Origin: an uncultured Bacteroidales bacterium
GTDB taxonomy: Bacteria > Bacteroidota > Bacteroidia > Bacteroidales > UBA932
Assembly: GCA_944323825.1 (NCBI GenBank)
Contig: CALUTY010000003.1
Coordinates: 1-64,000 of the forward strand
Direction of reading: 5' to 3'
Length of the DNA stretch: 64,000 bases
The position numbers and the translations under genes are program-made. This document shows, one piece after another, positions 1-64,000 of the stretch. Under the pieces are notes generated by a model. It made no database searches, had not been told where the DNA came from, and was given only the letters and a program-made list of their open reading frames with translations. Within the stretch, counting starts at the first letter, position 1, and each line of letters opens with the position of its first letter.

Positions 1-235
1 TCAGGAACATCAGCGCAACCTTGCCCTCCGGGGTGAAGTATGTTTTTCGTCCTTTCTTCGCTCTCATGCTCTTGCTTGTCAGTCCAAAGTTCTCTGCCAT
101 CTCACCAAGCGGCAGCCTCTTCCTGATTTTTCCCAGCTCGCTAGTCGCGAATGTCTGCCTATACAATTCATAAAAATCGAACTCCGTGAAAGGGAGATCG
201 GGTGATATTCCAGAGAAATTTTGTACCTTAGCCAT
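1..235 (-). CDS. Transposase, N-terminal part (cut by window edge)
   Basis: Reading leftward from an ATG at 235, an open frame runs off the left edge (78 codons visible). It contains a conserved transposase-like opening (FTEFDFYELYRQ, then RLPLGEMAENFGL and KTYFTPEGKVALMF). From memory this resembles the start of DDE transposases common in Bacteroidales. The IS family is uncertain, because the catalytic part lies outside the window. No terminal inverted repeat could be assigned. Confidence 0.6.
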   Translation of the reverse strand, partial: MAKVQNFSGISPDLPFTEFDFYELYRQTFATSELGKIRKRLPLGEMAENFGLTSKSMRAKKGRKTYFTPEGKVALMFL

Positions 236-377
236 GCAGATTAATTTTTGCGATACCTCCAAATTCGGCTTTTCTAGGGCGGTTGGGGGTATTCTTTTTA
301 TCTTTAGCTAAGATACAAATTTTATATTACATTGGCAATCAATTCATTATAAAGTTTTATTCTTTTTACGACAGTCC

Positions 378-1277
378 CTATTTTATATATATAGCTGCTG
401 GTGTGCCATTTATCCCATTTTGGTAAAAAATAGGGTTGCCGTTCTTGTCAATGTAATCCGCGAAAGATCGCAATCTTACGATAATTTTTCCATTGGAAAA
501 TTCTATGGTATATTGTGTTATGGATTCATGCATTACAGCATACTTACTAAATCTATAGCTGTCATAATAACCAGAAACTCCACCATAGGATCCATAGCCC
601 CAATCACGCTTTACAAGAATATCATGATCAGTAATTGATCCTCGGCCAACATGATATTCACCATATTCCGGTTCATCAATTATTCTGGCTACCATCGTTT
701 TGTCGGTTTCGTTGTCGTATTTTATGTTTTTAAATGTTTTGTTATTATAAACACGCCTTTCCGGCCCATCAAAACGGAAAAATATATCAACATCATTGCT
801 TTTTGATATTTTTATCGCATAAGGGAACCATACCGCTAAAGACCCATTTGTGTCTTTCATCTCTGCAAACGACCATGTTCCATAAATCTCGTTATCCTTA
901 AATATCTTATATTTTTCTTTCATCGCCTCTAAAATGGTTTTTTCATCCTGGTACCCGTCGTAATCCTCGGGTCTTAACTGGCGATATTTCTCAATGGATT
1001 TTTCAGCTTTTTTAAAATATTCATCACCTTTTTCCGCACCTATACGTCCATAAATCTTGCAGAGATTTATATAAGTGTCAGCATAATCGGGATCGGTCAT
1101 AGTGACTTTCTCAAACTCCGCAGTTACCTGTTCATAGTCTGCAATAGAACTTGCAATTTCAAACAGAGCCATAGCAGCCTTGAAATGGGACCGTCCCTCA
1201 GGGGACAGAGATTGCCCGTAAACGACCATCGTAGAAGACACGGTCAAACTAATGACTATAAGAATCAAATGTTTCAT
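378..1277 (-). CDS. Secreted protein with TPR-like N-terminal half
   Basis: A 299-residue protein with a hydrophobic signal peptide (about residues 1-21, ending VVYGQ). Residues 25-115 are helical and resemble tetratricopeptide repeats (HFKAAMALFE, DYADTYINLCKIYGRIG, DEYFKKAEKSIEKY). The rest is tyrosine- and glycine-rich, probably beta structure, and I do not recognise it. It is the last gene of a three-gene leftward operon; its ATG lies one base after the stop of the gene upstream. Export to periplasm or outer surface is inferred from the signal. Function unknown. Confidence 0.6.
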   Translation of the reverse strand: MKHLILIVISLTVSSTMVVYGQSLSPEGRSHFKAAMALFEIASSIADYEQVTAEFEKVTMTDPDYADTYINLCKIYGRIGAEKGDEYFKKAEKSIEKYRQLRPEDYDGYQDEKTILEAMKEKYKIFKDNEIYGTWSFAEMKDTNGSLAVWFPYAIKISKSNDVDIFFRFDGPERRVYNNKTFKNIKYDNETDKTMVARIIDEPEYGEYHVGRGSITDHDILVKRDWGYGSYGGVSGYYDSYRFSKYAVMHESITQYTIEFSNGKIIVRLRSFADYIDKNGNPIFYQNGINGTPAAIYIK

Positions 1278-1278
1278 A

Positions 1279-2100
1279 CTATTCAGAATTTAATAAGGAT
1301 TTATGGTAGTTTGAAATGTTTGTTATGACGACACTGCTATTGTCGTTAAAGATAATGATCAAGTTATCACCAATAATGGACAATTGTCTTGCCCCCTTAT
1401 TGACAACATCAATTTTAACACCATCAACATCCACAAAGTATACGCTTTTATCTGTAGCGTAAAAAAGGCAATCGTCAGTATGCAGGACAACAGACTTGAT
1501 AATTAGCGAGTCATTCGCCACTAACAATGGCTCGCCGCCAGACAAGAACACAATACAAGAATCAACAGCCAAAAAACAATCATCTTTGTCTAACGGCGCA
1601 ACATCCCGGATGATACCGGGGACTTTTGTCACAGGCTCTCCCTCGGCAATTGAGAACCGAAAGAAACTGAGCGTAGAATCTGTCGAGAAATAGATGCCGC
1701 TCTCTATGGGCCATATCCTATTTATGTGATTGTCCGTTTTCAATATAGCATACAACCGTCCTTCGTCTTCAGCATAATAAATGGTTGAATCTTTAGCTAG
1801 GAAGCAATCTCCTCCAACCCATGCAATATCGCTGAGCTCACTGTCAAACGGCAGGCGGTAATAACATGGCAAGGTATCATCCATAGACATATAGGCATTA
1901 CCTGAAATAATCAGACCATGCCCTTGCAAGATTTCCCTTATATAATAATCAGAAGAGTCTACCCCCGCTGATAAAAGCTCCACACATTGTGTCCCGTCTG
2001 GTAAGTGAAAAACAACCTCACCCGATGATTGCAATTCTTCTTGCCGAGATGTGCAAGCCAAGGCTGTCAACAACAGGAAGTAAAGGTAGAACTTTTTCAT
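1279..2100 (-). CDS. Lipoprotein with propeller-like repeats
   Basis: The start is placed at the ATG at 2100, which begins MKKFYLYFLLL and gives a clean lipoprotein signal (LTALAC) and a 2-base gap after the upstream stop. An upstream in-frame extension would bury the signal. The mature part has four or five similar blocks of the type DDCFLAVDSCIVFLSGGE and DDCLFYATDKSVYFVDVDG, suggesting beta-propeller blades. Membrane anchoring follows from the lipobox; the repeats are read by eye. Middle gene of the operon. Specific function not recognised. Confidence 0.6.
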   Translation of the reverse strand: MKKFYLYFLLLTALACTSRQEELQSSGEVVFHLPDGTQCVELLSAGVDSSDYYIREILQGHGLIISGNAYMSMDDTLPCYYRLPFDSELSDIAWVGGDCFLAKDSTIYYAEDEGRLYAILKTDNHINRIWPIESGIYFSTDSTLSFFRFSIAEGEPVTKVPGIIRDVAPLDKDDCFLAVDSCIVFLSGGEPLLVANDSLIIKSVVLHTDDCLFYATDKSVYFVDVDGVKIDVVNKGARQLSIIGDNLIIIFNDNSSVVITNISNYHKSLLNSE

Positions 2101-2102
2101 AG

Positions 2103-3185
2103 TTATATTGATTTGTCTACGACATAAGGCATAACGGGATCTAACAATAACCTTTGGAACCATCCTATGGTTTCTTCTTGATTAGTTGGAAGTTGAGGAA
2201 TCCCGACCTCCCCCGATAATTTATATATGTCTTTAACATTTTCCAAGTCAGTATTGCTATCATATTTTCCATATTTTACCGCATTCTTGACCGTATTTAA
2301 GGATCGTTTGACAAGACTAATTTCTGTATTCTTTATACTCGTAGCTCTCTTTAATGTTTCATAAAGTCCTACTACCCCGTTTCCCATAGATGAAAATCCA
2401 GCAACTCTTTCCTTTACCCATTGCGATACTTTACCTATCATATATCCTTTTACATTCTTTTCTCCTTGGTCTTGCCACACATCTCTTATCTGGGAGAAAT
2501 CCCAAGCTTCTTCTTTTACCCAGATTTTATTACCCTGATAATACTTTGGCTGAGAGCCATAAGTGGTGGCTGCTGCAATATATTCTGAACGAGTTCCATA
2601 AAAAGGTTTTGTGTATAGTTTAGATTCAGGGATATACCTTGGCTCATATTTTTTTGAATCTTGAGTTTCCGGGAACTGTTTATCACTATATGTCATCACA
2701 CTTGTATTTGTTGTCTGGCTTCGCATATTATCAGTTGTTGAATAATCTATCCCGCGAAGTCCATAATTGGAATAACCAGGCAAACCAACCAGACCGGACT
2801 TTTCTGGAACATCCCTGAGTCCCGCTTTCAATACTTTATGGTTTCGCTTAAACTCTGCCGTCCTGCGCTCATCTGCTTTACGCATTTCCTCGCGTATAGA
2901 TGCCTCTAACCTTAACTGCGCTGCTCGTCTATATTCCGATTCTCTTTCCGCCTGTATCCGACTTTGTTGAAAATAATCATTATAGTTCATTTCAGAATCT
3001 CTAATGCGTCTGCTTTTCCTCTTTTTTGATATTGATTTCCATTTGCTATTATCCATAGATCTGATATAATCTTCAAAATCGTCCAGTGCTTGATTAGTGA
3101 AGTAAGATTGGGCAAAACATGGTAAAGAGCTGAACGACAATAGTCCCAGTAAGGAAAGCGTCAGTATAAAACATTTTTTGTTCAT
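2103..3185 (-). CDS. Secreted coiled-coil protein
   Basis: The start is set at the ATG at 3185 (MNKKCFILTLSLLGLLSF), which gives a signal peptide ending CFAQS. Residues about 65-120 are strongly charged (ERESEYRRAAQLRLEASI, EEMRKADERRTAEFKR) and probably form a coiled coil. The remainder is unrecognised. First gene of a leftward operon with the lipoprotein and TPR-like protein, so the three may form one envelope complex. This is inference from spacing (2-base and 1-base gaps). Confidence 0.55.
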   Translation of the reverse strand: MNKKCFILTLSLLGLLSFSSLPCFAQSYFTNQALDDFEDYIRSMDNSKWKSISKKRKSRRIRDSEMNYNDYFQQSRIQAERESEYRRAAQLRLEASIREEMRKADERRTAEFKRNHKVLKAGLRDVPEKSGLVGLPGYSNYGLRGIDYSTTDNMRSQTTNTSVMTYSDKQFPETQDSKKYEPRYIPESKLYTKPFYGTRSEYIAAATTYGSQPKYYQGNKIWVKEEAWDFSQIRDVWQDQGEKNVKGYMIGKVSQWVKERVAGFSSMGNGVVGLYETLKRATSIKNTEISLVKRSLNTVKNAVKYGKYDSNTDLENVKDIYKLSGEVGIPQLPTNQEETIGWFQRLLLDPVMPYVVDKSI

Positions 3186-3224
3186 AGTCAAATGAATTTC
3201 GATTATATGAATACATAGCAGTCC

Positions 3225-3232
3225 CAAAGGTA
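3225..3232 (-). promoter_or_regulatory. -7 box of the secreted-protein operon
   Basis: On the minus strand the sequence reads TACCTTTG, an exact match to the Bacteroidetes -7 consensus TAnnTTTG, about 40 bases before the ATG at 3185. No clear -33 TTTG was found at the usual distance. Confidence 0.5.
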
Positions 3233-3279
3233 CTATTTTATTCTAAAAAAACAACCTATTTCAAGTAAGGTCGCCTGCG

Positions 3280-3372
3280 CTACTGGAAGGAGAAGCGGAG
3301 GCCGAGATTCAGATTAAAATTGAACGGATGCTCAGAGTACCCCAACTCACGGCAAAGGTATTGCGGAAATGA
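3280..3372 (-). pseudogene. Remnant of an outer-membrane protein C-terminus
   Basis: Read leftward, the frame gives SFPQYLCRELGYSEHPF followed by NFNLNLGLRFSFQ and a stop at 3280. An ending with alternating hydrophobic residues and a terminal aromatic is typical of outer-membrane beta-barrels. The rest of the gene is missing: the tail of the AAA/DUF1703 copy directly abuts it. This marks a rearrangement boundary. Confidence 0.4.
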
Positions 3373-3376
3373 GTAG

Positions 3377-4163
3377 TCACACGACTTTCCATTCCTCGAT
3401 TCTGCGGGATGCCTTGTCGAAGTTCACGCCGATTTTAAAGATCCTGCGGCTGTCGTCGGCAAACGCTTTGGCGTAGCCTTTCTCCTCAATCTGTGCCAAG
3501 GCCTCGTCGGCGCTGCCGTCGGTCTTGATCTCGATGATGTAGATGTAGCCTTCGGTCTGCAGGAGGATGTCGATGCGGCCGTTGCTGGTCTGGTATTCAG
3601 TCCGGACATATTCTCCGAGGAGTTCGAATATGAGGTACATGGCATACTGGAAGTCGCGCTCGGCATCTCCCTGGATCTGGTAGTTAGCCCTTGCGAACAG
3701 GCCTTCAAGGAGGCGCATCATCTCTTCGGGCTTTCCTGTACGCGCTGCACGCGCCAGTTTTGAGATGAGGGTGATTCCGGATGTAGGTTCATCCGGAATG
3801 TAATACTGGAAAATAAAGTTCAGAAAACCAGTCTTGACTTCGGAATTCGGGAATCCGAGCCGGTAAAGACCGAATTCCCTGTCATAGCCGGTAATGGTAA
3901 GGTATCCGCTCTGATACAGCAGAGGAATCGGGTTTTCGAATACCGTGTTTATGCTGCTCAAGAGCGTCGAATCCACTTCCTCATCGGAAAGCGTAGTGAT
4001 GTCGAATGATGTCCGCTGCATGACCATTACAAGGAATGACGGTGTGCCGGTCTCGAACCAGTATTCATTGAAGCGTCTGCTGGCAAATGTATTCAGGAGG
4101 CTGAACGGATTGTACATGCCCTCGGACTCCTCGCTGAAATGGTAGCCGTCATACATTTCCTTG
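3377..4163 (-). pseudogene. Truncated AAA ATPase/PD-(D/E)XK (DUF1703) gene, copy 3
   Basis: This is the C-terminal half of the gene family present intact at 16184 and 17928. It matches them from KEMYDGYHFSEESEG to the end and includes the nuclease motif GRIDI-IEIK. The ATPase half, with its RRFGKS loop and LIDEYD motif, is gone. Similarity to the intact copies stops at about 4163 (CTCAAGGAAATG), about ten bases from the end of an IS3-type element, so transposition plus deletion probably removed the front. The last 370 bases are almost identical to the other copies. Probably non-functional as an ATPase. Confidence 0.8.
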
Positions 4164-4173
4164 AGTTAGGAAA

Positions 4174-4829
4174 TGTCTTTCCCTGAAAAAAGTTGACTCG
4201 CAAAATCAAAAAAACAAATGCGAATCAAACATTCACTCAAACGGGAGCTTTATTATGAGAAAGCGATGGATCTATACTTCAAGGGAGGCATGTGCGGGAC
4301 CCATATCTGCAAGATTCTGCCCATTTCCCGAGCCATTCTATATAAATGGATTGCTATCTTTGCGGAGGAGAACCCGCAAATGTCATCGATGAAACGAGTA
4401 AAAGGAGTCAAGAAAACCCTCTCGCCCTCACCGGCTGTTCAAGGAGAAGAACAGCCGCAGACCATACAGGCACTTCAGGACGAGCTGAAGCGACTTCGGG
4501 AGCAGCTCAGGGAGGCCGAGATCAAGGCGGAAGCATACGATGAACTCATAAATGTCGCAGAGGCCAAGTTCAATATCCCGATAAGAAAAAAAAGCTGGCG
4601 CCAAGCGGTAGAGAACCTGCATGCGAAGGATCCCGAACGGTATGGGGTTCAGTTCCTTTGCAGGCTGTTTGGCGTATCGAAGCAGGCATATTACAAACAT
4701 GACGAGTCGAAGGTCCTGGCCCGGGCGGCCCGGGAAGCCTTCGCCTTGGAATACATCAGGGACATCCGTTCGAAGGATCCGGGAATCGGAGGCACCAAGC
4801 TCTGGCACATGTACCGGCGCGATTTTCAG
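4174..4829 (+). mobile_element. Left part of an IS3-family insertion sequence
   Basis: The probable left end begins TGTCTTTCCCTGAAAAAAG at 4174, and IS3 elements typically begin with TG. The transposase frame starts at 4218. It encodes a helix-turn-helix (about residues 10-45), a leucine-zipper-like segment (80-105) and the start of the OrfB-like region, then stops before any DDE catalytic residue. The right half and right inverted repeat are missing. The element joins an aminotransferase gene at about 4829. Confidence 0.7.
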
Positions 4830-5501
4830 AAGAACAACCCTGCCGGCCGCGTCTGGACCCGTGAGGAGCTCACACGCATAGGAGAGATATGTCTCAGAAA
4901 CAATGTCATGGTCGTGGCAGATGAAATCCACTGCGAACTTGTCTTCGGCGGTCATAAGTACATTCCTTTCGCCTCGATTTCAGAAGAGTTCCTGCATAAC
5001 TGCATCACCTGCATATCCCCGAGCAAGGCATTCAACATAGCCGGGCTACAGATAGCCAATATCGTGGCCTCAGACCCGGAGAAGAAGGCAAAAATCGACA
5101 GGGCAGTCAACATAAACGAAGTCTGCGATGTCAACCCGTTCGGCGTCAATGCCCTGATCGCAGCCTACAATGAGGGTGAAGAATGGCTTGAACAACTGCT
5201 TGAGTACATCAGCGGCAACTGGCAGTATATGAAAGAATTCTGCGCAAAAAAACTGCCGGATTTCCCACTTGTCGAACTCGAAGGGACCTATCTTGCATGG
5301 ATGGACTGCCGCAAGCTCGCAATGCCTTCCATGCAGCTCGAAGAAGACCTTATCGAAAAGACCGGTCTCTGGCTGAATGCCGGTTCCATGTATGGAGAGG
5401 ACGGGGAAGGCTTCATGCGCTGGAATCTCGCCTGCCCTCGCGCAAGGGTCATAGACGGCCTCGGCAGATTCCTGAAATATATTTCTGCAGCCGGGAAATG
5501 A
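4218..5501 (+). pseudogene. In-frame chimera: IS3 transposase front, PatB/MalY aminotransferase back
   Basis: One open frame of 427 codons has two unrelated halves. Residues 1 to about 204 are IS3 transposase (HTH, zipper, FGVSKQAYYKHDES, DPGIGGTKLWHMYRRDF). From about residue 206 it is the C-terminal two-thirds of a PatB/MalY-type PLP-dependent C-S lyase/aminotransferase. That part shows NNPAGRVWTREEL, VVADEIHCELVF and the PLP-lysine motif SPSKAFN (Lys270). The aminotransferase N-terminus and the transposase catalytic core are both absent, so neither activity is expected. It arose by insertion followed by deletion that happened to preserve the frame. Whether it is expressed cannot be told. 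Confidence 0.8.
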
Positions 5502-5541
5502 GATGCCTGTCATCATAAATGTACCGGACTGCCGTAAAAAC

Positions 5542-5582
5542 AGAGCCATATCTTTCTCCGGGATGGAGTCGGATATGGCTCT
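5542..5582. terminator. Bidirectional hairpin terminator
   Basis: An 11-base perfect stem AGAGCCATATC / GATATGGCTCT lies between the convergent chimera and DUF362 gene. On the minus strand it is followed by TGTTTTTAC, a reasonable T tract; on the plus strand by TTTGCT, which is weaker. Confidence 0.7.
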
Positions 5583-5612
5583 TTGCTATAATTGAGGGCT
5601 ATAGCTTTCTGC

Positions 5613-6575
5613 TCAGTCTATGCTGACAAGCCTGTAATTCTTTGTACCGAGTCCTATTTTCTCGGCATAGTCCACAGTATGACGGCCGTTGCGGCTTTCC
5701 ACACGCTCTATGAGAGGCTTAGGGTTGTTCCCCTCTGACGGCTCCATGTTGTAGACAATGTCAAGGCAGGCATTGTCAAGGGCGACAGGGTCAAGAGAAG
5801 CGAAAATGCCCACATCAAGCATTTCAGGATCGCTCGGATGCGAATCGCAGTCACAGTCCACGGACAGATTGTTCATGACATTGATGTATATGATGTTGTC
5901 CCCGAAATAGTCGGCAACTCCCTGCGCTGCCGCAGCCATAGACTCAAGAAATCCGTCCTGGTTGTCCACATGTCCCCACAGTTCCCCTACTTCATGCGTG
6001 ACTCCGGCAGTATGGATATAGGCCTTTCCGTTTGCCGAAGCCACTCCGATGGACTGGTTCTTGATGACACCTCCGAAGCCGGCCATTGCATGTCCCTTGA
6101 AATGCGCAAGGTTGATCATGAAGTCATAATTCTTCATGTGCGTCCCGACGATGTCATATTTGATATGTGTGGTGTCCCTCACCGGAATGTTGAATTCTCC
6201 CTCGGCATCCATTATGTCCACATCTGCAATGTCAAAGAACCCGTGCTCGCGGGCAGCCTGGATGTGGTCCTCAGTATTTGACCTCCTTCCGCCGTAGGCA
6301 GTATTGCATTCCACGATGGTCCCGTCCACCTTCTGCACCAGGTCCTTGATGAGAGAAGGCTGCAGGAAATTGTGTCCTCCCGGCTCTCCCGTGCTTATTT
6401 TCACGGCAACCCGCCCTTCTGCAGGACGGCCAAGTGCCTCATAGATTCTCACCAGTGCTTCAGGAGTGATCTCCTCCGTCATATAGACCACCGACTCTGC
6501 CTTCCCCTCTTTCTGCTGCCCGGAACATGCCATCACAAGTCCCAGCGCCATCATTGACAAAAAAATCTTTTTCAT
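5613..6575 (-). CDS. DUF362-domain lipoprotein
   Basis: Start at the ATG at 6575 (MKKIFLSMMALGLVMACSG), giving a lipobox at LVMAC. The mature protein carries the DUF362 signature: VAVKISTGEPGGHNFLQP, then INLAHFKGHAMAGFGGVIKNQSIG, and FASLDPVALDNACLD near the end. DUF362 proteins are often fused to ferredoxin domains; none is seen here, and no CX2CX2C cluster is present. The DCDCD stretch might bind metal, which is speculation. It stands alone between a terminator and its own promoter. Biochemical role of the family is not established. Confidence 0.85.
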   Translation of the reverse strand: MKKIFLSMMALGLVMACSGQQKEGKAESVVYMTEEITPEALVRIYEALGRPAEGRVAVKISTGEPGGHNFLQPSLIKDLVQKVDGTIVECNTAYGGRRSNTEDHIQAAREHGFFDIADVDIMDAEGEFNIPVRDTTHIKYDIVGTHMKNYDFMINLAHFKGHAMAGFGGVIKNQSIGVASANGKAYIHTAGVTHEVGELWGHVDNQDGFLESMAAAAQGVADYFGDNIIYINVMNNLSVDCDCDSHPSDPEMLDVGIFASLDPVALDNACLDIVYNMEPSEGNNPKPLIERVESRNGRHTVDYAEKIGLGTKNYRLVSID

Positions 6576-6620
6576 AGCATAAAACAATTACAATCGGATG
6601 TCACACTTTCATCCACGATG

Positions 6621-6628
6621 CAAAAATA
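6621..6628 (-). promoter_or_regulatory. -7 box of the DUF362 gene
   Basis: Minus strand TATTTTTG, an exact TAnnTTTG match, about 46 bases before the ATG at 6575. Confidence 0.5.
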
Positions 6629-6704
6629 TGACGCTTTCACCCAAAACCAATTACTCCGATTACTGATTATTTTACCATTTTTACATTCTTGTCTGAATGA
6701 TGCA

Positions 6705-7604
6705 CTACCCTCTTGACAGGATGACCTCAGCATGTCGCCTTATCTGTTCCCTGAGATGTGCCGGGGATTTGACCTCCACATTATAGCCGTGGGAAAGGAT
6801 TTCCTGGATAAAGTCATATGTCGGAGCCAGATAATAGCGGAATACGGAATAGTCCTCGCCGTGGTCAATCTCCTCCTGTGAATGATGGAGAGGCAGAGTC
6901 CTGAAATACTCCCGCTGCGTGCCATACACCTTCAGCTCAATGATTTCCGGCGGGCAGGCATCTTCCACTATCACGCCGAACGCATTGTAGAAATATGCAT
7001 CCGGGCTGAAATCCGCCGGAACTTCGAAGGCATTTTCTGTCTGCGAAAGCCCCTGGATCCTGTCAAGCGCATATATCCTCATGACATCCCTGTTCACATC
7101 CCTTGCTATCATGTACCATCTCTGCTTGAAGACCTTGATGAAATAAGGTTCCACTTCCGTATCATACCGGCTCTGCCTCCAGAAGCTCTTGTATGTCATT
7201 TCAAGGGACCGGCCATCACGCATCGCTTCAATTATCGGTGTCAGATATTTCTGTCCTGACGGAATCTGCTCAAACATGATGCGGCGTTTCAGATGGTGGC
7301 TCTCATTGATCAGATTGTTTACTGCAAAGGTATTGAGAAGCCATGTCCTCACCCCTCCCCTTTTCATGTCATCGGCATTTTCAATATAGTACCGGTAGCC
7401 GTTCTTCTTGTCACATACTATGTTGATGTCGAATATGTCCTCTATCGCTTTCCTGTGATTATGGAAAGTCTTGAGCGGCAGATCCTCGCCTCCGCTCATG
7501 CTGTTGCGTGTCCATTTCTCATTGATTTCCTCAAATGTAATCCCATCGGCCCGATATATGGTATCCACCAGCCAGATATACCTGTTAAACAAGTCTTTTG
7601 CCAT
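6705..7604 (-). CDS. WYL-domain transcriptional regulator 1
   Basis: Start taken at the ATG at 7604; an upstream TTG in frame overlaps the promoter site. The first 100 residues form a helical DNA-binding region (FNRYIWLVDTIYRADGI, TFHNHRKAIEDIFDI). A WYL domain follows (LEMTYKSFW, VEPYFIKVFKQRWYMIARD, IYALDRIQ). A C-terminal extension carries LPLHHSQEE and FRYYLAPTYDFIQEIL. WYL proteins sense nucleic-acid or nucleotide ligands, and several (BrxR, CapW) control anti-phage loci; DriD responds to single-stranded DNA. Its own promoter carries the island motif at 7626-7661, so autoregulation is likely. It is a diverged paralogue of the gene at 8181. Confidence 0.85.
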   Translation of the reverse strand: MAKDLFNRYIWLVDTIYRADGITFEEINEKWTRNSMSGGEDLPLKTFHNHRKAIEDIFDINIVCDKKNGYRYYIENADDMKRGGVRTWLLNTFAVNNLINESHHLKRRIMFEQIPSGQKYLTPIIEAMRDGRSLEMTYKSFWRQSRYDTEVEPYFIKVFKQRWYMIARDVNRDVMRIYALDRIQGLSQTENAFEVPADFSPDAYFYNAFGVIVEDACPPEIIELKVYGTQREYFRTLPLHHSQEEIDHGEDYSVFRYYLAPTYDFIQEILSHGYNVEVKSPAHLREQIRRHAEVILSRG

Positions 7605-7625
7605 AGCATTGTAGTTTTGTTTCCG

Positions 7626-7661
7626 CAAATATGGAATAAAGTTATGCCAAAACTTGACACA
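7626..7661 (-). promoter_or_regulatory. Island operator/promoter, WYL1
   Basis: Minus strand: half-site TGTGTC, six bases, TGGCATA, nine bases, then CATATTTG as the -7 box. The operator occupies the place of the -33 element. The ATG is at 7604, so the leader is only about 15 bases. It has the standard spacing of the 13-member set. Confidence 0.75.
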
Positions 7662-7689
7662 TCAAACATTTTTCCTTGAAAAACATATA

Positions 7690-8178
7690 TTACAGCAACT
7701 TCAAAGCGATGGCGGCACAGGCTTCCGCATCGGCGAGAGCATTGTGGTGGTTTTCCATATTGTAGCCGCAGGCGGCTGCAGAGAGATGAAGCTGATGGCT
7801 CGGTATGTCCAGGCACCGGCGTGAAGCCGCAAGAGTACAATAAAATTCGTAACCGGGGTATTCCATTCCATATTCTTCAAATGCGGCCTTCAGGCAACTT
7901 TCATCAAAGGGACGATTGTGGGCGACGAGCGGAAGGCCTGCGATACGCCCTTCTATCTGAGTCCAAACCTCAGGAAACCTGGGCTGGCTGTCTGTATCCT
8001 CATGCGTAAGCCCATGGACTTCCGTAGTCCAATAAGTATAATAGTTGGGTGACGGCTGGATGAGACTGTAGAATCTGTCGACAATCTTTCCTTCACGGAC
8101 TACCACTACTCCGACACTGCATATGCTGGAACGCCGCCCGTTGGCTGTTTCAAAATCTATTGCTGCAAAATCCTGCAT
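7690..8178 (-). CDS. DEDDh-family 3'-5' exonuclease (DnaQ-like)
   Basis: A 162-residue RNase T/DnaQ-fold exonuclease. Exo I is present as IDFETAN (Asp8, Glu10), Exo II as VAHNRPFDESCL and Exo III as HHNALADAEA with the His and Asp of the DEDDh type. No other domain is present, as in stand-alone proofreading-like or RNA-trimming nucleases. The ATG at 8178 is two bases from the stop of WYL regulator 2, so the two are co-transcribed. Substrate (DNA or RNA) cannot be decided from sequence. In this setting it may trim ends during repair, which is inference. Confidence 0.9.
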   Translation of the reverse strand: MQDFAAIDFETANGRRSSICSVGVVVVREGKIVDRFYSLIQPSPNYYTYWTTEVHGLTHEDTDSQPRFPEVWTQIEGRIAGLPLVAHNRPFDESCLKAAFEEYGMEYPGYEFYCTLAASRRCLDIPSHQLHLSAAACGYNMENHHNALADAEACAAIALKLL

Positions 8179-8180
8179 GG

Positions 8181-9086
8181 TCAATCATTTTTATACAAGT
8201 TATACATATCAGATACCCACCCCTTCATCGTCTTTCTTAAAGTCTCAGGAGAAATGACCTCCATCATTGCGCCTACATGAAGCAAACGCATGACAAAATC
8301 ATAGGTAGGAGTCAGGAAAAACTCAAAATCCGCATACTCCCCATTGTCTTCCAGCAACCTCTGGCTATGATGCAGAGGAAGGGATTTTATATATGGGATA
8401 TGGCTTCCGTATGCCCTGATGACTATACGCTGCGGCTTCATGCCTTTGTCTGTGACTATTCCGTAATAATTTGAAAAATAATCCGAAGCGGAAAAGTCTT
8501 TCGGGAGTCTGAATGTGTCTGCCGTCACCTCCAAATCCGCTATGCGGTCCAGACCGTAAATTCTCAGATCATCATATTGGACATTGCGGGCCAGAACATA
8601 CCACCGGTCTTCAAACAGCTTTACACAATATGGCTCAATGGCGAACTTATGGCTTTCAGTCCTGTTGAACCGGCAATATGTGATTGTCACGGCATGGTTT
8701 TCCCTCATTGCCTCAAGCAAGGCCGCCAGGTGGTTGTGTGCAGATGGAATGCTGTTGACGAGAATCCGGTCCTTCAGTGAAAAGTTCTCGCTGATAAGGT
8801 TGCTTACGGCAAAGGAGTCAAGCATCCATTTTTTCAGCTCGTCCTCATCAATATCCTCCGGATTCTCTATATAATAGAGGTAGCCGCCTGCCCTCTGGCA
8901 GGAGATGATTATCCCGAACTGACTGAAAATCGCATCTTTCCAGCGATTGAATGTCGATCGGTTCAACGGTCTGTAGTCACTCAGGTCCTTATTGCGCTCC
9001 CAGCGGTCGGAAATTTCCTCCAAAGAAATCTTTCCGGCTCTTCTGATAGTGTCTATCAGCCATATGTATTTTTGAAACTGCTGCAT
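8181..9086 (-). CDS. WYL-domain transcriptional regulator 2
   Basis: A 301-residue paralogue of the regulator at 6705, with the same order of parts: helical N-terminus (FQKYIWLIDTIRRAGKI, STFNRWKDAIFSQFGI), WYL core (VTITYCRFN, IEPYCVKLFEDRWYVLARN, IYGLDRIADL) and the C-terminal LPLHHSQR and FFLTPTYDFVMRLL motifs. Two such paralogues side by side may form a heterodimer or an activator/repressor pair; this is inference. It is followed closely by the exonuclease gene. Upstream sequence holds a poor match to the island motif (9121-9139) and is shared with the divergent AAA ATPase gene at 9316. Confidence 0.85.
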   Translation of the reverse strand: MQQFQKYIWLIDTIRRAGKISLEEISDRWERNKDLSDYRPLNRSTFNRWKDAIFSQFGIIISCQRAGGYLYYIENPEDIDEDELKKWMLDSFAVSNLISENFSLKDRILVNSIPSAHNHLAALLEAMRENHAVTITYCRFNRTESHKFAIEPYCVKLFEDRWYVLARNVQYDDLRIYGLDRIADLEVTADTFRLPKDFSASDYFSNYYGIVTDKGMKPQRIVIRAYGSHIPYIKSLPLHHSQRLLEDNGEYADFEFFLTPTYDFVMRLLHVGAMMEVISPETLRKTMKGWVSDMYNLYKND

Positions 9087-9253
9087 ATTTAAGTTTGTTT
9101 CCCGTAAAATTAGTCAAATAATGGCATATCTATGTCATCCAGCAACTCAGTCTGCAAAGTAACGCATAACATGTCTCATTTTCATATACAACTTCCGATT
9201 AATTCTGGCCGCGCCTCTGAAATTTGACGGCAAAAATTATTTTTTTCAATACT

Positions 9254-9289
9254 TGTATCAACAAATGGCACATCATGGCTGTATCTTTG
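9254..9289 (+). promoter_or_regulatory. Island operator/promoter, AAA ATPase
   Basis: TGTATC, six bases, TGGCACA, nine bases, then a perfect -7 TATCTTTG at 9282-9289. The ATG follows at 9316. It lies in the 229-base divergent region between WYL regulator 2 and this gene. Confidence 0.75.
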
Positions 9290-9315
9290 TGCTGAAATTC
9301 CAAAAGTAGCGCATA

Positions 9316-11004
9316 ATGAGAATGATAAAAATCAGCAAGGACATCAAAGAGACAGAAGCAAGACCCCGGACCAGAATCAAAAGTGTGCTCGAGGCATTCG
9401 AAAATATTGTTGAACTGGCCAAAGACAGCAACCTTGACGATAAATTCTTCGACAATGCTTCAGCCTACATCAGATATGCCTCCCGCAAATTGGCATTGTC
9501 TCCGATGCAGACTGTCCTGTTGGCGCTCTTCGTGGACAGGAGCGAGGATAATCGCATCCTGATTTCAGAAATCGCATCTTACGCAGGATGCCGCACGACA
9601 AAAATCCTGAGGCTATCTTCAGAAATTGATGTGCTTGAAAACAAGCACTATCTGCGGGCTTCCCGTTCTCGCGACAGACTTTCCTACCGAGTTCCCAGGG
9701 CTGTCCTGAATGCACTGAAGGAGAACCGGTCATATGTATACACAACAGAGCCGGTATCCGACCTTCAGTCGTTTTTTGACAGGTTCAATGATTTGATGGG
9801 AGAAATGAATAACAATGAGACAACGTATGAGGCGCTTCTTCAGCAGACAGGAGAATACTTTTCCGAAATCAAGGATTCTTATTTTGCGCGGACACTGAAA
9901 AAGCTCGTCTTAGACGATGAAGACAGGCTGCTGTTCATCTACATGGCTCATCTTTTTGTGGAAAACAATGACGACCGCATTGGTTTTGGAGACCTGGATA
10001 ACTTATATGACGACAACAAAATCCCCGGCTGGTGCAAAAACGAGCTTCGGGGACACACCTCGGAACTGTTTGACAGCAATTTGATTGAAAATGTGAATGA
10101 GGAAGGCATGGCCCGTTCGGACTGCTTCAAGCTGACAGAATATGCCAAGTCTGATGTGCTTTCGGAATTGAAGATAAACATCAAGGCAAAGTCCAGGGAA
10201 AGTCTGATTAAGTTCGACTCGTTCCCGGAGAAAAAGTTGATTTACAATCCTTCCGAGAAAAGCCAGATAACGGAGCTTGCCTCCATCCTTTCCGCAGACC
10301 GTTTTTGCGAAATCCAGTCACGGCTCCGCAACGCCGGAATGAGAACCGGGTTCTGCAGCCTTTTCTACGGGTCACCAGGTACGGGAAAAACAGAAACTGT
10401 ATATCAGATAGCCCGTGCTACAGGACGCGACATACTGCGGGTGGATGTTGACAAAATCAAGAGCTGCTGGGTCGGCGAAAGCGAGCAGAACATGAAAAAA
10501 CTGTTCGACAGATACCGCAACATCTGCAAGGATTCGGCTCTTGCGCCAATCCTTCTTTTCAACGAGGCGGACGCCATTCTCGGAGTGCGGATGGAAGGGG
10601 CTACCCGCGCCGTGGACAAAATGGAGAATTCAATCCAGAATATCATTCTTCAGGAAATGGAGTCCCTTGAGGGCATCATGATTGCCACGACAAACCTCAC
10701 CGGGAATCTTGACAAGGCCTTTGAACGCCGTTTTCTTTACAAGGTTCAGTTCAGCAGGCCAACTGTCGAAGCCCGTTCCCAAATCTGGCAAGCCATGCTG
10801 CCGTCATTGACAGAAAACGATGCAAAGGCACTTGCTTCACAGTTTGACCTTTCCGGCGGAGAAATCGAGAACATCACCAGGAAATATACAGTCAACGCCA
10901 TCCTTTCGGGGCAAGACGGCATTGACCTGCAGTCGATAATCGAAATTTGCCGCAACGAACGCATCTCCGATTCCGTCAAGGCAAAAATAGGATTCCGGAT
11001 ATGA
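9316..11004 (+). CDS. AAA+ ATPase with helical N-terminal half
   Basis: 562 residues. The N-terminal 300 residues are helical and unrecognised, possibly a substrate or adaptor domain. The AAA+ core shows Walker A GSPGTGKT (352-359), a WVGESEQN loop (385-392) like that of classic AAA proteins, Walker B ILLFNEAD, sensor ATTN (457-460) and paired arginines ERRF (471-472). The first acidic Walker B residue is Asn416 instead of Asp, while the catalytic Glu417 is kept. It resembles FtsH/proteasomal-type AAA unfoldases without a protease. It is convergent with RtcB, only six bases apart. Role inferred: remodelling of a protein or nucleoprotein target. Confidence 0.85.
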   Translation: MRMIKISKDIKETEARPRTRIKSVLEAFENIVELAKDSNLDDKFFDNASAYIRYASRKLALSPMQTVLLALFVDRSEDNRILISEIASYAGCRTTKILRLSSEIDVLENKHYLRASRSRDRLSYRVPRAVLNALKENRSYVYTTEPVSDLQSFFDRFNDLMGEMNNNETTYEALLQQTGEYFSEIKDSYFARTLKKLVLDDEDRLLFIYMAHLFVENNDDRIGFGDLDNLYDDNKIPGWCKNELRGHTSELFDSNLIENVNEEGMARSDCFKLTEYAKSDVLSELKINIKAKSRESLIKFDSFPEKKLIYNPSEKSQITELASILSADRFCEIQSRLRNAGMRTGFCSLFYGSPGTGKTETVYQIARATGRDILRVDVDKIKSCWVGESEQNMKKLFDRYRNICKDSALAPILLFNEADAILGVRMEGATRAVDKMENSIQNIILQEMESLEGIMIATTNLTGNLDKAFERRFLYKVQFSRPTVEARSQIWQAMLPSLTENDAKALASQFDLSGGEIENITRKYTVNAILSGQDGIDLQSIIEICRNERISDSVKAKIGFRI

Positions 11005-11010
11005 TTCCAA

Positions 11011-12270
11011 TTATTCTGCGGCCTTGAAATTGAATACAGGCCTGATGACATTGACGACATCAACGGTATCGGTGATGTTTGCCATAATTTCCTCTTTCGG
11101 CTTGTAAACCATCGGAGACTCGTCTATTGTGGATTCGGTCACGGTCTCGCTGTAGATTCCTGACATTGAAGTGCGGAAATCCTCCATGGACAGTTGCCTG
11201 AAAGCCTCTGAGCGGCTCATGATTCGTCCGGCACCGTGCGGGGCAGAGCAATTCCAGTCGGGATTGCCTTTTCCCAAGCATATCAGCGAACCGTCACGCA
11301 TATTGAGAGGGATAATGCATTTCTGCCCCTTCTCCGCTGATATAGCCCCTTTGCGGATAAGATTGTCATCGCTGATATAATTATGTACGCTTTCAAACGC
11401 CTCCCCTGCCTCTTCGACAGCGTCGTAACTCCGTAAATGCTCCATTATCATGGCAACAATCATCCTGCGGTTGATGACCGCCCATTCCTGGCACAGGCGC
11501 ATGTCGTGGAGATAGTTGTCCCTGTGGACACCTTCAAGCCAGCACAGGTCCTGCGGAATGGAAGGTTTCTGCATCCTGAATGAATTGTGCAGTTCCCTTA
11601 TGGCATCATGAAGCTCCGCCTTCCTTCCTGCAGCCTTGTATTCCGCTATCATCCTGTTCTGCTCTTCAAGAAGCCTGTCCCAGCCGGACATGTTCTTGAG
11701 GGCCAGTTTCTGATAGATGTCCGCCACCTGCTTGCCGAGATTGCGGCTGCCTGTGTGTACAACAAGGTATGACATCCCATCGGCATCTGTGTCCACCTCA
11801 ATGAAGTGGTTGCCTCCGCCAAGAGAGCCTATTCCGCTGATCACCCGTTTGGAGTCTTTCAGTTCACGGTAGCACACCAGTTCCTTTACAAGGGACTTCG
11901 AGCGGGAATAGTCTTCCATATACTGATGCTTCAGCTGTGCGAAATTCTTGTCCCGCACATTCCTCCCCACAGGGATGTTTTCCGTTATAAATTCATTCAG
12001 CCAATGGAATTGCAATTCTTTCTTTGCCCTGAACGGCTGCACAAGTATGCCGCAGCCGATGTCCACTCCGACTATGTTCGGAATGACCTTGTCACCGAGG
12101 TCACCCGTAAAGCCTATCACGCATCCTGCTCCTGCATGGACATCAGGCATTACCCTGATTCGGCAGCCGCTGAACACGTCTATTGACAGGAGCTTCCTTA
12201 TCTGCTCCATTGCAGCCTCCTCAATGTTGTCGGTGAATATCTTCACGTCGTGGCTCTCTATTATCTTCAT
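11011..12270 (-). CDS. rtcB: RtcB-family RNA ligase
   Basis: Start chosen at the ATG at 12270 (MKIIESHDVKIF). The 419-residue protein has the RtcB motifs: DVHAG (43-47), GVDIGCG with metal-binding Asp70/Cys73, GGGNHFIE (151-158), HTGSRNLG (172-179) and the guanylated histidine in APHGAGR (His345). RtcB joins 2',3'-cyclic phosphate and 5'-OH RNA ends using GTP and Mn2+, and serves RNA repair. All catalytic residues appear present. No RtcA cyclase or RtcR sensor is nearby; control seems to be through the shared island motif (12292-12327). It lies between the AAA ATPase and the metallopeptidase/MoxR/VWA operon. Confidence 0.93.
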   Translation of the reverse strand: MKIIESHDVKIFTDNIEEAAMEQIRKLLSIDVFSGCRIRVMPDVHAGAGCVIGFTGDLGDKVIPNIVGVDIGCGILVQPFRAKKELQFHWLNEFITENIPVGRNVRDKNFAQLKHQYMEDYSRSKSLVKELVCYRELKDSKRVISGIGSLGGGNHFIEVDTDADGMSYLVVHTGSRNLGKQVADIYQKLALKNMSGWDRLLEEQNRMIAEYKAAGRKAELHDAIRELHNSFRMQKPSIPQDLCWLEGVHRDNYLHDMRLCQEWAVINRRMIVAMIMEHLRSYDAVEEAGEAFESVHNYISDDNLIRKGAISAEKGQKCIIPLNMRDGSLICLGKGNPDWNCSAPHGAGRIMSRSEAFRQLSMEDFRTSMSGIYSETVTESTIDESPMVYKPKEEIMANITDTVDVVNVIRPVFNFKAAE

Positions 12271-12291
12271 GGTAAATCTGTTTGACAGGAG

Positions 12292-12327
12292 CAAAGATAG
12301 CCTGAATGTATGTCATATTATGATACA
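12292..12327 (-). promoter_or_regulatory. Island operator/promoter, rtcB
   Basis: Minus strand: TGTATC, six bases, TGACATA, nine bases, then the perfect -7 TATCTTTG. The ATG at 12270 lies 22 bases downstream. Standard spacing. Confidence 0.75.
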
Positions 12328-12394
12328 GGTTATAGAAATTGTTCAAATTTCACATAATTTCCACGGTGTTTCCGTCTTGATTTTGGCAAATGAT

Positions 12395-13168
12395 TTACTT
12401 GTTCCATTTAATGTCATTCCCGTAATTCCTTACTTTCAGATAAATATTGCCCATTTTCTTCAATGCCTCATCAATCGCCTTTGTATTTTCAACGAGTTCC
12501 ATCAGTTTTGTCATATCCATTTCCGGCTTTAGCTTGATACACAGACAGCGATGATATGGCAATTTCACATAAAGGTATGTATCACCCGATTGGTATTCGG
12601 TATAATATGGATAACCAAGCTCTTCCAATATCACAGGAAGAACCGATTCTATTGTTGAAGCACCGACATTGAGCCGCTTGCGCAATTTCAGTATGTCCGC
12701 ATTCATTTTCTGCCATTCGGCGTTCCATTGCGGGAGTTCTGCCGCTATCTGCAGCAATTTAGCCCCGAATCCGTCGGAATCATAGCCTGTTTGAGTTGTC
12801 TGATATGGACTTACATAAAATTCCATATCATCCAAAATCAGGAAGCTGCTCATATAAAAAGATGAGCGTCTGCCGGGAATCCTGTACAAAAGTATGCTGT
12901 ATTTGAGCCTGTCTCCCAAAAGGATCTCTTGACCTGAAAGAAAGTTGTTGCTCCGGGAACCATCATTTGGTATAACCCGGCAGTTCAGATCGGAAGTTCC
13001 TGACAGATTCTTCACGATTTCTCCGAAATCGCTTTTCGTACACCTGCAATAATTGTAATAGCCAGACACATAGCATACATCTGACAATTTGGTTTCATAA
13101 AATTTTTTCCTGATATTGCTTATGTCTTCGCCTTGTTTCAGACGTTTGGTGATACTCTTGTTTTTCAT
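12395..13168 (-). CDS. Uncharacterised 257-residue protein
   Basis: No family recognised. The protein is soluble with no signal or membrane segment. The N-terminal part has a small cysteine/tyrosine-rich stretch (CYVSGYYNYCRCTKSDFGE). The C-terminal half is helical and ends with SGDTYLYVKLPYHRCLCIKLKPEM and a short helix pair. It is the last gene of the operon metallopeptidase-MoxR-VWA (27 bases after the VWA gene), so it is probably an accessory subunit or substrate adaptor of that machine. This placement is inference from gene order only. Confidence 0.6.
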   Translation of the reverse strand: MKNKSITKRLKQGEDISNIRKKFYETKLSDVCYVSGYYNYCRCTKSDFGEIVKNLSGTSDLNCRVIPNDGSRSNNFLSGQEILLGDRLKYSILLYRIPGRRSSFYMSSFLILDDMEFYVSPYQTTQTGYDSDGFGAKLLQIAAELPQWNAEWQKMNADILKLRKRLNVGASTIESVLPVILEELGYPYYTEYQSGDTYLYVKLPYHRCLCIKLKPEMDMTKLMELVENTKAIDEALKKMGNIYLKVRNYGNDIKWNK

Positions 13169-13195
13169 ATTAATATATACTTCATATTCAACTGA

Positions 13196-14500
13196 TTATT
13201 TCAGTTCCATATAGCAAACCCGTCCGAATTTTCTCATCCATTCATGGTGCTGTTCATACGAATGACGGTCTTCGCATACCCATGCTATCTTCAACGGAAA
13301 ATGCTTTGGCAAAACAGGCTCAGGAGCATAGCCGTCAGTAAGGAATATCAGGCCGTCGTATTCTTTCCCATGTTTCGCGGCATAGTCAATGGCAGGCTGA
13401 AATGACGTGCCTCCTCGTCCTGATACATCCATTTTTGCTACTGCCTTTTCCAATGTGACCGCATCGCCATGAAGCTCCCAGTCGAACTGGATTACATCTA
13501 TGGTCTTGATGCCATATTTGAAAAACCTGTTGATGACACCGAAAAAATATTCCAGCATACCTGATGAAATAGAACCACTCGTATCCACTGCTATCAGAAG
13601 GCCTGTAGTAAAGTCGAATTTGCTGCCCATCTGCTGGAAACCGTATCTCCGGCTCGGTCTCATACGCGTGAGACAACGTTTCGTCGAGATAATGGAAGCA
13701 CGGAAAGAATTGAGGATTTTCCTGTAGTCGATACGGGAACGGCTGCTGGCCACTATCTGCTCTGCCATACTGCCCGCAAGCGACCCCCAATCCTTTATAT
13801 TCCGGACAATGTCGTTTATCATTTCCGACATGGCACTGTCCTCCTCCCACAATGCAGTCCTGTCTTCAGCTGACTCTTCCGAAATTCCGCCGGATGACGC
13901 ATCTGATGATTCTTCCGAAATTTCGCCGGCAGGCGTGTCTGCAGACTCCTCAGAAATGCCGCCAGGTGACGCATCATGACCATTGGCAGACGCATCTGCC
14001 GTTTCAGTACCTGTCATAGATTCTCCTTGTCCGCTATCCGTCGAGCTCTCGTCCGGCTCTTCATGAGCGTTGGCAGGCAAATGAGCCAGATACCATTCAT
14101 AGCTTTGCCCTTCAGGCAATCCCGCCGAGTCGGGGGAATCAATGACGCAATAGCTGAACCTGTAGTTTGACCATATCGCCATATCGCTGGCAGCCAACAT
14201 CCTGCTTCCGGAGCAATGTTCCGGACGTCGTTCATACGGATGCTTCAGAAAAAGGCGGATCATCTCTATACCGACTGTCTCTTCCAAAGCATTGTCGCTG
14301 AGGCTGCCAATCATATCAGGATTGTACTCTATCCGCCCTTTCCCTGTTCTGACCGCACAGCAGATATTGGGATTCATCACCAATTTGTGCGTGCAATAGA
14401 CGGCAAAGAAAGCAGGCTCTGACAAGAACCATTGTTCCGCCAGATGCCTGAACCGCTCTTCGGCAGCGACCGTCAGTCTGCTTTCTTCCATTGTTTTCAT
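13196..14500 (-). CDS. VWA-domain protein of a MoxR-VWA pair (DUF2201-like)
   Basis: 434 residues. The N-terminal 120 residues resemble the putative metallopeptidase part of DUF2201 proteins, but the usual HEXXH is degenerate (VGIEMIRLFLKHPYE). A low-complexity acidic linker (145-225) contains three copies of a GxISEES repeat. The C-terminal VWA domain keeps the MIDAS ligands DTSGS (306-310), GRGGTSF and LTDGY. VWA partners of MoxR ATPases act as metal-dependent adaptors. It lies 12 bases after the MoxR gene. A separate HEXXH protein two genes upstream may supply the lost metal site. Confidence 0.85.
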   Translation of the reverse strand: MKTMEESRLTVAAEERFRHLAEQWFLSEPAFFAVYCTHKLVMNPNICCAVRTGKGRIEYNPDMIGSLSDNALEETVGIEMIRLFLKHPYERRPEHCSGSRMLAASDMAIWSNYRFSYCVIDSPDSAGLPEGQSYEWYLAHLPANAHEEPDESSTDSGQGESMTGTETADASANGHDASPGGISEESADTPAGEISEESSDASSGGISEESAEDRTALWEEDSAMSEMINDIVRNIKDWGSLAGSMAEQIVASSRSRIDYRKILNSFRASIISTKRCLTRMRPSRRYGFQQMGSKFDFTTGLLIAVDTSGSISSGMLEYFFGVINRFFKYGIKTIDVIQFDWELHGDAVTLEKAVAKMDVSGRGGTSFQPAIDYAAKHGKEYDGLIFLTDGYAPEPVLPKHFPLKIAWVCEDRHSYEQHHEWMRKFGRVCYMELK

Positions 14501-14512
14501 GACAGACTGGCT

Positions 14513-15580
14513 TTACAGATTTTTGACAAATTTCATAATATCCTTATACAGAGCCGGTTTCTGTGTCATTATAAACAATACCGCATGAGGATAATCGTTG
14601 TTGCCGAACAATGATACCCAATGGGCGTATGCTTCATTTTTCTTGTTCGAGGCAAGATGTTTAAGGTATGACTCCAAGGCAGAAGATATGACATCCTTGT
14701 TTTCTTCTACATCATTCCCTGTTTCGAGGAAACGGAACATGGATTCGTTCAGCATGGACAATTCATGCAGCTGGAGTTTATAGACTTTCGAGCGGTACTT
14801 GTCCCATTGGAGCAGGACATCGCTTCCTGCCAATGTATTTTCAGAAGTGACGAACTGTATGAATTTTGCAGCGGTTTTCGTCCCCACGATTCCGGAAATG
14901 AGCTTTTTGTCTATTGGTTCCAGCTCCGGCCTGCCGCTGATAATATCCGACACACGCTTCCAGCTGCGTCTGTCCGGATGTCTGTCCAAGTCTGTCCCTT
15001 CCCCGCTGCCATCATCATCCAACCAGTTCTGTTCCTTTGAAATAAATGCTATGATTCTCCTGTCCACTCCGTTTTCTTCTGCCCAAATAAGCCATTCGGA
15101 TACAGTCGGCCTGAACCAGTAGATATTGAATCTGGAGACTAATGCCGGGTCAAGGTCCGTCAGCTGATATTCGTCTCCGTCATTCACGGCAGAGATGATG
15201 CGGCTTCCTGCAGGGAGTTTCCGTCCTGCCAAAGTCCTGTTCAGCGTCAGGTCCATGACGGTCTGCAATATCTCCGGCCTGGCACGGTTCAGTTCATCAA
15301 GGAAAAGGACAATCGGCTCTCCGTCGGTCGGAAACCAGTATGGAGGAAGAAAGTCAGTCTTGCCGGATGATTCGTTCTTGTGAGGAAGACCGATAAGGTC
15401 TCCGGGGTCACTCATCTGGCCCAGGAAAAAGGATATGACTTTCTGCCCTTTCGACTGATAGTATTCTGCAAGGATTTCGGACTTGCCTATCCCGTGCCGT
15501 CCGACGAGCATGATGTTCTGTTCTGGTGGCGTCAGGTCGAGAATCTTCTTCAGTTCTCTGGTGTTTACCGTTACATTCAT
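14513..15580 (-). CDS. MoxR-type AAA+ ATPase
   Basis: 355 residues. Walker A GRHGIGKS (27-34), Walker B VLFLDELNRA (91-100), sensor region ISAVNDG and arginine-containing ALVSRFNIYWF place it in the MoxR group. MoxR ATPases work with VWA proteins as chaperone-like assembly or disassembly machines. The C-terminal 120 residues are helical. It is preceded by the small metallopeptidase (20 bases) and followed by the VWA gene (12 bases), which makes a compact operon. Confidence 0.9.
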   Translation of the reverse strand: MNVTVNTRELKKILDLTPPEQNIMLVGRHGIGKSEILAEYYQSKGQKVISFFLGQMSDPGDLIGLPHKNESSGKTDFLPPYWFPTDGEPIVLFLDELNRARPEILQTVMDLTLNRTLAGRKLPAGSRIISAVNDGDEYQLTDLDPALVSRFNIYWFRPTVSEWLIWAEENGVDRRIIAFISKEQNWLDDDGSGEGTDLDRHPDRRSWKRVSDIISGRPELEPIDKKLISGIVGTKTAAKFIQFVTSENTLAGSDVLLQWDKYRSKVYKLQLHELSMLNESMFRFLETGNDVEENKDVISSALESYLKHLASNKKNEAYAHWVSLFGNNDYPHAVLFIMTQKPALYKDIMKFVKNL

Positions 15581-15600
15581 ATTATTTGTTTACTATGTCA

Positions 15601-15951
15601 TCATTTGAAAATTGAACTGCGCCCCAAATATCCTTTGGACTCGGCAATGGAGACTAATGCCTTGTGTATCAGCCGAAATTCGTATCCATGCGACTTTTCG
15701 AAAGCTCCGGAACTTCTTTCCGTGAAATGGATATGATGTGCATATTCATGGATAGCAGTACCTATGTTCATAATATCGTCACCCCATCCTCCATGCACAT
15801 ATATCAGATGCCTGTCCGGATAATATGTTCCGAGCCTCCGTCTGTATTTCCTGTCTGTCAAGACAATACTGAAATCAACTTTCGGCTGATAGATGTCCCA
15901 AAGTATCGCTTTCAATTTTTCCGATGTCATATCAAGTTTTGGAAACTGCAT
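15601..15951 (-). CDS. Small HEXXH metallopeptidase-like protein
   Basis: 116 residues with the zinc-protease motif HEYAHH (His68, Glu69, His72) on a predicted helix, preceded by HLIYVHGGWGDD. The size and single motif suggest a minimal SprT-like or minigluzincin fold, but I cannot assign the third zinc ligand with certainty (His88 in EKSHGYEFRLIH is a candidate). It leads the operon with MoxR, VWA and the 257-residue protein, so it probably acts as the protease component or a regulator of the complex. Sequence at its 5' end reappears as a relic at 23196-23240. Confidence 0.75.
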   Translation of the reverse strand: MQFPKLDMTSEKLKAILWDIYQPKVDFSIVLTDRKYRRRLGTYYPDRHLIYVHGGWGDDIMNIGTAIHEYAHHIHFTERSSGAFEKSHGYEFRLIHKALVSIAESKGYLGRSSIFK

Positions 15952-15985
15952 TTTCTAATATTTTCTTTTCAGGCATTTTGTCCGG

Positions 15986-16021
15986 CAAAAATAAAATCCG
16001 GCTGTACCATATCGTGACACA
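15986..16021 (-). promoter_or_regulatory. Island operator/promoter, metallopeptidase-MoxR-VWA operon
   Basis: Minus strand: TGTGTC, six bases, TGGTACA, nine bases, then the perfect -7 TATTTTTG. The site is also a hairpin (CGGCTGT / ACAGCCG). Further upstream, at 16041-16077, lie two related palindromic sequences (AAGCCATTAGTGGC and GGCCATATTTGGCC) that may be auxiliary operator copies. Confidence 0.75.
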
Positions 16022-16111
16022 GCCGTAAAATTATTATAAAGTGCCACTAATGGCTTATACGGCCAAATATGGCCACAACGGTTGCAATATCAATGAAAAT
16101 TGGGCAGTATT

Positions 16112-16360
16112 CAGAACTATTTGTTATTTTTGTATGAAATGTGCCAACCGGTGGTGCCCGTATATAACGGACGAACGGCATCAATGACTACAAAACAAGA
16201 TTTTATGCTGTACCCTATCGGAATCCAGAATTTTGAGGACCTCAGAAAAGGAGGTTATATCTATGTGGACAAAACCGAACAGATACACAGGCTTGTATCT
16301 ACGGGCAAATATTATTTCCTGAGCCGTCCCAGGCGCTTCGGGAAGAGTCTGCTCGTGTCC
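16112..16360 (+). repeat. 5' duplicated segment, near-identical to 17856-18104
   Basis: About 249 bases covering the promoter and first 59 codons of the two AAA/DUF1703 genes are identical except for two bases in the leader. Identity ends abruptly (GTGTCCTCG versus GTGTCCACG), after which the genes diverge. The pattern is what recent duplication or gene conversion produces. Confidence 0.85.
16125..16132 (+). promoter_or_regulatory. -7 box of AAA/DUF1703 copy 1
   Basis: TATTTTTG lies 52 bases before the ATG at 16184. The only upstream -33-like element is ATTG, 22 bases away. The same box occurs at 17869-17876 before copy 2, within the duplicated segment. Confidence 0.55.
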
Positions 16361-17752
16361 TCGATAGAGTCATACATGAGCGGACGGAAAGACCTCTTCA
16401 ACGGGTTGGCATTGGAAAAACTGGAGACGGAATGGGCTGCATATCCGGTGCTGCATCTCGACTTGAGCGGGAAGGTTTACAATACGGCTGAAGACCTCGA
16501 TGTCACACTTGATCAGCATCTCTGCAGATGGGAAACATCATACGGAGTGAGTCCCCGTTATCAGCAGCCGGATGCACGGTTCAAGGATGTCATAGACGCA
16601 GCATATGCCGCCACAGGTCATCAGGTCGTGATTCTCATAGACGAATACGACAAGCCTATTATCGACAATCTGGACAATCCGGCACTTCAGGATCATTACC
16701 GCAGCCTGCTGCAGGGATTCTACGGAGTGGTGAAGGCAAAGGACGGTAGCATCCGCCTCGGTTTTCTTACCGGAGTGACCAAAATAGGAAAAATGAGCGT
16801 ATTCAGCGGGCTCAACAACCTTAACGACATTTCAATGGACTCAGAATACTCGGACATCTGCGGCATCAGCGACTTCGACCTGCACAAGTATTTCTCCGAG
16901 TCGGTCAAGGAACTCGCAGAAAGGAACAGTCTGACCGAGGATGAATGCTATTCCAAACTCAAGGAAATGTACGACGGTTACCATTTCAGCGAAGACTCCG
17001 AAGGGATGTACAACCCGTTCAGCCTCCTGAACACGCTCCAAAAAAAGAGATTCAGCGAATACTGGTTCGAGACCGGCACGCCGTCATTCCTCGTCAAGAT
17101 CCTGAAGCAGACAGGGTACGACATAACAAGACTGTCCGAGAATGATGTCGAGATCGACTCCGACATGCTGTCCGGAGTCAATGACTACATCAACAATCCG
17201 ATTCCGCTCCTGTATCAGAGCGGATATCTCACAATCCGGGAGTTTGACCGGATGTTCGGCATATACAGGCTCGGATTCCCAAACATGGAGGTAAAAAAGG
17301 GCTTCACCAAGATGCTCCTGACGGCCTACGCTCCAGTTCCGGAAAAGGAGGGCAATGTCCTGACCGCAAGGCTGTACATGGCCGTCACCTCAGGAAAGCC
17401 CGAAGAGATGATGCGTCTGCTGGAGGGTCTGTTCGCAAGGGCAAACTACCAGATTCAGGGAGATGCCGAGCGCGACTTCCAGTATGCCATGTACCTCATA
17501 TTCGAACTCCTCGGAGAATATGTCCGGACTGAATACCAGACCAGCAACGGCCGCATCGACATCCTACTGCAGACCGACGGCTACATCTACATCATCGAGA
17601 TCAAGACCGACGGCAGCGCCGACGAGGCCCTGGCACAGATTGAGGAGAAAGGCTACGCCAAAGCGTTTGCCGACGACAGCCGCAGGATCTTTAAAATAGG
17701 CGTGAATTTCGACAAGGCATCCCGCAGAATCGAGGAATGGAAAGTCCTGTGA
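16184..17752 (+). CDS. AAA ATPase with C-terminal PD-(D/E)XK nuclease domain (DUF1703), copy 1
   Basis: Start at the ATG at 16184 (MTTKQDFMLYPIGIQNF), which all copies share. The 522-residue protein belongs to the common Bacteroidales 'AAA-ATPase-like plus DUF1703' family. It has a variant P-loop SRPRRFGKS (47-55), Walker B VVILIDEYDKP, a central variable region and a C-terminal PD-(D/E)XK fold with Asp459, Glu472 and Lys474 (GRIDI, IEIK). Family role is unproven; a mobile or defence-related nuclease is often suggested. The first and last parts match copy 2 almost exactly while the middle (residues about 330-410) differs. Confidence 0.88.
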   Translation: MTTKQDFMLYPIGIQNFEDLRKGGYIYVDKTEQIHRLVSTGKYYFLSRPRRFGKSLLVSSIESYMSGRKDLFNGLALEKLETEWAAYPVLHLDLSGKVYNTAEDLDVTLDQHLCRWETSYGVSPRYQQPDARFKDVIDAAYAATGHQVVILIDEYDKPIIDNLDNPALQDHYRSLLQGFYGVVKAKDGSIRLGFLTGVTKIGKMSVFSGLNNLNDISMDSEYSDICGISDFDLHKYFSESVKELAERNSLTEDECYSKLKEMYDGYHFSEDSEGMYNPFSLLNTLQKKRFSEYWFETGTPSFLVKILKQTGYDITRLSENDVEIDSDMLSGVNDYINNPIPLLYQSGYLTIREFDRMFGIYRLGFPNMEVKKGFTKMLLTAYAPVPEKEGNVLTARLYMAVTSGKPEEMMRLLEGLFARANYQIQGDAERDFQYAMYLIFELLGEYVRTEYQTSNGRIDILLQTDGYIYIIEIKTDGSADEALAQIEEKGYAKAFADDSRRIFKIGVNFDKASRRIEEWKVL

Positions 17753-17771
17753 CTACTCTCCATTCTCTGCC
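17402..17771 (+). repeat. 3' duplicated segment, near-identical to 19140-19509
   Basis: About 370 bases encoding the nuclease domain plus about 19 bases after the stop (to CTCCATTCTCTGCCG) are nearly identical between copies 1 and 2, and also match the inverted truncated copy at 3377. The block is far more conserved than the middle of the genes. Confidence 0.85.
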
Positions 17772-17826
17772 GGCAATGCTTATGGCACAAAAACCTATAA
17801 AGTTTCACCTTATTTTCTCCAGTATG
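17770..17826. repeat. Relic of the mini-dnaE 3' end
   Basis: About 56 bases match 23276-23334, which covers the last codons and downstream sequence of the mini-DnaE gene (both read CCGGCAATGCTTAT and TTTCACCTTATT in the same orientation), with roughly six differences. The relic sits between the two AAA/DUF1703 genes and shows that this locus once carried, or received, dnaE-flanking DNA. Confidence 0.7.
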
Positions 17827-17927
17827 TAAAATCAAATGAAAGATGGCATTCCATCCAGAACTATTTGTTATTTTTGTATGAAATGTGCCGACCGGTGGTG
17901 TCCGTATATAACGGACGAACGGCATCA

Positions 17928-19490
17928 ATGACTACAAAACAAGATTTTATGCTGTACCCTATCGGAATCCAGAATTTTGAGGACCTCAGAAAAGGAGGTT
18001 ATATCTATGTGGACAAAACCGAACAGATACACAGGCTTGTATCTACGGGCAAATATTATTTCCTGAGCCGTCCCAGGCGCTTCGGGAAGAGTCTGCTCGT
18101 GTCCACGATAGAGTCGTACATGAGCGGCAGGAAAGACCTTTTCGGAGGGCTTGCATTGGAAAAACTGGAGACGGAATGGGCTGCATATCCGGTGCTGCAT
18201 CTCGACTTGAGCGGAAAGGCGTACAATACTGAAGAGGCTCTCCCGAATGTATTGAATTACCATTTGGAGCAATGGGAGAAGGCATATTCAGCAGAATGTA
18301 TAGACAACAATCCTGAAACACGGTTCAAAAGAATCATAGACGCAGCATACACTGCAACGGGACGCCAGGTCGTGATTCTCATAGACGAATACGACAAGCC
18401 GATTATCGACAATCTGGACAATCCGGCACTTCAGGATTATTACCGCAACATGCTGCAGGGATTCTACGGAGTGATGAAGTCCAAGGACGGAAGCATCCGC
18501 CTCGGTTTTCTGACAGGAGTGACCAAAATCGGAAAACTGAGCGTCTTCAGCGGGCTCAACAACCTCAACGACATTTCAATGGACCCGGAATACTCGGACA
18601 TCTGCGGCATCAGCGGCTCCGACCTGCACAAGTATTTCCCGGAGTCGGTGAAGAACCTTGCGGAAAGGAACAGCCTTACCGAAGATGAATGCTATTCCAG
18701 ACTCAAGGAAATGTACGACGGTTACCATTTCAGCGAGGACTCCGAAGGAATGTACAACCCGTTCAGTCTACTGAGTGCCCTCCAAAAAAAGAGGTTCAGC
18801 GAATACTGGTTTGAGACCGGGACTCCGTCTTTCCTTGTGAAGGTCATGCAACGGACATCATTCGACATCACTGCGCTTTCCGACGAGGAAGTGGATTCAA
18901 CGCTTCTGAGCAGCATAAACACGGTATTCGAAAACCCGATTCCTCTTCTGTATCAGAGCGGATACCTTACCATTACCGGATATGACAGGGAATTCTGTCT
19001 TTACCGGCTGGGATTCCCGAATTCCGAAGTCAAGACTGGTTTTCTGAACTTTATTTTCCAGTATTACATTCCAGGTGAGCCGACATCCGGAATCACACTC
19101 ATTTCAAAACTTGCCCGCTCAACACGTTCTGGCAAGCCAGAAGAGATAATGCGCCTGCTGGAGGGTCTGTTCGCAAGGGCGAACTACCAAATCCAGGGTG
19201 ATGCCGAGCGCGACTTCCAGTATGCCATGTACCTCATATTCGAACTCCTCGGAGAATATGTCCGGACTGAATACCAGACCAGCAACGGCCGCATCGACAT
19301 CCTCCTGCAGACCGAAGGCTACATCTACATCATCGAGATCAAGACCGACGGCAGCGCCGACGAGGCCTTGGCACAGATTGAGGAGAAAGGCTACGCCAAA
19401 GCGTTTGCCGATGACAGCCGCAGGATCTTTAAAATCGGCGTGAATTTCGACAAGGCATCCCGCAGAATCGAGGAATGGAAAGTCCTGTGA
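17928..19490 (+). CDS. AAA ATPase with C-terminal PD-(D/E)XK nuclease domain (DUF1703), copy 2
   Basis: 520 residues, paralogous to copy 1. It has the same N-terminus, the P-loop RRFGKS, the LIDEYD Walker B and the same GRIDI/IEIK nuclease motif. Its middle section (VMQRTSFDITALSDEEVDS and onward) is closer to the truncated copy at 3377 than to copy 1, so the three copies form a mosaic. The promoter segment is duplicated with the gene (-7 box at 17869-17876). It lacks the island operator, which suggests later arrival. Confidence 0.88.
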   Translation: MTTKQDFMLYPIGIQNFEDLRKGGYIYVDKTEQIHRLVSTGKYYFLSRPRRFGKSLLVSTIESYMSGRKDLFGGLALEKLETEWAAYPVLHLDLSGKAYNTEEALPNVLNYHLEQWEKAYSAECIDNNPETRFKRIIDAAYTATGRQVVILIDEYDKPIIDNLDNPALQDYYRNMLQGFYGVMKSKDGSIRLGFLTGVTKIGKLSVFSGLNNLNDISMDPEYSDICGISGSDLHKYFPESVKNLAERNSLTEDECYSRLKEMYDGYHFSEDSEGMYNPFSLLSALQKKRFSEYWFETGTPSFLVKVMQRTSFDITALSDEEVDSTLLSSINTVFENPIPLLYQSGYLTITGYDREFCLYRLGFPNSEVKTGFLNFIFQYYIPGEPTSGITLISKLARSTRSGKPEEIMRLLEGLFARANYQIQGDAERDFQYAMYLIFELLGEYVRTEYQTSNGRIDILLQTEGYIYIIEIKTDGSADEALAQIEEKGYAKAFADDSRRIFKIGVNFDKASRRIEEWKVL

Positions 19491-19563
19491 CCGCTCTCCA
19501 TTCTCTGCCGCTTTGAAAAGAATGCCACAGCTACCCATTTAGTCAGACGAGAATAAGAATTAG

Positions 19564-19665
19564 GGCTTATAACGCATCATAATAAGTTAAATCACTTATT
19601 TTTTAATTTTATAAGCCTATTAACTTATAATATTTTGGTCGGCAGAGATATTATTCATACCTTTG
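19564..19665 (+). promoter_or_regulatory. Promoter and nested palindromes upstream of the SatD-like gene
   Basis: A standard Bacteroidetes promoter: TTTG at 19634-19637, 20 bases, TACCTTTG at 19658-19665. Just upstream are two nested inverted repeats, GGCTTATAA/TTATAAGCC (19564-19617) enclosing AATAAGT/ACTTATT (19581-19600). They could bind the HTH of the encoded protein. Confidence 0.6.
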
Positions 19666-19683
19666 CATTGAACAGTAACTCAA

Positions 19684-20355
19684 ATGTATTCATCTATGTA
19701 TGCAGCCATTTCTGCCGATATAGTTTCTTCTACATCTTTATGTATTGAAGAAACCATCGCTTTAAAACAAAGGATAGAAGAATTGTTTTCTGTCCTTGAA
19801 AATAGATTTCCCGGATTTTGGGGCAGGCAAATAAAGGGAGATTACATAGAATGCCTGTTGCCTTCAGCTAAGGACAGTTTCAGAGCCGCTCTCATTATTA
19901 AGAGTTGCATTAAATCTTTTCCTGTTGCAGAATCAAAAAAGAAAAAACTGTTCCAAACATACGGAATCCGCATAGCTATTGGAATAGGTGATATGCGGAT
20001 TGTAGAAAAGGAACACGGCATAATGGATGGAGAAGCGATTTATTTGTCAGGCCGGACGTTAAGCGGAATGGGTAATCCAAACAAAAACGGTACATTCCTT
20101 ATTGAACCTGCTGATAAGCAACTCAAACCAGCTTTGCAGACTGTCGGTATGCTGACCGATGCTTTACTCAATAATACTACAAAACGGCAGAGTGAAGTCA
20201 TATATTATAAACTTTTATCAAAAAGCGAGCAAGAAATAGCAGATATATTAGGCGTCAAACAGTCTGGGATAAACCAGCATTCGACTTCTGCCAAATGGTA
20301 TTGTATAGAGGATGCGTTAAATTATTTTGAACAACTAAATTTTGAAAACGCATGA
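19684..20355 (+). CDS. SatD-family-like protein with C-terminal HTH
   Basis: 223 residues. The N-terminal domain (AAISADIVSSTSL, then YGIRIAIGIGD) has the look of a degenerate class III nucleotide-cyclase fold, as in SatD-family proteins. The C-terminal part is a helix-turn-helix (SKSEQEIADILGVKQSGINQH). SatD-like genes are usually followed by a DUF3307 membrane-protein gene, as here, with an ATGA overlap. Role probably regulatory. The downstream partner is interrupted, so the pair may be decaying. No island operator is present. Confidence 0.7.
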   Translation: MYSSMYAAISADIVSSTSLCIEETIALKQRIEELFSVLENRFPGFWGRQIKGDYIECLLPSAKDSFRAALIIKSCIKSFPVAESKKKKLFQTYGIRIAIGIGDMRIVEKEHGIMDGEAIYLSGRTLSGMGNPNKNGTFLIEPADKQLKPALQTVGMLTDALLNNTTKRQSEVIYYKLLSKSEQEIADILGVKQSGINQHSTSAKWYCIEDALNYFEQLNFENA

Positions 20356-21059
20356 ATAGCTGGTTGTTGTTAAGCCTGTTGATGGCTCATGTGATTGGAG
20401 ATTTCTATCTGCAAAGCGATAAATATTGCTAGAGGAAAGAAGAGTCAAAACTTAAAAGCCCCTTTTTGTATGTTCATGCCACAATCATAGGACTGCTTTC
20501 ATGGGCATTTGTTCCAACAGTTGATTTTTGGGTTTATGCATTGCTCATATTTGTAACGCATTTGATGATTGATGCGGTGAAATCATATATGCGCAAAGGA
20601 TTGTGGGCATTTTTAACAGACCTGATTACCCATGTCGTAATTCTGTGTTTTGTTGCACATCAATACACATCGCAATGCCATTTGCCAATTCAAAGTTTAG
20701 ACTTCCTTGACAATATATCCATTCCGGCATTTATGTTTGCCATATTATGTTGTCTGAAACCTACCAACATTCATATAAAACTGATATTGGAACGATATAA
20801 TATAGGAGAAACAGAATCTTGCAAAAGCATGAAAAATGCAGGAGCTCTCATTGGTAATTTGGAAAGAATCCTTACATTGACATTTGTCATGACAGGACAA
20901 TACGAAGCTGTGGGATTCATCATTGCCGCAAAATCTTTACTCCGATTTAAAGATACAGACACTGCCAAGACAGAATATGTACTGGCCGGAACTTTATTGA
21001 GTTTTGGTGTAGCGACCATTTGCGGTTTAGTTGTGAACGAACTCGCTTGCGTGTTTTAA
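20352..21059 (+). pseudogene. DUF3307 membrane protein with an internal amber stop
   Basis: Starting at the overlapping ATG (20352), the frame reads MNSWLLLSLLMAHVIGDFYLQ-SDKYC, then TAG at 20430-20432, then continues in the same frame as RKEESKLKSPFLYVH through several membrane segments to 21059. The beginning is the conserved first helix of DUF3307, so the stop splits one gene at codon 27. A single-base change (TGG, CAG or AAG to TAG) would explain it. Downstream re-initiation cannot be excluded, but the N-terminal helix would be lost. Confidence 0.75.
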
Positions 21060-21096
21060 GAAACCAAAATGTGGCATCTTGGACCAGTCGACTTAT

Positions 21097-23160
21097 TCAA
21101 CGAAATGACAAGTCATCCAAAACTTCATTCAGGGAATGTATCAATTTAGTTTTCCGTTGAACCTGATACTTTGCCTTGATATAGTTTATCTCATCTGCCA
21201 TAACCCGTTTAGGATATCTTACTTTTCCTGAAAGTGATTTCATCCGATAATTGACAAAATGGGTTATCATTTCTTTAAGGTTCAATCTCTGTGGAACACC
21301 ATCCGCTAAAGCAGCATTATTGATGCAGATTCTCCTCTTCAAATGTGTCTTATCATATATTTCCTTAATTGTTGCTGACAGATTTGACGATTTGTCAACA
21401 ACCACCGCAAAGCCCTGATTCAGGGAATTTTTATAAGAATAGTGCGCTTCTTTGACACCGATTATGGAATTTGTGGCAACAATAAAATCAAGTTCCTTCT
21501 CGATTTCATAAAAATCTGCCATATATGGAGTAGAGAAATGAAGACAGATGCCGTCGTCATTGCAATAAGGACTCTCATCAACTGACACATCAGCATAAAT
21601 GTCCACATATCCATATCCGTTCCTGTAAATTTTCCGAAGCTCCTTTGTTTCAATCATACCTCCTGTCGGAAAATCAGGTCCTTTGATATAAGTCATCAGC
21701 CTTTTTATTGAAATCTTGGGATTGACAAGATAAGCCAACACCGCATCACAGACTTCTGCAATATTATGCGGCGCAAACAATATATAAGGCTCATTCACAT
21801 AACCGTTAACCAACAAAATTGGAATTTTGTAGGGCAATACTCTGGAGAACTCCTGACAAGCAATCTTTTTATTGTCAAGATTGTCATAAGGCTCTACGAC
21901 ATCTTTGGCAAAATCGCTCAAATTTATACTTGTATATAGCATATAGGCCGGACAGTCCCCTTGCAGAGAGCCGAAATTTCCATGATATCCCAACATCGGA
22001 TATGGTAATCTCCATTCTGCGGCAAGTCTGATGATTTCATCATAGCAGACATCACCTAAAGGGTGCTTCGTAGCATAATCCACAATTTCAGCATAAGGGA
22101 CATCAACATCAATCCGTCTGTTTATCGCACATCCTACCACATAAGCCGTCCACACTATTCCCGGTGCATTAAGCATATCAGCATCAGTAAGCAGTTTTAC
22201 GGTATTGAGGAGAGTCCTTTGCCTTGAAGTAAGACCGTCCGCAATATCAGGGAGCATTTCTTCGATAATCATTTTATAACCCTGTTTGTCAAAGTCCTTA
22301 TGCATTAAGTCCGGAGTCCGACAAGGCGGCATAACGAAACGCAATTCAGAAGGAAGGAACTTGAGAGGAACGTCAGCACACTCACCGTTTTTATGCTTGG
22401 CGATGATGAGGTCAGTCCTGCCGGCTTCAGCTGAAGGGACTGCGTTCAAACCAAAGGCATCATAATAACCTATGTTGTCGTAACGATGTATCAAAAGTAC
22501 CATATCTGCATACTGCCCGATAGCTTCGGGAGCTCCCCGAAGGTCACTCAACTGCGGGCGACTGTTTCTGCCCTGCCTTTTCACGGCGGGACGGCTAAGT
22601 TGCGACAGAGCAATGACCGGCACATCCATTTCCTCTGCTGTAGCTTTCAAAGTCTTTAATATGAAAGTGATTTCCTGTTCTCGCATTTTTCTCAATTCAG
22701 CTGGCCCTTGCATAAGCTGAAGATAGTTAACTATTACAAGGCGGACACCTTTCTGCTCCACAAGTCTTTTGACCTTGGAGCGGAATTCCAGCACAGGGAG
22801 TGAAGGAGTATCATCTATGTACAAGGGAGCCCCGGATAAATATTTGGTCTTCTCCTCTATTAGCTTCCATTCGTTTCTTTCCAGTTTTTGACCTCCCTTG
22901 ATTTTGTCTATTGACAGGCCGGTTTCTGGAACCATCATTCGTTTCGCCAGCTGAACGGCAGTGGTTTCAAGAGAGAAAAACGCCACCGGTATCCGGTAGT
23001 CCACAGCGGCATTTCTTGCCACTGTCAAGACAAACGATGTCTTTCCTACATACGGACGCGCCGCCACAACGATAAGGTCGGAAGGCTGCCAGCCTCCAGT
23101 AATCTTATCCAAAGAAGGGAACCCCGACGGAACTCCACTGTTCTGCAAATTATCAGTCAT
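21097..23160 (-). CDS. Fusion of DnaB helicase domain and GyrA-type topoisomerase domain
   Basis: 687 residues. Residues 1 to about 280 are the RecA-like C-terminal domain of replicative helicase DnaB: ARPYVGKT (34-41), FFSLETT, Walker B region VRLVIVNYLQLM, RPQLSDLRGAPEAIGQYADMV and IIAKHKNGE. The Walker B aspartate is replaced by Asn145. From about 296 the sequence follows the GyrA/ParC breakage-reunion domain: LPDIADGLTSRQRTLL, HPLGD (366-370), YHGNFGSLQGD, active-site-like Tyr409 in MLYTS, IKGPDFPTGG (492-501) and LNLKEMI near the end. Arg before the tyrosine is Leu408. There is no GyrA C-terminal wheel and no GyrB partner in the window. I know of no described protein with this layout. 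Mini-dnaE lies immediately upstream in the same direction. Confidence 0.85.
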   Translation of the reverse strand: MTDNLQNSGVPSGFPSLDKITGGWQPSDLIVVAARPYVGKTSFVLTVARNAAVDYRIPVAFFSLETTAVQLAKRMMVPETGLSIDKIKGGQKLERNEWKLIEEKTKYLSGAPLYIDDTPSLPVLEFRSKVKRLVEQKGVRLVIVNYLQLMQGPAELRKMREQEITFILKTLKATAEEMDVPVIALSQLSRPAVKRQGRNSRPQLSDLRGAPEAIGQYADMVLLIHRYDNIGYYDAFGLNAVPSAEAGRTDLIIAKHKNGECADVPLKFLPSELRFVMPPCRTPDLMHKDFDKQGYKMIIEEMLPDIADGLTSRQRTLLNTVKLLTDADMLNAPGIVWTAYVVGCAINRRIDVDVPYAEIVDYATKHPLGDVCYDEIIRLAAEWRLPYPMLGYHGNFGSLQGDCPAYMLYTSINLSDFAKDVVEPYDNLDNKKIACQEFSRVLPYKIPILLVNGYVNEPYILFAPHNIAEVCDAVLAYLVNPKISIKRLMTYIKGPDFPTGGMIETKELRKIYRNGYGYVDIYADVSVDESPYCNDDGICLHFSTPYMADFYEIEKELDFIVATNSIIGVKEAHYSYKNSLNQGFAVVVDKSSNLSATIKEIYDKTHLKRRICINNAALADGVPQRLNLKEMITHFVNYRMKSLSGKVRYPKRVMADEINYIKAKYQVQRKTKLIHSLNEVLDDLSFR

Positions 23161-23195
23161 CTTGCATTTTGTTTATAAAGTACAATGTTTCAGAT

Positions 23196-23240
23196 GTCAT
23201 ATCAAATCGACAAGTTTTGGAAACTATATTTTTCCGGCAA
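23196..23240. repeat. Relic of the metallopeptidase gene start
   Basis: Upstream of the DnaB-GyrA start, the minus strand reads GTTTCCAAAACTTG, a short insertion, then GATATGACATC. This matches the first codons of the HEXXH gene at 15951-15915 (encoding FPKL-DMTSE) apart from the insertion. It looks like a decayed duplicate and implies that blocks of this island have been copied and rearranged. Confidence 0.55.
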
Positions 23241-23317
23241 CATTAACGCAAGTGCAGTATTCCCGACATATTCCCGGCCGGCAATGCTTATAGCGCAAAA
23301 ACCAATAAATTTTCACC

Positions 23318-24394
23318 TTATTTCCTCCAGTATTTCTGATATACCTCCGGGAAATGAACTTTGAGATAAGCACATACATAGCCCAAGTATGCAGAGCCGA
23401 CTGAATGGGCTTTGCAGAACATCATCCAGCCTTTCCTCCCACTAACATATTCATTCCAAAATGTGTTCAACTCGCCAGTTTCGTAGCCCCTCTCGATACC
23501 TCCTTCAATAAATTGAGGCAACAACATAGTCAATATATCAGTTTTATGTTTTCCTGCCGCCTTTCTAAGCCGATCCGACCACTCCGCGGTAAAACCTGCC
23601 ACTTTCTGCACTATCAGCATCAATTGCTCCTGATACAAAACAAGTCCGTATGTTTCGCCCAGAATATCGGAAAGATTGTCCAACGGATATTCCGGAGCTG
23701 CTTTTCCGGTCGAACGGGAAATATATTCCGGCAACATATCGTCCGGGCCCGGACGACACATGGCATCCAATGCCACAAGCTGACTGAATCGGGAAGGCCT
23801 GACTTCCTTCAAGGCTTTCTGGAATACTTCCTCCATCCCGCTGTATCCGAATCCAGGCAAACCTCCCGTATCTCCTGTCGCCAACATGGCGTAAGTGGCT
23901 TTGTCATCGAGCGGTATGTCCTTATAATCGAGACCTTCTTTGCATGAAATTTCTCTCAACCGGTCCAGGTAGTCCTGTTTGAAAAACCTCACATAATATG
24001 GACTAAGCCCTGGCTCCAATTCACGTTCCATCAGGTTATTTACATACTCTGCTCCACAGCTGTCCACATCTATGTCAATATTCATATATTTTGAGGGGCC
24101 ATGGGACAGCATTCTTTCTGCCAGAAGCCCAAACTGCAATGGATCTATATCGGTAATTCCAAGGAAATAGCACACAAGAGATCCGGGGGCCTGGCCGCGT
24201 CCGGGACCGGCTATACCTCTCCTTTTTCTGATAGAATCCAAAATATCTGCCAACTGCAGCAGATGTCCGGCCGAGCCGATATTCCTGATCCGCTCAAGTT
24301 CATACTTCAGACGGTTCTTATGGGCAGCATCACTACAACCCTTCCCGTACATTGCAAACTTTGTCCTGAGTTCCAACAATTCATCTGATGTCAT
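23318..24394 (-). CDS. Miniature DnaE-like DNA polymerase III alpha
   Basis: Start at the ATG at 24394. Only 358 residues against about 1,100 for DnaE; the PHP domain, the OB fold and tau-binding end are missing. What remains follows the C-family palm and fingers: RLKYELERIRNIG, GIAGPGRGQAPGSLVCYFLGITDIDPL (60-85), the catalytic-Asp region NIDIDVD (105-111), IPLDD, ALDAMCRPGPDDMLPEYI, ETYGLVLYQEQLM (247-259) and KAHSVGSAYLGYVCAYLK. A segment of roughly 150 residues between the first aspartates and IPLDD is collapsed. Whether it polymerises DNA is doubtful; it may bind primer-template. It has its own island promoter. Confidence 0.8.
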   Translation of the reverse strand: MTSDELLELRTKFAMYGKGCSDAAHKNRLKYELERIRNIGSAGHLLQLADILDSIRKRRGIAGPGRGQAPGSLVCYFLGITDIDPLQFGLLAERMLSHGPSKYMNIDIDVDSCGAEYVNNLMERELEPGLSPYYVRFFKQDYLDRLREISCKEGLDYKDIPLDDKATYAMLATGDTGGLPGFGYSGMEEVFQKALKEVRPSRFSQLVALDAMCRPGPDDMLPEYISRSTGKAAPEYPLDNLSDILGETYGLVLYQEQLMLIVQKVAGFTAEWSDRLRKAAGKHKTDILTMLLPQFIEGGIERGYETGELNTFWNEYVSGRKGWMMFCKAHSVGSAYLGYVCAYLKVHFPEVYQKYWRK

Positions 24395-24416
24395 AAAAGT
24401 CTTTTTTAATCCAGGA

Positions 24417-24452
24417 CAAAAATAAAAGCCACCTGTGCCATAATGCGACACA
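24417..24452 (-). promoter_or_regulatory. Island operator/promoter, mini-dnaE
   Basis: Minus strand: TGTGTC, six bases, TGGCACA, nine bases, then the perfect -7 TATTTTTG. The operator also sits inside a perfect 10-base stem GCCACCTGTG / CACAGGTGGC (24428-24458). Leader of about 20 bases to the ATG. Confidence 0.8.
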
Positions 24453-24532
24453 GGTGGCGAATTATCGTAAACTAAATTGGAAAAGATGCCAGTATTTCAA
24501 TGTGTCATGTCAGGCATCCTCATCGGGCGCTT

Positions 24533-24610
24533 TTATATGATGGCATCAATGATTTTCCACACGTCACCGCAGATGGTGTCGGCAAACGGTAATCTTGTCT
24601 TTGTGTTCAT
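24533..24610 (-). CDS. Short peptide gene (25 residues)
   Basis: A 25-codon frame from ATG at 24610 to TAA at 24533 (starts MNTKTRLPF, ends DAII). Supporting evidence is an island operator/promoter immediately upstream (24643-24678) with an A-rich leader containing AAGGA. It lies between the DUF262 and mini-dnaE genes, in the same direction. It could be a leader peptide or a small regulator. Coding potential is uncertain at this length. Confidence 0.4.
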   Translation of the reverse strand: MNTKTRLPFADTICGDVWKIIDAII

Positions 24611-24642
24611 ATTATAATCCTTATATTTCCTTTTGTCCGGTA

Positions 24643-24678
24643 CAAAGAAAATACGGAGATATGCCAAATCGTGGCTCA
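24643..24678 (-). promoter_or_regulatory. Island operator/promoter, 25-residue ORF
   Basis: Minus strand: TGAGCC, six bases, TGGCATA, nine bases, then TTTCTTTG as the -7. Standard spacing. No large gene follows directly, which is the main argument that the short frame is a real transcript. Confidence 0.7.
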
Positions 24679-24731
24679 TCAAAGAAATATATGCGGACCG
24701 ATAATTTACCGATTGTTGTCAGATGAAAGTT

Positions 24732-26552
24732 TTAATTATGCTTATACGAAGCATCCAAAATTTTAATCATTTCTTTCCTGTGCTCCTTTGCCAAATTTTC
24801 AGTCCATTCATTCTCATTACCACCAGCAACTTGAAACATTTTGTACATTTTTATGCTTTCGAGGTTGCCGGAATTTATCTGGTCTGAAATTCTGGCAAAC
24901 TTGACTCCGACGGAATCGTTGCCCTGTGTTGAATTGAAACTTGAAGATATCAATGCAAGATTACCGAATGAATTGCGGAGAACGTTGCTATCATCATTCC
25001 ATTTCTTTATCTGCTTTGAATCTTCCCGAGGGTACAGATGTTCAATAGATCTGTTGGTTCTGAATGTGTAACTGCTTATTGCAGAATCAGGTCTGCCCTC
25101 ATCCATATTTTTCTCCCAAAGATAATAGTCAAGCCTCCAAAACCAGTACCGGCTTACTTTTCCGTATGAAAGATTATCCGGACGTATTTCATCTTTTACA
25201 GTATTGACTTCGTTTTCAATCAATGAAAATGGATGAATTATATTGTCATCAATTCTTTTTATCTCCGTCAACAAGTCTGTCTCAGAAACAGTCTGCCAAT
25301 TTGTTTTCAGATATTTCAGAATCGGCTTTAACCAAAGGTAATAAGATGTTGACACATACAACATGGACTGATACTGAATCAGTTTTTTTCTATCCGGAAT
25401 ATTAGCGTCCTCCAAACTGTCGGATTCTGTCTTGAATTCCATACCGTATGAGTTATTCGTTTCACTTTTTTGGATACGTATAATGAAGCAATCAAACAAA
25501 ATCCTATAAGTTATCAGTTCTTCGTAAAAATCGTGAATTTCATCACCAGATGACTTCAATAAACATTCAAATCTTTCTAGAAGTTTGTCTGTTCGAAAGA
25601 ATTCTGAATTACCTTCATTCTCTAGGCCGCGCTGCTCTTTATAGAGGGTCAATACCAGCAACAGGAATTCCGGGAAAGGTATTATGCTCTTTTCTTCGTC
25701 AACTGCATAATAATGTTCAGGACGCGTATTGCTTATCTGAACAGATTTGATAGAATCTTGCTTGTCAGTTCTTGTATCAGGCTTGTTCTTATCAAAAAAA
25801 CTCTCAATCACTTTATCTATACCGCATGAAAACATTGATTTAACTTTATCAGAATCAATAAGCGACTTGTCCATTTGCGACACAAGATTCCATATACGCA
25901 CACAGCGGCTTTGTTTGTCGGCATTTGCGTTTTTCAACAATTTAACCTTCAATATCTCATGATTTTCAAGCCCTTTTCCTGCCGAATTCATCGTCTCGAA
26001 ATATTTGTTCAAATCATTGGCTCCATATTTTTCGGGCAATTCAGACAAAAAGAATGTAAGATTCTCTTTGATATTTTCTATAAAGGAATTTTTGTCTGCT
26101 TTATCGAACTCGCTGACATAATTTCTTATATTTTCCAGAGCATCCTGCATCTTCCTGTTGACATAACCGGAAGGAAGAGCATCCGGAGCCTCAACCAGAT
26201 GCCTCAAATATTCTGAATCATCTTTCCTCGCAAAAAGAGACAGCCTAAATTCTTTTTCACCGATTAAATCTTTCCAGCCGAAAGCAATCGCCATAAGCAT
26301 AATTACGGTAAACCGCTGCTGACCATCCACCAAGTCATACTTATCTTTCTCGGTTTCATTTTTATGCTTTGTCACAGTAAACATACCGATGTAATATGGC
26401 TTGTGCGGATTTTTGTAAAAATGCTCATTCAAATCGTTCAACAACCCTATTACCTGCTCCTCACCCCATTCAAAAAGACGCTGATACAAAGGGATTGAAA
26501 AATAAACTGAGGAAGCAGCAAGCTCCTTCAATGTATATCTATTCTTATTCAT
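24732..26552 (-). CDS. DUF262/DUF1524 protein (GmrSD-like)
   Basis: 606 residues. The N-terminal DUF262 (ParB/GmrS-like) domain has FSIPLYQRLFEW (about 18-29) and the nucleotide-binding signature DLVDGQQRFTVIML (about 75-88). The C-terminal DUF1524 HNH-like nuclease region has RSIEHLYPRED and NSFGNLALISSSFN. GmrSD enzymes are type IV restriction systems that cut DNA with glucosylated hydroxymethylcytosine; substrate here is unknown. It overlaps the partner gene upstream by 8 bases. It belongs to the operon driven from 28491-28526. Confidence 0.85.
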   Translation of the reverse strand: MNKNRYTLKELAASSVYFSIPLYQRLFEWGEEQVIGLLNDLNEHFYKNPHKPYYIGMFTVTKHKNETEKDKYDLVDGQQRFTVIMLMAIAFGWKDLIGEKEFRLSLFARKDDSEYLRHLVEAPDALPSGYVNRKMQDALENIRNYVSEFDKADKNSFIENIKENLTFFLSELPEKYGANDLNKYFETMNSAGKGLENHEILKVKLLKNANADKQSRCVRIWNLVSQMDKSLIDSDKVKSMFSCGIDKVIESFFDKNKPDTRTDKQDSIKSVQISNTRPEHYYAVDEEKSIIPFPEFLLLVLTLYKEQRGLENEGNSEFFRTDKLLERFECLLKSSGDEIHDFYEELITYRILFDCFIIRIQKSETNNSYGMEFKTESDSLEDANIPDRKKLIQYQSMLYVSTSYYLWLKPILKYLKTNWQTVSETDLLTEIKRIDDNIIHPFSLIENEVNTVKDEIRPDNLSYGKVSRYWFWRLDYYLWEKNMDEGRPDSAISSYTFRTNRSIEHLYPREDSKQIKKWNDDSNVLRNSFGNLALISSSFNSTQGNDSVGVKFARISDQINSGNLESIKMYKMFQVAGGNENEWTENLAKEHRKEMIKILDASYKHN

Positions 26553-28314
26553 AGCTTGATATGATATTTTTTATTGATTCAACAGTACATCCGTTCAAGA
26601 CATTTTCATACATTGCATCAAAATGCTTGCGGTATCTTTTCTGAATTGGGCCAAGCGCATCATCTTCTATATGTCCCTGCCTGGAAATGCTGTCCTTTAG
26701 CTCTGCCAAGAAAAAAGTGGGAGAGGTAGCCTGGTCCAACATCAAGACAATTTCAGATTCATTGGCGTATGACAGAATCGAATCAAGCCGAACCCTTCCA
26801 TTCGAATAACGGTGGAAGGATATTCTGCCCGCAATGCACAGCAGTGCTTCAGAAAGATATTGGCTCCCGAATTTCAGATAATATCCGAAAAGCATCGAGT
26901 CGATGACATCTCTGTATTTCCAATGCGATTCTCCACTAAAATTATTTGCCAATGCCTTATGCTCATCTGTGGATTGATACATCTTGAACAATCGCATGAA
27001 ATGCTCTGAATATGCAAAAAAATGCGCACCTCCCTGTATGGATTCATAAAAGTCAAATTTTTCTCCAAATGGAGGCACCTCCTGCAATACTGGAGCAGCC
27101 TCAAATTCATCCCTGACGCGATATGGCGCATTTTCATTCCAATTACGTTTTTTCATCCATTTGCGAAGACGATACAGATAAAGTCCAAGAGTAATTTTCA
27201 TGTCTGATTCACTTTCATACCCTGCTCCTACCAGCATATCCCATCTGGAAGCTATATGGCATGCTTGTTTTTCTTCACCGATATATCTGAGATGATGAGC
27301 TTTAAGCAGATTATAATCAGAAAGGGGTATTCCTTTGGTGTTTTGGTTCGAGAAGAATGTATAAGCCAAGTCCAATGAACCTCCAGTCAATTTCAAAACA
27401 GAAAACTGCAACTTGTCATACATAAGGCGGATTATTTCCTTTCGTCTTGAATCACTTAATGTTGAAATATATCCATTAATCAGATATTTGTTATAGGCTA
27501 TATATGCAACTGCTGCGTCCGATTCAAAAACGGCATCAGCCAAAGAAAAACAATTTTCTTCTTCGCCCAAAGCAAGAAGAATCAATGTCAAAGTGACAAG
27601 CCTCTGCTGTCCGTCAACAATGTCCCATGCATCATTCTGGTTTTGTCTGTACAGGATTATGTTTCCCAAGTGATATGGCTTTGCCTCTGTCAATTCCGAT
27701 ATGTCGGTCCACAATCTATACACATTTCGTTCTTCCCAACAATATGTGCGCTGATAATCAGGTATTCTCAAATAAAACTTATTTTTGGCAAAAAGTTCAC
27801 GAAGAGTCTTTGCACTCTCAAGTTCGACTTCTTCAATATGTTCATCTGCATCATTTACAGCCATTCTTGATTGTGCCTCAGCAGCATCCATAGCGTCACG
27901 AGAATTTGCTTTATCCGCACAAGGGTTTGCAGATTTCTCTTCTATATTAGTTTGTGTTTCAAAATCTGATATGACCGGTTCAATTTTATCGCGTATTGCC
28001 AAAAAAGCATTATATAGTTCCTGTTCAGAAGAAATATCATGGTCTAGCACCCAGCTGCAGTCATTCCTGTTCCAATGAACTGATTGGATTTCAGAATCCT
28101 TCAAATGGGCCTTAAGCCATTCTCGTACCGGACGATAATTATCACCTTCAATATGCAGCTGCACTCTTCCTTTATGAAATTCATAATGTAAATTTGAGCC
28201 AAGACAGGTTCCTGACTGAATGAAACAGTACGACTGCGCCCATTTCGTAATTTTACCAGGGAAATGTTCCTGGGCAAATTTTTCAAAAGTTTCTTTATTT
28301 GTTAAAGTAGGCAT
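26545..28314 (-). CDS. DUF262 protein with extra N-terminal domain
   Basis: 589 residues. Residues 1-110 resemble the DUF4268-type domain often linked to restriction-like proteins (KFAQEHFPGKITKWAQ, then HYEFHKGRVQLHIEGD). DUF262 follows: LRIPDYQRTYCWEERN (about 180-195) and DIVDGQQRLVTLTLIL, then SNQNTKGIPLSDYNLLKAHHLR. I see no clear HNH core near its end, so the downstream protein may supply the nuclease. Paired DUF262 genes of this kind are typical of Bacteroidales defence islands. Overlap with the next gene indicates a tight operon. Confidence 0.82.
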   Translation of the reverse strand: MPTLTNKETFEKFAQEHFPGKITKWAQSYCFIQSGTCLGSNLHYEFHKGRVQLHIEGDNYRPVREWLKAHLKDSEIQSVHWNRNDCSWVLDHDISSEQELYNAFLAIRDKIEPVISDFETQTNIEEKSANPCADKANSRDAMDAAEAQSRMAVNDADEHIEEVELESAKTLRELFAKNKFYLRIPDYQRTYCWEERNVYRLWTDISELTEAKPYHLGNIILYRQNQNDAWDIVDGQQRLVTLTLILLALGEEENCFSLADAVFESDAAVAYIAYNKYLINGYISTLSDSRRKEIIRLMYDKLQFSVLKLTGGSLDLAYTFFSNQNTKGIPLSDYNLLKAHHLRYIGEEKQACHIASRWDMLVGAGYESESDMKITLGLYLYRLRKWMKKRNWNENAPYRVRDEFEAAPVLQEVPPFGEKFDFYESIQGGAHFFAYSEHFMRLFKMYQSTDEHKALANNFSGESHWKYRDVIDSMLFGYYLKFGSQYLSEALLCIAGRISFHRYSNGRVRLDSILSYANESEIVLMLDQATSPTFFLAELKDSISRQGHIEDDALGPIQKRYRKHFDAMYENVLNGCTVESIKNIISSYE

Positions 28315-28320
28315 AACTGG

Positions 28321-28443
28321 TTATTGTTTTGCTGTTTGTGTCCTAAAAATCAAAAAAGCGTGGCACTGATGCCCATTTCCGGGAACAGACTTATACTTTC
28401 CGTATCCGTCAATGTTTCTTTCAAATTTAGAATTATTTTCCAT
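28321..28443 (-). CDS. Small ORF (40 residues) leading the DUF262 operon
   Basis: ATG at 28443, stop at 28321, seven bases before the DUF262 ATG at 28314. The product begins MENNSKFERNIDGYGKYK and is neutral to basic. It lies between the operon promoter (28491-28526) and the DUF262 pair, so it is transcribed with them. It could be an antitoxin-like or leader peptide; no homologue recognised. Confidence 0.45.
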   Translation of the reverse strand: MENNSKFERNIDGYGKYKSVPGNGHQCHAFLIFRTQTAKQ

Positions 28444-28490
28444 TTTTCAAAAGTTTTGCCGGAGCGGGCTGTCGCCTTTCTTTCAATTTT

Positions 28491-28526
28491 CAAATATGGT
28501 CTCATGGTGCGCCAAATCACGGCACA
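28491..28526 (-). promoter_or_regulatory. Island operator/promoter, DUF262 operon
   Basis: Minus strand: TGTGCC, six bases, TGGCGCA, nine bases, then CATATTTG as the -7. Standard spacing. It sits just past the end of the 346-residue gene and drives the 40-residue ORF and both DUF262 genes. Confidence 0.75.
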
Positions 28527-28546
28527 CGATTTAAATGCATTTCTGT

Positions 28547-29587
28547 TCACTGCATTTTGTTCAGCAGAAGGACTGCCCTGATCTCCCTGCCGCATCCGGT
28601 GTCGCAAACAGTACCTGTGCGGATATCTTCATACCCGAAAAAATTCCTGACTTCAGTCCAGAATCCAGAAAGGGCAGGATGTCCGACCGGATATTCAGGG
28701 GAATAGAATATGCCGACCACGGCATTGTCATATTGCGCCAAGTCCAGACTCTGGTATTTTGTGATGGAGTCCAGGATATAGTCCAGCCTCATGTCATGAT
28801 CTGTTTCCATTTTTTCTTCTGTTGGCTTTTTTTTCACACTTTCCATGGTGTCTGAAACGGACTCCCACGGCCCTGTCACTGAACGATAGTCATACCTCAT
28901 TCCATATTTGACTTCAAGGATGAAATCAAGGTCTCTGCGGACGAAAGTGCTATTACCTTCCATAAGGTCGAGGATGTTGTTTTCCCTCCGGCTCATTGAT
29001 TTCAGGTATTTCTTACGTGTTTCCTGTCGATGCTCTCTCATCCTCTTGGGCCTATTCAAGCCTTTTCTGTACAAGTCCTTTTTTACCCAACCCCAACCGG
29101 TCAATCTCATCCCATCATGCTTCGAGCGATATTTTCTTGGTGTCTGATGACGCCATTCGCTCTCTTCAAGCCGGTCCAACAGAATGTCATACCGGTTTCT
29201 TTTTTCCGCACCGAGCATATCATCGAATGTCTTGGTTATCTCGTTAGGAGAAAATCCGTAAAAAGTCATTTCCCACAGACATTTTGCGGCAATCTCCTCT
29301 GTGGACAGATTGACATTTTCTCCGATGACTATCCTCTTGGCAAGGGCATCTTCCCAGATGTCTCCGTCAAGGTGAAAAACTCCAATCCATTGATTATTCC
29401 CGTATGCCTCTCCGCTCCACCTGACCATGGCTTCGCCCTCAAAGTCCGCTGACGGTTCCATATTTCTGAGAATGTCATATGCCTCCCGAAAGCCATATAT
29501 GGTATTAGCATAATGTTTACCGTAGGATTTCAGATAAGGAATAAGACTATCGAAATCTACTTTGTCTAAAAGTTCTTTAAGCGTCAT
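28547..29587 (-). CDS. Uncharacterised 346-residue protein
   Basis: Soluble, mixed charge, no signal. The start (MTLKELLDKVDFDSLIPYL, then FREAYDILRNMEP) reminds me of an uncharacterised Bacteroidales family annotated DUF6557, from memory and with low certainty. A basic central stretch (RKGLNRPKRMREHRQETRKK) could bind nucleic acid. It is 46 bases downstream of the RNA methyltransferase gene and shares its promoter, so an RNA-linked role is possible. No catalytic motif found. Confidence 0.6.
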   Translation of the reverse strand: MTLKELLDKVDFDSLIPYLKSYGKHYANTIYGFREAYDILRNMEPSADFEGEAMVRWSGEAYGNNQWIGVFHLDGDIWEDALAKRIVIGENVNLSTEEIAAKCLWEMTFYGFSPNEITKTFDDMLGAEKRNRYDILLDRLEESEWRHQTPRKYRSKHDGMRLTGWGWVKKDLYRKGLNRPKRMREHRQETRKKYLKSMSRRENNILDLMEGNSTFVRRDLDFILEVKYGMRYDYRSVTGPWESVSDTMESVKKKPTEEKMETDHDMRLDYILDSITKYQSLDLAQYDNAVVGIFYSPEYPVGHPALSGFWTEVRNFFGYEDIRTGTVCDTGCGREIRAVLLLNKMQ

Positions 29588-29633
29588 GTCTGTTATATTT
29601 TTAATTTTCCTCCCGTCCGCCGTCTTGAGGACA

Positions 29634-30131
29634 TTACAAACCGAACCCGCCCCTTTTCAGCAGCCTGTCATATATTACAATCGACCCGGCTACAGAGACA
29701 TTCAATGAAGCCTCACCCGGTATCTGCACAATATCGTCGCAAGTGGCAATCACTTCCGGAGGCAGGCCGAAATCCTCAGCTCCGAGCAGATACACTGCCC
29801 GTTCCGGATGAGAATATGTGGCCAACGGCACGCTCTGTTCATCCAGTTCAATTCCGACAAGCTTCGATCCTTTCGGCAGGCTGGAACGGAATGTCTCATA
29901 ATCCGGATACTCGAAAAGCGGAACATGTCTCCAGCTCTTGCGCGTGTCTGTTATCATATTCTCGTACCGTTTCCCTATGATGAACATGAAATCTGCACCG
30001 AGGATATGAGCTGTACGCCATAATGTCCCTATGTTCTTGGTCACTTTCGGACAATGGATTCCGATGCCGAAATAGCCCCTTCCGTGCTGAGGTACAACCA
30101 CATTCGGATAGATTTTCTTTAATGATTCCAT
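29634..30131 (-). CDS. SpoU/TrmH-family RNA 2'-O-methyltransferase
   Basis: 165 residues, a bare SPOUT catalytic domain. It has motif 1 KNIGTLWRTAHILGAD, motif 2 YLLGAEDFGLPPEV and motif 3 IPGEASLNVSVAGSIVIYD, which form the trefoil-knot SAM site. No N-terminal RNA-binding domain is present, so it is shorter than TrmH or RlmB. Members methylate ribose in tRNA or rRNA; the target here is unknown. The island operator lies directly upstream, linking it to rtcB and the exonuclease as a possible RNA-repair set (inference). Confidence 0.88.
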   Translation of the reverse strand: MESLKKIYPNVVVPQHGRGYFGIGIHCPKVTKNIGTLWRTAHILGADFMFIIGKRYENMITDTRKSWRHVPLFEYPDYETFRSSLPKGSKLVGIELDEQSVPLATYSHPERAVYLLGAEDFGLPPEVIATCDDIVQIPGEASLNVSVAGSIVIYDRLLKRGGFGL

Positions 30132-30153
30132 AGCTGATGAATTTATTTTTCAG

Positions 30154-30189
30154 CAAATGTCGCCTCATGCTATGCCAAAACATGGCTCA
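30154..30189 (-). promoter_or_regulatory. Island operator/promoter, RNA methyltransferase
   Basis: Minus strand: TGAGCC, six bases, TGGCATA, nine bases, then GACATTTG as the -7. Standard spacing; 22 bases to the ATG at 30131. Confidence 0.75.
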
Positions 30190-30313
30190 ACCAGAAAAAA
30201 CATGGAATCAGTATCCTTTTATTTGTTCATTTCTCAAAGAAATTCACCCAAATACCTTTCTGAGGCATTGTAACTTAAAACCGTTGATGACCTGCAGTGA
30301 AAATGCTGCTGTT

Positions 30314-31519
30314 TCAGTATAACATCCCGAACATCCACAATGGTAGCCTGTTCATGCTCCCCACTTCTATGTCATCCACGGCGAGATAGCTGTCCGGAAG
30401 ACCGGCTATCTGACTGAAATTCTTGGAACTCCCTCCTACTTCGAATGTATATTTTCCGTCTACAAGGAAATCTCCCTGTTTAGGCAGCATAAGACTGGCT
30501 GCAGCTCTGACCTGGTTTGCAAAGAATGTCTCGCGTGCTGTCCCTTCCGAAATTTTCCCAGACAAGGCATACATCAGGTTGACATTGTCAAGATATATCT
30601 TTTTCGGTCCGGTCAGATGCTTGTAATCCTTAATCTTGTCCGTCAGAAGCTGCAGCAGAGCAGCCCGATCCAAAAGATACAGCATTTTCAGCGTCTGGTC
30701 ACGCGTGGATTCGAGTTGGGAGGCAAGCTTATTTATATTGGGTTCAAAAGGCACATTCTCGGCTATGACCATCAGAAGTTTCTTTATCTTCTGCGTAGTA
30801 GCGTATGTAATATCTTCTGCCGAAGGAATGTCGCTTTCTATGACCAGCCGTGCAACTTCCCCGATCCGTATCAGATAGTCCTCTCCGGCCTCCTTGTAGT
30901 ATGGATAGAAACCGTGTCGCAGATACTCATTAAAGTGCTTAAGTATCTTTGTCTTCGATATTATTTCCATTGCATATCCGGTGTGATTTGCAAGCAGCGC
31001 TTCCAATTCAATTGGCGGCACAACCCTAATACCTTCATATTCAAGATATTCCCTAAACGAGAGTCCATTGAGAGTATGGAGAGACTGCCTTCTGGACAAA
31101 TCTGCTACAGAATTGTCAATCGCAAGCATAGCCGAACCGGTATAGACGATGTTCAGATCCGGATAATTGTCATAGAAATTCTTGAGCGCCATAGTCCAGC
31201 CCCTGAATCTGTGCACTTCATCGAAATATATGTTGCATACACCTCTGGAATACAGGAATTCGACAAGCTCTTCAAGATTGTGGCTGTTGAACCACAGGTT
31301 GTCAAGGGAGACATAGAATGCATCGTCTACATTGCTGAATGTTTCCTTGATATGCTGCATAAGCATAGTCGTCTTGCCGACGCCGCGTGCACCTTTTATC
31401 CCTATAAGCCTCATATCCCAGTCAATCTTGTCATAAAGATACCGCTTGAACCGCAAGTCGGTAGCAACGAGTTTTCTGTGATAGGCGTTCAATAATGGTT
31501 GTATATCAGAGTACTCCAT
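30314..31519 (-). CDS. AAA_14/DUF4143 ATPase
   Basis: Start placed at the ATG at 31519 (MEYSDIQPLL) because the in-frame extension upstream crosses the promoter and operator palindromes. 401 residues: P-loop GARGVGKTT (about 43-51), Walker B IYFDEVHRFRGW, GSAMLAID sensor region and the C-terminal DUF4143 restriction-like fold with FEVGGSSKN. This family is widespread, mobile and functionally unresolved. It has its own palindromic operators rather than the island motif, and probably entered independently. Confidence 0.88.
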   Translation of the reverse strand: MEYSDIQPLLNAYHRKLVATDLRFKRYLYDKIDWDMRLIGIKGARGVGKTTMLMQHIKETFSNVDDAFYVSLDNLWFNSHNLEELVEFLYSRGVCNIYFDEVHRFRGWTMALKNFYDNYPDLNIVYTGSAMLAIDNSVADLSRRQSLHTLNGLSFREYLEYEGIRVVPPIELEALLANHTGYAMEIISKTKILKHFNEYLRHGFYPYYKEAGEDYLIRIGEVARLVIESDIPSAEDITYATTQKIKKLLMVIAENVPFEPNINKLASQLESTRDQTLKMLYLLDRAALLQLLTDKIKDYKHLTGPKKIYLDNVNLMYALSGKISEGTARETFFANQVRAAASLMLPKQGDFLVDGKYTFEVGGSSKNFSQIAGLPDSYLAVDDIEVGSMNRLPLWMFGMLY

Positions 31520-31564
31520 AATGCAACTTGTCTTGTTAACCGTAAAAAACTTCTGATTCTGTTG

Positions 31565-31628
31565 CAAATATAGTAAAAACACTTTTCGAAAGGTGATTTT
31601 TATCCATTTTTTCACTTTTCCAAAAGTG
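31565..31628 (-). promoter_or_regulatory. Promoter and twin palindromic operators of the DUF4143 ATPase
   Basis: Minus strand -7 box TATATTTG (31565-31572). Two 16-base palindromic sites follow upstream: CACTTTTCGAAAGGTG (31580-31595) and CACTTTTCCAAAAGTG (31613-31628). I infer that such sites serve autorepression. Confidence 0.65.
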
Positions 31629-31686
31629 CCATTAGTTTGACGCTGCTTATACTGAAATTTTGATATAAATTTTAGAAATGATATGC

Positions 31687-31722
31687 TATGCCTTGTTTTA
31701 GCATATCCCCGCTTTTTATTTG
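31687..31722 (+). promoter_or_regulatory. Island operator/promoter, first WGDG/LRR gene
   Basis: TATGCC, six bases, TAGCATA, nine bases, then TTTATTTG as the -7. Standard spacing; the ATG is at 31742. Confidence 0.7.
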
Positions 31723-31741
31723 CAAAAAATGACAGAAAATC

Positions 31742-33274
31742 ATGGGAAAGATAAGAATGACAGTACAAGCGGATTCACATCCTGAGTACGGAAACATCGC
31801 CGACTTCCGGCTGATGCTCAATGGTGGCTTCTGCACAGTCAGTTGGGGTGACGGCACAACCACGACACACCATGCCGAAGGAGAAGAACAGCATATAAGG
31901 CATACATACCCGAAAGAATGCCTGGAAACAGAACAGACATTTGTTATCACTATTTCTTCCGATGAGGACAATATTGTCGGCATAAGTATAAATGATGAAT
32001 TTACCTATATGGATGTCAAGGACATCGACATCAGCGGATGCCAGTCTCTGCTGTATTTCGCAGCGGGTCGTATTGAGCACTTTGACATCACGGCAAATCC
32101 CGGAATCAGGGAAGTGGAACTTAAATCCGAAGCATGCTGGACTGCAGATTTCTCCAACAGTCGGGAACTCAAAAAATTATCACTGAATTCAGCATTCTTG
32201 GGAGCACCATATGATGACATCCTCGCAAGGATCGATTTGTCAAAATGCTGTAAACTTGAAATTCTTACCTGCATGCATAATCTTTATATGGAAATAGTGT
32301 TACCGAAACATTCGGCCTTAAAAGAATTTGTATATTCAGAGACGGATTTCCCAAGAAGTTCCATGAGAAAAATAGTCAGAACCATAGAACAAAACAAAGG
32401 GAGAATCAAAAGGCACAGGCGAGATAGCTTTGTCTTCAGAGGAAATTTCGGGCAACTCGCACGGGAGTCTTTCATGCCTCTCAAACAAAGTTTCTCAGAC
32501 ACCGTAAATCCTGTTCCGCAACAGATAAAGATGACTGTCGGGACATGGGGAAACGATAAATTTACCGGATACGCCGGGAATGTCAATGTCTTGCTTGACG
32601 GAGGTTCGTGTCATATCGACTGGGGTGACGGACACGCATCTGAACTCTATGCAAACGGGACGGAATTGCTTTACGGGCTGCATGTATATTCCCCGAAATG
32701 CACAAGCCGGCAGATAACAATAACTTCAGATAAGGAAAATATCATTGGAATAATTGCCGATGACGACAATTCCATATATGCACACATTGAAGCCATCGAC
32801 ATCAGCGGATGCCAGTCTCTTAAATACTTCGGAACAACATCAGACAATTTTGACATCAGCACCAATCCCGGAATAAAGGCGATAGACCTTGTGCAAATGC
32901 GTTGTCCATCACTGAATTTTTCCAATAGCAATGAGCTTGAAAGCCTTTTTATCCAATCCTGCTTGGGCGGCAGAGAAAAGGTGCAGCAACTTGACCTGAC
33001 AAAATGCAACAAACTGGAATATCTGGCTTGTTACTGCAATTCAGACCTGACAGACATATCGGTAAGCGATGATTCTGCCCTGATGACACTTATATACGAA
33101 ATGACTCCGCTCAGCGATTCGTCTTTGGACAGGCTCAGAAAGGTCATAAACCGCAACGGAGGGGAAATCAGAAAACTGGAGACGGAGGGATCTTCTCTCA
33201 CCAAGTTTATATATGACATCGAAACATCTGCAACGGAATCAAGGACAGAAGACACTGAAACTAAAAATGAATAA
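31742..33274 (+). CDS. Intracellular WGDG/leucine-rich repeat protein A1
   Basis: 510 residues without a signal peptide. Two tandem modules each contain a PKD-like strand motif with WGDG (CTVSWGDGTTTTHH at 32-45; CHIDWGDGHASELY in the second) and then irregular leucine-rich repeats of the form IDISGCQSL-YF, IDLSKCCKLE and LDLTKCNKLEYLAC. WGDG motifs are usually found in secreted BspA-like proteins, so an internal version is unusual. Nearly the same gene occurs at 34625. Likely a binding or sensing protein; target unknown. Confidence 0.7.
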   Translation: MGKIRMTVQADSHPEYGNIADFRLMLNGGFCTVSWGDGTTTTHHAEGEEQHIRHTYPKECLETEQTFVITISSDEDNIVGISINDEFTYMDVKDIDISGCQSLLYFAAGRIEHFDITANPGIREVELKSEACWTADFSNSRELKKLSLNSAFLGAPYDDILARIDLSKCCKLEILTCMHNLYMEIVLPKHSALKEFVYSETDFPRSSMRKIVRTIEQNKGRIKRHRRDSFVFRGNFGQLARESFMPLKQSFSDTVNPVPQQIKMTVGTWGNDKFTGYAGNVNVLLDGGSCHIDWGDGHASELYANGTELLYGLHVYSPKCTSRQITITSDKENIIGIIADDDNSIYAHIEAIDISGCQSLKYFGTTSDNFDISTNPGIKAIDLVQMRCPSLNFSNSNELESLFIQSCLGGREKVQQLDLTKCNKLEYLACYCNSDLTDISVSDDSALMTLIYEMTPLSDSSLDRLRKVINRNGGEIRKLETEGSSLTKFIYDIETSATESRTEDTETKNE

Positions 33275-33326
33275 TTAAGACAATCGTTGACAGCTCAATC
33301 CGGACATCCTGATCAAACAAGTAATT

Positions 33327-33923
33327 ATGATTGACATGAAACTTTTTCAGAAATTGAAAGATGAAGGCATCAGAGCCTCCGGTAATTTTTCATATGCCGA
33401 TACTGAATTGTCCTGGGTGCTGACGGACGACGGCACATTGACAATCATAGGCAAAGGTGATATGAGTAAAATCGATGATGACTTTGGCGACAGAGTAGAT
33501 GAAACTGACTACGACATTCATGCATTTTATTATCCGATTGTATGTTGTTATCCCTGGTTCTCTTACCATGATGCAGTCAGGACTGTAGTGATTGGAGAAG
33601 GAATCGAAAGCATACAGGGAGAAACATTCATGAGGTACGTTAATATTGAACGGGTAATATTGCCATCCAGCTTAAAAGAGCTCGGCTTTTGGACTTTTTA
33701 TCGTTGTTATCAACTTAGGGAAGTAGTATGCTTTGCAGAAGTCCCTGCCTCTATTGACTCAGTCTCATTTGAAGGCATTGCCGAGGATGCAGTACTGCAT
33801 GTTCCGGAAAACAGTGTGGAAGCATACCGGAGAGATGCCAATTGGAACAGATCCTTCAGTGAAATCATGGGTATCAGTCAGGGGACTAGAGAATGGATAA
33901 ACCAAATCACAAATTATGAGTAA
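33327..33923 (+). CDS. BspA-type (LRR_5) leucine-rich repeat protein
   Basis: 198 residues with BspA-type repeats: AVRTVVIGEGIESIQGETF, then NIERVILPSSLKELGFWTF and the closing DAVLHVPENSVEAYRRDANW, which is the normal end cap of LRR_5 proteins. No signal peptide is visible, whereas most relatives are exported. It overlaps the next gene by 8 bases and follows A1 by about 50, so it belongs to the same operon. Confidence 0.75.
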   Translation: MIDMKLFQKLKDEGIRASGNFSYADTELSWVLTDDGTLTIIGKGDMSKIDDDFGDRVDETDYDIHAFYYPIVCCYPWFSYHDAVRTVVIGEGIESIQGETFMRYVNIERVILPSSLKELGFWTFYRCYQLREVVCFAEVPASIDSVSFEGIAEDAVLHVPENSVEAYRRDANWNRSFSEIMGISQGTREWINQITNYE

Positions 33924-34569
33924 CGAAATATACTTGGACTTTAAAGGGGACTGGTATCATATTAACTTATTGACTCCTGCCGGAAGCGTTTGGATTGTGG
34001 AATGGGGTGACGGCGCATCAAAACGGCTTATAAGCACAGGTGAATGGCAATGGGACAGTCATGGTTACGATTTTTCCGAACGAAGCTTCCACACCATTCA
34101 TATCTTTACAGAAAATGGAGAGGACATTGTCGGATTCGGGGCCTCGACGGACGTTGGACAAACATTAAAGAATGTGAATATATCCAATTGTCCATCATTG
34201 AAGTATTTTAAGAATGCCTATGCTGAAAATATCGATACATCACACAATCCGTTATTGAAAGAGCTGCATTGTGAATACGGGACTTTTGACACATTGGACC
34301 TCAGCAACAATCCTATGCTGGAAAAACTGACCTGTTATTCCTGCAAAAAATTAAATGAGCTGAACCTGTCACGGAACTTGGCCTTACGGGAACTGGAACT
34401 GAATTATTCCGGAATCAAAAGACTTGGATTGCATAACCGTTCATCATTGCAGAATGTCAAATTAGAGGAAGTAAAACTGGATGAGCGTTCAGAAAAATAT
34501 CTTCGCCAGATAGTCGGACAGAACGGTGGCAACATCATAAAAGATTACAAAGATTACTACTTTTTATGA
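33916..34569 (+). CDS. WGDG/leucine-rich repeat protein B1
   Basis: 217 residues with one module: WIVEWGDGASKR near the N-terminus, then repeats NVNISNCPSLKYF, LDLSNNPMLEKLTCYSC and LNLSRNLALRELELNYSG. It is about half of A1. The final segment (LRQIVGQNGGNIIKDY) matches the end of each A-type module (IVRTIEQNKGRIKR, LRKVINRNGGEIRK), so the module end is conserved. No signal peptide. Overlaps the BspA-like gene upstream. Confidence 0.65.
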   Translation: MSNEIYLDFKGDWYHINLLTPAGSVWIVEWGDGASKRLISTGEWQWDSHGYDFSERSFHTIHIFTENGEDIVGFGASTDVGQTLKNVNISNCPSLKYFKNAYAENIDTSHNPLLKELHCEYGTFDTLDLSNNPMLEKLTCYSCKKLNELNLSRNLALRELELNYSGIKRLGLHNRSSLQNVKLEEVKLDERSEKYLRQIVGQNGGNIIKDYKDYYFL

Positions 34570-34606
34570 TGAGCCGTGTTTTGGCATACCTTCCACTTTT
34601 TATTTG
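34570..34606 (+). promoter_or_regulatory. Island operator/promoter, second WGDG/LRR operon
   Basis: TGAGCC, six bases, TGGCATA, ten bases, then TTTATTTG. The operator begins one base before the end of the preceding gene's last codon, so operons are packed head to tail. Spacing is one base longer than the standard. Confidence 0.7.
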
Positions 34607-34624
34607 CAATAATGACAGAAAATC

Positions 34625-36082
34625 ATGGGAAAGATAATATTGACAACACAGGCGTGTTCATATTCCGAGTACGGAAACATCGCCGACTTCCGGCTGATGC
34701 TCAATGGTGGCTTCTGCACAATCAACTGGGGTGACGGCACCACTACCACACACCATGCCGAAGGAGAAGAACAGCATATAAGGCATACATACCCGGAAGA
34801 ATGTATAGAAACCGGAAAGACATTCGTCATCACGATATCTTCCGATGAGGATAATATCGTCGGCATCAGCACCATATCAGAATCAGCCAATATGCATGTC
34901 AAGGACATCGACATCAGCGGATGTAAGTCTTTACGGTATTTTGCATCATTGTCAGCATCAACGGAGCATTTTGACCTCAGAACAAATCCGGGAATAACAA
35001 AAGTCACCCTGCAGGGTGATTTTTGCGGAATTGCCGACTTCTCAAACAGCCTGGAACTAAAGGAACTTTCCATTGATTGTTGCTTTGCCTGCAGCGAGTC
35101 TGAGCAATTGTTCGAACTGGATTTGTCCAAATGCAGCAAATTGGAAAAATTAAAATGCACTGCCATTATGGAGCCGATTAATGTAAAATTGCCGAAATAT
35201 TTTCCGTTAAAGGAATTTGCTTATGACGAAAGCGCGGATGGCTGCTTTTCAAAAGGGCAGTTGAAAAAAATCGTGAATATTGTAGAGCAAAACAATGGCA
35301 AAATACTAAGAGGAGAAAGACATCTATGGAATTTTCCCAATAGCGGAATTTTTCTGCAGCCTGAACCGGGAAACAAGCGTCTGAATATGGACGAGCCGAT
35401 GCGGACACAGATAAAAATGACCGTCAAGACATGGGGAGATGATAAATTTACCGGATATGCCGGAAATGTCAATGTCCTGCTTGACGGAGGTTCATGCCAT
35501 ATTGACTGGGGTGACGGACACACATCTGAACTCCATGCAAACGGGACGGAATGGCTTCACGGACTGCATATACATTCCCCAAAATGCACAAGACGGCAGA
35601 TCACAATATCATCGGATACGGGAAATATCATCGGAATAATTGCCGATGACAACAATTCCATATATGCACACATTGAAGCCATCGACATCAGCGGATGCCA
35701 GTCCCTTAAATACTTCGGAACGACATCAGCCCATTTCAATCTCAATGGCAATCCAGGAATAAAAGCGATAGACCTCGTGGAAACCGACTGCACTTCAATA
35801 AACTTTTCAAACAGCACAGGACTCGAAAACCTTAATATACAAGACTTCAAAGGGAAGCAACTTGACCTGACAAAATGCAACAAACTGGAATATCTGGCTT
35901 GTTACTGCAATTCAGAGCTGACAGACATATCAGTATGCGATGATTCTGCCATGAAGACACTTATATACGAAATGACTCCGCTCAGCGATTCGTCTTTGGA
36001 CAGGCTCAGAAAAGTCATAAACCGCAACAGAGGGGAAATCAGAAAATTGGAGACGGATGATAATGAAGCTGAAAACAATTGA
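34625..36082 (+). CDS. Intracellular WGDG/leucine-rich repeat protein A2
   Basis: 485 residues, paralogue of A1 with the same two-module layout (CTINWGDGTTTTHH; CHIDWGDGHTSELH). Long stretches are nearly identical in DNA, including the leader from AATGACAGAAAATCATGGG onward, while the repeat regions between modules differ. This suggests duplication followed by diversification of the ligand-facing repeats, with exchange between copies. It starts a second operon of the same kind. Confidence 0.7.
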   Translation: MGKIILTTQACSYSEYGNIADFRLMLNGGFCTINWGDGTTTTHHAEGEEQHIRHTYPEECIETGKTFVITISSDEDNIVGISTISESANMHVKDIDISGCKSLRYFASLSASTEHFDLRTNPGITKVTLQGDFCGIADFSNSLELKELSIDCCFACSESEQLFELDLSKCSKLEKLKCTAIMEPINVKLPKYFPLKEFAYDESADGCFSKGQLKKIVNIVEQNNGKILRGERHLWNFPNSGIFLQPEPGNKRLNMDEPMRTQIKMTVKTWGDDKFTGYAGNVNVLLDGGSCHIDWGDGHTSELHANGTEWLHGLHIHSPKCTRRQITISSDTGNIIGIIADDNNSIYAHIEAIDISGCQSLKYFGTTSAHFNLNGNPGIKAIDLVETDCTSINFSNSTGLENLNIQDFKGKQLDLTKCNKLEYLACYCNSELTDISVCDDSAMKTLIYEMTPLSDSSLDRLRKVINRNRGEIRKLETDDNEAENN

Positions 36083-36088
36083 ATAAAA

Positions 36089-36778
36089 ATGAACGAGATT
36101 TTAATTGACGATGATTTCTGGGGACAATTTTATTATGTGAAAATCCCCGGTGGAGGCACACTGACGGCTGAATGGAAAAGTGGAGAAATCGAAACAGCCA
36201 GCGGAAGCGGGTTTCTTATCGACAGATGGTATGGTCTCACTGGCACAGGAACTGCCAAGCGGTCGGAGAAAAGAAGAGACAAATGCGTCCGGATTTATTC
36301 AGACGAAGCAATAACCGTATGCGAACTGGAAGGGGCTTGGACATACGGAGTTTATGCAAGACAAGGGAAAGTACATATTGACACAAGTAATTGCCCCTCA
36401 TTGCAACATTTCCACTGCGCCAAAGTATCATCATTGGACTTGTCAGAAAATCCCGACCTCAGCAGGATATCCATATCCTATTCAGACTTGGCCGAACTGG
36501 ACCTCTCCAATAATGGTAAACTGGAAATGTTGATCTTATATCATTGCGATAATCTGGAGGTCCTGGATCTGTCGAATTGTCCTCAGCTTAAACTTCTGCG
36601 GCTGTGCTATTGTCCGGCATTGAAAACCGTCATTCTTGGCGAGGAATCCGCCTTACGCCTGTATGAATATAAAGCCGTAGCCCTGTCCAGTGAATCCGAG
36701 GACAAGATTCTATGTACGATAGAGAGGAACGGAGGATATATGGAAAAAATTTATCTTGGAGACACTTCGCAATGGTAA
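36089..36778 (+). CDS. WGDG-related leucine-rich repeat protein B2
   Basis: 229 residues. The N-terminal strand domain has lost the WGDG core (LTAEWKSGEIE instead). The repeats remain: LDLSENPDLSRISI, LDLSNNGKLEMLILYHCDNLE, LDLSNCPQLKLLRLCYC. The end (ILCTIERNGGYMEKIY) matches other module ends. The gene lies 6 bases after A2 and overlaps the next gene by 7 bases (ATGGTAA). Confidence 0.65.
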   Translation: MNEILIDDDFWGQFYYVKIPGGGTLTAEWKSGEIETASGSGFLIDRWYGLTGTGTAKRSEKRRDKCVRIYSDEAITVCELEGAWTYGVYARQGKVHIDTSNCPSLQHFHCAKVSSLDLSENPDLSRISISYSDLAELDLSNNGKLEMLILYHCDNLEVLDLSNCPQLKLLRLCYCPALKTVILGEESALRLYEYKAVALSSESEDKILCTIERNGGYMEKIYLGDTSQW

Positions 36779-37425
36779 TACAGTTTGAAATAAAAAAACT
36801 TTTCGGAAAGACATTTGCTTTAGGTCTGGCATCCGCCAACGGAAGCAAATGCATTATCAATTGGGGTGACGGGAAAAGCCGGACGGTCACAGGACGAGGC
36901 AAAGCCCGGAGAATTGCTCACAGGTACAATGAGTTTCCGGACAAGACGGAATATTCAGTCCGGATCACATCAGATGCGGATGTTGTCACCGGTTTGTTTT
37001 TGAGATATGCCGCTCCCATTGCGGACATTCCGCCGGTAAGGCTGAAATCGTTTGATGTCAGCCAGTGTCCGTCTCTTGAAAAACTGGCTTTGCCGCAGTT
37101 TTCCGGGCTCCCGTCAATAGATGTCAGCAATAATCCCAAGCTCAGAAACCTGTCATGTGAATGCCATTCTTTCCGGAGCATAAATCTGGGCCACAATCCC
37201 AGAATCGAGTATCTGTATCTTTCACATTGCCGGAACCTGGAGGCACTGGATCTGTCCATGTGCCCTTCACTGAAACTTCTGGACATAACCGGTACATACT
37301 CACTTAAGGAATTGAAAACGGCAGGGCGGCTGAAACTTGACAAGTTAAAAATCTCTCCACCTGAACGCTGCCAGACAGATACTTCCGCTCTCCAGGCTGC
37401 CTCCAAATGTGTCGAAGTGTTCTGA
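36772..37425 (+). CDS. WGDG/leucine-rich repeat protein B3
   Basis: Start chosen at the ATG at 36772, which overlaps the upstream stop; the in-frame extension lies inside the previous gene. 217 residues with CIINWGDGKSRTV and repeats FDVSQCPSLEKLAL, IDVSNNPKLRNLSCEC, LDLSMCPSLKLLDI. No signal peptide. Last gene of the second WGDG/LRR operon. Confidence 0.65.
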   Translation: MVIQFEIKKLFGKTFALGLASANGSKCIINWGDGKSRTVTGRGKARRIAHRYNEFPDKTEYSVRITSDADVVTGLFLRYAAPIADIPPVRLKSFDVSQCPSLEKLALPQFSGLPSIDVSNNPKLRNLSCECHSFRSINLGHNPRIEYLYLSHCRNLEALDLSMCPSLKLLDITGTYSLKELKTAGRLKLDKLKISPPERCQTDTSALQAASKCVEVF

Positions 37426-37440
37426 AGAAAATATTTATCC

Positions 37441-37476
37441 TGAGCCGTGTTTTGGCATACCTGCGGATTACCTTTG
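37441..37476 (+). promoter_or_regulatory. Island operator/promoter, DW-repeat protein
   Basis: TGAGCC, six bases, TGGCATA, nine bases, then the perfect -7 TACCTTTG. The ATG at 37507 is 30 bases on. Best overall match to the consensus. Confidence 0.8.
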
Positions 37477-37506
37477 CTTCAGAAACAAAAGAAATAAGGA
37501 AACATT

Positions 37507-38004
37507 ATGGAAACAAACGACATTTTTGACGGCGCATTCGACCGGATGATTGAAGACGAAGCGTGGCAGAGGCTTTCTTCGTCGTACCCTTTCTCTGCCG
37601 AACTTCTTGAACAGTACAAGGACAGGCTTGACTGGCACAGTGTCAGCGGGAACAGCAATATATGCTGGACAGTGCCGATGCTGGAAAAATTCAAGAAGCA
37701 GATTGACTGGAGAGAACTTTCAGACTCCTCCCAGGAAAGTCTTTTCTCTGCAGAAATCCTTCTGAAATTCAAAGATTGCTGGGACTGGTCGGTAATATCC
37801 GGCAGGCAGGACCTTTCAAATGACACAATCTCCAAAGTAAAGGACTTCATAGTATGGAGAGAGTTCATATCCAGTTACCGCAACTCCGAAAGATGCACAA
37901 AGGAGTTTTACGACAAATACAAGGAGTACATCCCGTCAGCACTGCTCAAGGACAGCCATTTCTACAGCAACATGGTTGACATGAAAGTCAAGGAAATCGA
38001 GTAG
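37507..38004 (+). CDS. Small DW-repeat protein
   Basis: 165 residues built of about four repeats of roughly 30-37 residues: LLEQYKDRLDWHSVSGNSNI, then MLEKFKKQIDWRELSDSSQE, then ILLKFKDCWDWSVISGRQDL and KVKDFIVWREF. Each has a hydrophobic helix followed by DW and a serine-rich turn. I have seen this repeat style in Bacteroidetes and phage-like proteins but cannot name a function. It has its own island promoter. Probably a protein-binding repeat. Confidence 0.65.
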   Translation: METNDIFDGAFDRMIEDEAWQRLSSSYPFSAELLEQYKDRLDWHSVSGNSNICWTVPMLEKFKKQIDWRELSDSSQESLFSAEILLKFKDCWDWSVISGRQDLSNDTISKVKDFIVWREFISSYRNSERCTKEFYDKYKEYIPSALLKDSHFYSNMVDMKVKEIE

Positions 38005-38096
38005 ATGCTGTGCCGGCAGTAAGCCTTCTGCACTGCAGCAGCCGCACGCTTTTACGCACGATACTGACATCGCAGATAAATTTTGCATTTCGAGAT

Positions 38097-38285
38097 ATGT
38101 TTGCTAATTTCGAAAGACATATTGACAAACACGGAGAGTGTGAGTTTATTCTCGCAGGCGAATCTGGAAAATTCAATGAAGAGAGAATAGGCGGACATCT
38201 CCCCATGTCATATCACTCGTGGTATGGGCGTGGGGCTGTTGCTTATTTCATCTTCAAGGTATTCCAGAACCTGCTTGCTGAATAG
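38097..38285 (+). CDS. Small uncharacterised protein (62 residues)
   Basis: Start taken at ATG 38097 (MFANFERHIDKHGECEF), as the in-frame extension upstream is unlike coding sequence. Contains FILAGESGKFNEERIGGHLP and ends FIFKVFQNLLAE. Upstream at 38044-38065 is a poor, degenerate match to the island operator. Not recognised. Confidence 0.5.
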   Translation: MFANFERHIDKHGECEFILAGESGKFNEERIGGHLPMSYHSWYGRGAVAYFIFKVFQNLLAE

Positions 38286-38290
38286 GCTTC

Positions 38291-38330
38291 GGTGCCACGC
38301 TTTCTGCATACCATAGACAACCTACCTTCG
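38291..38330 (+). promoter_or_regulatory. Island operator/promoter variant, 45-residue ORF/FtsZ-like/FtsK operon
   Basis: GGTGCC, a longer spacer, TGCATA, then TACCTTCG as the -7 (38323-38330). The halves are spaced a few bases wider than the standard, making this the least regular member of the set, but it lies just where a promoter for the following operon is expected. Confidence 0.5.
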
Positions 38331-38359
38331 GCATCGGGGAGCACTAAAACATTCAGATC

Positions 38360-38497
38360 ATGTTCACTTTAAATTTTCCAAATGGCAATGTGCAAACTTA
38401 CAGCACTTTCAGCGACATGACTCGCGCCGCTCAACTAATGGGAGGAGAAGCCAAACTGGTGAGCGGCAAAGTATATGCTTTCGTGCCGAAAAAATAA
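38360..38497 (+). CDS. Small ORF (45 residues)
   Basis: ATG at 38360 to TAA at 38497. The product (MFTLNFPNGNVQTYSTF, then MGGEAKLVSGKVYAFVPKK) reads like a small beta-rich protein with sensible codon use. It follows the operator variant by 30 bases. No family recognised. Confidence 0.5.
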   Translation: MFTLNFPNGNVQTYSTFSDMTRAAQLMGGEAKLVSGKVYAFVPKK

Positions 38498-38513
38498 GGA
38501 CATAAGCAGCTGA

Positions 38514-38575
38514 TTCAAGTCCGGTCATCACTTTCCTGATGCACATGACACTCTGAAGGAATGGCCGGACTTGAA
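38514..38575. repeat. 11-base perfect inverted repeat
   Basis: TTCAAGTCCGG (38514-38524) and CCGGACTTGAA (38565-38575) enclose a 40-base loop, between the 45-residue ORF and the FtsZ-like gene. No T tract follows, so it is more likely an RNA structure or protein site than a terminator. Confidence 0.5.
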
Positions 38576-38615
38576 TGTACACCGAAACTTCAAATCATTA
38601 CCACTCAAAACCCGC

Positions 38616-39085
38616 ATGAATAACCTCAAAATCATAAGCCTCGGAAACGGCGGTACAAACATCCTCAATGGCATCCGCCAGCATCTTCCCCAGGAAGTTG
38701 TCACTGCATCGCTCTGCTCTGACAATGGCAAGATTGACGAATCAGACATTGACTCGCTGTTTCCAGATGATTTGTCTGAAGTCGTACTGATTACATGCCT
38801 TGGCGGCAGATGCAGAAAATTGCTCCGAATGTACTCAAAGCTGCAAATGGTAAAAATATAGAATGCCTGTGCGTATGCATCATGCCGTTCTCCACCGAAG
38901 ATGAAAAAACCTGCCGGTCAGCAGAAAATACTTTGGAAGACATCAGAAATGAAGCGGATATTCTTATTGTCATGAAAAATGACTGGCTCAATGAAAAATA
39001 CGACAATCTGCCGATAAATGAGGCTATGAAGAAAATGGACATGATGGTCTGGAAACTGATTGGCACTTACATTAATGACAATTAA
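38616..39085 (+). pseudogene. Small FtsZ/tubulin-like protein with a -1 frameshift
   Basis: Two frames together give one FtsZ-like sequence. Frame one from 38616 reads LKIISLGNGGTNILNGI (nucleotide-binding loop) to VVLITCLGG. The next frame continues IAPNVLKAAN, then IMPFSTEDEKTCRSAENTLEDI and ADILIVMKNDWLNEKYDNLP, matching the FtsZ core. The shift lies in CAGAAAATTGC near 38815-38825, where the A run is one base short, or where ribosomes could slip back one base. Even joined it is only about 155 residues, lacks the GGGTGTG tubulin signature and the C-terminal domain. A sequencing error in the A run, a real mutation or recoding are all possible. Confidence 0.65.
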
Positions 39086-39100
39086 ATAAATTCACATATC

Positions 39101-39799
39101 ATGGGAGAATATAATTCAAACCAGCCGGAATTCTATTACGGAATAGGCAAAGACGGTATTGTCAAAGAGGGAATATTCGAACGCTTCCCTGAACTGATTC
39201 CGGCTATAGGTGATCACTATTGGAGAGAAGATGGTGCACACAAGAATATGCTGCTCGTAGGAGAAAGCAACTATTTCAATGACAATGATGTACCTCATAG
39301 TGACTTTAAAGATGCTGAAGCATGGTACAAATCAGCTGAAGCCAAACTGATCCCGGAATATCGTAGAAAAGATGTAAGTAACTGGATAGGATACGAAACT
39401 TTTAATAAAGTCTTCAATATTATGGATAAAGTCTTATCCAGCTCTGTCATTGAACATGAAACAGGACTTCAAGAAGCCGCTTTCTATAACTATTTCCTGC
39501 GTCCGGCATACAACAACGGCAACAGCAAAGGCTTCATTCCGCAGAGTATTGACAGGGAAATATCCGGAACTGCATTGGTTGGCATCATCATAAAAATCTG
39601 TCCGAGCCTGATAATATTCCTGAGCAAAAAAGCATACACGGAATTCAGTCAGTTCCTCCGGCGTAACAATCTTGTTTATGAAGGAATCATCATCGAACAT
39701 GTCTCACATCCGGCGTGTCAATGGTGGAACAGGAACGGCGGAATCTATGGAAAAGTCAAGTTCGAGGACTTGTTAAGAAAACATTGGATAAACAAATAA
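39101..39799 (+). CDS. Possible uracil-DNA-glycosylase-fold protein
   Basis: 232 residues. MLLVGESNYFND (about 50-61) and the late motif IEHVSHPACQWWNR resemble the two active-site segments of UDG-superfamily proteins (GEnP-like loop and HPS loop). The middle is helical. Overall similarity is weak and I am not sure of the fold. It lies 4 bases upstream of the FtsK-like gene and 15 bases after the FtsZ-like gene, so it is part of that operon. Confidence 0.45.
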   Translation: MGEYNSNQPEFYYGIGKDGIVKEGIFERFPELIPAIGDHYWREDGAHKNMLLVGESNYFNDNDVPHSDFKDAEAWYKSAEAKLIPEYRRKDVSNWIGYETFNKVFNIMDKVLSSSVIEHETGLQEAAFYNYFLRPAYNNGNSKGFIPQSIDREISGTALVGIIIKICPSLIIFLSKKAYTEFSQFLRRNNLVYEGIIIEHVSHPACQWWNRNGGIYGKVKFEDLLRKHWINK

Positions 39800-39803
39800 A
39801 AAT

Positions 39804-41129
39804 ATGAAATCAGGCAATTATACTTTCCCTTCACCGGAACTTCTTGAGGGACATGAAAATGTGCGCCACCCCGATTCTGTCGGCATAGAGGTGGCTAACG
39901 ACCGCCAGTCGACAGTTCCGCTCAAGGCCATACTGAGTGACGAAGCATTCCTGGGCAGCAAGGCGGAACTGCCGGTGGCAATGGGGGTTGACATTTCCAA
40001 CAAGGTCAAAATATTCGACCTTGCGGATGCTCCGCATCTTCTGATAGCAGGTGCATCCAATCAGGGAAAGACCGTAGGAATCAATGCCATAATAACTTCC
40101 CTTCTCTATGCAAAGCATCCTTCGGAGCTGAAATTCGTGCTCATTGACCCGAAGATGGTCGAATTCACCCTGTATTCCAAGCTTCTGAAGCACTACCTGG
40201 CCGTAATGCCTGATGCATCCGACGGGCAAGAGGAAACGGGCAATGCCATAGTGAAACAGCCGAAGCAGGCGGAAGAGATTCTGCAGTCCCTCTGCATTGA
40301 AATGGACGAGAGGAATCAGCTCATAAGCCAGGCCGATGTGAGAAACATAAAGGAATACAACAGAAAATACCGCGACAGCCTTCTCCGTCCGGAAGACGGA
40401 CACCATTTCCTGCCGTACATCGTGGTCGTGATTGACGAATATGCCGACCTCACCATACCATGGGGAATGGGCATTAAGTCCAAGATGTCAAGCAATATAA
40501 TGGCTTCAATCATCCGGCTTGCCCAGAAAGGCCGTGCCGCCGGTATCCATGTCATAATCGCCACCCAGCGTCCATCTGATGATGTCATCACAGGTCTTAT
40601 CAAGGCAAATTTCCCGACCCGCATAGCATTCAGAGTGAGCACCAGGACTGATTCAATTACGATTCTCAACTCTCCCGGAGCGGAACATCTCATCGGAAAG
40701 GGCGACATGCTCTATTCTGTCGGCAAAGAAATGGAAAGGATGCAGTGCGCATACATTACACTCGATGAAATATCAAGGATAGTGGATTTCATAGCTGCAC
40801 AGTCAGAATCCGCCGAAGGCCCTTACATTCTTCCGAAACCTCATGATGAGGCAAATGAGGACGAGAAGAAGTCATCAGTTCCTGTGACCGAATTTGACCC
40901 TCTTTTTGAAGAAGTCGCAGAATATGTTGTCAAACGAGCGGAGGTATCGGTTTCCGATCTGCAGCGCAGTTTCGGTGTCGGTTATTACAGAGGCAACCGC
41001 ATTATGGAACAGCTGGAGACGACAGGCATTGTGGCCTCCGGAAATGATCCCGACAATGGGCAAAATCAAGGCGGCACTTACCGTGTCCTTGTCAAAGGCA
41101 AGAAAGAGCTTGACAAGATCCTGTCCTGA
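39804..41129 (+). CDS. Membrane-free FtsK/SpoIIIE-type DNA translocase
   Basis: 441 residues against about 800 or more for FtsK. The beta/alpha motor is present: ADAPHLLIAGASNQGKT with Walker A GASNQGKT (83-90), FVLIDPKMVEF, Walker B IVVVIDEYADL, IHVIIATQRPSDDVITGLIKANFPTRIAF. The DNA-recognising gamma winged helix is at the end (DLQRSFGVGYYRGNRIMEQL). The N-terminal membrane domain and linker are absent, so it is not a division-site FtsK. It could move along DNA in the cytosol. Followed by a strong terminator. Confidence 0.9.
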   Translation: MKSGNYTFPSPELLEGHENVRHPDSVGIEVANDRQSTVPLKAILSDEAFLGSKAELPVAMGVDISNKVKIFDLADAPHLLIAGASNQGKTVGINAIITSLLYAKHPSELKFVLIDPKMVEFTLYSKLLKHYLAVMPDASDGQEETGNAIVKQPKQAEEILQSLCIEMDERNQLISQADVRNIKEYNRKYRDSLLRPEDGHHFLPYIVVVIDEYADLTIPWGMGIKSKMSSNIMASIIRLAQKGRAAGIHVIIATQRPSDDVITGLIKANFPTRIAFRVSTRTDSITILNSPGAEHLIGKGDMLYSVGKEMERMQCAYITLDEISRIVDFIAAQSESAEGPYILPKPHDEANEDEKKSSVPVTEFDPLFEEVAEYVVKRAEVSVSDLQRSFGVGYYRGNRIMEQLETTGIVASGNDPDNGQNQGGTYRVLVKGKKELDKILS

Positions 41130-41153
41130 ATAAACCTTACTACGAGAGAGATA

Positions 41154-41190
41154 GGGATGACTAGAACATGAAAGTCATCCCATTTTTCTT
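41154..41190 (+). terminator. Rho-independent terminator after the FtsK-like gene
   Basis: Perfect 9-base stem GGGATGACT / AGTCATCCC (41154-41181) followed by ATTTTTCTTG. It closes the FtsZ-like/UDG-like/FtsK-like operon. Confidence 0.85.
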
Positions 41191-41280
41191 GTTTTCATCG
41201 CCAACCTCGGCTTCTCTTTCGAAAATTCGATTTATTTGCTATATTTACCATAAATTTTATTCTATAGAAGAAACAGCATC

Positions 41281-41898
41281 ATGAAAACCTATCTCCTTAT
41301 CCTGAGCACTATCACCATGTGCCTCGTATCCGGATGTGTCACATTTAAACCATCCATGCTGAGAGTAGAAAACGACCCTATTCCGGAAAAGCTTCACAAA
41401 CTCTCTGTAATCACCCCGTCTACTCAGTTAGGTAATGTCACGACAATCAAGTACCAAAACTATGACTTCACTCTGTTCCAAAGAGAACTGGAGACGAACC
41501 TTATGGACAAGACAGTGGGTCGAAATTACGGAACAATCGAAATGGTGTTCATTTCTCAGCAACAAAAATCTGGAGTCGGATTTTTAATTCCTTCAGCTAT
41601 AACCTGCTTCACAATAAATATACTTGGATTGCCTATTAGCCGTGAGAAGATCACCAATGAATACGAATTCAGAATTTATGATATAAACAACAACGAAATT
41701 GCAAAATATAACTATTTCGCAGATGCCAAGTCCACTAATGGCTTGTATTACGGGAAATCACAAGATGTACTGATAATAGAAATAGTCAAACAGGTTCTCG
41801 AAGACTTCAAGAACGACCTTGAAAGGGATGCCGCATCCATCAACAGACAGCTTGAACAGGCTATGAACCCAGAAAGTAATCCTATGGAAGAACAGTAG
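41281..41898 (+). CDS. Lipoprotein of unknown function
   Basis: 205 residues with a lipoprotein signal (MKTYLLILSTITMCLVSGC). The mature part is beta-rich at first (TIKYQNYDFTLFQREL), with a hydrophobic centre (VGFLIPSAITCFTINILGLP) and a charged helical tail. It resembles small Bacteroidetes lipoproteins without assigned role. It has no island operator and sits between two copies of the ftsK tail, so it may have been inserted. Confidence 0.65.
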   Translation: MKTYLLILSTITMCLVSGCVTFKPSMLRVENDPIPEKLHKLSVITPSTQLGNVTTIKYQNYDFTLFQRELETNLMDKTVGRNYGTIEMVFISQQQKSGVGFLIPSAITCFTINILGLPISREKITNEYEFRIYDINNNEIAKYNYFADAKSTNGLYYGKSQDVLIIEIVKQVLEDFKNDLERDAASINRQLEQAMNPESNPMEEQ

Positions 41899-42082
41899 CA
41901 GGGAACAGCCGCATGTTTAATTTCTCGATGATGGAGATGTATAGGAATATTGGTCTTATAAACTCCGATAAAGATGTGGCAGTGGGATTTATAACCATTT
42001 CATGAGTCTCCTCCGGCCTCCTGTCCGACTCGGCATTTTCAGGAATGGCGGCACAGTCCGCCAGGAAGAAAGAAAACATTCA

Positions 42083-42134
42083 GTCCTGGTCAAAGGCAAG
42101 AAAGAGCTTGCCAAGATCCTGTCCGGAATAAACC
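42083..42134 (+). repeat. Duplicated fragment of the ftsK 3' end
   Basis: About 52 bases repeat 41085-41136, the last codons and stop region of the FtsK-like gene, with three base differences; the stop TGA is changed to GGA. The rest of the 374-base gap 41899-42272 holds no gene that I can support. Confidence 0.75.
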
Positions 42135-42272
42135 GCCCCATTCAGACACAATTACCATAGCCGCAAAATTTATTTTGCATACTGCAAATAATTTGATATC
42201 GTTTAGTTTCATCAAATAATGGAGACTATGTATTCTTTCTGATATATTTGAAAATCAACAAAATCACTTACT

Positions 42273-43370
42273 ATGACAGAGAAAATAGAACAATTTAAAA
42301 ATATAATCAGAGACTTTGCAAAAATTCCCAAAAATAGTTCTGAACCGACATGGTTAGAAATATGCAGGTATCCATACAACAGATTTGAAGAAATCTGCAG
42401 CAGAATACTTGCATTCTATTTTAATCCCGAAGCTGAACACAAAATGAAGGGGCTTTGGCTTGAATCACTTTTGTCTGCTATCAAAAAAACTGAATGGTAT
42501 GACTACCGTCATTCCATAAAGGTCAACACCGAAGAATATGCTGAAGGAAAACGGATAGATATAACCATCGTATCTGTCGACTATGTTATAGCAATAGAAA
42601 ACAAGATAAGTGCGGCTTTGTATAATCCTCTTGGAGCTTATAGAGAACATATAAAAAAAGCATACCCTGAAAAGAAACATATGCTGCTTGTCCTGTCCCT
42701 CAATCCGATTCTTGATACAAAGCCATTGATGGAGTATAATTTTCAAAGGTGCAGCTATAAGACTTTGTTCAATGAAGTGAACTCCAGAATCGGAAATTAC
42801 ATGGCAGAAGCCAGCCAAAAATATCTTACATTTATGATAGATTTCATGAAAACTATTGACAATATGAATAATACTAACACACAAATCGAACATAATTTCT
42901 TCACAGAAAATAGAGAAAATATTGAAGAGCTTATAACAAGATATGAGCAATACAAAGCAAATATTCTCAATGTTCAGATAGAGCATATTGCCTTTTTGAA
43001 GGAAAAAATGAGTAATCTGACTAAAGGAGCATGGTGGGTTTGGCATGGCTGGGATTTAGGTGTCACTTTCAATGAAAAAAGCCATAAAATTGGTATAGAA
43101 GCACACTATGAAGAAATAGAAGGCGATCCTCTTGCTCGTTTTCATGCATGCATTACCACTTGGAAAAAGGAAGACTGGACCCCATATAGGGAAACTATAT
43201 TAGCCGATTTCGCTGAATATAATCCTGGTATACATGAAAATAACACAGGTGAAAACTGGAACAGAGTTTATGTCTGGATATACAATGGCAAAGGTGATAC
43301 TGATTCCATTATAGAAGTTCTAGAAAAAATATATAATAAACTTAACGCAATAACTGACAAAATCAAATGA
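42273..43370 (+). CDS. PD-(D/E)XK nuclease-family protein
   Basis: 365 residues. The nuclease core is GKRIDITIVSVDYVIAIENK (Asp96, Glu109, Lys111), preceded by RILAFYFNPEAEHKMKG, the pattern of the PD-(D/E)XK 'type 4' family found alone in many accessory regions. The C-terminal third contains GAWWVWHGWDLGVTF and is unassigned. It is convergent with the ViaA-like operon. Low-GC compared with neighbours and without the island operator, so probably acquired separately. DNA target unknown. Confidence 0.82.
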   Translation: MTEKIEQFKNIIRDFAKIPKNSSEPTWLEICRYPYNRFEEICSRILAFYFNPEAEHKMKGLWLESLLSAIKKTEWYDYRHSIKVNTEEYAEGKRIDITIVSVDYVIAIENKISAALYNPLGAYREHIKKAYPEKKHMLLVLSLNPILDTKPLMEYNFQRCSYKTLFNEVNSRIGNYMAEASQKYLTFMIDFMKTIDNMNNTNTQIEHNFFTENRENIEELITRYEQYKANILNVQIEHIAFLKEKMSNLTKGAWWVWHGWDLGVTFNEKSHKIGIEAHYEEIEGDPLARFHACITTWKKEDWTPYRETILADFAEYNPGIHENNTGENWNRVYVWIYNGKGDTDSIIEVLEKIYNKLNAITDKIK

Positions 43371-43467
43371 CTTACGGAAGACTAACACACCAATGACAAT
43401 CCTTTGACTTTCAGACACGCTGGACAAGTTTCTGGCTCTCTCCATGCCAGACAGCAGTCATAAAGCC

Positions 43468-43689
43468 TTACCTGTCAAACACTTTATGCTCCTGTTCAAA
43501 ATGATGAATGTCCTCGCAGAAAAGCAAGTCCCGTCCGGCTTCAATCAGACTGAGTTTGCAGCTATTGTAGCACATCCGGCTTTCCACCAGTCTGCATTTC
43601 ACCAGTGCGTGGTTTCCGGACTTCAGGCGGAGTTTCTTTGCCTGGATGTAGTTGGTCTTGTCATAAATGTCATTCAATATAACATTCAT
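43468..43689 (-). CDS. Small protein at the end of the RavA/ViaA operon (73 residues)
   Basis: Start at ATG 43689, two bases after the ViaA stop, so translational coupling is likely. The sequence begins MNVILNDIYDKTNYIQAK and is basic with two cysteines in the middle. The end (FCEDIHHFEQEHKVFDR) is histidine-rich. Not recognised. Inclusion rests on position and sensible composition. Confidence 0.55.
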   Translation of the reverse strand: MNVILNDIYDKTNYIQAKKLRLKSGNHALVKCRLVESRMCYNSCKLSLIEAGRDLLFCEDIHHFEQEHKVFDR

Positions 43690-43691
43690 TT

Positions 43692-45023
43692 TCACAATCT
43701 TTCCTTCATTTGGACACACCTGCCGTCTGTCCAGAGCCATTTGGAATCACAGACGGACATGAGTCTATGTGCGGCTCTTCCGGAAATATCAAAGGAAGGA
43801 ATACACAGTCCATAAAATTTCATTCCTCCGGCCTTTGCGGTGCTTATCATCTCCAGAACCTTTTCACCAAGTACTTCCCATCCGAAATCAGATATGCACA
43901 GGATATCCGCCGTGTCAAATTCAGGCTCTGAAGGAAGCAGCTTTGAAAACAGGTCCGTAAACATGAGATTCTCATTATTGCCTCCCGACCCTCCGTAACG
44001 CAGAAAATGCCCAAGGTCCGCCCCGCATTGCCTGATGTTTGTAAAAGACTTATAATCATAAGAGTCAGAATATCTAATCACAAACACCTTACGCATGCGT
44101 CTGAGGGAATATATGGTTATGGCAATGGTCAATGCCATTGCTATTGTGACAGGTTTTCCTTGCATGGAACCTGAAGTGTCAAGGCAGATGATGACAGGAC
44201 CGTCGGAATGATCCTGCGGCTTTCTGCACGAAGAGACAGAGGAAAAGACCTGCAGACGTTTTTCCGCATAGTTGCGTAAAAAGATATCCTGTGTCTCTTT
44301 GCAGGCAAGCATTGCTGTCTCAACCGGAAGCATGCCGCCAAGGTCATCCCCGGTAGTGATGCCGCTGATGTCGCTTTTGGATGCGTGTACAAAATTACCG
44401 CCATTTTCAGTGCCTGTCCCGCCGGTACGCCCGATCATACGCGCCAGATGCTTCAAGGAGACAGGCATCTGCGAAAGGAAACGGATCTCCCGCTCCTTTT
44501 GATATCCTTCAGGTGCCCTTCCGAAAAAAGGCTTATTGCCGGTCTCCATCTGTGAAGAGCGCAGAAATTCGTCAGCAGCCGATTCCATTGAATTCAGAAT
44601 GGCCTTTTCTGCCAATTCATCTTTCTGCTCCCTTGCGTCGCAGCAAGGCCATATGATTCCATCCTCATCGTCTCTCCCGCCGGTCCCGTCTTCATCCGGG
44701 ATGTCATTCTCCATTGTACCTTTTACATTATCGGATTCTCCTGTTCCTTCTGCTTCGTCTTCATCCTCCCGGTGACAGTTCTCTTCTTCATAAAGCAGTT
44801 CAATGGCCAGACTTTCCAGACGCGTACGCGCAGTCTGAAGCACCCTCCGGTCTTTTTTCAGCTCCGAAATGAATTCCTGGTCACTGGCTTTAAGAAACAG
44901 CTCCTTCTTGACCGGATCCTTTATGGCATTTTCCATAAACCTGAGCCATACCGATGCATCTCCGCTGTCTTTTACATATAGAGCCTCGGCAAGAAGCCCG
45001 TCAATATACCTTGAATATTTCAT
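43692..45023 (-). CDS. ViaA-like VWA-domain protein
   Basis: Start placed at ATG 45023, whose ATGA overlaps the stop of the RavA-like gene; an earlier in-frame start would overlap by 37 bases. 443 residues: helical N-terminus, acidic linker (about 85-125), FLSQMPVSLKHLARMIGR and a C-terminal VWA domain with intact MIDAS (CLDTSGSMQGKP, Asp282-Ser286) and ISDFGWEV. This is the ViaA layout; in E. coli ViaA binds RavA and stimulates its ATPase. Adjacent RavA supports the call. Confidence 0.85.
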   Translation of the reverse strand: MKYSRYIDGLLAEALYVKDSGDASVWLRFMENAIKDPVKKELFLKASDQEFISELKKDRRVLQTARTRLESLAIELLYEEENCHREDEDEAEGTGESDNVKGTMENDIPDEDGTGGRDDEDGIIWPCCDAREQKDELAEKAILNSMESAADEFLRSSQMETGNKPFFGRAPEGYQKEREIRFLSQMPVSLKHLARMIGRTGGTGTENGGNFVHASKSDISGITTGDDLGGMLPVETAMLACKETQDIFLRNYAEKRLQVFSSVSSCRKPQDHSDGPVIICLDTSGSMQGKPVTIAMALTIAITIYSLRRMRKVFVIRYSDSYDYKSFTNIRQCGADLGHFLRYGGSGGNNENLMFTDLFSKLLPSEPEFDTADILCISDFGWEVLGEKVLEMISTAKAGGMKFYGLCIPSFDISGRAAHRLMSVCDSKWLWTDGRCVQMKERL

Positions 45024-46360
45024 TCCCGGACAGTTTTGAACCTGTTCATCAGACATGCAAGATCAGGATACCCGTTGAGACCGTCCCGGAGAAACAGGTT
45101 TCCGGAAATCTCCTTGTCAAGTTTTGAGCACATGTCCTGGTATTGTATTGCAGGCCTGCGCCTCAAATGATATATCACATTATTGATTATTATGGTGCCG
45201 GACCTGTCTTTGCGCAAGATAAGATCTCCAGGCCCTTCAACTGTCCTGATCCTGTTTCCCGGTCCGAAAATGCCGTGCCTATTGTTCTTGTCAAGCCTGT
45301 CATAGTCCTCGGCATATATGAACAGGTCCTCTCCGGGAGTCCCGATGCAATAGCATTCCCTGTCATCCGTCATAAGATATCCTCCGCTGCTTAAGGATTT
45401 GTTCTGCATGTCCCTGAATGATATGGCATAATGGGTTGATACCGCTTCCTCCACCTCTTTTCTGACAGAGACTGTCTGGCTATCCTTGTCCCACAACAGA
45501 TGCTCCAGCAGGAGGCAGTCCGTAAAATCAACGCTGTTCCTTCCATTCAGATATGCGCTTGTCCGCAGTATTCCGGCAATCTTTTTCCACCGCCTGTCCG
45601 ACACATAAGGCACATCCATATCCTCATCTCCGCCGGCGGTCTTCTGCATGAACTTGTCAGCGGCAGATGTGCGCAGCTTATAAAGCATCTCCATCACATT
45701 GTCAGGAATAGGGATCTTCCTGGAATCCTTGCGAATAAGTTCATACTGCGCATCTGTCACTTTGATGGAGTCCGGGATCACATATTCTCCGCCGGACACA
45801 TCCATAAGACTGAAAAATGACCCCTTGTCCTGGACCGGCTGCACAATATACCTGAACAGGAAACGGTCCCACAGTGCTTCCAGCCCTTCGTCTTCGGCAG
45901 GAAGTTCATTGGAAGCCGCTATGATCCCTTTTATCGGCAGGGCGAGGTCATTTTTCCCGTTATGATATATCTTTTCATTCAAAGCTGTCAGCAGGGCATT
46001 CTGTATTGCCGGACCGGCCTTCCATATTTCATCCAGGAACACCACATCCGCCGAAGGAAGATATCCGTCCACATTCCTTTCATAGATATCCATGTCTTTC
46101 AGCCTGCTTATGGATACCGGGCCGAATATCTCGTCCGGAGTACTGAAGCGGCTCATCAGATACTCAAAACATGAAGCGTTGCTGAATGCACTTTTAAGTC
46201 TCCTTGCAACCATGCTCTTGCCTACTCCTGGCAAGCCGAGAAGAAATATGCTTTCTCCTGCGAGGGCACTCAAAAGACTGAGGGCTATCACCTCCTCCCT
46301 CTCATACATTCCTTTTCCCATCAGTACGATGAGTTCATTTATCTGTTGCCGTAAATTCAT
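45020..46360 (-). CDS. RavA-like MoxR-family AAA+ ATPase
   Basis: Start at ATG 46360, which overlaps the upstream stop (ATGA) and follows a good GGAAGGAG ribosome site. 446 residues: Walker A GLPGVGKS (42-49), FEYLMSRFSTPDEIFGPVSI (65-84), a signature stretch of RavA, Walker B VVFLDEIWKAGPAIQNALL (107-125) and IKGIIAASNELP. The C-terminal LARA-like domain is poorly conserved. E. coli RavA-ViaA acts as a chaperone-like complex. Here it is part of a five- or six-gene operon with an SNF2 ATPase. Confidence 0.9.
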   Translation of the reverse strand: MNLRQQINELIVLMGKGMYEREEVIALSLLSALAGESIFLLGLPGVGKSMVARRLKSAFSNASCFEYLMSRFSTPDEIFGPVSISRLKDMDIYERNVDGYLPSADVVFLDEIWKAGPAIQNALLTALNEKIYHNGKNDLALPIKGIIAASNELPAEDEGLEALWDRFLFRYIVQPVQDKGSFFSLMDVSGGEYVIPDSIKVTDAQYELIRKDSRKIPIPDNVMEMLYKLRTSAADKFMQKTAGGDEDMDVPYVSDRRWKKIAGILRTSAYLNGRNSVDFTDCLLLEHLLWDKDSQTVSVRKEVEEAVSTHYAISFRDMQNKSLSSGGYLMTDDRECYCIGTPGEDLFIYAEDYDRLDKNNRHGIFGPGNRIRTVEGPGDLILRKDRSGTIIINNVIYHLRRRPAIQYQDMCSKLDKEISGNLFLRDGLNGYPDLACLMNRFKTVRE

Positions 46361-46899
46361 CTCCTTCCTTTGCTTTTTCTCAATGGTAACCTCATATGTC
46401 TGCTCATCAGTGCCATTTCTTCCTTTATGCTGACATTCATTGCAGTATATTTGACATAGAAGCGCCCTGCCCTTGTATGGACACACGCATTGTCTTCATT
46501 CAGAGTCACTGAAAATATGTTCCTGCGCCCGAATGTCTTCTCCATGATGATACCGACCAGACACCGGCATCTGTTGTCCGGCTCATCGGTAAGGAACGAA
46601 AACACCCCGGGCATAGCCAGAAAGAGAGGTCCCGTATCAGGATCCAGAGCCCCGTCCATATACCTGTCCTTGAATGCCAGTACGGCCGGTACCATCCCTG
46701 TCATCTTTGCCAATACCTCATCAGTCTTTTCCAATGAGTATGACACCTTGAACTCAAGGGGCATGACAAGTTCCGCCGTGTACTCATTTCCATCTTCCAA
46801 AATGAATACCCTCATTCCCGAGCCTTCCAGAAGCAGGCTCATTTCCTCTTCCAATACATTTCTGAAATCACCCATACTTCTTTCCTCACATATAATCAT
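46357..46899 (-). CDS. Uncharacterised linker protein between SNF2 and RavA genes
   Basis: 180 residues. The ATG at 46899 overlaps the SNF2 stop (ATGA); a second in-frame ATG at 46875 has a better ribosome site (GAGGAAAG), so the start is uncertain. The sequence is mixed alpha/beta (MRVFILEDGNEYTAELVMPLEF, GRFYVKYTAMNVSI) and ends basic (RHMRLPLRKSKGRR). No family recognised. Overlaps on both sides mean it is made together with the SNF2 and RavA proteins, likely as a complex subunit. Confidence 0.6.
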   Translation of the reverse strand: MIICEERSMGDFRNVLEEEMSLLLEGSGMRVFILEDGNEYTAELVMPLEFKVSYSLEKTDEVLAKMTGMVPAVLAFKDRYMDGALDPDTGPLFLAMPGVFSFLTDEPDNRCRCLVGIIMEKTFGRRNIFSVTLNEDNACVHTRAGRFYVKYTAMNVSIKEEMALMSRHMRLPLRKSKGRR

Positions 46900-49800
46900 C
46901 TGTATGGAGAAATCATGTCCAATATTTCATCCATTGTCAGAGATGCACCTGCAGATGTCCCGGCGAGCATACTGTCTGACAGCATCCTTTTCTTCTCATG
47001 CAGCTGCAGCATCTTCTCCTCTATCGTATTGGCACTCACAAGCCTGATGACTGTGACATTCCTGCTCTGACCTATCCTGTAAGCCCTGTCTTCCGCCTGT
47101 TCCTCCACCGCCGGATTCCACCAGGGCTCCATGAGTATCACATGGTTCGCAGCCGTCAGATTGAGTCCGAGACCGCCGGCCATAAGACTGATGAGAAAGA
47201 ACCTGCACTCCCCTTTCTGAAACCTGCCGACCAGCCTCTCCCTCTCGTCTTCCGGTGTCTGTCCGTCAAGATAGAAATATTCCATGCCGGTCTCAGCCAT
47301 CATCACTCTGATTTGTGAAAGAAATCCGGTAAACTGGCTGAATATAATAGTCCTGTTGGAACGGTCTGCCCCCAATGACAGCACCATATCCTTCAGCACA
47401 GATATCTTCGAGGATCCTCGCCGCCATTCAGGAAAGACAAGCGATACGGAGTCCGCCAGCTGGCGGAGCTTCATGAGCTCACGGAAAAAAGAAAGATCAA
47501 GAGCCTTGGCTTCCTGCCTTTCGACCGCTGTCTTATGCCTTTTGAACTTCACCTCGGCATCATGTCTGGTCTTTTCATAAATCTGCATCTCCTCCGGTGA
47601 AAGAGTGACCATTTTTTCGTACGAAATCTTCTCCGGAAGTTCGTCAAGAACCTCGTGCTTGCTTCTTCTCAGTACAAACGGAGAAATCCTCTCCCTCAAT
47701 TCCCGCTCCTTGTCACCGTCGAAAGGAGACCGGATATACTTATCCATAAAATGCGGCCACGGACCCAGCATGCCGGGATTTATGAACTGGAACAGATTCC
47801 ACAATTCTCCGAGATGATTCTGGAGCGGAGTTCCCGTAAGTATGACCCTTGCATCGGATTTCAGATTCATTGCCGCCCTGGATGCCCTGGTGGTCCTGTT
47901 CTTTATATAGTGCGCCTCATCAAGACAGACCACATTCCATGTCCTGGAGGAAAGGGTTGCTGACCGGCTGACCAGCATTCCGTAGCTTACAATGATCACA
48001 TCACCCGGTCCGGCCTCCTGCACCATTTTTCTTCCGTCCTTCTCCGCTGCCATCATCACAGGTTCAAGACCAGGAGCGAATCTTCTGATCTCATGTTTCC
48101 AGTTATGCAGTACAGATTTCGGAGCAACCACCAATGAGGGTCCCATGTCTTTCCTGTAAAGAAGCATGGTTATGGTCTGGAGTGTCTTTCCCAGCCCCAT
48201 GTCATCAGCAAGACATGCCCCTGCACCCCATTCCGACAGTCTGACGAGCCATGCAAAACCTTTTTTCTGATAATCTCTGAGCTCGGCGCACAGTCCGTCC
48301 GGAACCTGGACTTCATTCCGGTATATGGTCTCCATCCTGTCAAACAGCCCCATGAATTTCTCGTCCAATTCGGCATGAAGGCCACCGTCCTGGCCGAGTA
48401 TGTCCGCAAGAAGTCCGACATCATATTTTTCAATACGGCAGACCCCCTTTTTTCTCGCTGCATCAGAAAGGATGGAATCCATTTTCCTGATATGTTTCCT
48501 CAGCATATCGGACAATTTGACATACTCGTTCTCCCTGATCCTGACATATCCTTCTGCATCGTCCTCACAACCCTGAAGAAGCAGGTCCTCATATGACAAT
48601 GTGCTTCCGGGGATGCTTACAGTCCCTTCCACTTTGAACCAGTCCATGCATGATTGCACCTGGACATTGATGTCTGACGTGGTTAGGGTGCCGCATAATT
48701 TCAATGTCCCTCCTTCCGGCCACTCTGCAAAATAAAAGTCTCCGTGATTCATTATGAATTCCAGCAGCTGCAATACGGATTCCGGCGAACCGGATTCGAG
48801 CCTCTGCCTTCCGGCAAAGACATCGCCGATGCTTCCCATTATGAAGTCCTGCAGTCTTTCATAATTTTCCGACTCCGCCTGAAGATCCCTTTGCACCATT
48901 TTCAGACCATCTTCCGTCTGCAAGGCAACCATTTCGTCCCCATATCCGGGATTGCACCTCAAATTGCCTTCCGGCAGCGGAGCCGAAGATATATGCACAT
49001 GGTATGCTTTCCTGCCGTCAGGGATTATCCTGACTGCGATCATACCGGACCCTTCCACAGTCTGCGCGGGATCAGCCGGCGGAATATCCAGTCTGATATC
49101 CAATATTCCGGACAATTTCCCGGCCAGCATCCTGATCTCAGATGACGCCCGGACCGGCAACGGACCTGACGACAAAAGACCGGCCAGAATATCCCTCTGA
49201 CGGCCGTCAAAAGGCACTGTCACATAAGTTCCGTCCTCTTTTATCTCAGTCCGGCTGCATGCCCCTCCCGTCAAGTCCTCGTATCTGACATTGGACACTA
49301 CGGATATCGAATCCCCTTCAGCCTTGAATTCAACATAAGGCAGTTCATGACAGACCGTGACAGGTTCATACGGATACATATAAGGATATGCCTGGCCTTT
49401 GAAGACCCGGTCCGGTTCAGGAAGACAGGCCAGCAATATATCTGCATCCCGGCGTCCCGGACTTCGGCGGGACAGTTCCCAGGCTATCTTCTTGTCAACA
49501 TCCGACATGGAGTCATATCCCTCTGCAAGAAACTTCTGCAACGACAGCAATGTGCCTGAATTCCATCCTCCGTCATCAGTTCCGGTCTGTTCTATTATTC
49601 CGGAAATGTCAAGTCCGTCAAGGAAATAGATTATTCTTTTTTCAGGTTTTATATCAGAAAGAATACTCCTGCTGATATCTGAGAAGACATATTCCCAGCC
49701 TTCTTTCCGTTTGACCATATCCAGCAGTGGCACAGTCCCATATATGCCCCTCAACCGGTTCCGTTCATCTGGATGAAGCGGACAATACGATGACAGTTCA

Positions 49801-50936
49801 AATCTGAATACGGATATATGGCATTGGCATCCGCTTTCCGGAACGAGTCTCTCACACCGGAAATACCGGACAAGAATGTCTGCAAATATCCTTGTCAGGC
49901 AGCAGCAGTCTTCCTGAATCATCCGTTCGATTTCCCTTGCGACAAACTCTCCGCCGTTACGATATTGCGGCTGGGAATATGTGAGCAGAATCCTGACGGC
50001 GGACAGCTCCTTTCCGAAATAGACAAGCCTGCTTTTAAGGAGATTCTGCCTCAGAGCGGCTACTGTACCGTCTTCTGCAAAATCCGGAGATTCAGAGCAG
50101 CGGACTAGACATATCGCATAGAAAAATGCAAGCAGCGGATTCTCAAAGGCTCCCTTGGCCTCACTTTGCCTGTCATGTTCCTTCAAGGCCGCCACAAAGC
50201 CTTTCAAGGCCCCATGCAGATTGCCGAGATACAGGTCACGGATTGCATCACAACAATATTTCCATTGGCTGCGCCCTTTGAGCGGAAACTGCGGCTGCAT
50301 TCCTGCCGCCAGATAGCGGTATGCCTCTATCTCGTCTATGACATCCCGGTTCCCCGGCAGGTACTTTTCCGAGAGCTGCCGTATATGTGACAGAAATTCT
50401 TCATCAATGCAATCCTTCCTGAGACGACGGTACAAGACATGCCCAAACAATGCATTTCTCTCCTTGTCGGCCAGCGCATCAATCAGTTCTTCATGCTCTT
50501 CTTCACATATCGCCTCTCCCGCATATCTTTCAAGATGCAATGAAGAATCAGTCACATATTGGTTGCGAGGCAATGCCGCTGCCGCTGAAAAATCTTTCAA
50601 TGCAACATGTTTTGCAAATGTCCACAGGTACACCGAGCTCTCATACCTGAAGAAATCAGTCCTGGAAAAATCAGCCTCCCACTGAGGCCTGCATTCCAGC
50701 ATAGCCTCCACCGCATGAAAGAAACATTCCGGTGAGACCCCGTATTCACAAAGATACCCGCAGGCCTTCAGCCTGTCTATGCCGGACAATATGTCCGACT
50801 TTTTATGCGCCAAAATACCGGTCAACGCCTTCAATACTCCGGGATCGGGAATTTCTCCCAGCCATGCGATGAAGCACAGCAGCTTGAAATCCCTTAAATT
50901 CAAATCCGGGAAAAATTCAGACAGCTTTCCTGACAT
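46896..50936 (-). CDS. Large SNF2-family ATPase (1,346 residues)
   Basis: The C-terminal 470 residues are a complete SNF2 motor: GACLADDMGLGKTLQT (about 905-920), SLVVAPKSVLHNW, VVCLDEAHYIKN (about 1005), LTGTPLQNHLGELWNLFQF, then helicase C with TIIFSQFTGF, LISLMAGGLGLNLTAA and EDRAYRIGQ. The first 870 residues are helical at the start and beta-rich later, with no SWIM zinc finger that I can see. Bacterial SNF2 proteins remodel nucleoprotein or act in defence systems such as DISARM. It is translationally coupled to the RavA/ViaA genes and 21 bases after the phosphatase. Confidence 0.9.
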   Translation of the reverse strand: MSGKLSEFFPDLNLRDFKLLCFIAWLGEIPDPGVLKALTGILAHKKSDILSGIDRLKACGYLCEYGVSPECFFHAVEAMLECRPQWEADFSRTDFFRYESSVYLWTFAKHVALKDFSAAAALPRNQYVTDSSLHLERYAGEAICEEEHEELIDALADKERNALFGHVLYRRLRKDCIDEEFLSHIRQLSEKYLPGNRDVIDEIEAYRYLAAGMQPQFPLKGRSQWKYCCDAIRDLYLGNLHGALKGFVAALKEHDRQSEAKGAFENPLLAFFYAICLVRCSESPDFAEDGTVAALRQNLLKSRLVYFGKELSAVRILLTYSQPQYRNGGEFVAREIERMIQEDCCCLTRIFADILVRYFRCERLVPESGCQCHISVFRFELSSYCPLHPDERNRLRGIYGTVPLLDMVKRKEGWEYVFSDISRSILSDIKPEKRIIYFLDGLDISGIIEQTGTDDGGWNSGTLLSLQKFLAEGYDSMSDVDKKIAWELSRRSPGRRDADILLACLPEPDRVFKGQAYPYMYPYEPVTVCHELPYVEFKAEGDSISVVSNVRYEDLTGGACSRTEIKEDGTYVTVPFDGRQRDILAGLLSSGPLPVRASSEIRMLAGKLSGILDIRLDIPPADPAQTVEGSGMIAVRIIPDGRKAYHVHISSAPLPEGNLRCNPGYGDEMVALQTEDGLKMVQRDLQAESENYERLQDFIMGSIGDVFAGRQRLESGSPESVLQLLEFIMNHGDFYFAEWPEGGTLKLCGTLTTSDINVQVQSCMDWFKVEGTVSIPGSTLSYEDLLLQGCEDDAEGYVRIRENEYVKLSDMLRKHIRKMDSILSDAARKKGVCRIEKYDVGLLADILGQDGGLHAELDEKFMGLFDRMETIYRNEVQVPDGLCAELRDYQKKGFAWLVRLSEWGAGACLADDMGLGKTLQTITMLLYRKDMGPSLVVAPKSVLHNWKHEIRRFAPGLEPVMMAAEKDGRKMVQEAGPGDVIIVSYGMLVSRSATLSSRTWNVVCLDEAHYIKNRTTRASRAAMNLKSDARVILTGTPLQNHLGELWNLFQFINPGMLGPWPHFMDKYIRSPFDGDKERELRERISPFVLRRSKHEVLDELPEKISYEKMVTLSPEEMQIYEKTRHDAEVKFKRHKTAVERQEAKALDLSFFRELMKLRQLADSVSLVFPEWRRGSSKISVLKDMVLSLGADRSNRTIIFSQFTGFLSQIRVMMAETGMEYFYLDGQTPEDERERLVGRFQKGECRFFLISLMAGGLGLNLTAANHVILMEPWWNPAVEEQAEDRAYRIGQSRNVTVIRLVSANTIEEKMLQLHEKKRMLSDSMLAGTSAGASLTMDEILDMISPYR

Positions 50937-50957
50937 ACGAACGGGAATACATGACCA

Positions 50958-51509
50958 TCAATAAAACATTCTGTTCAGCTCAGAAAGGACATGGGAATTG
51001 GGAATGGCATATTTGCCGTCCACATTCACGGCATCAATGCCGTATTTGAACTTGAGCCAATCCTTCAGCCAACGGGAAACGGCACCGCTGCGGCTGATGC
51101 CGGCACTGCAGTGGACAATCCAAGTGCGGGCCTCATGGTTGGCATCCACGAAGTCCGCAATTTCCCTGGCCATACCATGGTCAAAAAGGACATAATCCTT
51201 CTCTGCAGAAGCGTTTCCGGACGGATTATCAGAGTGCCCGGAGTTTCCGAACTGCGAGAGGAGCTGCCATTTCTCCGGAGAAGTGATGTCGTCAAATGTC
51301 ATGTTCAGGACATTCCTGTGCCGGCGGGCAAACCATCTCGATGAAGGGCCGTTGGAAAAGATGTCATCAGGGTCGAAATCGTCAAAGGAATTGCCTATCG
51401 ATATGACGGCAAGTTCCGGCATGGACTCTATTGTACTGTCGTACAAGTCATTGTTCCGCATGGTGTGCTTGAAGTCGGCGACCGAAAGTGTGTGTATCTG
51501 TACCATCAT
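50958..51509 (-). CDS. Dual-specificity/tyrosine phosphatase-like protein
   Basis: Start set at ATG 51509 (MMVQIHTLSVADF) because the -7 box lies just upstream at 51525-51532; ATG 51506 is equally possible. 183 residues with the CX5R active site VHCSAGISRSG (Cys134, Arg140) and conserved FDHGMAREIADFVDANHEA before it, as in small cysteine-based phosphatases. It opens the operon phosphatase-SNF2-linker-RavA-ViaA. A signalling role controlling the ATPases is possible but only inferred. Confidence 0.82.
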   Translation of the reverse strand: MMVQIHTLSVADFKHTMRNNDLYDSTIESMPELAVISIGNSFDDFDPDDIFSNGPSSRWFARRHRNVLNMTFDDITSPEKWQLLSQFGNSGHSDNPSGNASAEKDYVLFDHGMAREIADFVDANHEARTWIVHCSAGISRSGAVSRWLKDWLKFKYGIDAVNVDGKYAIPNSHVLSELNRMFY

Positions 51510-51524
51510 GGATGATTTTTGCGG

Positions 51525-51560
51525 CAAAGATAAACACTGCATGTGCCAAACTGCTGCACA
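51525..51560 (-). promoter_or_regulatory. Island operator/promoter, phosphatase-SNF2-RavA-ViaA operon
   Basis: Minus strand: TGTGCA, six bases, TGGCACA, nine bases, then the perfect -7 TATCTTTG. Standard spacing. It is the rightmost copy in the window and places this operon in the same regulon as the genes 44 kb away. Confidence 0.8.
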
Positions 51561-51585
51561 AGCAGAAGAAAATCTAAAAATGACA

Positions 51586-51643
51586 CGAAAAAATGAAGAG
51601 AGGTCATCGCCTGAAGTTCAACTGCAGATTCCCTCTCTTCATT
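51586..51643 (-). terminator. Rho-independent terminator after qmcA
   Basis: A 12-base stem AATGAAGAGAGG / CCTCTCTTCATT (51592-51643) followed on the minus strand by TTTTTTCG. It separates the housekeeping QmcA/NfeD operon from the island. Confidence 0.8.
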
Positions 51644-51664
51644 CACCCATTACTCCCGGATAAA

Positions 51665-52645
51665 TCACTTCTTGTCGAAAAGGTCGCGGATGCTGCCAAG
51701 GGAGCTGAGCATGGAGGAGGCTTCGTACGGCATGTAGACGGTCTTGGTGTCCTTGCCGCTGACCATTTCCTTCATGGTTTCGATGTACTTCACGGCGAGC
51801 ATATAGGCGGCTGGATCGGACCGGGTGCCCTTTATTGCTTCTGCAATCTTGGCAATGGCCTCTGCTTCGGCCTCGGCCTGAAGAATCTTTGCACGGGCCT
51901 CGCCTTCGGCTATGAGGATCTGTGATTCCTTGTCGGCAAGGGCCTTGTTGATCTGGGACTCCTTCTCGCCTTCTGACTGGAGGATGGCGGATGTCTTTTC
52001 TCCCTCAGCCTTAAGGATCTTGGCCCTTCTCTCACGCTCAGCCTGCATCTGCTGCTCCATGGCGTCACGCACGCTCTCCGGAGGGGTGATGTCCTGAAGC
52101 TCAACGCGGTTGACCTTCACACCCCATTTGTTGGAAGCCTCATCGAGCACGGCACGGAGCTTTGAGTTGATGGTGTCGCGGGAAGTGAGGGTCTCGTCAA
52201 GTTCGAGCTCACCGATGACATTCCTCAGAGTGGTCTGGGTCAGCTTCTCAATGGCGTTAGGAAGATTGTCAATCTCATACACGGCCTTGAACGGGTCGGT
52301 GATCTGGAAATACAGAAGGGCATTTATCCTTGTTGTGACATTGTCCTTGGTGATCACGCTCTGTTCCGGGAAGTCATAAACCTGCTCCCTGAGGTCAATC
52401 TTGTCGGACAGCCTGACCACGACACGGTTCTCCCCGTCATAGCCTTCACGCACAAAGCGGACATAGATCTTGCGGGGCTTGTCAAGAATCGGCCAGATGA
52501 TGTTGATGCCGGATGAAAGGGTACTGTGATACTTTCCGAGGCGTTCAATGACCTTGGTCTCTCCCTGCTGGATGATTTTCAGGCCCATGAGGGCAAAGAT
52601 GATTACGATAAGGGCAATAAGCCCTACAATGACGAGTGTTCCCAT
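51665..52645 (-). CDS. qmcA: SPFH/band-7 membrane protein (QmcA/paraslipin type)
   Basis: 326 residues: one N-terminal membrane helix (TLVIVGLIALIVIIFALMG), then the SPFH domain (QQGETKVIERLGKYHSTLSSG, FPEQSVITKDNVTTRINALLY, VELQDITPPESVRDAMEQQM). A long heptad-like helix follows (EGEKESQINKALADKESQI, AEAEAEAIAKIAEAI). Such proteins oligomerise in the membrane and interact with proteases such as FtsH. It is 24 bases downstream of nfeD, the usual partner. Standard core-genome pair. Confidence 0.92.
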   Translation of the reverse strand: MGTLVIVGLIALIVIIFALMGLKIIQQGETKVIERLGKYHSTLSSGINIIWPILDKPRKIYVRFVREGYDGENRVVVRLSDKIDLREQVYDFPEQSVITKDNVTTRINALLYFQITDPFKAVYEIDNLPNAIEKLTQTTLRNVIGELELDETLTSRDTINSKLRAVLDEASNKWGVKVNRVELQDITPPESVRDAMEQQMQAERERRAKILKAEGEKTSAILQSEGEKESQINKALADKESQILIAEGEARAKILQAEAEAEAIAKIAEAIKGTRSDPAAYMLAVKYIETMKEMVSGKDTKTVYMPYEASSMLSSLGSIRDLFDKK

Positions 52646-52669
52646 ATTTCACGGATTATTTTGTATGCA

Positions 52670-53113
52670 CTATACTCCTGACTTCGGAATGACCTTCAGA
52701 ATCACGCTGTCAACATCGAGAATGATTACCCTTATTCCCTTTTCAATCACCGAACCGTCTGAAGAAACGGCTTTCCAGTCATCCCCGTCTATTGCCACCC
52801 TGCCGGTATTGTCCGCAGCGGAAATACGCTCCGACACCACGGCTTCACGGCCCTTCAAGGCAGCCGTACCGCTTTCCCGTCCCGCATTGCCCCTACGGAA
52901 AGACCTGAGCAACAACGGTCTGACAAGTATGAATGAGATCAGGGTCACCACGGAAAACCATATCAGCTGCCCCGACACTCCCGCAGAACATGCGGCGGCA
53001 ACAGCGGCAGCCACGGCACCGAAAGCCAGACACAGCACGGCAAAGCCCTGGGTAAAGATTTCAACCACCACGAGAACGAGGGCCACGATGACCCAGATAT
53101 GCCAGATTTCCAT
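52670..53113 (-). CDS. nfeD: NfeD-family membrane protein (short form)
   Basis: 147 residues: two or three membrane segments (HIWVIVALVLVVVEIF, VLCLAFGAVAAAVAAAC, LIWFSVVTLISFILV), then a C-terminal OB fold (LKGREAVVSERISAA, GRVAIDGDDWKAVS). This is the short NfeD (YbbK) type without the ClpP-like protease domain. The OB fold is thought to support assembly of the SPFH partner encoded next. Confidence 0.92.
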   Translation of the reverse strand: MEIWHIWVIVALVLVVVEIFTQGFAVLCLAFGAVAAAVAAACSAGVSGQLIWFSVVTLISFILVRPLLLRSFRRGNAGRESGTAALKGREAVVSERISAADNTGRVAIDGDDWKAVSSDGSVIEKGIRVIILDVDSVILKVIPKSGV

Positions 53114-53142
53114 AGAGATGTTTTAATAAGAAATTATCTTTT

Positions 53143-53150
53143 CAAAGATA
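53143..53150 (-). promoter_or_regulatory. -7 box of nfeD-qmcA
   Basis: Minus strand TATCTTTG, 30 bases before the ATG at 53113. Confidence 0.55.
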
Positions 53151-53220
53151 ATGTTTTTCTGCGGGAATTTTATAAAGTATTCTTAAAAATGGTGGAATTG
53201 TTCTTACCATTGAACACATT

Positions 53221-53251
53221 CAGGAACTGTTCTGAGTCAAAACAGTTCCTG
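53221..53251 (-). terminator. Hairpin downstream of the fimbrial operon
   Basis: A perfect 11-base stem CAGGAACTGTT / AACAGTTCCTG with a 9-base loop, about 33 bases past the stop of the last fimbrial gene. The T tract is weak, so it may act with Rho or as an RNA end stabiliser. Confidence 0.6.
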
Positions 53252-53283
53252 ATGAAATTCCCCGTGAGAATCAATCCGGAATT

Positions 53284-55635
53284 TCAGTAGATGTATTCCA
53301 CATCTGATTTCTTGAATCTCAGGATACGGGTGTCATTGTTCCCTGCCCCGTTCTTGTGCAGATAAAGATTCTCCATCCCGCCGGCTATGAACCATCCTTG
53401 CCCCTGCGGAGAATGCACTCCGAAAAGGATATTGTTGTGATGACCGTTATGGCGGATGCCGTCGGAGGTATTCCACTGTGCGCCCGGGCCGTACCATACC
53501 ACCGGCTCATGCTCCGGATAGTCCGGTGAGTACATGGCGATATATATCAGGTCTGACAGTTCAAGTGAACCCACCTGTATGCCGTTCTTGCGCTTCTGCA
53601 CCCTCTTTATTTCCAAATGGCCATTCCACGGATTCTTCAGGTGATGCATGCCGTTCCACATGACCCATACATAATCGGTGGCATCAAATACCCTGTTGAA
53701 ATCTTCCATCGAAGGCAGTTCATAACCGTCAGGAGACAATGCGTCGGCCGGAAGTCTGTTGATGTGCACGGTCTGGCCTCCCTTGTAGCCCTCAAGGGCC
53801 GGGATTCCATTGTCATCGATGACCTGCATCCCGATGCCGGTATCCCCTATGTATGACCATCCCCACAGACGGCGGTACTCTTCCGGACTGCATGACGACA
53901 GATAGTCGAAGAGAGTCATGCCGGCCTCCGCCGCAGGGTCTCCGGAGGAAAGTATCTGGTCCTCAAAGGACCTGGAATCCCCCATTGCATTGTATTTGCA
54001 CCACCATACGCCATGCAGCCATGTCACGGGCAGTCCGTAATTGCGTCTGACGATGACATATTCTTCCCTGTCCGACCCGTCTGCGGCATTGCGGATGACG
54101 ATTGCAGCCCTCTGCTCCCTTCCGTCCGCCTTAGGGTCATTTGGTCTCCATCCGCCGAGCACCCTGAAGGCCCTTCCTCCCGGGGAAAGCGCTCCGTCCT
54201 CCACGGCCGAAACCTTAAGCCACGGATCCTCACCTTCCGGAAATTCGGCAAGAATCTCCTTGCCGTCGGGCAAAGTGAACACACCGAACTCATTGTCCGC
54301 ATACCGGCCGAAATCATGCGTGTATTTCTCATTGTCAAAAGACATGTTTCCTTCAAACAAGGTAGGATTGGCCTCGAGCCTGAGAGTAATGGCGTCATCA
54401 GGATAGGAGTGAGACAGACCTTTCCTGTGGAACCGTATCTCAACATCCTGAGCCGGCACATTCGGGGCGTAAAGGCCCTTCCTCACCAGAAATCTGTTGA
54501 CACTGCCGAATGAAGTTCCGGCTCGCGGACGGACAGTCTGCAGCGAGGCTCCACCAGAAACATCCGTACCGCCGTCACCGGCAGGAGCAATGCTGAGGAG
54601 ATGCCCTTCAAAAGGAAGCACTTCCAGCTCGTCATCGCTGTCTATCGAGAGGATGAATTCGGACATGCCGTAGGGCAGGCACAATGTCCTGCCGTCATCC
54701 GAAAGTACAGCTCCATCAGGCAACGCCCCGGAAACAGGATCCACTGCAATCGGCCTGTCCCTGTCGGGAAACATGCCGGTCCCGCCTCCGTCACCCCACT
54801 CGGCCACGGAAAGGGAAAGACTCCCTCCGACACTGTCCTTCCTCAAGGTGAGGGAATATACGGTGTTCCTGGAAATCTTCTCAGGCAACGGCGACTCCAG
54901 CACATGTTCCGTGCCGTCAACGACAGCCGTCACCGACACTGACAGCGAAGCATTGTCCTGCGGCAGGATGTATGCCACACCTTCCCTGGAAGAAGTAAGG
55001 GGGTCACCAAAATCCACCCTTATGCTGCCTTCCGATGCATCATCAGGGTTCAGCTTTCCTCCGGTAAGGGACGGGGCGAAAAGATACGCGTCCTGCCTTA
55101 CATTCCTGAAGACAATCCCCTTCACCTCCGCACTCCCCTTCACGTCAACAGTCATGTCAAATCTGGCCACTCCCCTCTCAAGCCTGACAGGTATGACAGA
55201 GGACACGTCACCGTCCAGATCTGCCTTGCCGGTATAGAATATCCCGGTCCCGGCATCTCCTGCAGACACGACTGACAGAAGCCATTCTGATTCTGAAACT
55301 CCGCTACCGGGCTTCTCATACCCCGGTGCCCCGGGAGTGCCGGCCACAACATACACGGTACCGGACAACTTCTCAAGGGCAAGGTCAAATGCCTGTCCCG
55401 GCTCCGGGTGGAATGTGCCGGCAAGACGGCCTCCGACAAAATGGAAAGCGGCAATTTCTGAAACAGGTTCTTCGGAAGGGAGGGCCGGAAGTTCTCCGGT
55501 ATATCCGGAGAATTCCGTCATGAAAGTTCCTCCTCCGGCAGGAACGGCATCCGGTCCATTCCGGATGCCGTCACAGGAAACCGATGACAGCAGAAATGCC
55601 GCTGACACCAAAATATGATCAAGATAATTCTTCAT
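53284..55635 (-). CDS. Fimbrial tip-like lipoprotein, Mfa2/FimB-type N-terminus with FISUMP-like C-terminus
   Basis: Start at ATG 55635; lipobox LSSVSC. 783 residues. The N-terminal 270 residues follow the fimbrillin/anchor pattern of this locus (LERGVARFDMTVDV, PLPEKISRNTVYSLTLRKD). The middle has the shared GYT/NPKADG region (VLGGWRPNDPKADGREQRA). The C-terminal 250 residues resemble the Fibrobacter major paralogous domain used by adhesins (GVWWCKYNAMGDSRSFEDQI, DGYELPSMEDFNRVFD). Probably a surface adhesin at the tip of a fimbria. It is homologous along its length to the protein at 56593. Last gene of the operon. Confidence 0.7.
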   Translation of the reverse strand: MKNYLDHILVSAAFLLSSVSCDGIRNGPDAVPAGGGTFMTEFSGYTGELPALPSEEPVSEIAAFHFVGGRLAGTFHPEPGQAFDLALEKLSGTVYVVAGTPGAPGYEKPGSGVSESEWLLSVVSAGDAGTGIFYTGKADLDGDVSSVIPVRLERGVARFDMTVDVKGSAEVKGIVFRNVRQDAYLFAPSLTGGKLNPDDASEGSIRVDFGDPLTSSREGVAYILPQDNASLSVSVTAVVDGTEHVLESPLPEKISRNTVYSLTLRKDSVGGSLSLSVAEWGDGGGTGMFPDRDRPIAVDPVSGALPDGAVLSDDGRTLCLPYGMSEFILSIDSDDELEVLPFEGHLLSIAPAGDGGTDVSGGASLQTVRPRAGTSFGSVNRFLVRKGLYAPNVPAQDVEIRFHRKGLSHSYPDDAITLRLEANPTLFEGNMSFDNEKYTHDFGRYADNEFGVFTLPDGKEILAEFPEGEDPWLKVSAVEDGALSPGGRAFRVLGGWRPNDPKADGREQRAAIVIRNAADGSDREEYVIVRRNYGLPVTWLHGVWWCKYNAMGDSRSFEDQILSSGDPAAEAGMTLFDYLSSCSPEEYRRLWGWSYIGDTGIGMQVIDDNGIPALEGYKGGQTVHINRLPADALSPDGYELPSMEDFNRVFDATDYVWVMWNGMHHLKNPWNGHLEIKRVQKRKNGIQVGSLELSDLIYIAMYSPDYPEHEPVVWYGPGAQWNTSDGIRHNGHHNNILFGVHSPQGQGWFIAGGMENLYLHKNGAGNNDTRILRFKKSDVEYIY

Positions 55636-55654
55636 GAGACATCTCATCTTTCAT

Positions 55655-56563
55655 TCAAGGCATGAGTTCCGTGTCACTGCCCGGCTCCCACTCATCAAAA
55701 GACACTTCAAGGCTCACATCGATGGTATCCTTGCGCAAGGTCAGAGTATAGATTGTATTGCGTTTGAGGGGCTCCTCCAACTCCTTCGTCAGCACCTCGG
55801 TCTTCCCGTCTATCACCGCATCCACGCTGATCACGACACGGTTTCCGGTGCTCTGCTCATATACATGGAGCACACCTTCCGTATCAGCCGTGAGCGGCTG
55901 CTCCCTGAATTCTGCGGAATAGTCCTTTCTGGACACATCTTCCGGGGAATACTGGCCTGAAACCGGGAAAAGGAAGACCGATTCGGCAGCATTGCGGAGA
56001 GTCACCCTGTAGACTTCAGCCTTGCCTGCCGTATTGAACTTGAGGTCAAACCTGGCCATTCCTCTCCTGAGCGAAAGCGGAATCCGTGTCTGTGACTTGT
56101 CCATCCCGTCGAGAGAAACGCTTCCGCTGAAGAAATCGGCCGGTGCCCCGTCTTTCATCGCAACGGTTGTCCTGAGCCATTCTGTCTCGGAAATCTCCTC
56201 TGCCTGGAGCGCGGCAAGGTCAATGAGGCCGTCGGTATTGGCAAGCATATACAAAGTGCCTGAATGTCCGTCTATGGCAAGGTCGCAGCTGCCCCCTGAC
56301 ATGGAAAGGTTGTCAAAGATGCCGGTCATCCTGCCGTCCTCGAATATGCAGGCCTGCAGGTCCCTGACCGCATTCCCGGCTCCGGCGGAATGATCATCCC
56401 CATAATACCCTGCAATGCTCGCCCTCACCGTCACGCTCCCTGCGGCTCCGCCATCAGTATCCGGAAGCGCCACCCTGTCTTTTGTACATGAAACTGAAAG
56501 TGCCATTGCTGCAAATCCTGCAGATGCGGCCATTGCCGCTGCTCTTGTAACATTTGTCTTCAT
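55655..56563 (-). CDS. Fimbrillin-family lipoprotein (short)
   Basis: 302 residues with a lipoprotein signal (FAAMALSVSC). Same fold pattern as the N-terminal parts of its neighbours: LQACIFEDGRMTGIFDNL, GTLYMLANTDGL, LSLRRGMARFDLKFNT and ELEEPLKRNTIYTLTLRKD near the end. It corresponds in size to a single FimB/Mfa2-like subunit without the adhesin domain, so it may be a stalk or anchor component. Between the two long adhesin-like genes, with gaps of 19 and 29 bases. Confidence 0.7.
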   Translation of the reverse strand: MKTNVTRAAAMAASAGFAAMALSVSCTKDRVALPDTDGGAAGSVTVRASIAGYYGDDHSAGAGNAVRDLQACIFEDGRMTGIFDNLSMSGGSCDLAIDGHSGTLYMLANTDGLIDLAALQAEEISETEWLRTTVAMKDGAPADFFSGSVSLDGMDKSQTRIPLSLRRGMARFDLKFNTAGKAEVYRVTLRNAAESVFLFPVSGQYSPEDVSRKDYSAEFREQPLTADTEGVLHVYEQSTGNRVVISVDAVIDGKTEVLTKELEEPLKRNTIYTLTLRKDTIDVSLEVSFDEWEPGSDTELMP

Positions 56564-56592
56564 ATTTTCTTTTTTAAACTGTTGTCAAAAAT

Positions 56593-58908
56593 TCATTCGT
56601 AAATATATTCCACCGGCGTCTTTACACACCTTATCATTCTCGTCTTCACGGAATTGTTCTCGGCAAACTTGATCCAGTTCTGTCCCGGACGGTCCGATGA
56701 CGCATAGCCTTCCATGACCCATGTCCTGCCGGAATTCCCGTATGTGGCAAGCAGCAGTGTCTTTACCGCTATTTTCCCTGGATCCGTGTTCCACTGGTGG
56801 CCGAGCCCGAACAGTGTCCAATGGTTTCCCTCATGCTCGAAGTCGTAGAAAGACACAGTACCGTACCGGTGACCGAGGAAATTCACTTCCCTTTCCGCAA
56901 TCCTCACATTGAGCCTCTGACCTGACATATTGTTGAAAGACCTCTCGCCTATGCCTCCGATATTGAAGTCGTTGCTTGCCGAAAAAAACGCATAGTCGTC
57001 ATAATCCGGTATTCTGTAGCCTTCAGGAGCCATTTCTTCCGGATCCAGAAGTCCGAAGTTCATGGCCTGGGACTTCATGCCGGCATGGAAGAAGGCAGTC
57101 CCGTCATGGCTGAGCGGCAGACCGTCAGTATTACCCGCCTGGTACTGGTCTCCCATCAGCTCCAGAAGCTCATCCTCAGGAACGGAAGAAAGCATCTCAT
57201 AGAGCCCGCCGGACGGAGCCGGATCCATGCCATTGGTAATCTGGTCCTCAAAATCCCTTACATTGCCGCGGAGATTGTATCTGCACCACCAGGTCTCCCC
57301 CATCTTCACCACCGGAAGCCCCCAGTTAAGTCTCCTGACTGCGTATGTCTCCCTGTCCGACCCGTCCGGATCCGAGATCACCAGCATGCCTTCCTGCACT
57401 CTCCCGTCAGCCTTGGGGTCATTGGGTTTCCATCCTCCGAGGAGCCTGTATGACTTTCCCGCGCCGGTCTTCCGCATTCCAGTGCCTGCCTGCACCTCTT
57501 CCGCCTTCATCCATGAAGCCTCGCCGGAGCCGAATTCAAGGCTGAGCTCCCTGCCTTCAGGCAGGCTTATGACAGCCAGATCACCATCCACATATCTTCC
57601 GAAATCACAAATGCCTTCTTCATCGAACCTCAGGATGCCGTCTATTTTCACCGGATTGGCACCGAACACCAGCACCACCCTTCCGGAATGGACATTTCCC
57701 TCACGCACATCAAGATGAATCCTCTCTGCACCTCTCCCCGGCATCCGTAAAGCCGATCTCACCGATACGGCGGCGGCAGGGACAAGCGTCTTTCCTCCGG
57801 AAGGCATGAAGCCGATCTCCACTCCGCGGACCATGCCGTCCACCGTCACCTCCGCAGAAGGCTCTGCAAGCAGGGACAATACAAAGTCATTCTCAAGATG
57901 GCCGACAAAGACCGTGTCCCTCGTTGCATTCACCCTCACTCCGTCGCCGAAGACAGAATTGTCCACATCCACAAGCCCTTTCAGTGACGGCGACGAATCT
58001 GAGGAATCCCCTGCCTCCCAATTCCCGTCAAGGACAGAGACCGAAATGCCCGTGCCGTTGCCATGTACGGCAAGAGTATAGACTGTATTCCTCCGGATTT
58101 TCGCCGGAAGTTCAGCCGTCAGCCGGTGAAGCGCTCCTCCGAATGCAGCGGTCACCTCAGCCGATACGGCCACACCTTCCTGTTCCGGGACATAGACAAG
58201 CGTCCTGCGTCCGTTGTGCAGCGGGCTGTCAGAAAAATCCGTCACATGTTCCGTTCCGCTGAACGCCCAGCCACCTTCTTCCTGCTTGTCCGAATCGCAG
58301 ACCGGCACACCGCCGTCAGGTGAAACAGACTCCTGTGGATTGACCGGACCGCTGTTTCTCAGCCCGCGGACAACTACACTGTGGACATGGACATCCTTCT
58401 CTTCCGAAGAGATGTCAAGTCTTGCCACGCTCCTTGTCATCTGTACATCCGTGACAGTCCCTGCTGCCTGGTCGAGGACGGTCTTTCCGGTCATAGTCAG
58501 CCCGTCAGCCGTCATTTCATCTGCTGATGCCTCCATCCGGAGGAAGTCGGCAAGAGTAGTTTTCCCCGGCTCAAGGTCTCCGGCGGCCTCAAGGGAAGAG
58601 GCATTTGCAATCACATGCAGTATTCCGGACATCCTCTCTGTATCAAAAGAGCAGATTCCGGAAGCATCAGGCGGTTGAAGCCGGAGAATCTCCATGAGCA
58701 TCCCGTCTTCGAACCTGCAGGCCGTCACATCATTTATCCTGCTGTCCTCCGACGCATCCCCCGTCATTGCAGAAGTCCTGAACCTGAACTTCACGGGAGA
58801 TATTCCCTCTGCATCAGTGGCAAGCTGCCTGTCAGAACATCCTGTCATGACCGCAAAGGCAGGCAGCACAAGCCCCACAAGCATATTCTTCAAAATTTTC
58901 TTTTCCAT
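56593..58908 (-). CDS. Fimbrial tip-like lipoprotein, paralogue of 53284
   Basis: 771 residues; lipobox AVMTGC. Same architecture as the 53284 product: fimbrillin-like N-terminus (CRFEDGMLMEILRL, QMTRSVARLDIS, ELPAKIRRNTVYTLAVHGN), a shared central domain (LLGGWKPNDPKADGRVQEG) and a FISUMP-like C-terminus (GETWWCRYNLRGNVRDFEDQI, EGYRIPDYDDYAFF). Two large tip proteins in one operon suggest alternative adhesins or stacked tip subunits. Confidence 0.7.
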   Translation of the reverse strand: MEKKILKNMLVGLVLPAFAVMTGCSDRQLATDAEGISPVKFRFRTSAMTGDASEDSRINDVTACRFEDGMLMEILRLQPPDASGICSFDTERMSGILHVIANASSLEAAGDLEPGKTTLADFLRMEASADEMTADGLTMTGKTVLDQAAGTVTDVQMTRSVARLDISSEEKDVHVHSVVVRGLRNSGPVNPQESVSPDGGVPVCDSDKQEEGGWAFSGTEHVTDFSDSPLHNGRRTLVYVPEQEGVAVSAEVTAAFGGALHRLTAELPAKIRRNTVYTLAVHGNGTGISVSVLDGNWEAGDSSDSSPSLKGLVDVDNSVFGDGVRVNATRDTVFVGHLENDFVLSLLAEPSAEVTVDGMVRGVEIGFMPSGGKTLVPAAAVSVRSALRMPGRGAERIHLDVREGNVHSGRVVLVFGANPVKIDGILRFDEEGICDFGRYVDGDLAVISLPEGRELSLEFGSGEASWMKAEEVQAGTGMRKTGAGKSYRLLGGWKPNDPKADGRVQEGMLVISDPDGSDRETYAVRRLNWGLPVVKMGETWWCRYNLRGNVRDFEDQITNGMDPAPSGGLYEMLSSVPEDELLELMGDQYQAGNTDGLPLSHDGTAFFHAGMKSQAMNFGLLDPEEMAPEGYRIPDYDDYAFFSASNDFNIGGIGERSFNNMSGQRLNVRIAEREVNFLGHRYGTVSFYDFEHEGNHWTLFGLGHQWNTDPGKIAVKTLLLATYGNSGRTWVMEGYASSDRPGQNWIKFAENNSVKTRMIRCVKTPVEYIYE

Positions 58909-58929
58909 ATACTCCCAATAAACCGTTTA

Positions 58930-60876
58930 TCATTCCACCCCGCATATTCCTGCATGTCCCATCCTGACATGGTCCTCAGAGACGCTTTTGGGCTGTGAGG
59001 CATACAGGTACGGACTGTTGCGGCTGTCCAGATACTCCGGAGAATCCACCGGCATTGAAGAAATGTGGGAAACATAAAACCTGTTCATAAGTTCCTGTGC
59101 CCACGGGCCATATGTGAAAGCGCTGCTGTGACTGTATCCCATTACATGTCCGAGCTCGTGGAACATCACCTCGCAGGCGTATTCCGAGGTATAATGGTTG
59201 AACCATCCGCCCTGATATGCCCCGAACACATTTCCTCCTCCGAGCCCCAGGACACCGTTCCCGGTATAGACAAGCCCCACATTTATGCTCCTTTCCTGTC
59301 TCATCTGTGCAAGCACCGTCTCCGGAGTGACCTTGTCATCAGGCCCGCCGTTGCCGTACAGACGGTCCTGGTTCTCATGCAATATCTCTTCATGCTCAGG
59401 CATGTCTATCATATAGGTGAAATTCAGGAAGAGGGCCACGGCCTCCCGGCAATGCACAGGGCGTATTCCCATCCAGTTTCCCGCCGGACCGCCGTCTTCA
59501 CGGTCAGGATCACCCCCATAGAGGGAAAATGTTATGTTCCATCCGTGCCTTATATCCTGGAGTTTCGACCAGTAAGGGTCTTCTGACTCCACCTTGAACC
59601 CGGTAATGGAAATGTCATGCGCATCAGTTGCCGGTATCTCCACAAGCCTGCCCGACTCGGATCTGTACAAGGCTGTCCGCATGGCCATGGGCAGGGTCTC
59701 ATAAAAGTCCGCGAACGCCGGAATCCTGTCAAACCATGCCAGATCCACATATTCTCCGTCCGTACCCGGCAAGACAGCCTTCACAAGCACATCGGACAAC
59801 GGCTTCGGAGAATAAAACCTCACATGCAGCCTGCCCTCCTCTACTGAAATCTGCAGCGGCTCCGAAGTATTGAAACGCCTCTGCGACGCATCAGTATATA
59901 CGGAATGATGCTCATCGTCGCTGAGAATGGTACCGTGGCCGCCCTTGATGTAATGCTTTTCTGTTATGAACATCGTCCCCGTCTCATCATCAGGATGCAC
60001 GGCTTCAATCCTCACTCCATTGACATGATTCGGGGCGATCCCCGCGCCGGCGAACGAATAAACCCGTCTGACCTGCACACCTCGGTAATCTCTCGTAATG
60101 ATTTCATTTTCACCGGATATGCGTTCTCCTTCCACGGTGGGCATGAAAAGAAACTCCTTCTTCTCCGCTGCATCAAGGACAATGCGTCCGGCGCTGCTCG
60201 TGCCGGTAAATGCCCCATCCGCAGACATTCCGGTGAAAAACCGAGGGGAATCGAGAATCACCTCATTGGACAATACGGCGGATTCAGTATGAGGATTTGC
60301 AAATTCATGCGAAAAATCCAGTCTTCCCACTACCCTCCTCTGGCTTATCGCCCCGGTGACATCAGCCACAAGCTCCTTCCCGTCATCGCCATGCACAGCT
60401 TTCACAGAAAACGGAGTTGACGAATGGAAATATTCTGCAGAAAGAGCACTTTCCATATCCTCCGGAAAGGTCATCCATGTGTCGGAGACATCGGATATCC
60501 GGAAGAATTCCACCCCGTCCCTCTCATAGTCGCCCTTCACCCCGAGAACGAGAAGGCTGTAACTTCCTTCCCTGAGTCCTTCTATATTGACAGACGATGA
60601 CTGCGGATCATAAAATCCCTTCAATCCGCCCACGGCCTTCCCATCCATGTCAATAACCGCGAACTCCACCCTGTCATATCCGTCCGGTCCTGCGGATGTC
60701 AATTGAACAGGTCCGGAATTCCCGGCACCGGCATCTGCATAGTCTTCCGGTGACAAAGTAAAGGAAATCCCTTCACCCAACGGCCCGGGAAGCGTCACCA
60801 CACCATTTTCCCTGATGCAGGAAACGGCCGCCGCTGCCGATGCCATTGACATTAATATCATATTTCTGAATTTCAT
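58930..60876 (-). CDS. Metzincin-type lipoprotein protease in the fimbrial operon
   Basis: 648 residues; lipobox AAVSC. The first 300 residues have the N-terminal fimbrillin-like pattern of FimB/Mfa2 proteins (VEFAVIDMDGKAVGGLKGFY, ISQRRVVGRLDFSHEF). The C-terminal domain has the extended zinc motif HELGHVMGYSH (His573, Glu574, His577, His583), typical of metzincins, with a likely Met-turn further on. A fimbrial-like anchor carrying a protease domain at the head of a fimbrial operon is uncommon. It may process subunits or cut host proteins; both are inference. Confidence 0.75.
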   Translation of the reverse strand: MKFRNMILMSMASAAAAVSCIRENGVVTLPGPLGEGISFTLSPEDYADAGAGNSGPVQLTSAGPDGYDRVEFAVIDMDGKAVGGLKGFYDPQSSSVNIEGLREGSYSLLVLGVKGDYERDGVEFFRISDVSDTWMTFPEDMESALSAEYFHSSTPFSVKAVHGDDGKELVADVTGAISQRRVVGRLDFSHEFANPHTESAVLSNEVILDSPRFFTGMSADGAFTGTSSAGRIVLDAAEKKEFLFMPTVEGERISGENEIITRDYRGVQVRRVYSFAGAGIAPNHVNGVRIEAVHPDDETGTMFITEKHYIKGGHGTILSDDEHHSVYTDASQRRFNTSEPLQISVEEGRLHVRFYSPKPLSDVLVKAVLPGTDGEYVDLAWFDRIPAFADFYETLPMAMRTALYRSESGRLVEIPATDAHDISITGFKVESEDPYWSKLQDIRHGWNITFSLYGGDPDREDGGPAGNWMGIRPVHCREAVALFLNFTYMIDMPEHEEILHENQDRLYGNGGPDDKVTPETVLAQMRQERSINVGLVYTGNGVLGLGGGNVFGAYQGGWFNHYTSEYACEVMFHELGHVMGYSHSSAFTYGPWAQELMNRFYVSHISSMPVDSPEYLDSRNSPYLYASQPKSVSEDHVRMGHAGICGVE

Positions 60877-60944
60877 CTGCCAATATCCTTTTTTATGTTA
60901 TCTTTGTACCCGTCCGGACGGCCGTCCGTGGGATTTTTCGGATG

Positions 60945-60952
60945 CAAAGGTA
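60945..60952 (-). promoter_or_regulatory. -7 box of the fimbrial operon
   Basis: Minus strand TACCTTTG, about 70 bases before the ATG at 60876. A plus-strand TATCTTTG at 60899-60906 could serve the divergent Crp/Fnr-like gene. Confidence 0.5.
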
Positions 60953-61065
60953 TATCCCGGGAAAAAGATAATCCGTAACATTTGTTACCGGCATACGAAA
61001 ATCCGCAAAAACACAAGGAATCACATTCCGCGGCCACATGGATTGACAGAACAAAACGAAAGGCC

Positions 61066-61680
61066 ATGGTGCATTACGACATCTGCGACATGCCCCTGTT
61101 CCGAGGTGGAGACAGGGAAGCCATAAGGAAGATATTTGAAGAATCTCCCGGAAGATATTCCACATACGGCAAAGGGGACATCATTGCCATGCAGGGGTAC
61201 GCCTGCCGTTCCCTGTTCCTGCTCTGCAACGGAAGCGTATATGCAAAGATGGTCAGTGAAGAAGGCAAGGAATTCACGCTCGACACTCTCTCTGCCCCGG
61301 ATGTGCTCGCCTCATCATTCATATTCAGCAGTGAAGGGATATTCCCCGTTACGATTCTCGCATCTACGGACTGCAGCATCTGGGTTGTGGGCAAGGAAAG
61401 CATCCGCAGGATCATAGAGACAGACAAGACAGTGCTGCACAACTATCTCACGGTCATCTCCGACCACAGCATGTTCCTGAGCCGACGCCTGAATGAATTT
61501 GCCCTGCAGACGCTTTCTTCAAGGATTGTCAGCTACATAGAGCACAATGGCCCGCTGGACAATCTCCAGGAGGCCGCCTTCATCCTCGGCGTGGCCCGCC
61601 CGTCCCTTTCAAGGACAGTGTCCCAGCTTGTCAGCCAGGGAACCCTCACAAAGTCCGGCGAAGGATATGTGCTGGCTTAG
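61066..61680 (+). CDS. Crp/Fnr-family transcriptional regulator
   Basis: Start at ATG 61066 (MVHYDICDMPLFRGG). 204 residues: cyclic-nucleotide-binding-like barrel (YGKGDIIAMQGYACRSLFLLCNGSVYAKM), the dimer helix (VISDHSMFLSRRLNEFALQTLSSRIVSYI) and a C-terminal winged HTH (EAAFILGVARPSLSRTVSQLVSQG). No Cys cluster for an Fe-S centre and no cAMP-binding arginine/serine signature is evident, so the signal is unknown. Divergent from the fimbrial operon and likely its regulator. Confidence 0.88.
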   Translation: MVHYDICDMPLFRGGDREAIRKIFEESPGRYSTYGKGDIIAMQGYACRSLFLLCNGSVYAKMVSEEGKEFTLDTLSAPDVLASSFIFSSEGIFPVTILASTDCSIWVVGKESIRRIIETDKTVLHNYLTVISDHSMFLSRRLNEFALQTLSSRIVSYIEHNGPLDNLQEAAFILGVARPSLSRTVSQLVSQGTLTKSGEGYVLA

Positions 61681-61765
61681 GGAACAGCCTTGGAATCTGC
61701 AAAAACATTCCGTAATTTTCTCCTGAAATAAAACCTCTTTGTTCGTGTGGACCGTTTTTATACCG

Positions 61766-61951
61766 CTACCCAAACAAATCCTCCAATGTTATCTCACTTT
61801 GTACAACTCCCGAATGTGAGTTCTGACGGATTCCGTAGGTTGTTACCATTGTAAGATGTACCGCCTTGCGTGTTTTTTTTAGTCTCGATAAATGCACTCT
61901 TTTTGTTACGCAGCTCGCGTTCGTAATCAGCATCAATAGTGAACTCAGACA
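61766..61951 (-). pseudogene. C-terminal remnant of an AAA ATPase, frameshifted at an A8 run
   Basis: Minus strand frame one gives MSEFTIDADYERELRNKKSA. After a one-base shift in the run of eight A (plus-strand T8 at 61873-61880) it continues TRKAVHLTMVTTYGIRQNSH then SGVVQSEITLEDLFG and a stop at 61766. This is the standard end of a common Bacteroidetes AAA ATPase family. The N-terminal part is missing. Confidence 0.65.
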
Positions 61952-62590
61952 TAGAGTATTTCATCTCGCAGATACGGTTTCAGGCAGCCGACAGGCACGA
62001 CATATATCCCGTCTTCAGGACGGCGGTAAGCATATTCCCCAGTGGCTGTCAAAATCATTTTGAATGCCGGAGCTTTCATGCGGGAGGTATCTATTCGGGC
62101 GGCCAGTGCGTTGAGTGTCGTCGCGCCGTCGTTTATCAGGGATTGTCCGCCGAGTTTTATTTCGATTAACCCGTACTGCCCGTTACGCAGATGTACCACC
62201 GCGTCGCACTCCAAACCGCTCTTGTCACGGTAATGATACACCTTACCGTTCAAGGCTTCGGCAAAGACACGCAAGTCCCGCACGCACTTTCCCGGGGTTG
62301 TGAACAGCGCGGCCAGACTTACGCTTCCGTTCGACTCCCCGGATTCAAACAAGGTCATAGGGCGCATCGTGAGCCATGCAAACCGTCCAGCGCCCGAATG
62401 TTCCCTCTCTTTTTCCGCTTCCTTGTCGGGAACAGCGGAACCGGTCAGGATGAACTGTCCCATTTTACGGCGGTGATCGACGGTATAGCGAACCGTGTCC
62501 CACAACTTCGGAATGGTCTGCCACTCGTCTATCAACATTGGGGCATCGCCTGAGAAAGCGGTGTCCGCATCGATTGCCAAAAGATTTTTA
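61945..62590 (-). pseudogene. Collapsed DUF4143/AAA_14 ATPase
   Basis: The open frame (about 211 codons) begins in the middle of the ATPase domain (IDADTAFSGDAPMLIDEWQTIP, the Walker B area), with no P-loop. It runs through FILTGSAVP and AGRFAWLTMRPMTLFESGES, then jumps from SLAALFTTPGK directly to CVRDLRVFAEALNGKVYHYRD. That jump skips at least 130 residues of a normal protein. The C-terminal nuclease-like part (GLECDAVVHLRNGQYGLIEIKLGG) is intact. N-terminal truncation plus internal in-frame deletion make it non-functional. Confidence 0.75.
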
Positions 62591-62866
62591 CAAATTCAGT
62601 AATTTGGCATAGAAATAATAGGGAATTTAGCGGCGATTTGTTCAGTAAAATGGCACATTTGTCAGCAGCAATTTCACTCCGCAGAGATGTAAACTTCCGT
62701 TCCCTCTTTTCATGCCATATCCTCCTAACTAATACCTTCCCGATGAGAGAGGAACGGGAACGCATCCTATGCAAGAACTTCATGCAAGGCGGGGCAGGAT
62801 GTGAAGGAGATGATAAAGGATGTGCTGAACAAGTGCAGGGTGAAATTAAAGCGAGAATAATTGCTA
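62591..62866. other. No supported gene
   Basis: Short overlapping frames exist on both strands, but none has a recognisable product or a start with context. Probably debris of the decayed ATPase region. Confidence 0.4.
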
Positions 62867-62910
62867 TATATTGCTACTTATTTGTATATTTGCAGGTGAA
62901 TAGCAATATA
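62867..62910 (+). promoter_or_regulatory. hipBA promoter with flanking operator arms
   Basis: A perfect 10-base inverted repeat, TATATTGCTA (62867-62876) and TAGCAATATA (62901-62910), flanks the -7 box TATATTTG (62885-62892). This is the arrangement expected for autorepression by the HipB-like protein starting at 62918. Confidence 0.75.
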
Positions 62911-62917
62911 TGACTAT

Positions 62918-63244
62918 ATGGATAATCTTTCATATACCACCAACCAGGACATCATCGCCCTGCTTTGCAGGCGCCTGAAGGAGTACCGCCTTGCCGCCCG
63001 TATCAGCCAAAGGGAGATGGCGGAGAAGTCCGGGGTAAGCCTGACCACCATCAGCCACCTTGAACAGGGGATGAGCCGGAACATCACGCTCAACAATTTC
63101 ATTTCGCTCCTGCGTGTGCTGGGGCTGGAACAGCGTTTGTCCGACCTGCTGCCCGAACTGCCCGTGCCCCCGATGGCATTGAAGCTGATGAACAAGTACA
63201 TACCCAAACGAGTAAGGAGAAGCAACCATGATACGGAATCTTGA
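62918..63244 (+). CDS. hipB: HipB-like XRE antitoxin
   Basis: 108 residues with a Cro/C1 helix-turn-helix (RISQREMAEKSGVSLTTISHLEQG, about 29-52) followed by a short C-terminal segment (LPELPVPPMALKLMNKYIP). HipB binds operators and neutralises HipA. The gene overlaps hipA by 17 bases, the usual coupling. The palindrome at 62867-62910 is the likely operator. Confidence 0.85.
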   Translation: MDNLSYTTNQDIIALLCRRLKEYRLAARISQREMAEKSGVSLTTISHLEQGMSRNITLNNFISLLRVLGLEQRLSDLLPELPVPPMALKLMNKYIPKRVRRSNHDTES

Positions 63245-64000
63245 TGTTTTCCTTTGGGGCCGGAAAGTCGGATCGCTGGTCGCCTACAAGGAGAAGTACA
63301 CGGAAAAAGTGTGTTTTTATTTTGACCGCGACTTCCTCGGCAGCGGATATGACATCGCACCCCTGCGGGCCTCCATCCACAGCGTTTCCGTCAGGAACGG
63401 TCTGCCCGTGTACGGTGATGACGGGAAACTCTTCGGCGGGCTGCCTTCTTTCATCGCGGATTCACTGCCGGACCACTGGGGCAACAAGGTGTTCAACGAA
63501 TGGGCGAAAATGCGCGGTATCAGCACAAGGAACCTGTCCGCCCTTGACCGTCTGGCCTATATCGGCAGAAGAGGTATGGGCGCATTGGAGTTCCTGCCTC
63601 CGGCAGCCGAAGATATGGAGCAGCCTTTCAAAGTGGAGATAGCCGAGCTTTACAGGCTGGCACAGTCCGCATTGGACGAAGCAAGGAACTTCAGGGCAGA
63701 GATACAGCCCGACTTCCTGATAGAGAGCCTGTTCAAAGTGGGCACATCCGCCGGAGGACGCAGGCCCAAGGCCATCATCAACCTGAACCCGGAGACAGGC
63801 GAATGCTATTCCGGGCAGGTCGCCGCGCCTGCACCCGGATATGTCCCCATGATTATCAAGTTCGACGAACATTCGGATATTCCCACCACACGCATTGAGT
63901 ACAGCTACTACCTCATGGCGAAAGATGCAGGACTGCACATGATGCCGTCGCGTCTCGTGGAAGGAGAACGGGTTGCCCATTTCCTGACAGAGCGGTTCGA
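63228..64000 (+). CDS. hipA: HipA-family toxin kinase, N-terminal part (cut by window edge)
   Basis: Begins MIRNLDVFLWGRKVGSLVAY and is open to the right edge (257 codons seen). HipA N-terminal features are clear: GLPVYGDDGKLFGGLPSFIADSLPD, ALDRLAYIGRRGMGALEF and the start of the kinase lobe (GTSAGGRRPKAIINLN, MIIKFDE). HipA kinases phosphorylate tRNA synthetases and slow growth. The catalytic Asp/Asn motif lies beyond the window. Confidence 0.88.
   Translation, partial: MIRNLDVFLWGRKVGSLVAYKEKYTEKVCFYFDRDFLGSGYDIAPLRASIHSVSVRNGLPVYGDDGKLFGGLPSFIADSLPDHWGNKVFNEWAKMRGISTRNLSALDRLAYIGRRGMGALEFLPPAAEDMEQPFKVEIAELYRLAQSALDEARNFRAEIQPDFLIESLFKVGTSAGGRRPKAIINLNPETGECYSGQVAAPAPGYVPMIIKFDEHSDIPTTRIEYSYYLMAKDAGLHMMPSRLVEGERVAHFLTERF

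Follow-up and report, generated by a model that had tools for sequence, protein, structure and literature searches.

Proteins of the GmrSD/DUF262 type are type IV restriction proteins and, according to the sections of the paper cited here (PMC4619093), replication and repair genes are enriched among their neighbours. The retention of a dead polymerase relative is exemplified by ImuB, a catalytically dead Y-family partner of DnaE2, which is kept as part of a complex (cited sections of PMC12926913; see also PMC6511836); as stated in the sections of PMC12926913 considered here, this survey of bacterial polymerases dropped strongly diverged or truncated sequences before building its trees. We analysed a stretch of 64,000 nucleotides from an uncultured Bacteroidales bacterium (hereafter, the window; genes lie on the reverse strand unless otherwise stated) in which, differently from the GmrSD loci of the cited sections of PMC4619093, two tandem and different DUF262 genes are followed by stripped copies of DnaE, DnaB and GyrA, a set that those sections do not report among GmrSD neighbours.

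The gene at 21097..23160 starts with ATG and runs unbroken for 687 aa, encoding a copy of the DnaB motor domain followed by a stripped GyrA core. This had been proposed in a preliminary description of the sequence, which read DnaB motifs and then GyrA motifs in a single 687-residue frame; in agreement with it, Pfam assigned DnaB_C to residues 9–275 (E = 1.3e-74) and DNA_topoisoIV to residues 366–676 (E = 5.5e-38), and all the motifs it had quoted were found in the translation. The genome to which the window belongs (G000; 2.79 Mb, 99% complete) also encodes a normal DnaB (contig C10), 70% identical to residues 3–276 of the fusion, a normal GyrA (contig C5), whose identity to the GyrA part is 31–37% depending on the alignment, and a further A-type subunit (contig C14), 27% identical to the GyrA part, which is probably ParC. 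Since normal DnaB and GyrA are both present in this genome, the fusion is an extra copy.

The DnaB-like part (residues 1–290; 22291..23160) resembles the replicative helicase in the 70% identity of its motor to the DnaB of G000 and in the Walker A motif ARPYVGKT (residues 34–41; 23038..23061), in which Lys and Thr are retained. By contrast, it starts at the linker/motor boundary, with the N-terminal domain missing, carries additional residues ahead of AKHKNG, is joined to a GyrA core and shows two substitutions in the alignment. The first, already pointed out in the preliminary description and evident in the comparison with the DnaB of G000, is the replacement of the Walker B Asp by Asn145 (22726..22728); the second is Lys257 (22390..22392) in place of the Arg of AKHRNG (here AKHKNG), which, from the DnaB literature, we take to be the arginine finger. 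Asn at the Walker B position occurs in the window and in its close relative P0006 only, Asp being present in the DnaB of G000, in P0203 and in the copies of the genomes G207 and G340. The arginine-finger Arg, instead, is missing in 5/5 DnaB copies (Lys in the window, P0006 and P0203; no Arg in G207 and G340), a count that includes the near-identical pair formed by the window and P0006.

The GyrA-like part (residues 291–687; 21097..22290) shares with the breakage-reunion domain of DNA gyrase subunit A the tower fold and the position of the catalytic Tyr (Tyr409; 21934..21936). It differs from it in the Arg before the Tyr, replaced by Leu408 (21937..21939) as the preliminary description had noted and as found in 6/6 family members compared, in the missing GIAVGMAT loop, in the winged-helix region, which appears disturbed and degenerate, in the missing coiled coil/C-gate dimer region between LNLKEMI and the RKTKLIHS segment, and in the missing CTD. 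The coiled coil is lacking in 6/6 GyrA copies compared. When the 138 columns conserved at ≥95% identity among 27 GyrA-type rows were considered, 45 were kept in 6/6 mini-GyrA and 70 were absent in 6/6; the Arg preceding the Tyr is among the losses, as are the GIAVGMAT loop and the coiled-coil region, but the Tyr itself is retained, and the four HPHG columns are ambiguous, one alignment pairing HPHG with HPLGD of the window. A function as a sponge for quinolone drugs was set aside, as the segment after HPLGD shows a one-residue gap opposite the Ser of the quinolone site in GyrA.

The GyrA part was folded alone, because the alignment of the whole fusion placed GyrA rows onto the DnaB part. The AlphaFold model had a mean pLDDT of 72.7 and a pTM of 0.76, with the tower mostly at 85–98, while residues 46–127 of the model, with the exception of residue 91, were below 50; this is the former active-site/winged-helix stretch. 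All the 50 Foldseek matches listed were gyrase or type IIA topoisomerase structures (best E = 3.8e-22), and among these the TM score on the query was 0.52–0.65 and the rmsd 8.5–11 Å, values that support the fold family but not the overall arrangement. Thus, of the fold predicted in the preliminary description for this portion, the type IIA identity and a confident tower stood, but the detailed arrangement did not find support and the active-site stretch was poorly modelled.

The preliminary description had also suggested a helicase-powered nickase. An active chimeric enzyme, either a nickase driven by the helicase or a protein attaching covalently to DNA, would agree with the single frame and with the intact Walker A and Tyr409; however, the GyrA part has lost the Arg preceding its Tyr, the GIAVGMAT loop and the coiled coil, the DnaB part has lost the Walker B Asp and the arginine finger, and the relatives are unfused, which makes this explanation highly improbable. 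The same losses in both parts support the suggestion, made at the same time, that activity is altered. The fusion itself is confirmed. An assembly join at about 22300, raised beforehand as a way in which it could be an artefact, was rejected because P0006 (443 aa, a cluster of 67 sequences) reads across the DnaB/GyrA junction with residues that differ from the window (at 78, 209, 442 and 443) before ending early in the GyrA part; a second full-length fusion of 687 aa was not seen among the related sequences. The closest unfused DnaB-like relative, P0203 (292 aa, 34 contigs), is 88% identical and its final residues diverge at the junction, in a way compatible with a shift of the frame by one base and with a stop codon overlapping the ATG that opens the GyrA part; P0203 also differs from the window by a stretch resembling compensated frame changes. 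The GyrA relatives are separate as well: P0001–P0005 are stand-alone GyrA-like proteins of 413–426 aa, 50–51% identical to the GyrA part of the window, and the others among the 120 matches listed (of 4323) are GyrA-type at 29–34% identity. Separate GyrA relatives, together with a DnaB-like relative that stops at the junction, suggest a late fusion of neighbouring genes, and it looks as if two such genes merged recently in the lineage of the window; a motor-cleavage enzyme built for the purpose is disfavoured by this comparison.

The interpretation of the fusion changes when its neighbours, a stripped DnaE and a DUF262 pair absent from the preliminary description, are taken into account. The gene at 23318..24451 encodes a protein of 377 aa, to which Pfam assigned DNA_pol3_alpha and DNA_pol3_finger only. 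It resembles the α subunit of DNA polymerase III in having a piece of the palm and the fingers, with 40% identity over the fingers; differently from the DnaE of G000, it has no PHP domain and no C-terminal part, stopping just after the fingers, and shows about 40 residues where the former has about 230 of palm/thumb, so that a net of about 190 are missing. The first two catalytic Asp are retained and the third is absent. The model of this mini-DnaE had a pLDDT of 83.1 and its significant Foldseek matches were C-family polymerases. Compared with ImuB, it is likewise a retained dead polymerase relative, but it belongs to another polymerase family, ImuB has no dead DnaB or GyrA partner, and none of ImuA, ImuB and DnaE2 was seen beside these genes. 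The relatives P0121–P0125 (358–380 aa; 99, 90, 84, 79 and 38% identical to the mini-DnaE) lack the PHP domain too, and G000 itself carries a second copy at the edge of contig C24, 73–76% identical and limited to the N-terminal part, next to a fragment of 271 aa with 65% identity to a DUF262 gene B of the genome G310.

With reference to the DnaE of G000, the column of the third catalytic Asp holds Asn in the copies of the genome G044 and of contig C98 of G310, Cys in G207, Arg in the window and P0124 and a gap in P0125, bearing in mind that the alignment is loose around this column for the short copies and that the stretch of G340 equals that of G207. None of the 6 aligned copies extends past about residue 880 of the 1225 of the DnaE of G000. 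The longer ones, of 739, 520 and about 770 aa, keep apparent PHP metal-site residues (the motif being used for comparison as in the cited sections of PMC12926913), and their polymerase is broken. This raises the alternative that a PHP-nuclease or other enzymatic role was inherited from the long copies and lost in the lineage of the window; we consider it very improbable, as the DnaE copy of the window and P0121–P0125 have no PHP domain and are nonetheless maintained.

Directly upstream of the mini-DnaE lie DUF262 gene B (24732..26552; GmrSD_N and GmrSD_C) and, overlapping it, DUF262 gene A (26545..28314; GmrSD_N and DUF7834). As in the proteins of PMC4619093, within the sections cited, GmrSD_N is above the curated cut-off in both (102.8 and 102.5 bits against 33.2) and GmrSD_C is present in one. 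Farther upstream is a gene for a DUF6557 protein (28547..29587; Pfam and alignment), which anchors the island and is 61–91% identical to those of G310, G207 and G340. Stripped copies of DnaE, DnaB or GyrA were found also in metagenome clusters and in four further genomes belonging to the genus. In G310, contig C106 carries a mini-GyrA (95% identical to P0001 and truncated at its start, where the contig ends), then DUF6557 and a DnaB-copy remnant of 23 residues; contig C98 a DUF262 pair and then the 520-aa DnaE copy, in which PHP is present and the palm is broken; contig C88 DUF6557 and a gene of 256 aa, after which come a DUF262 pair, a mini-DnaE remnant and then a transposase, IS21-like in our reading. 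The six DUF262 matches of G000 and G310 group into three pairs, and downstream of every pair there is a DnaE copy or remnant.

Tandem DUF262 pairs, counted by eye from the coordinates, were 19 in 129 genomes of the family, and we inspected the 16 outside G000 and G310 together with four single-gene loci. Two of the 16, in G207 and G340, show the order DUF6557, 256-aa gene, DUF262 A, DUF262 B, 739-aa DnaE copy (PHP, broken palm and fingers) and DnaB copy, the latter of 456 and 438 aa, respectively, and extended at the C-terminus by an unfamiliar sequence; DUF262 B and the DnaE copy of G340 are separated by about 0.8 kb, in which an N-terminal remnant of a mini-DnaE lies. At the other 14 pairs and the four single-gene loci no DnaE, DnaB or GyrA matches were found, the contig ending just past the pair at L123 and the coverage reaching 2–3 kb downstream at L125 and L129. 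A further DnaE copy was found independently of DUF262, using the 739-aa protein as query on 125 genomes of the genus, in G044 (contig C27), and no DUF262 gene was present in the 20 kb read around it. Altogether, 6/7 DnaE-copy loci have a DUF262 pair or fragment upstream (the window, C24, C98, C88, G207 and G340, not G044), or 4/5 without the two loci found via DUF262, and DUF6557 is present at 4/7 (the window, C88, G207 and G340).

The comparison of G207 and G340 was informative, since their DnaE copies are 98.5% identical and their DUF262 pairs 29% and 28%, with DUF6557 genes (87%) and 256-aa genes (95%) flanking the swapped pairs. The DUF262 pairs appear to move through a slot beside the DnaE copy, and such swapping beside a constant copy supports a shared island and opposes a dedicated one-to-one partnership. 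This bears on the alternative in which the copies serve the GmrSD-like pair as accessory modules for recognition, either guiding the nuclease to foreign DNA under replication or acting as its gate. The DUF262 pair or fragment lying upstream on the same strand at 6/7 DnaE-copy loci would be expected in this case; but a DnaE copy or remnant is downstream of only 5/19 tandem pairs (2/16 without the lead-in genomes), the pairs are swapped while the copy stays, and the copy of G044 has no pair, so that we regard an accessory role as quite unlikely. In our best reading, the setting of the fusion is a defence-type island.

The copies are rare in the genomes covered. GyrA-type copies at E ≤ 1e-60 were found, beyond the genome of the window, only in G310 (398 family and 400 genus genomes, in overlapping draws), and none was found beyond that genome at E ≤ 1e-55 among 393 genomes of the order. 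Similarly, DnaE copies like that of the window were absent at E ≤ 1e-60 from the rest of 398 genomes; these counts are lower bounds, because this threshold misses diverged DnaE copies (those of G044, G207, G310 and G340 scored as unmatched). The 739-aa query at E ≤ 1e-90 gave matches in 60 of the 125 genus genomes, and the only continuous short copy was that of G044 (1/125); the seven other matches in frames shorter than 1100 aa were all ordinary DnaE, 63–84% identical to each genome's own, six of them cut by contig ends and one carrying a frame break. Scans of the genome contigs for further copies found nothing close. An origin of the GyrA part from phages or plasmids was rejected, the matches being below 60% identity and at most 33% among the matches listed; a scan of viral contigs with P0002 confirmed none, and one with the alignment of the GyrA family gave 49 loci at 24–33%, which is the range of ordinary GyrA. 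The same origin was rejected for the DnaE copy, with matches below 60% that, among the matches listed, were annotated as DnaE/polymerase or unannotated, and no viral contig was confirmed with the 739-aa copy.

To evaluate the constraint on these genes, dN/dS was calculated between stripped copies, so that the constraint measured acts on the stripped forms. The values were 0.22 for the DnaB copies of G207 and G340 (433 codons, dS 0.29), 0.14 for the DnaE copies of G207 and G310 (dS 2.1), 0.25 for those of G207 and G340, from only 29 changes, and 0.34 for the mini-DnaE of the window and the C24 copy (163 codons). Coding changes are thus held back by selection in the measurable DnaE and DnaB copies. 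The GyrA part of the window and that of G310 gave a saturated dS, with dN 0.41 at 51% identity, and the DnaB part of the window could be compared only with the DnaB of G000, also with saturated dS. The lengths given above for the DnaE-type P0121–P0125 and the GyrA-type P0001–P0005 are stable at identities down to 38–50%. Decay is nevertheless visible in the early end of P0006, in the frame-disturbed stretch of P0203 and in G310, where a DnaE copy and a DnaB copy are each reduced to a short remnant. Together with the islands that swap cassettes, these signs of decay would be explained if the copies were hitch-hiking debris, namely functionless, degenerating pieces of replication genes in a recombination hot spot. 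However, the dN/dS of 0.14–0.34, the stable lengths, the long open frames and the confident fold of the DnaE copy speak against this, and we hold it to be rather unlikely.

The explanation that we favour, with a probability of about 0.4, is that the fusion and the neighbouring mini-DnaE are not enzymes but putative binding decoys of the replication machinery. Phages inhibit or hijack the replication proteins of their hosts. The cores kept in the stripped copies would bind a factor whose usual target is the working form of DnaE, DnaB or GyrA; the simplest ligand, which we guess from the GmrSD-like DUF262 neighbours, could be a protein of a phage or mobile element that inhibits or hijacks the replisome, and the copies might titrate it away from the working proteins. 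This is supported by the presence of three stripped replisome subunits in two consecutive genes, by the loss of catalytic residues recurring in the DnaE, DnaB and GyrA families, by the selection on stripped forms along with their steady lengths and predicted DnaE and GyrA folds, and by DUF262 upstream at most of the DnaE-copy loci. On the other side, the visible decay counts against decoys and keeps the debris alternative alive; some sites survive, namely Walker A and the catalytic Tyr, the apparent PHP metal-site residues of the long DnaE copies and, in three DnaB copies, the Walker B Asp; and the copies are rare in the genomes searched. The contrast between conserved DnaE and divergent DUF262 in G207 and G340 indicates moreover that the copies are not closely adapted to any single pair, and the 20 kb read around the copy of G044 contain no DUF262 gene. 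To these points we add the poor GyrA model at the active site and the PADLOC 2.0.0 profiles, which matched with 0 families for the fusion and 0 for the DnaE copy.

A dominant-negative action has also to be considered, in which working subunits of a phage or of the host incorporate the stripped DnaB and GyrA cores and are poisoned by them, slowing replication on infection. A RecA-type DnaB motor and a GyrA tower kept in spite of lost catalytic residues would suit it; but the GyrA copy has no coiled coil/C-gate, the DnaB copy no N-terminal domain, and the DnaE copies stop before the part that contacts clamp and tau, so that most assembly contacts are missing and we believe this to be unlikely. 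Subunits join the replisome through the clamp/tau region of DnaE, the N-terminal domain of DnaB and the C-gate of GyrA, and, as these regions are among the parts lost, titration is more likely than a poisoning that depends on co-assembly.

Should the copies prove to be decoys, they would parallel in bacteria the decoy domains carried by plant immune receptors, and the parts kept would mark the surfaces that attackers bind. More tentatively, and with less confidence than for the two genes of the window, catalytically dead versions of DnaE, DnaB and GyrA that form a mobile set and are in some cases fused may represent an undescribed immunity strategy, serving as candidate decoys or bait for phage proteins that attack replication, in islands with swappable DUF262 nuclease pairs. 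We found no described system that this set of dead copies would fit, and its novelty rests on the module and not on the fusion alone; a search for such sets in the literature found none, which is weak evidence as it covered titles and abstract openings of open-licence papers. The preliminary description, which had included a mimic of replication proteins among its options, is supported in part, for the two domains and for the altered activity, but not for the nickase. Apart from their function, these genes call for caution in annotation pipelines, because they score strongly as helicase, gyrase and polymerase and lack working residues. As for the rest of the island, the two DUF262 neighbours match the HEC-06/Orf5/SspE profiles of PADLOC 2.0.0, mostly over the N-terminal part, and an AAA ATPase of 562 aa (9316..11004, forward strand) is 87% identical, by sequence comparison, to one beside the copies of G207.

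The long copies of DnaE found in other genomes of the genus, namely in G207 (locus L118, 3693-5912), G340 (L119, 2895-5114), contig C98 of G310 (L109, 9257-10819) and G044 (L148, about 8891-11203), retain the apparent metal-site residues of the PHP domain, and the polymerase residues are broken in the same proteins. This is the opposite of what has been reported for many C-family polymerases, in which it is PHP that is inactivated. As for DnaB, the copies of G207 and G340 (L118, 2303-3673, and L119, 1491-2807) are extended at the C-terminus by some 150 residues, a stretch which had no match in Pfam and occupies the place of the GyrA core in the window fusion. A further shortened housekeeping relative within the same island is possibly the 165-aa protein with a SpoU methylase domain at 29634-30131 (-), whose match to the RlmB profile is confined to the later portion of that profile.

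The two differing DUF262 genes of the window, at 26545-28314 and 24732-26552 (-), form a recurrent unit: 19 tandem pairs were found in the 129 family genomes (other loci L108, L109 and L116-L131), with a first gene of about 540-700 aa and a second of 600-900 aa. Replisome copies are absent beside most of them, and the pair looks like a self-contained defence unit.

AAA_14 ATPases were observed close to the DnaE copies both in the window, at 30314-31768 (-), and in G310 C98 (L109, 10983-12239 (+)). The gene at 16100-17752 (+) matched AAA-ATPase_like/PDDEXK_9, as did 8164-9816 in the G310 island (L091); by eye, it is similar to its tandem neighbour at 17865-19490 (+). Finally, 11011-15580 (-) encodes consecutively a MoxR-type AAA protein, a DUF2201 VWA-like protein, a 257-aa protein and RtcB, with WYL regulators close by; the G310 island likewise has MoxR-type and VWA-like genes, adjoining a 252-aa gene.
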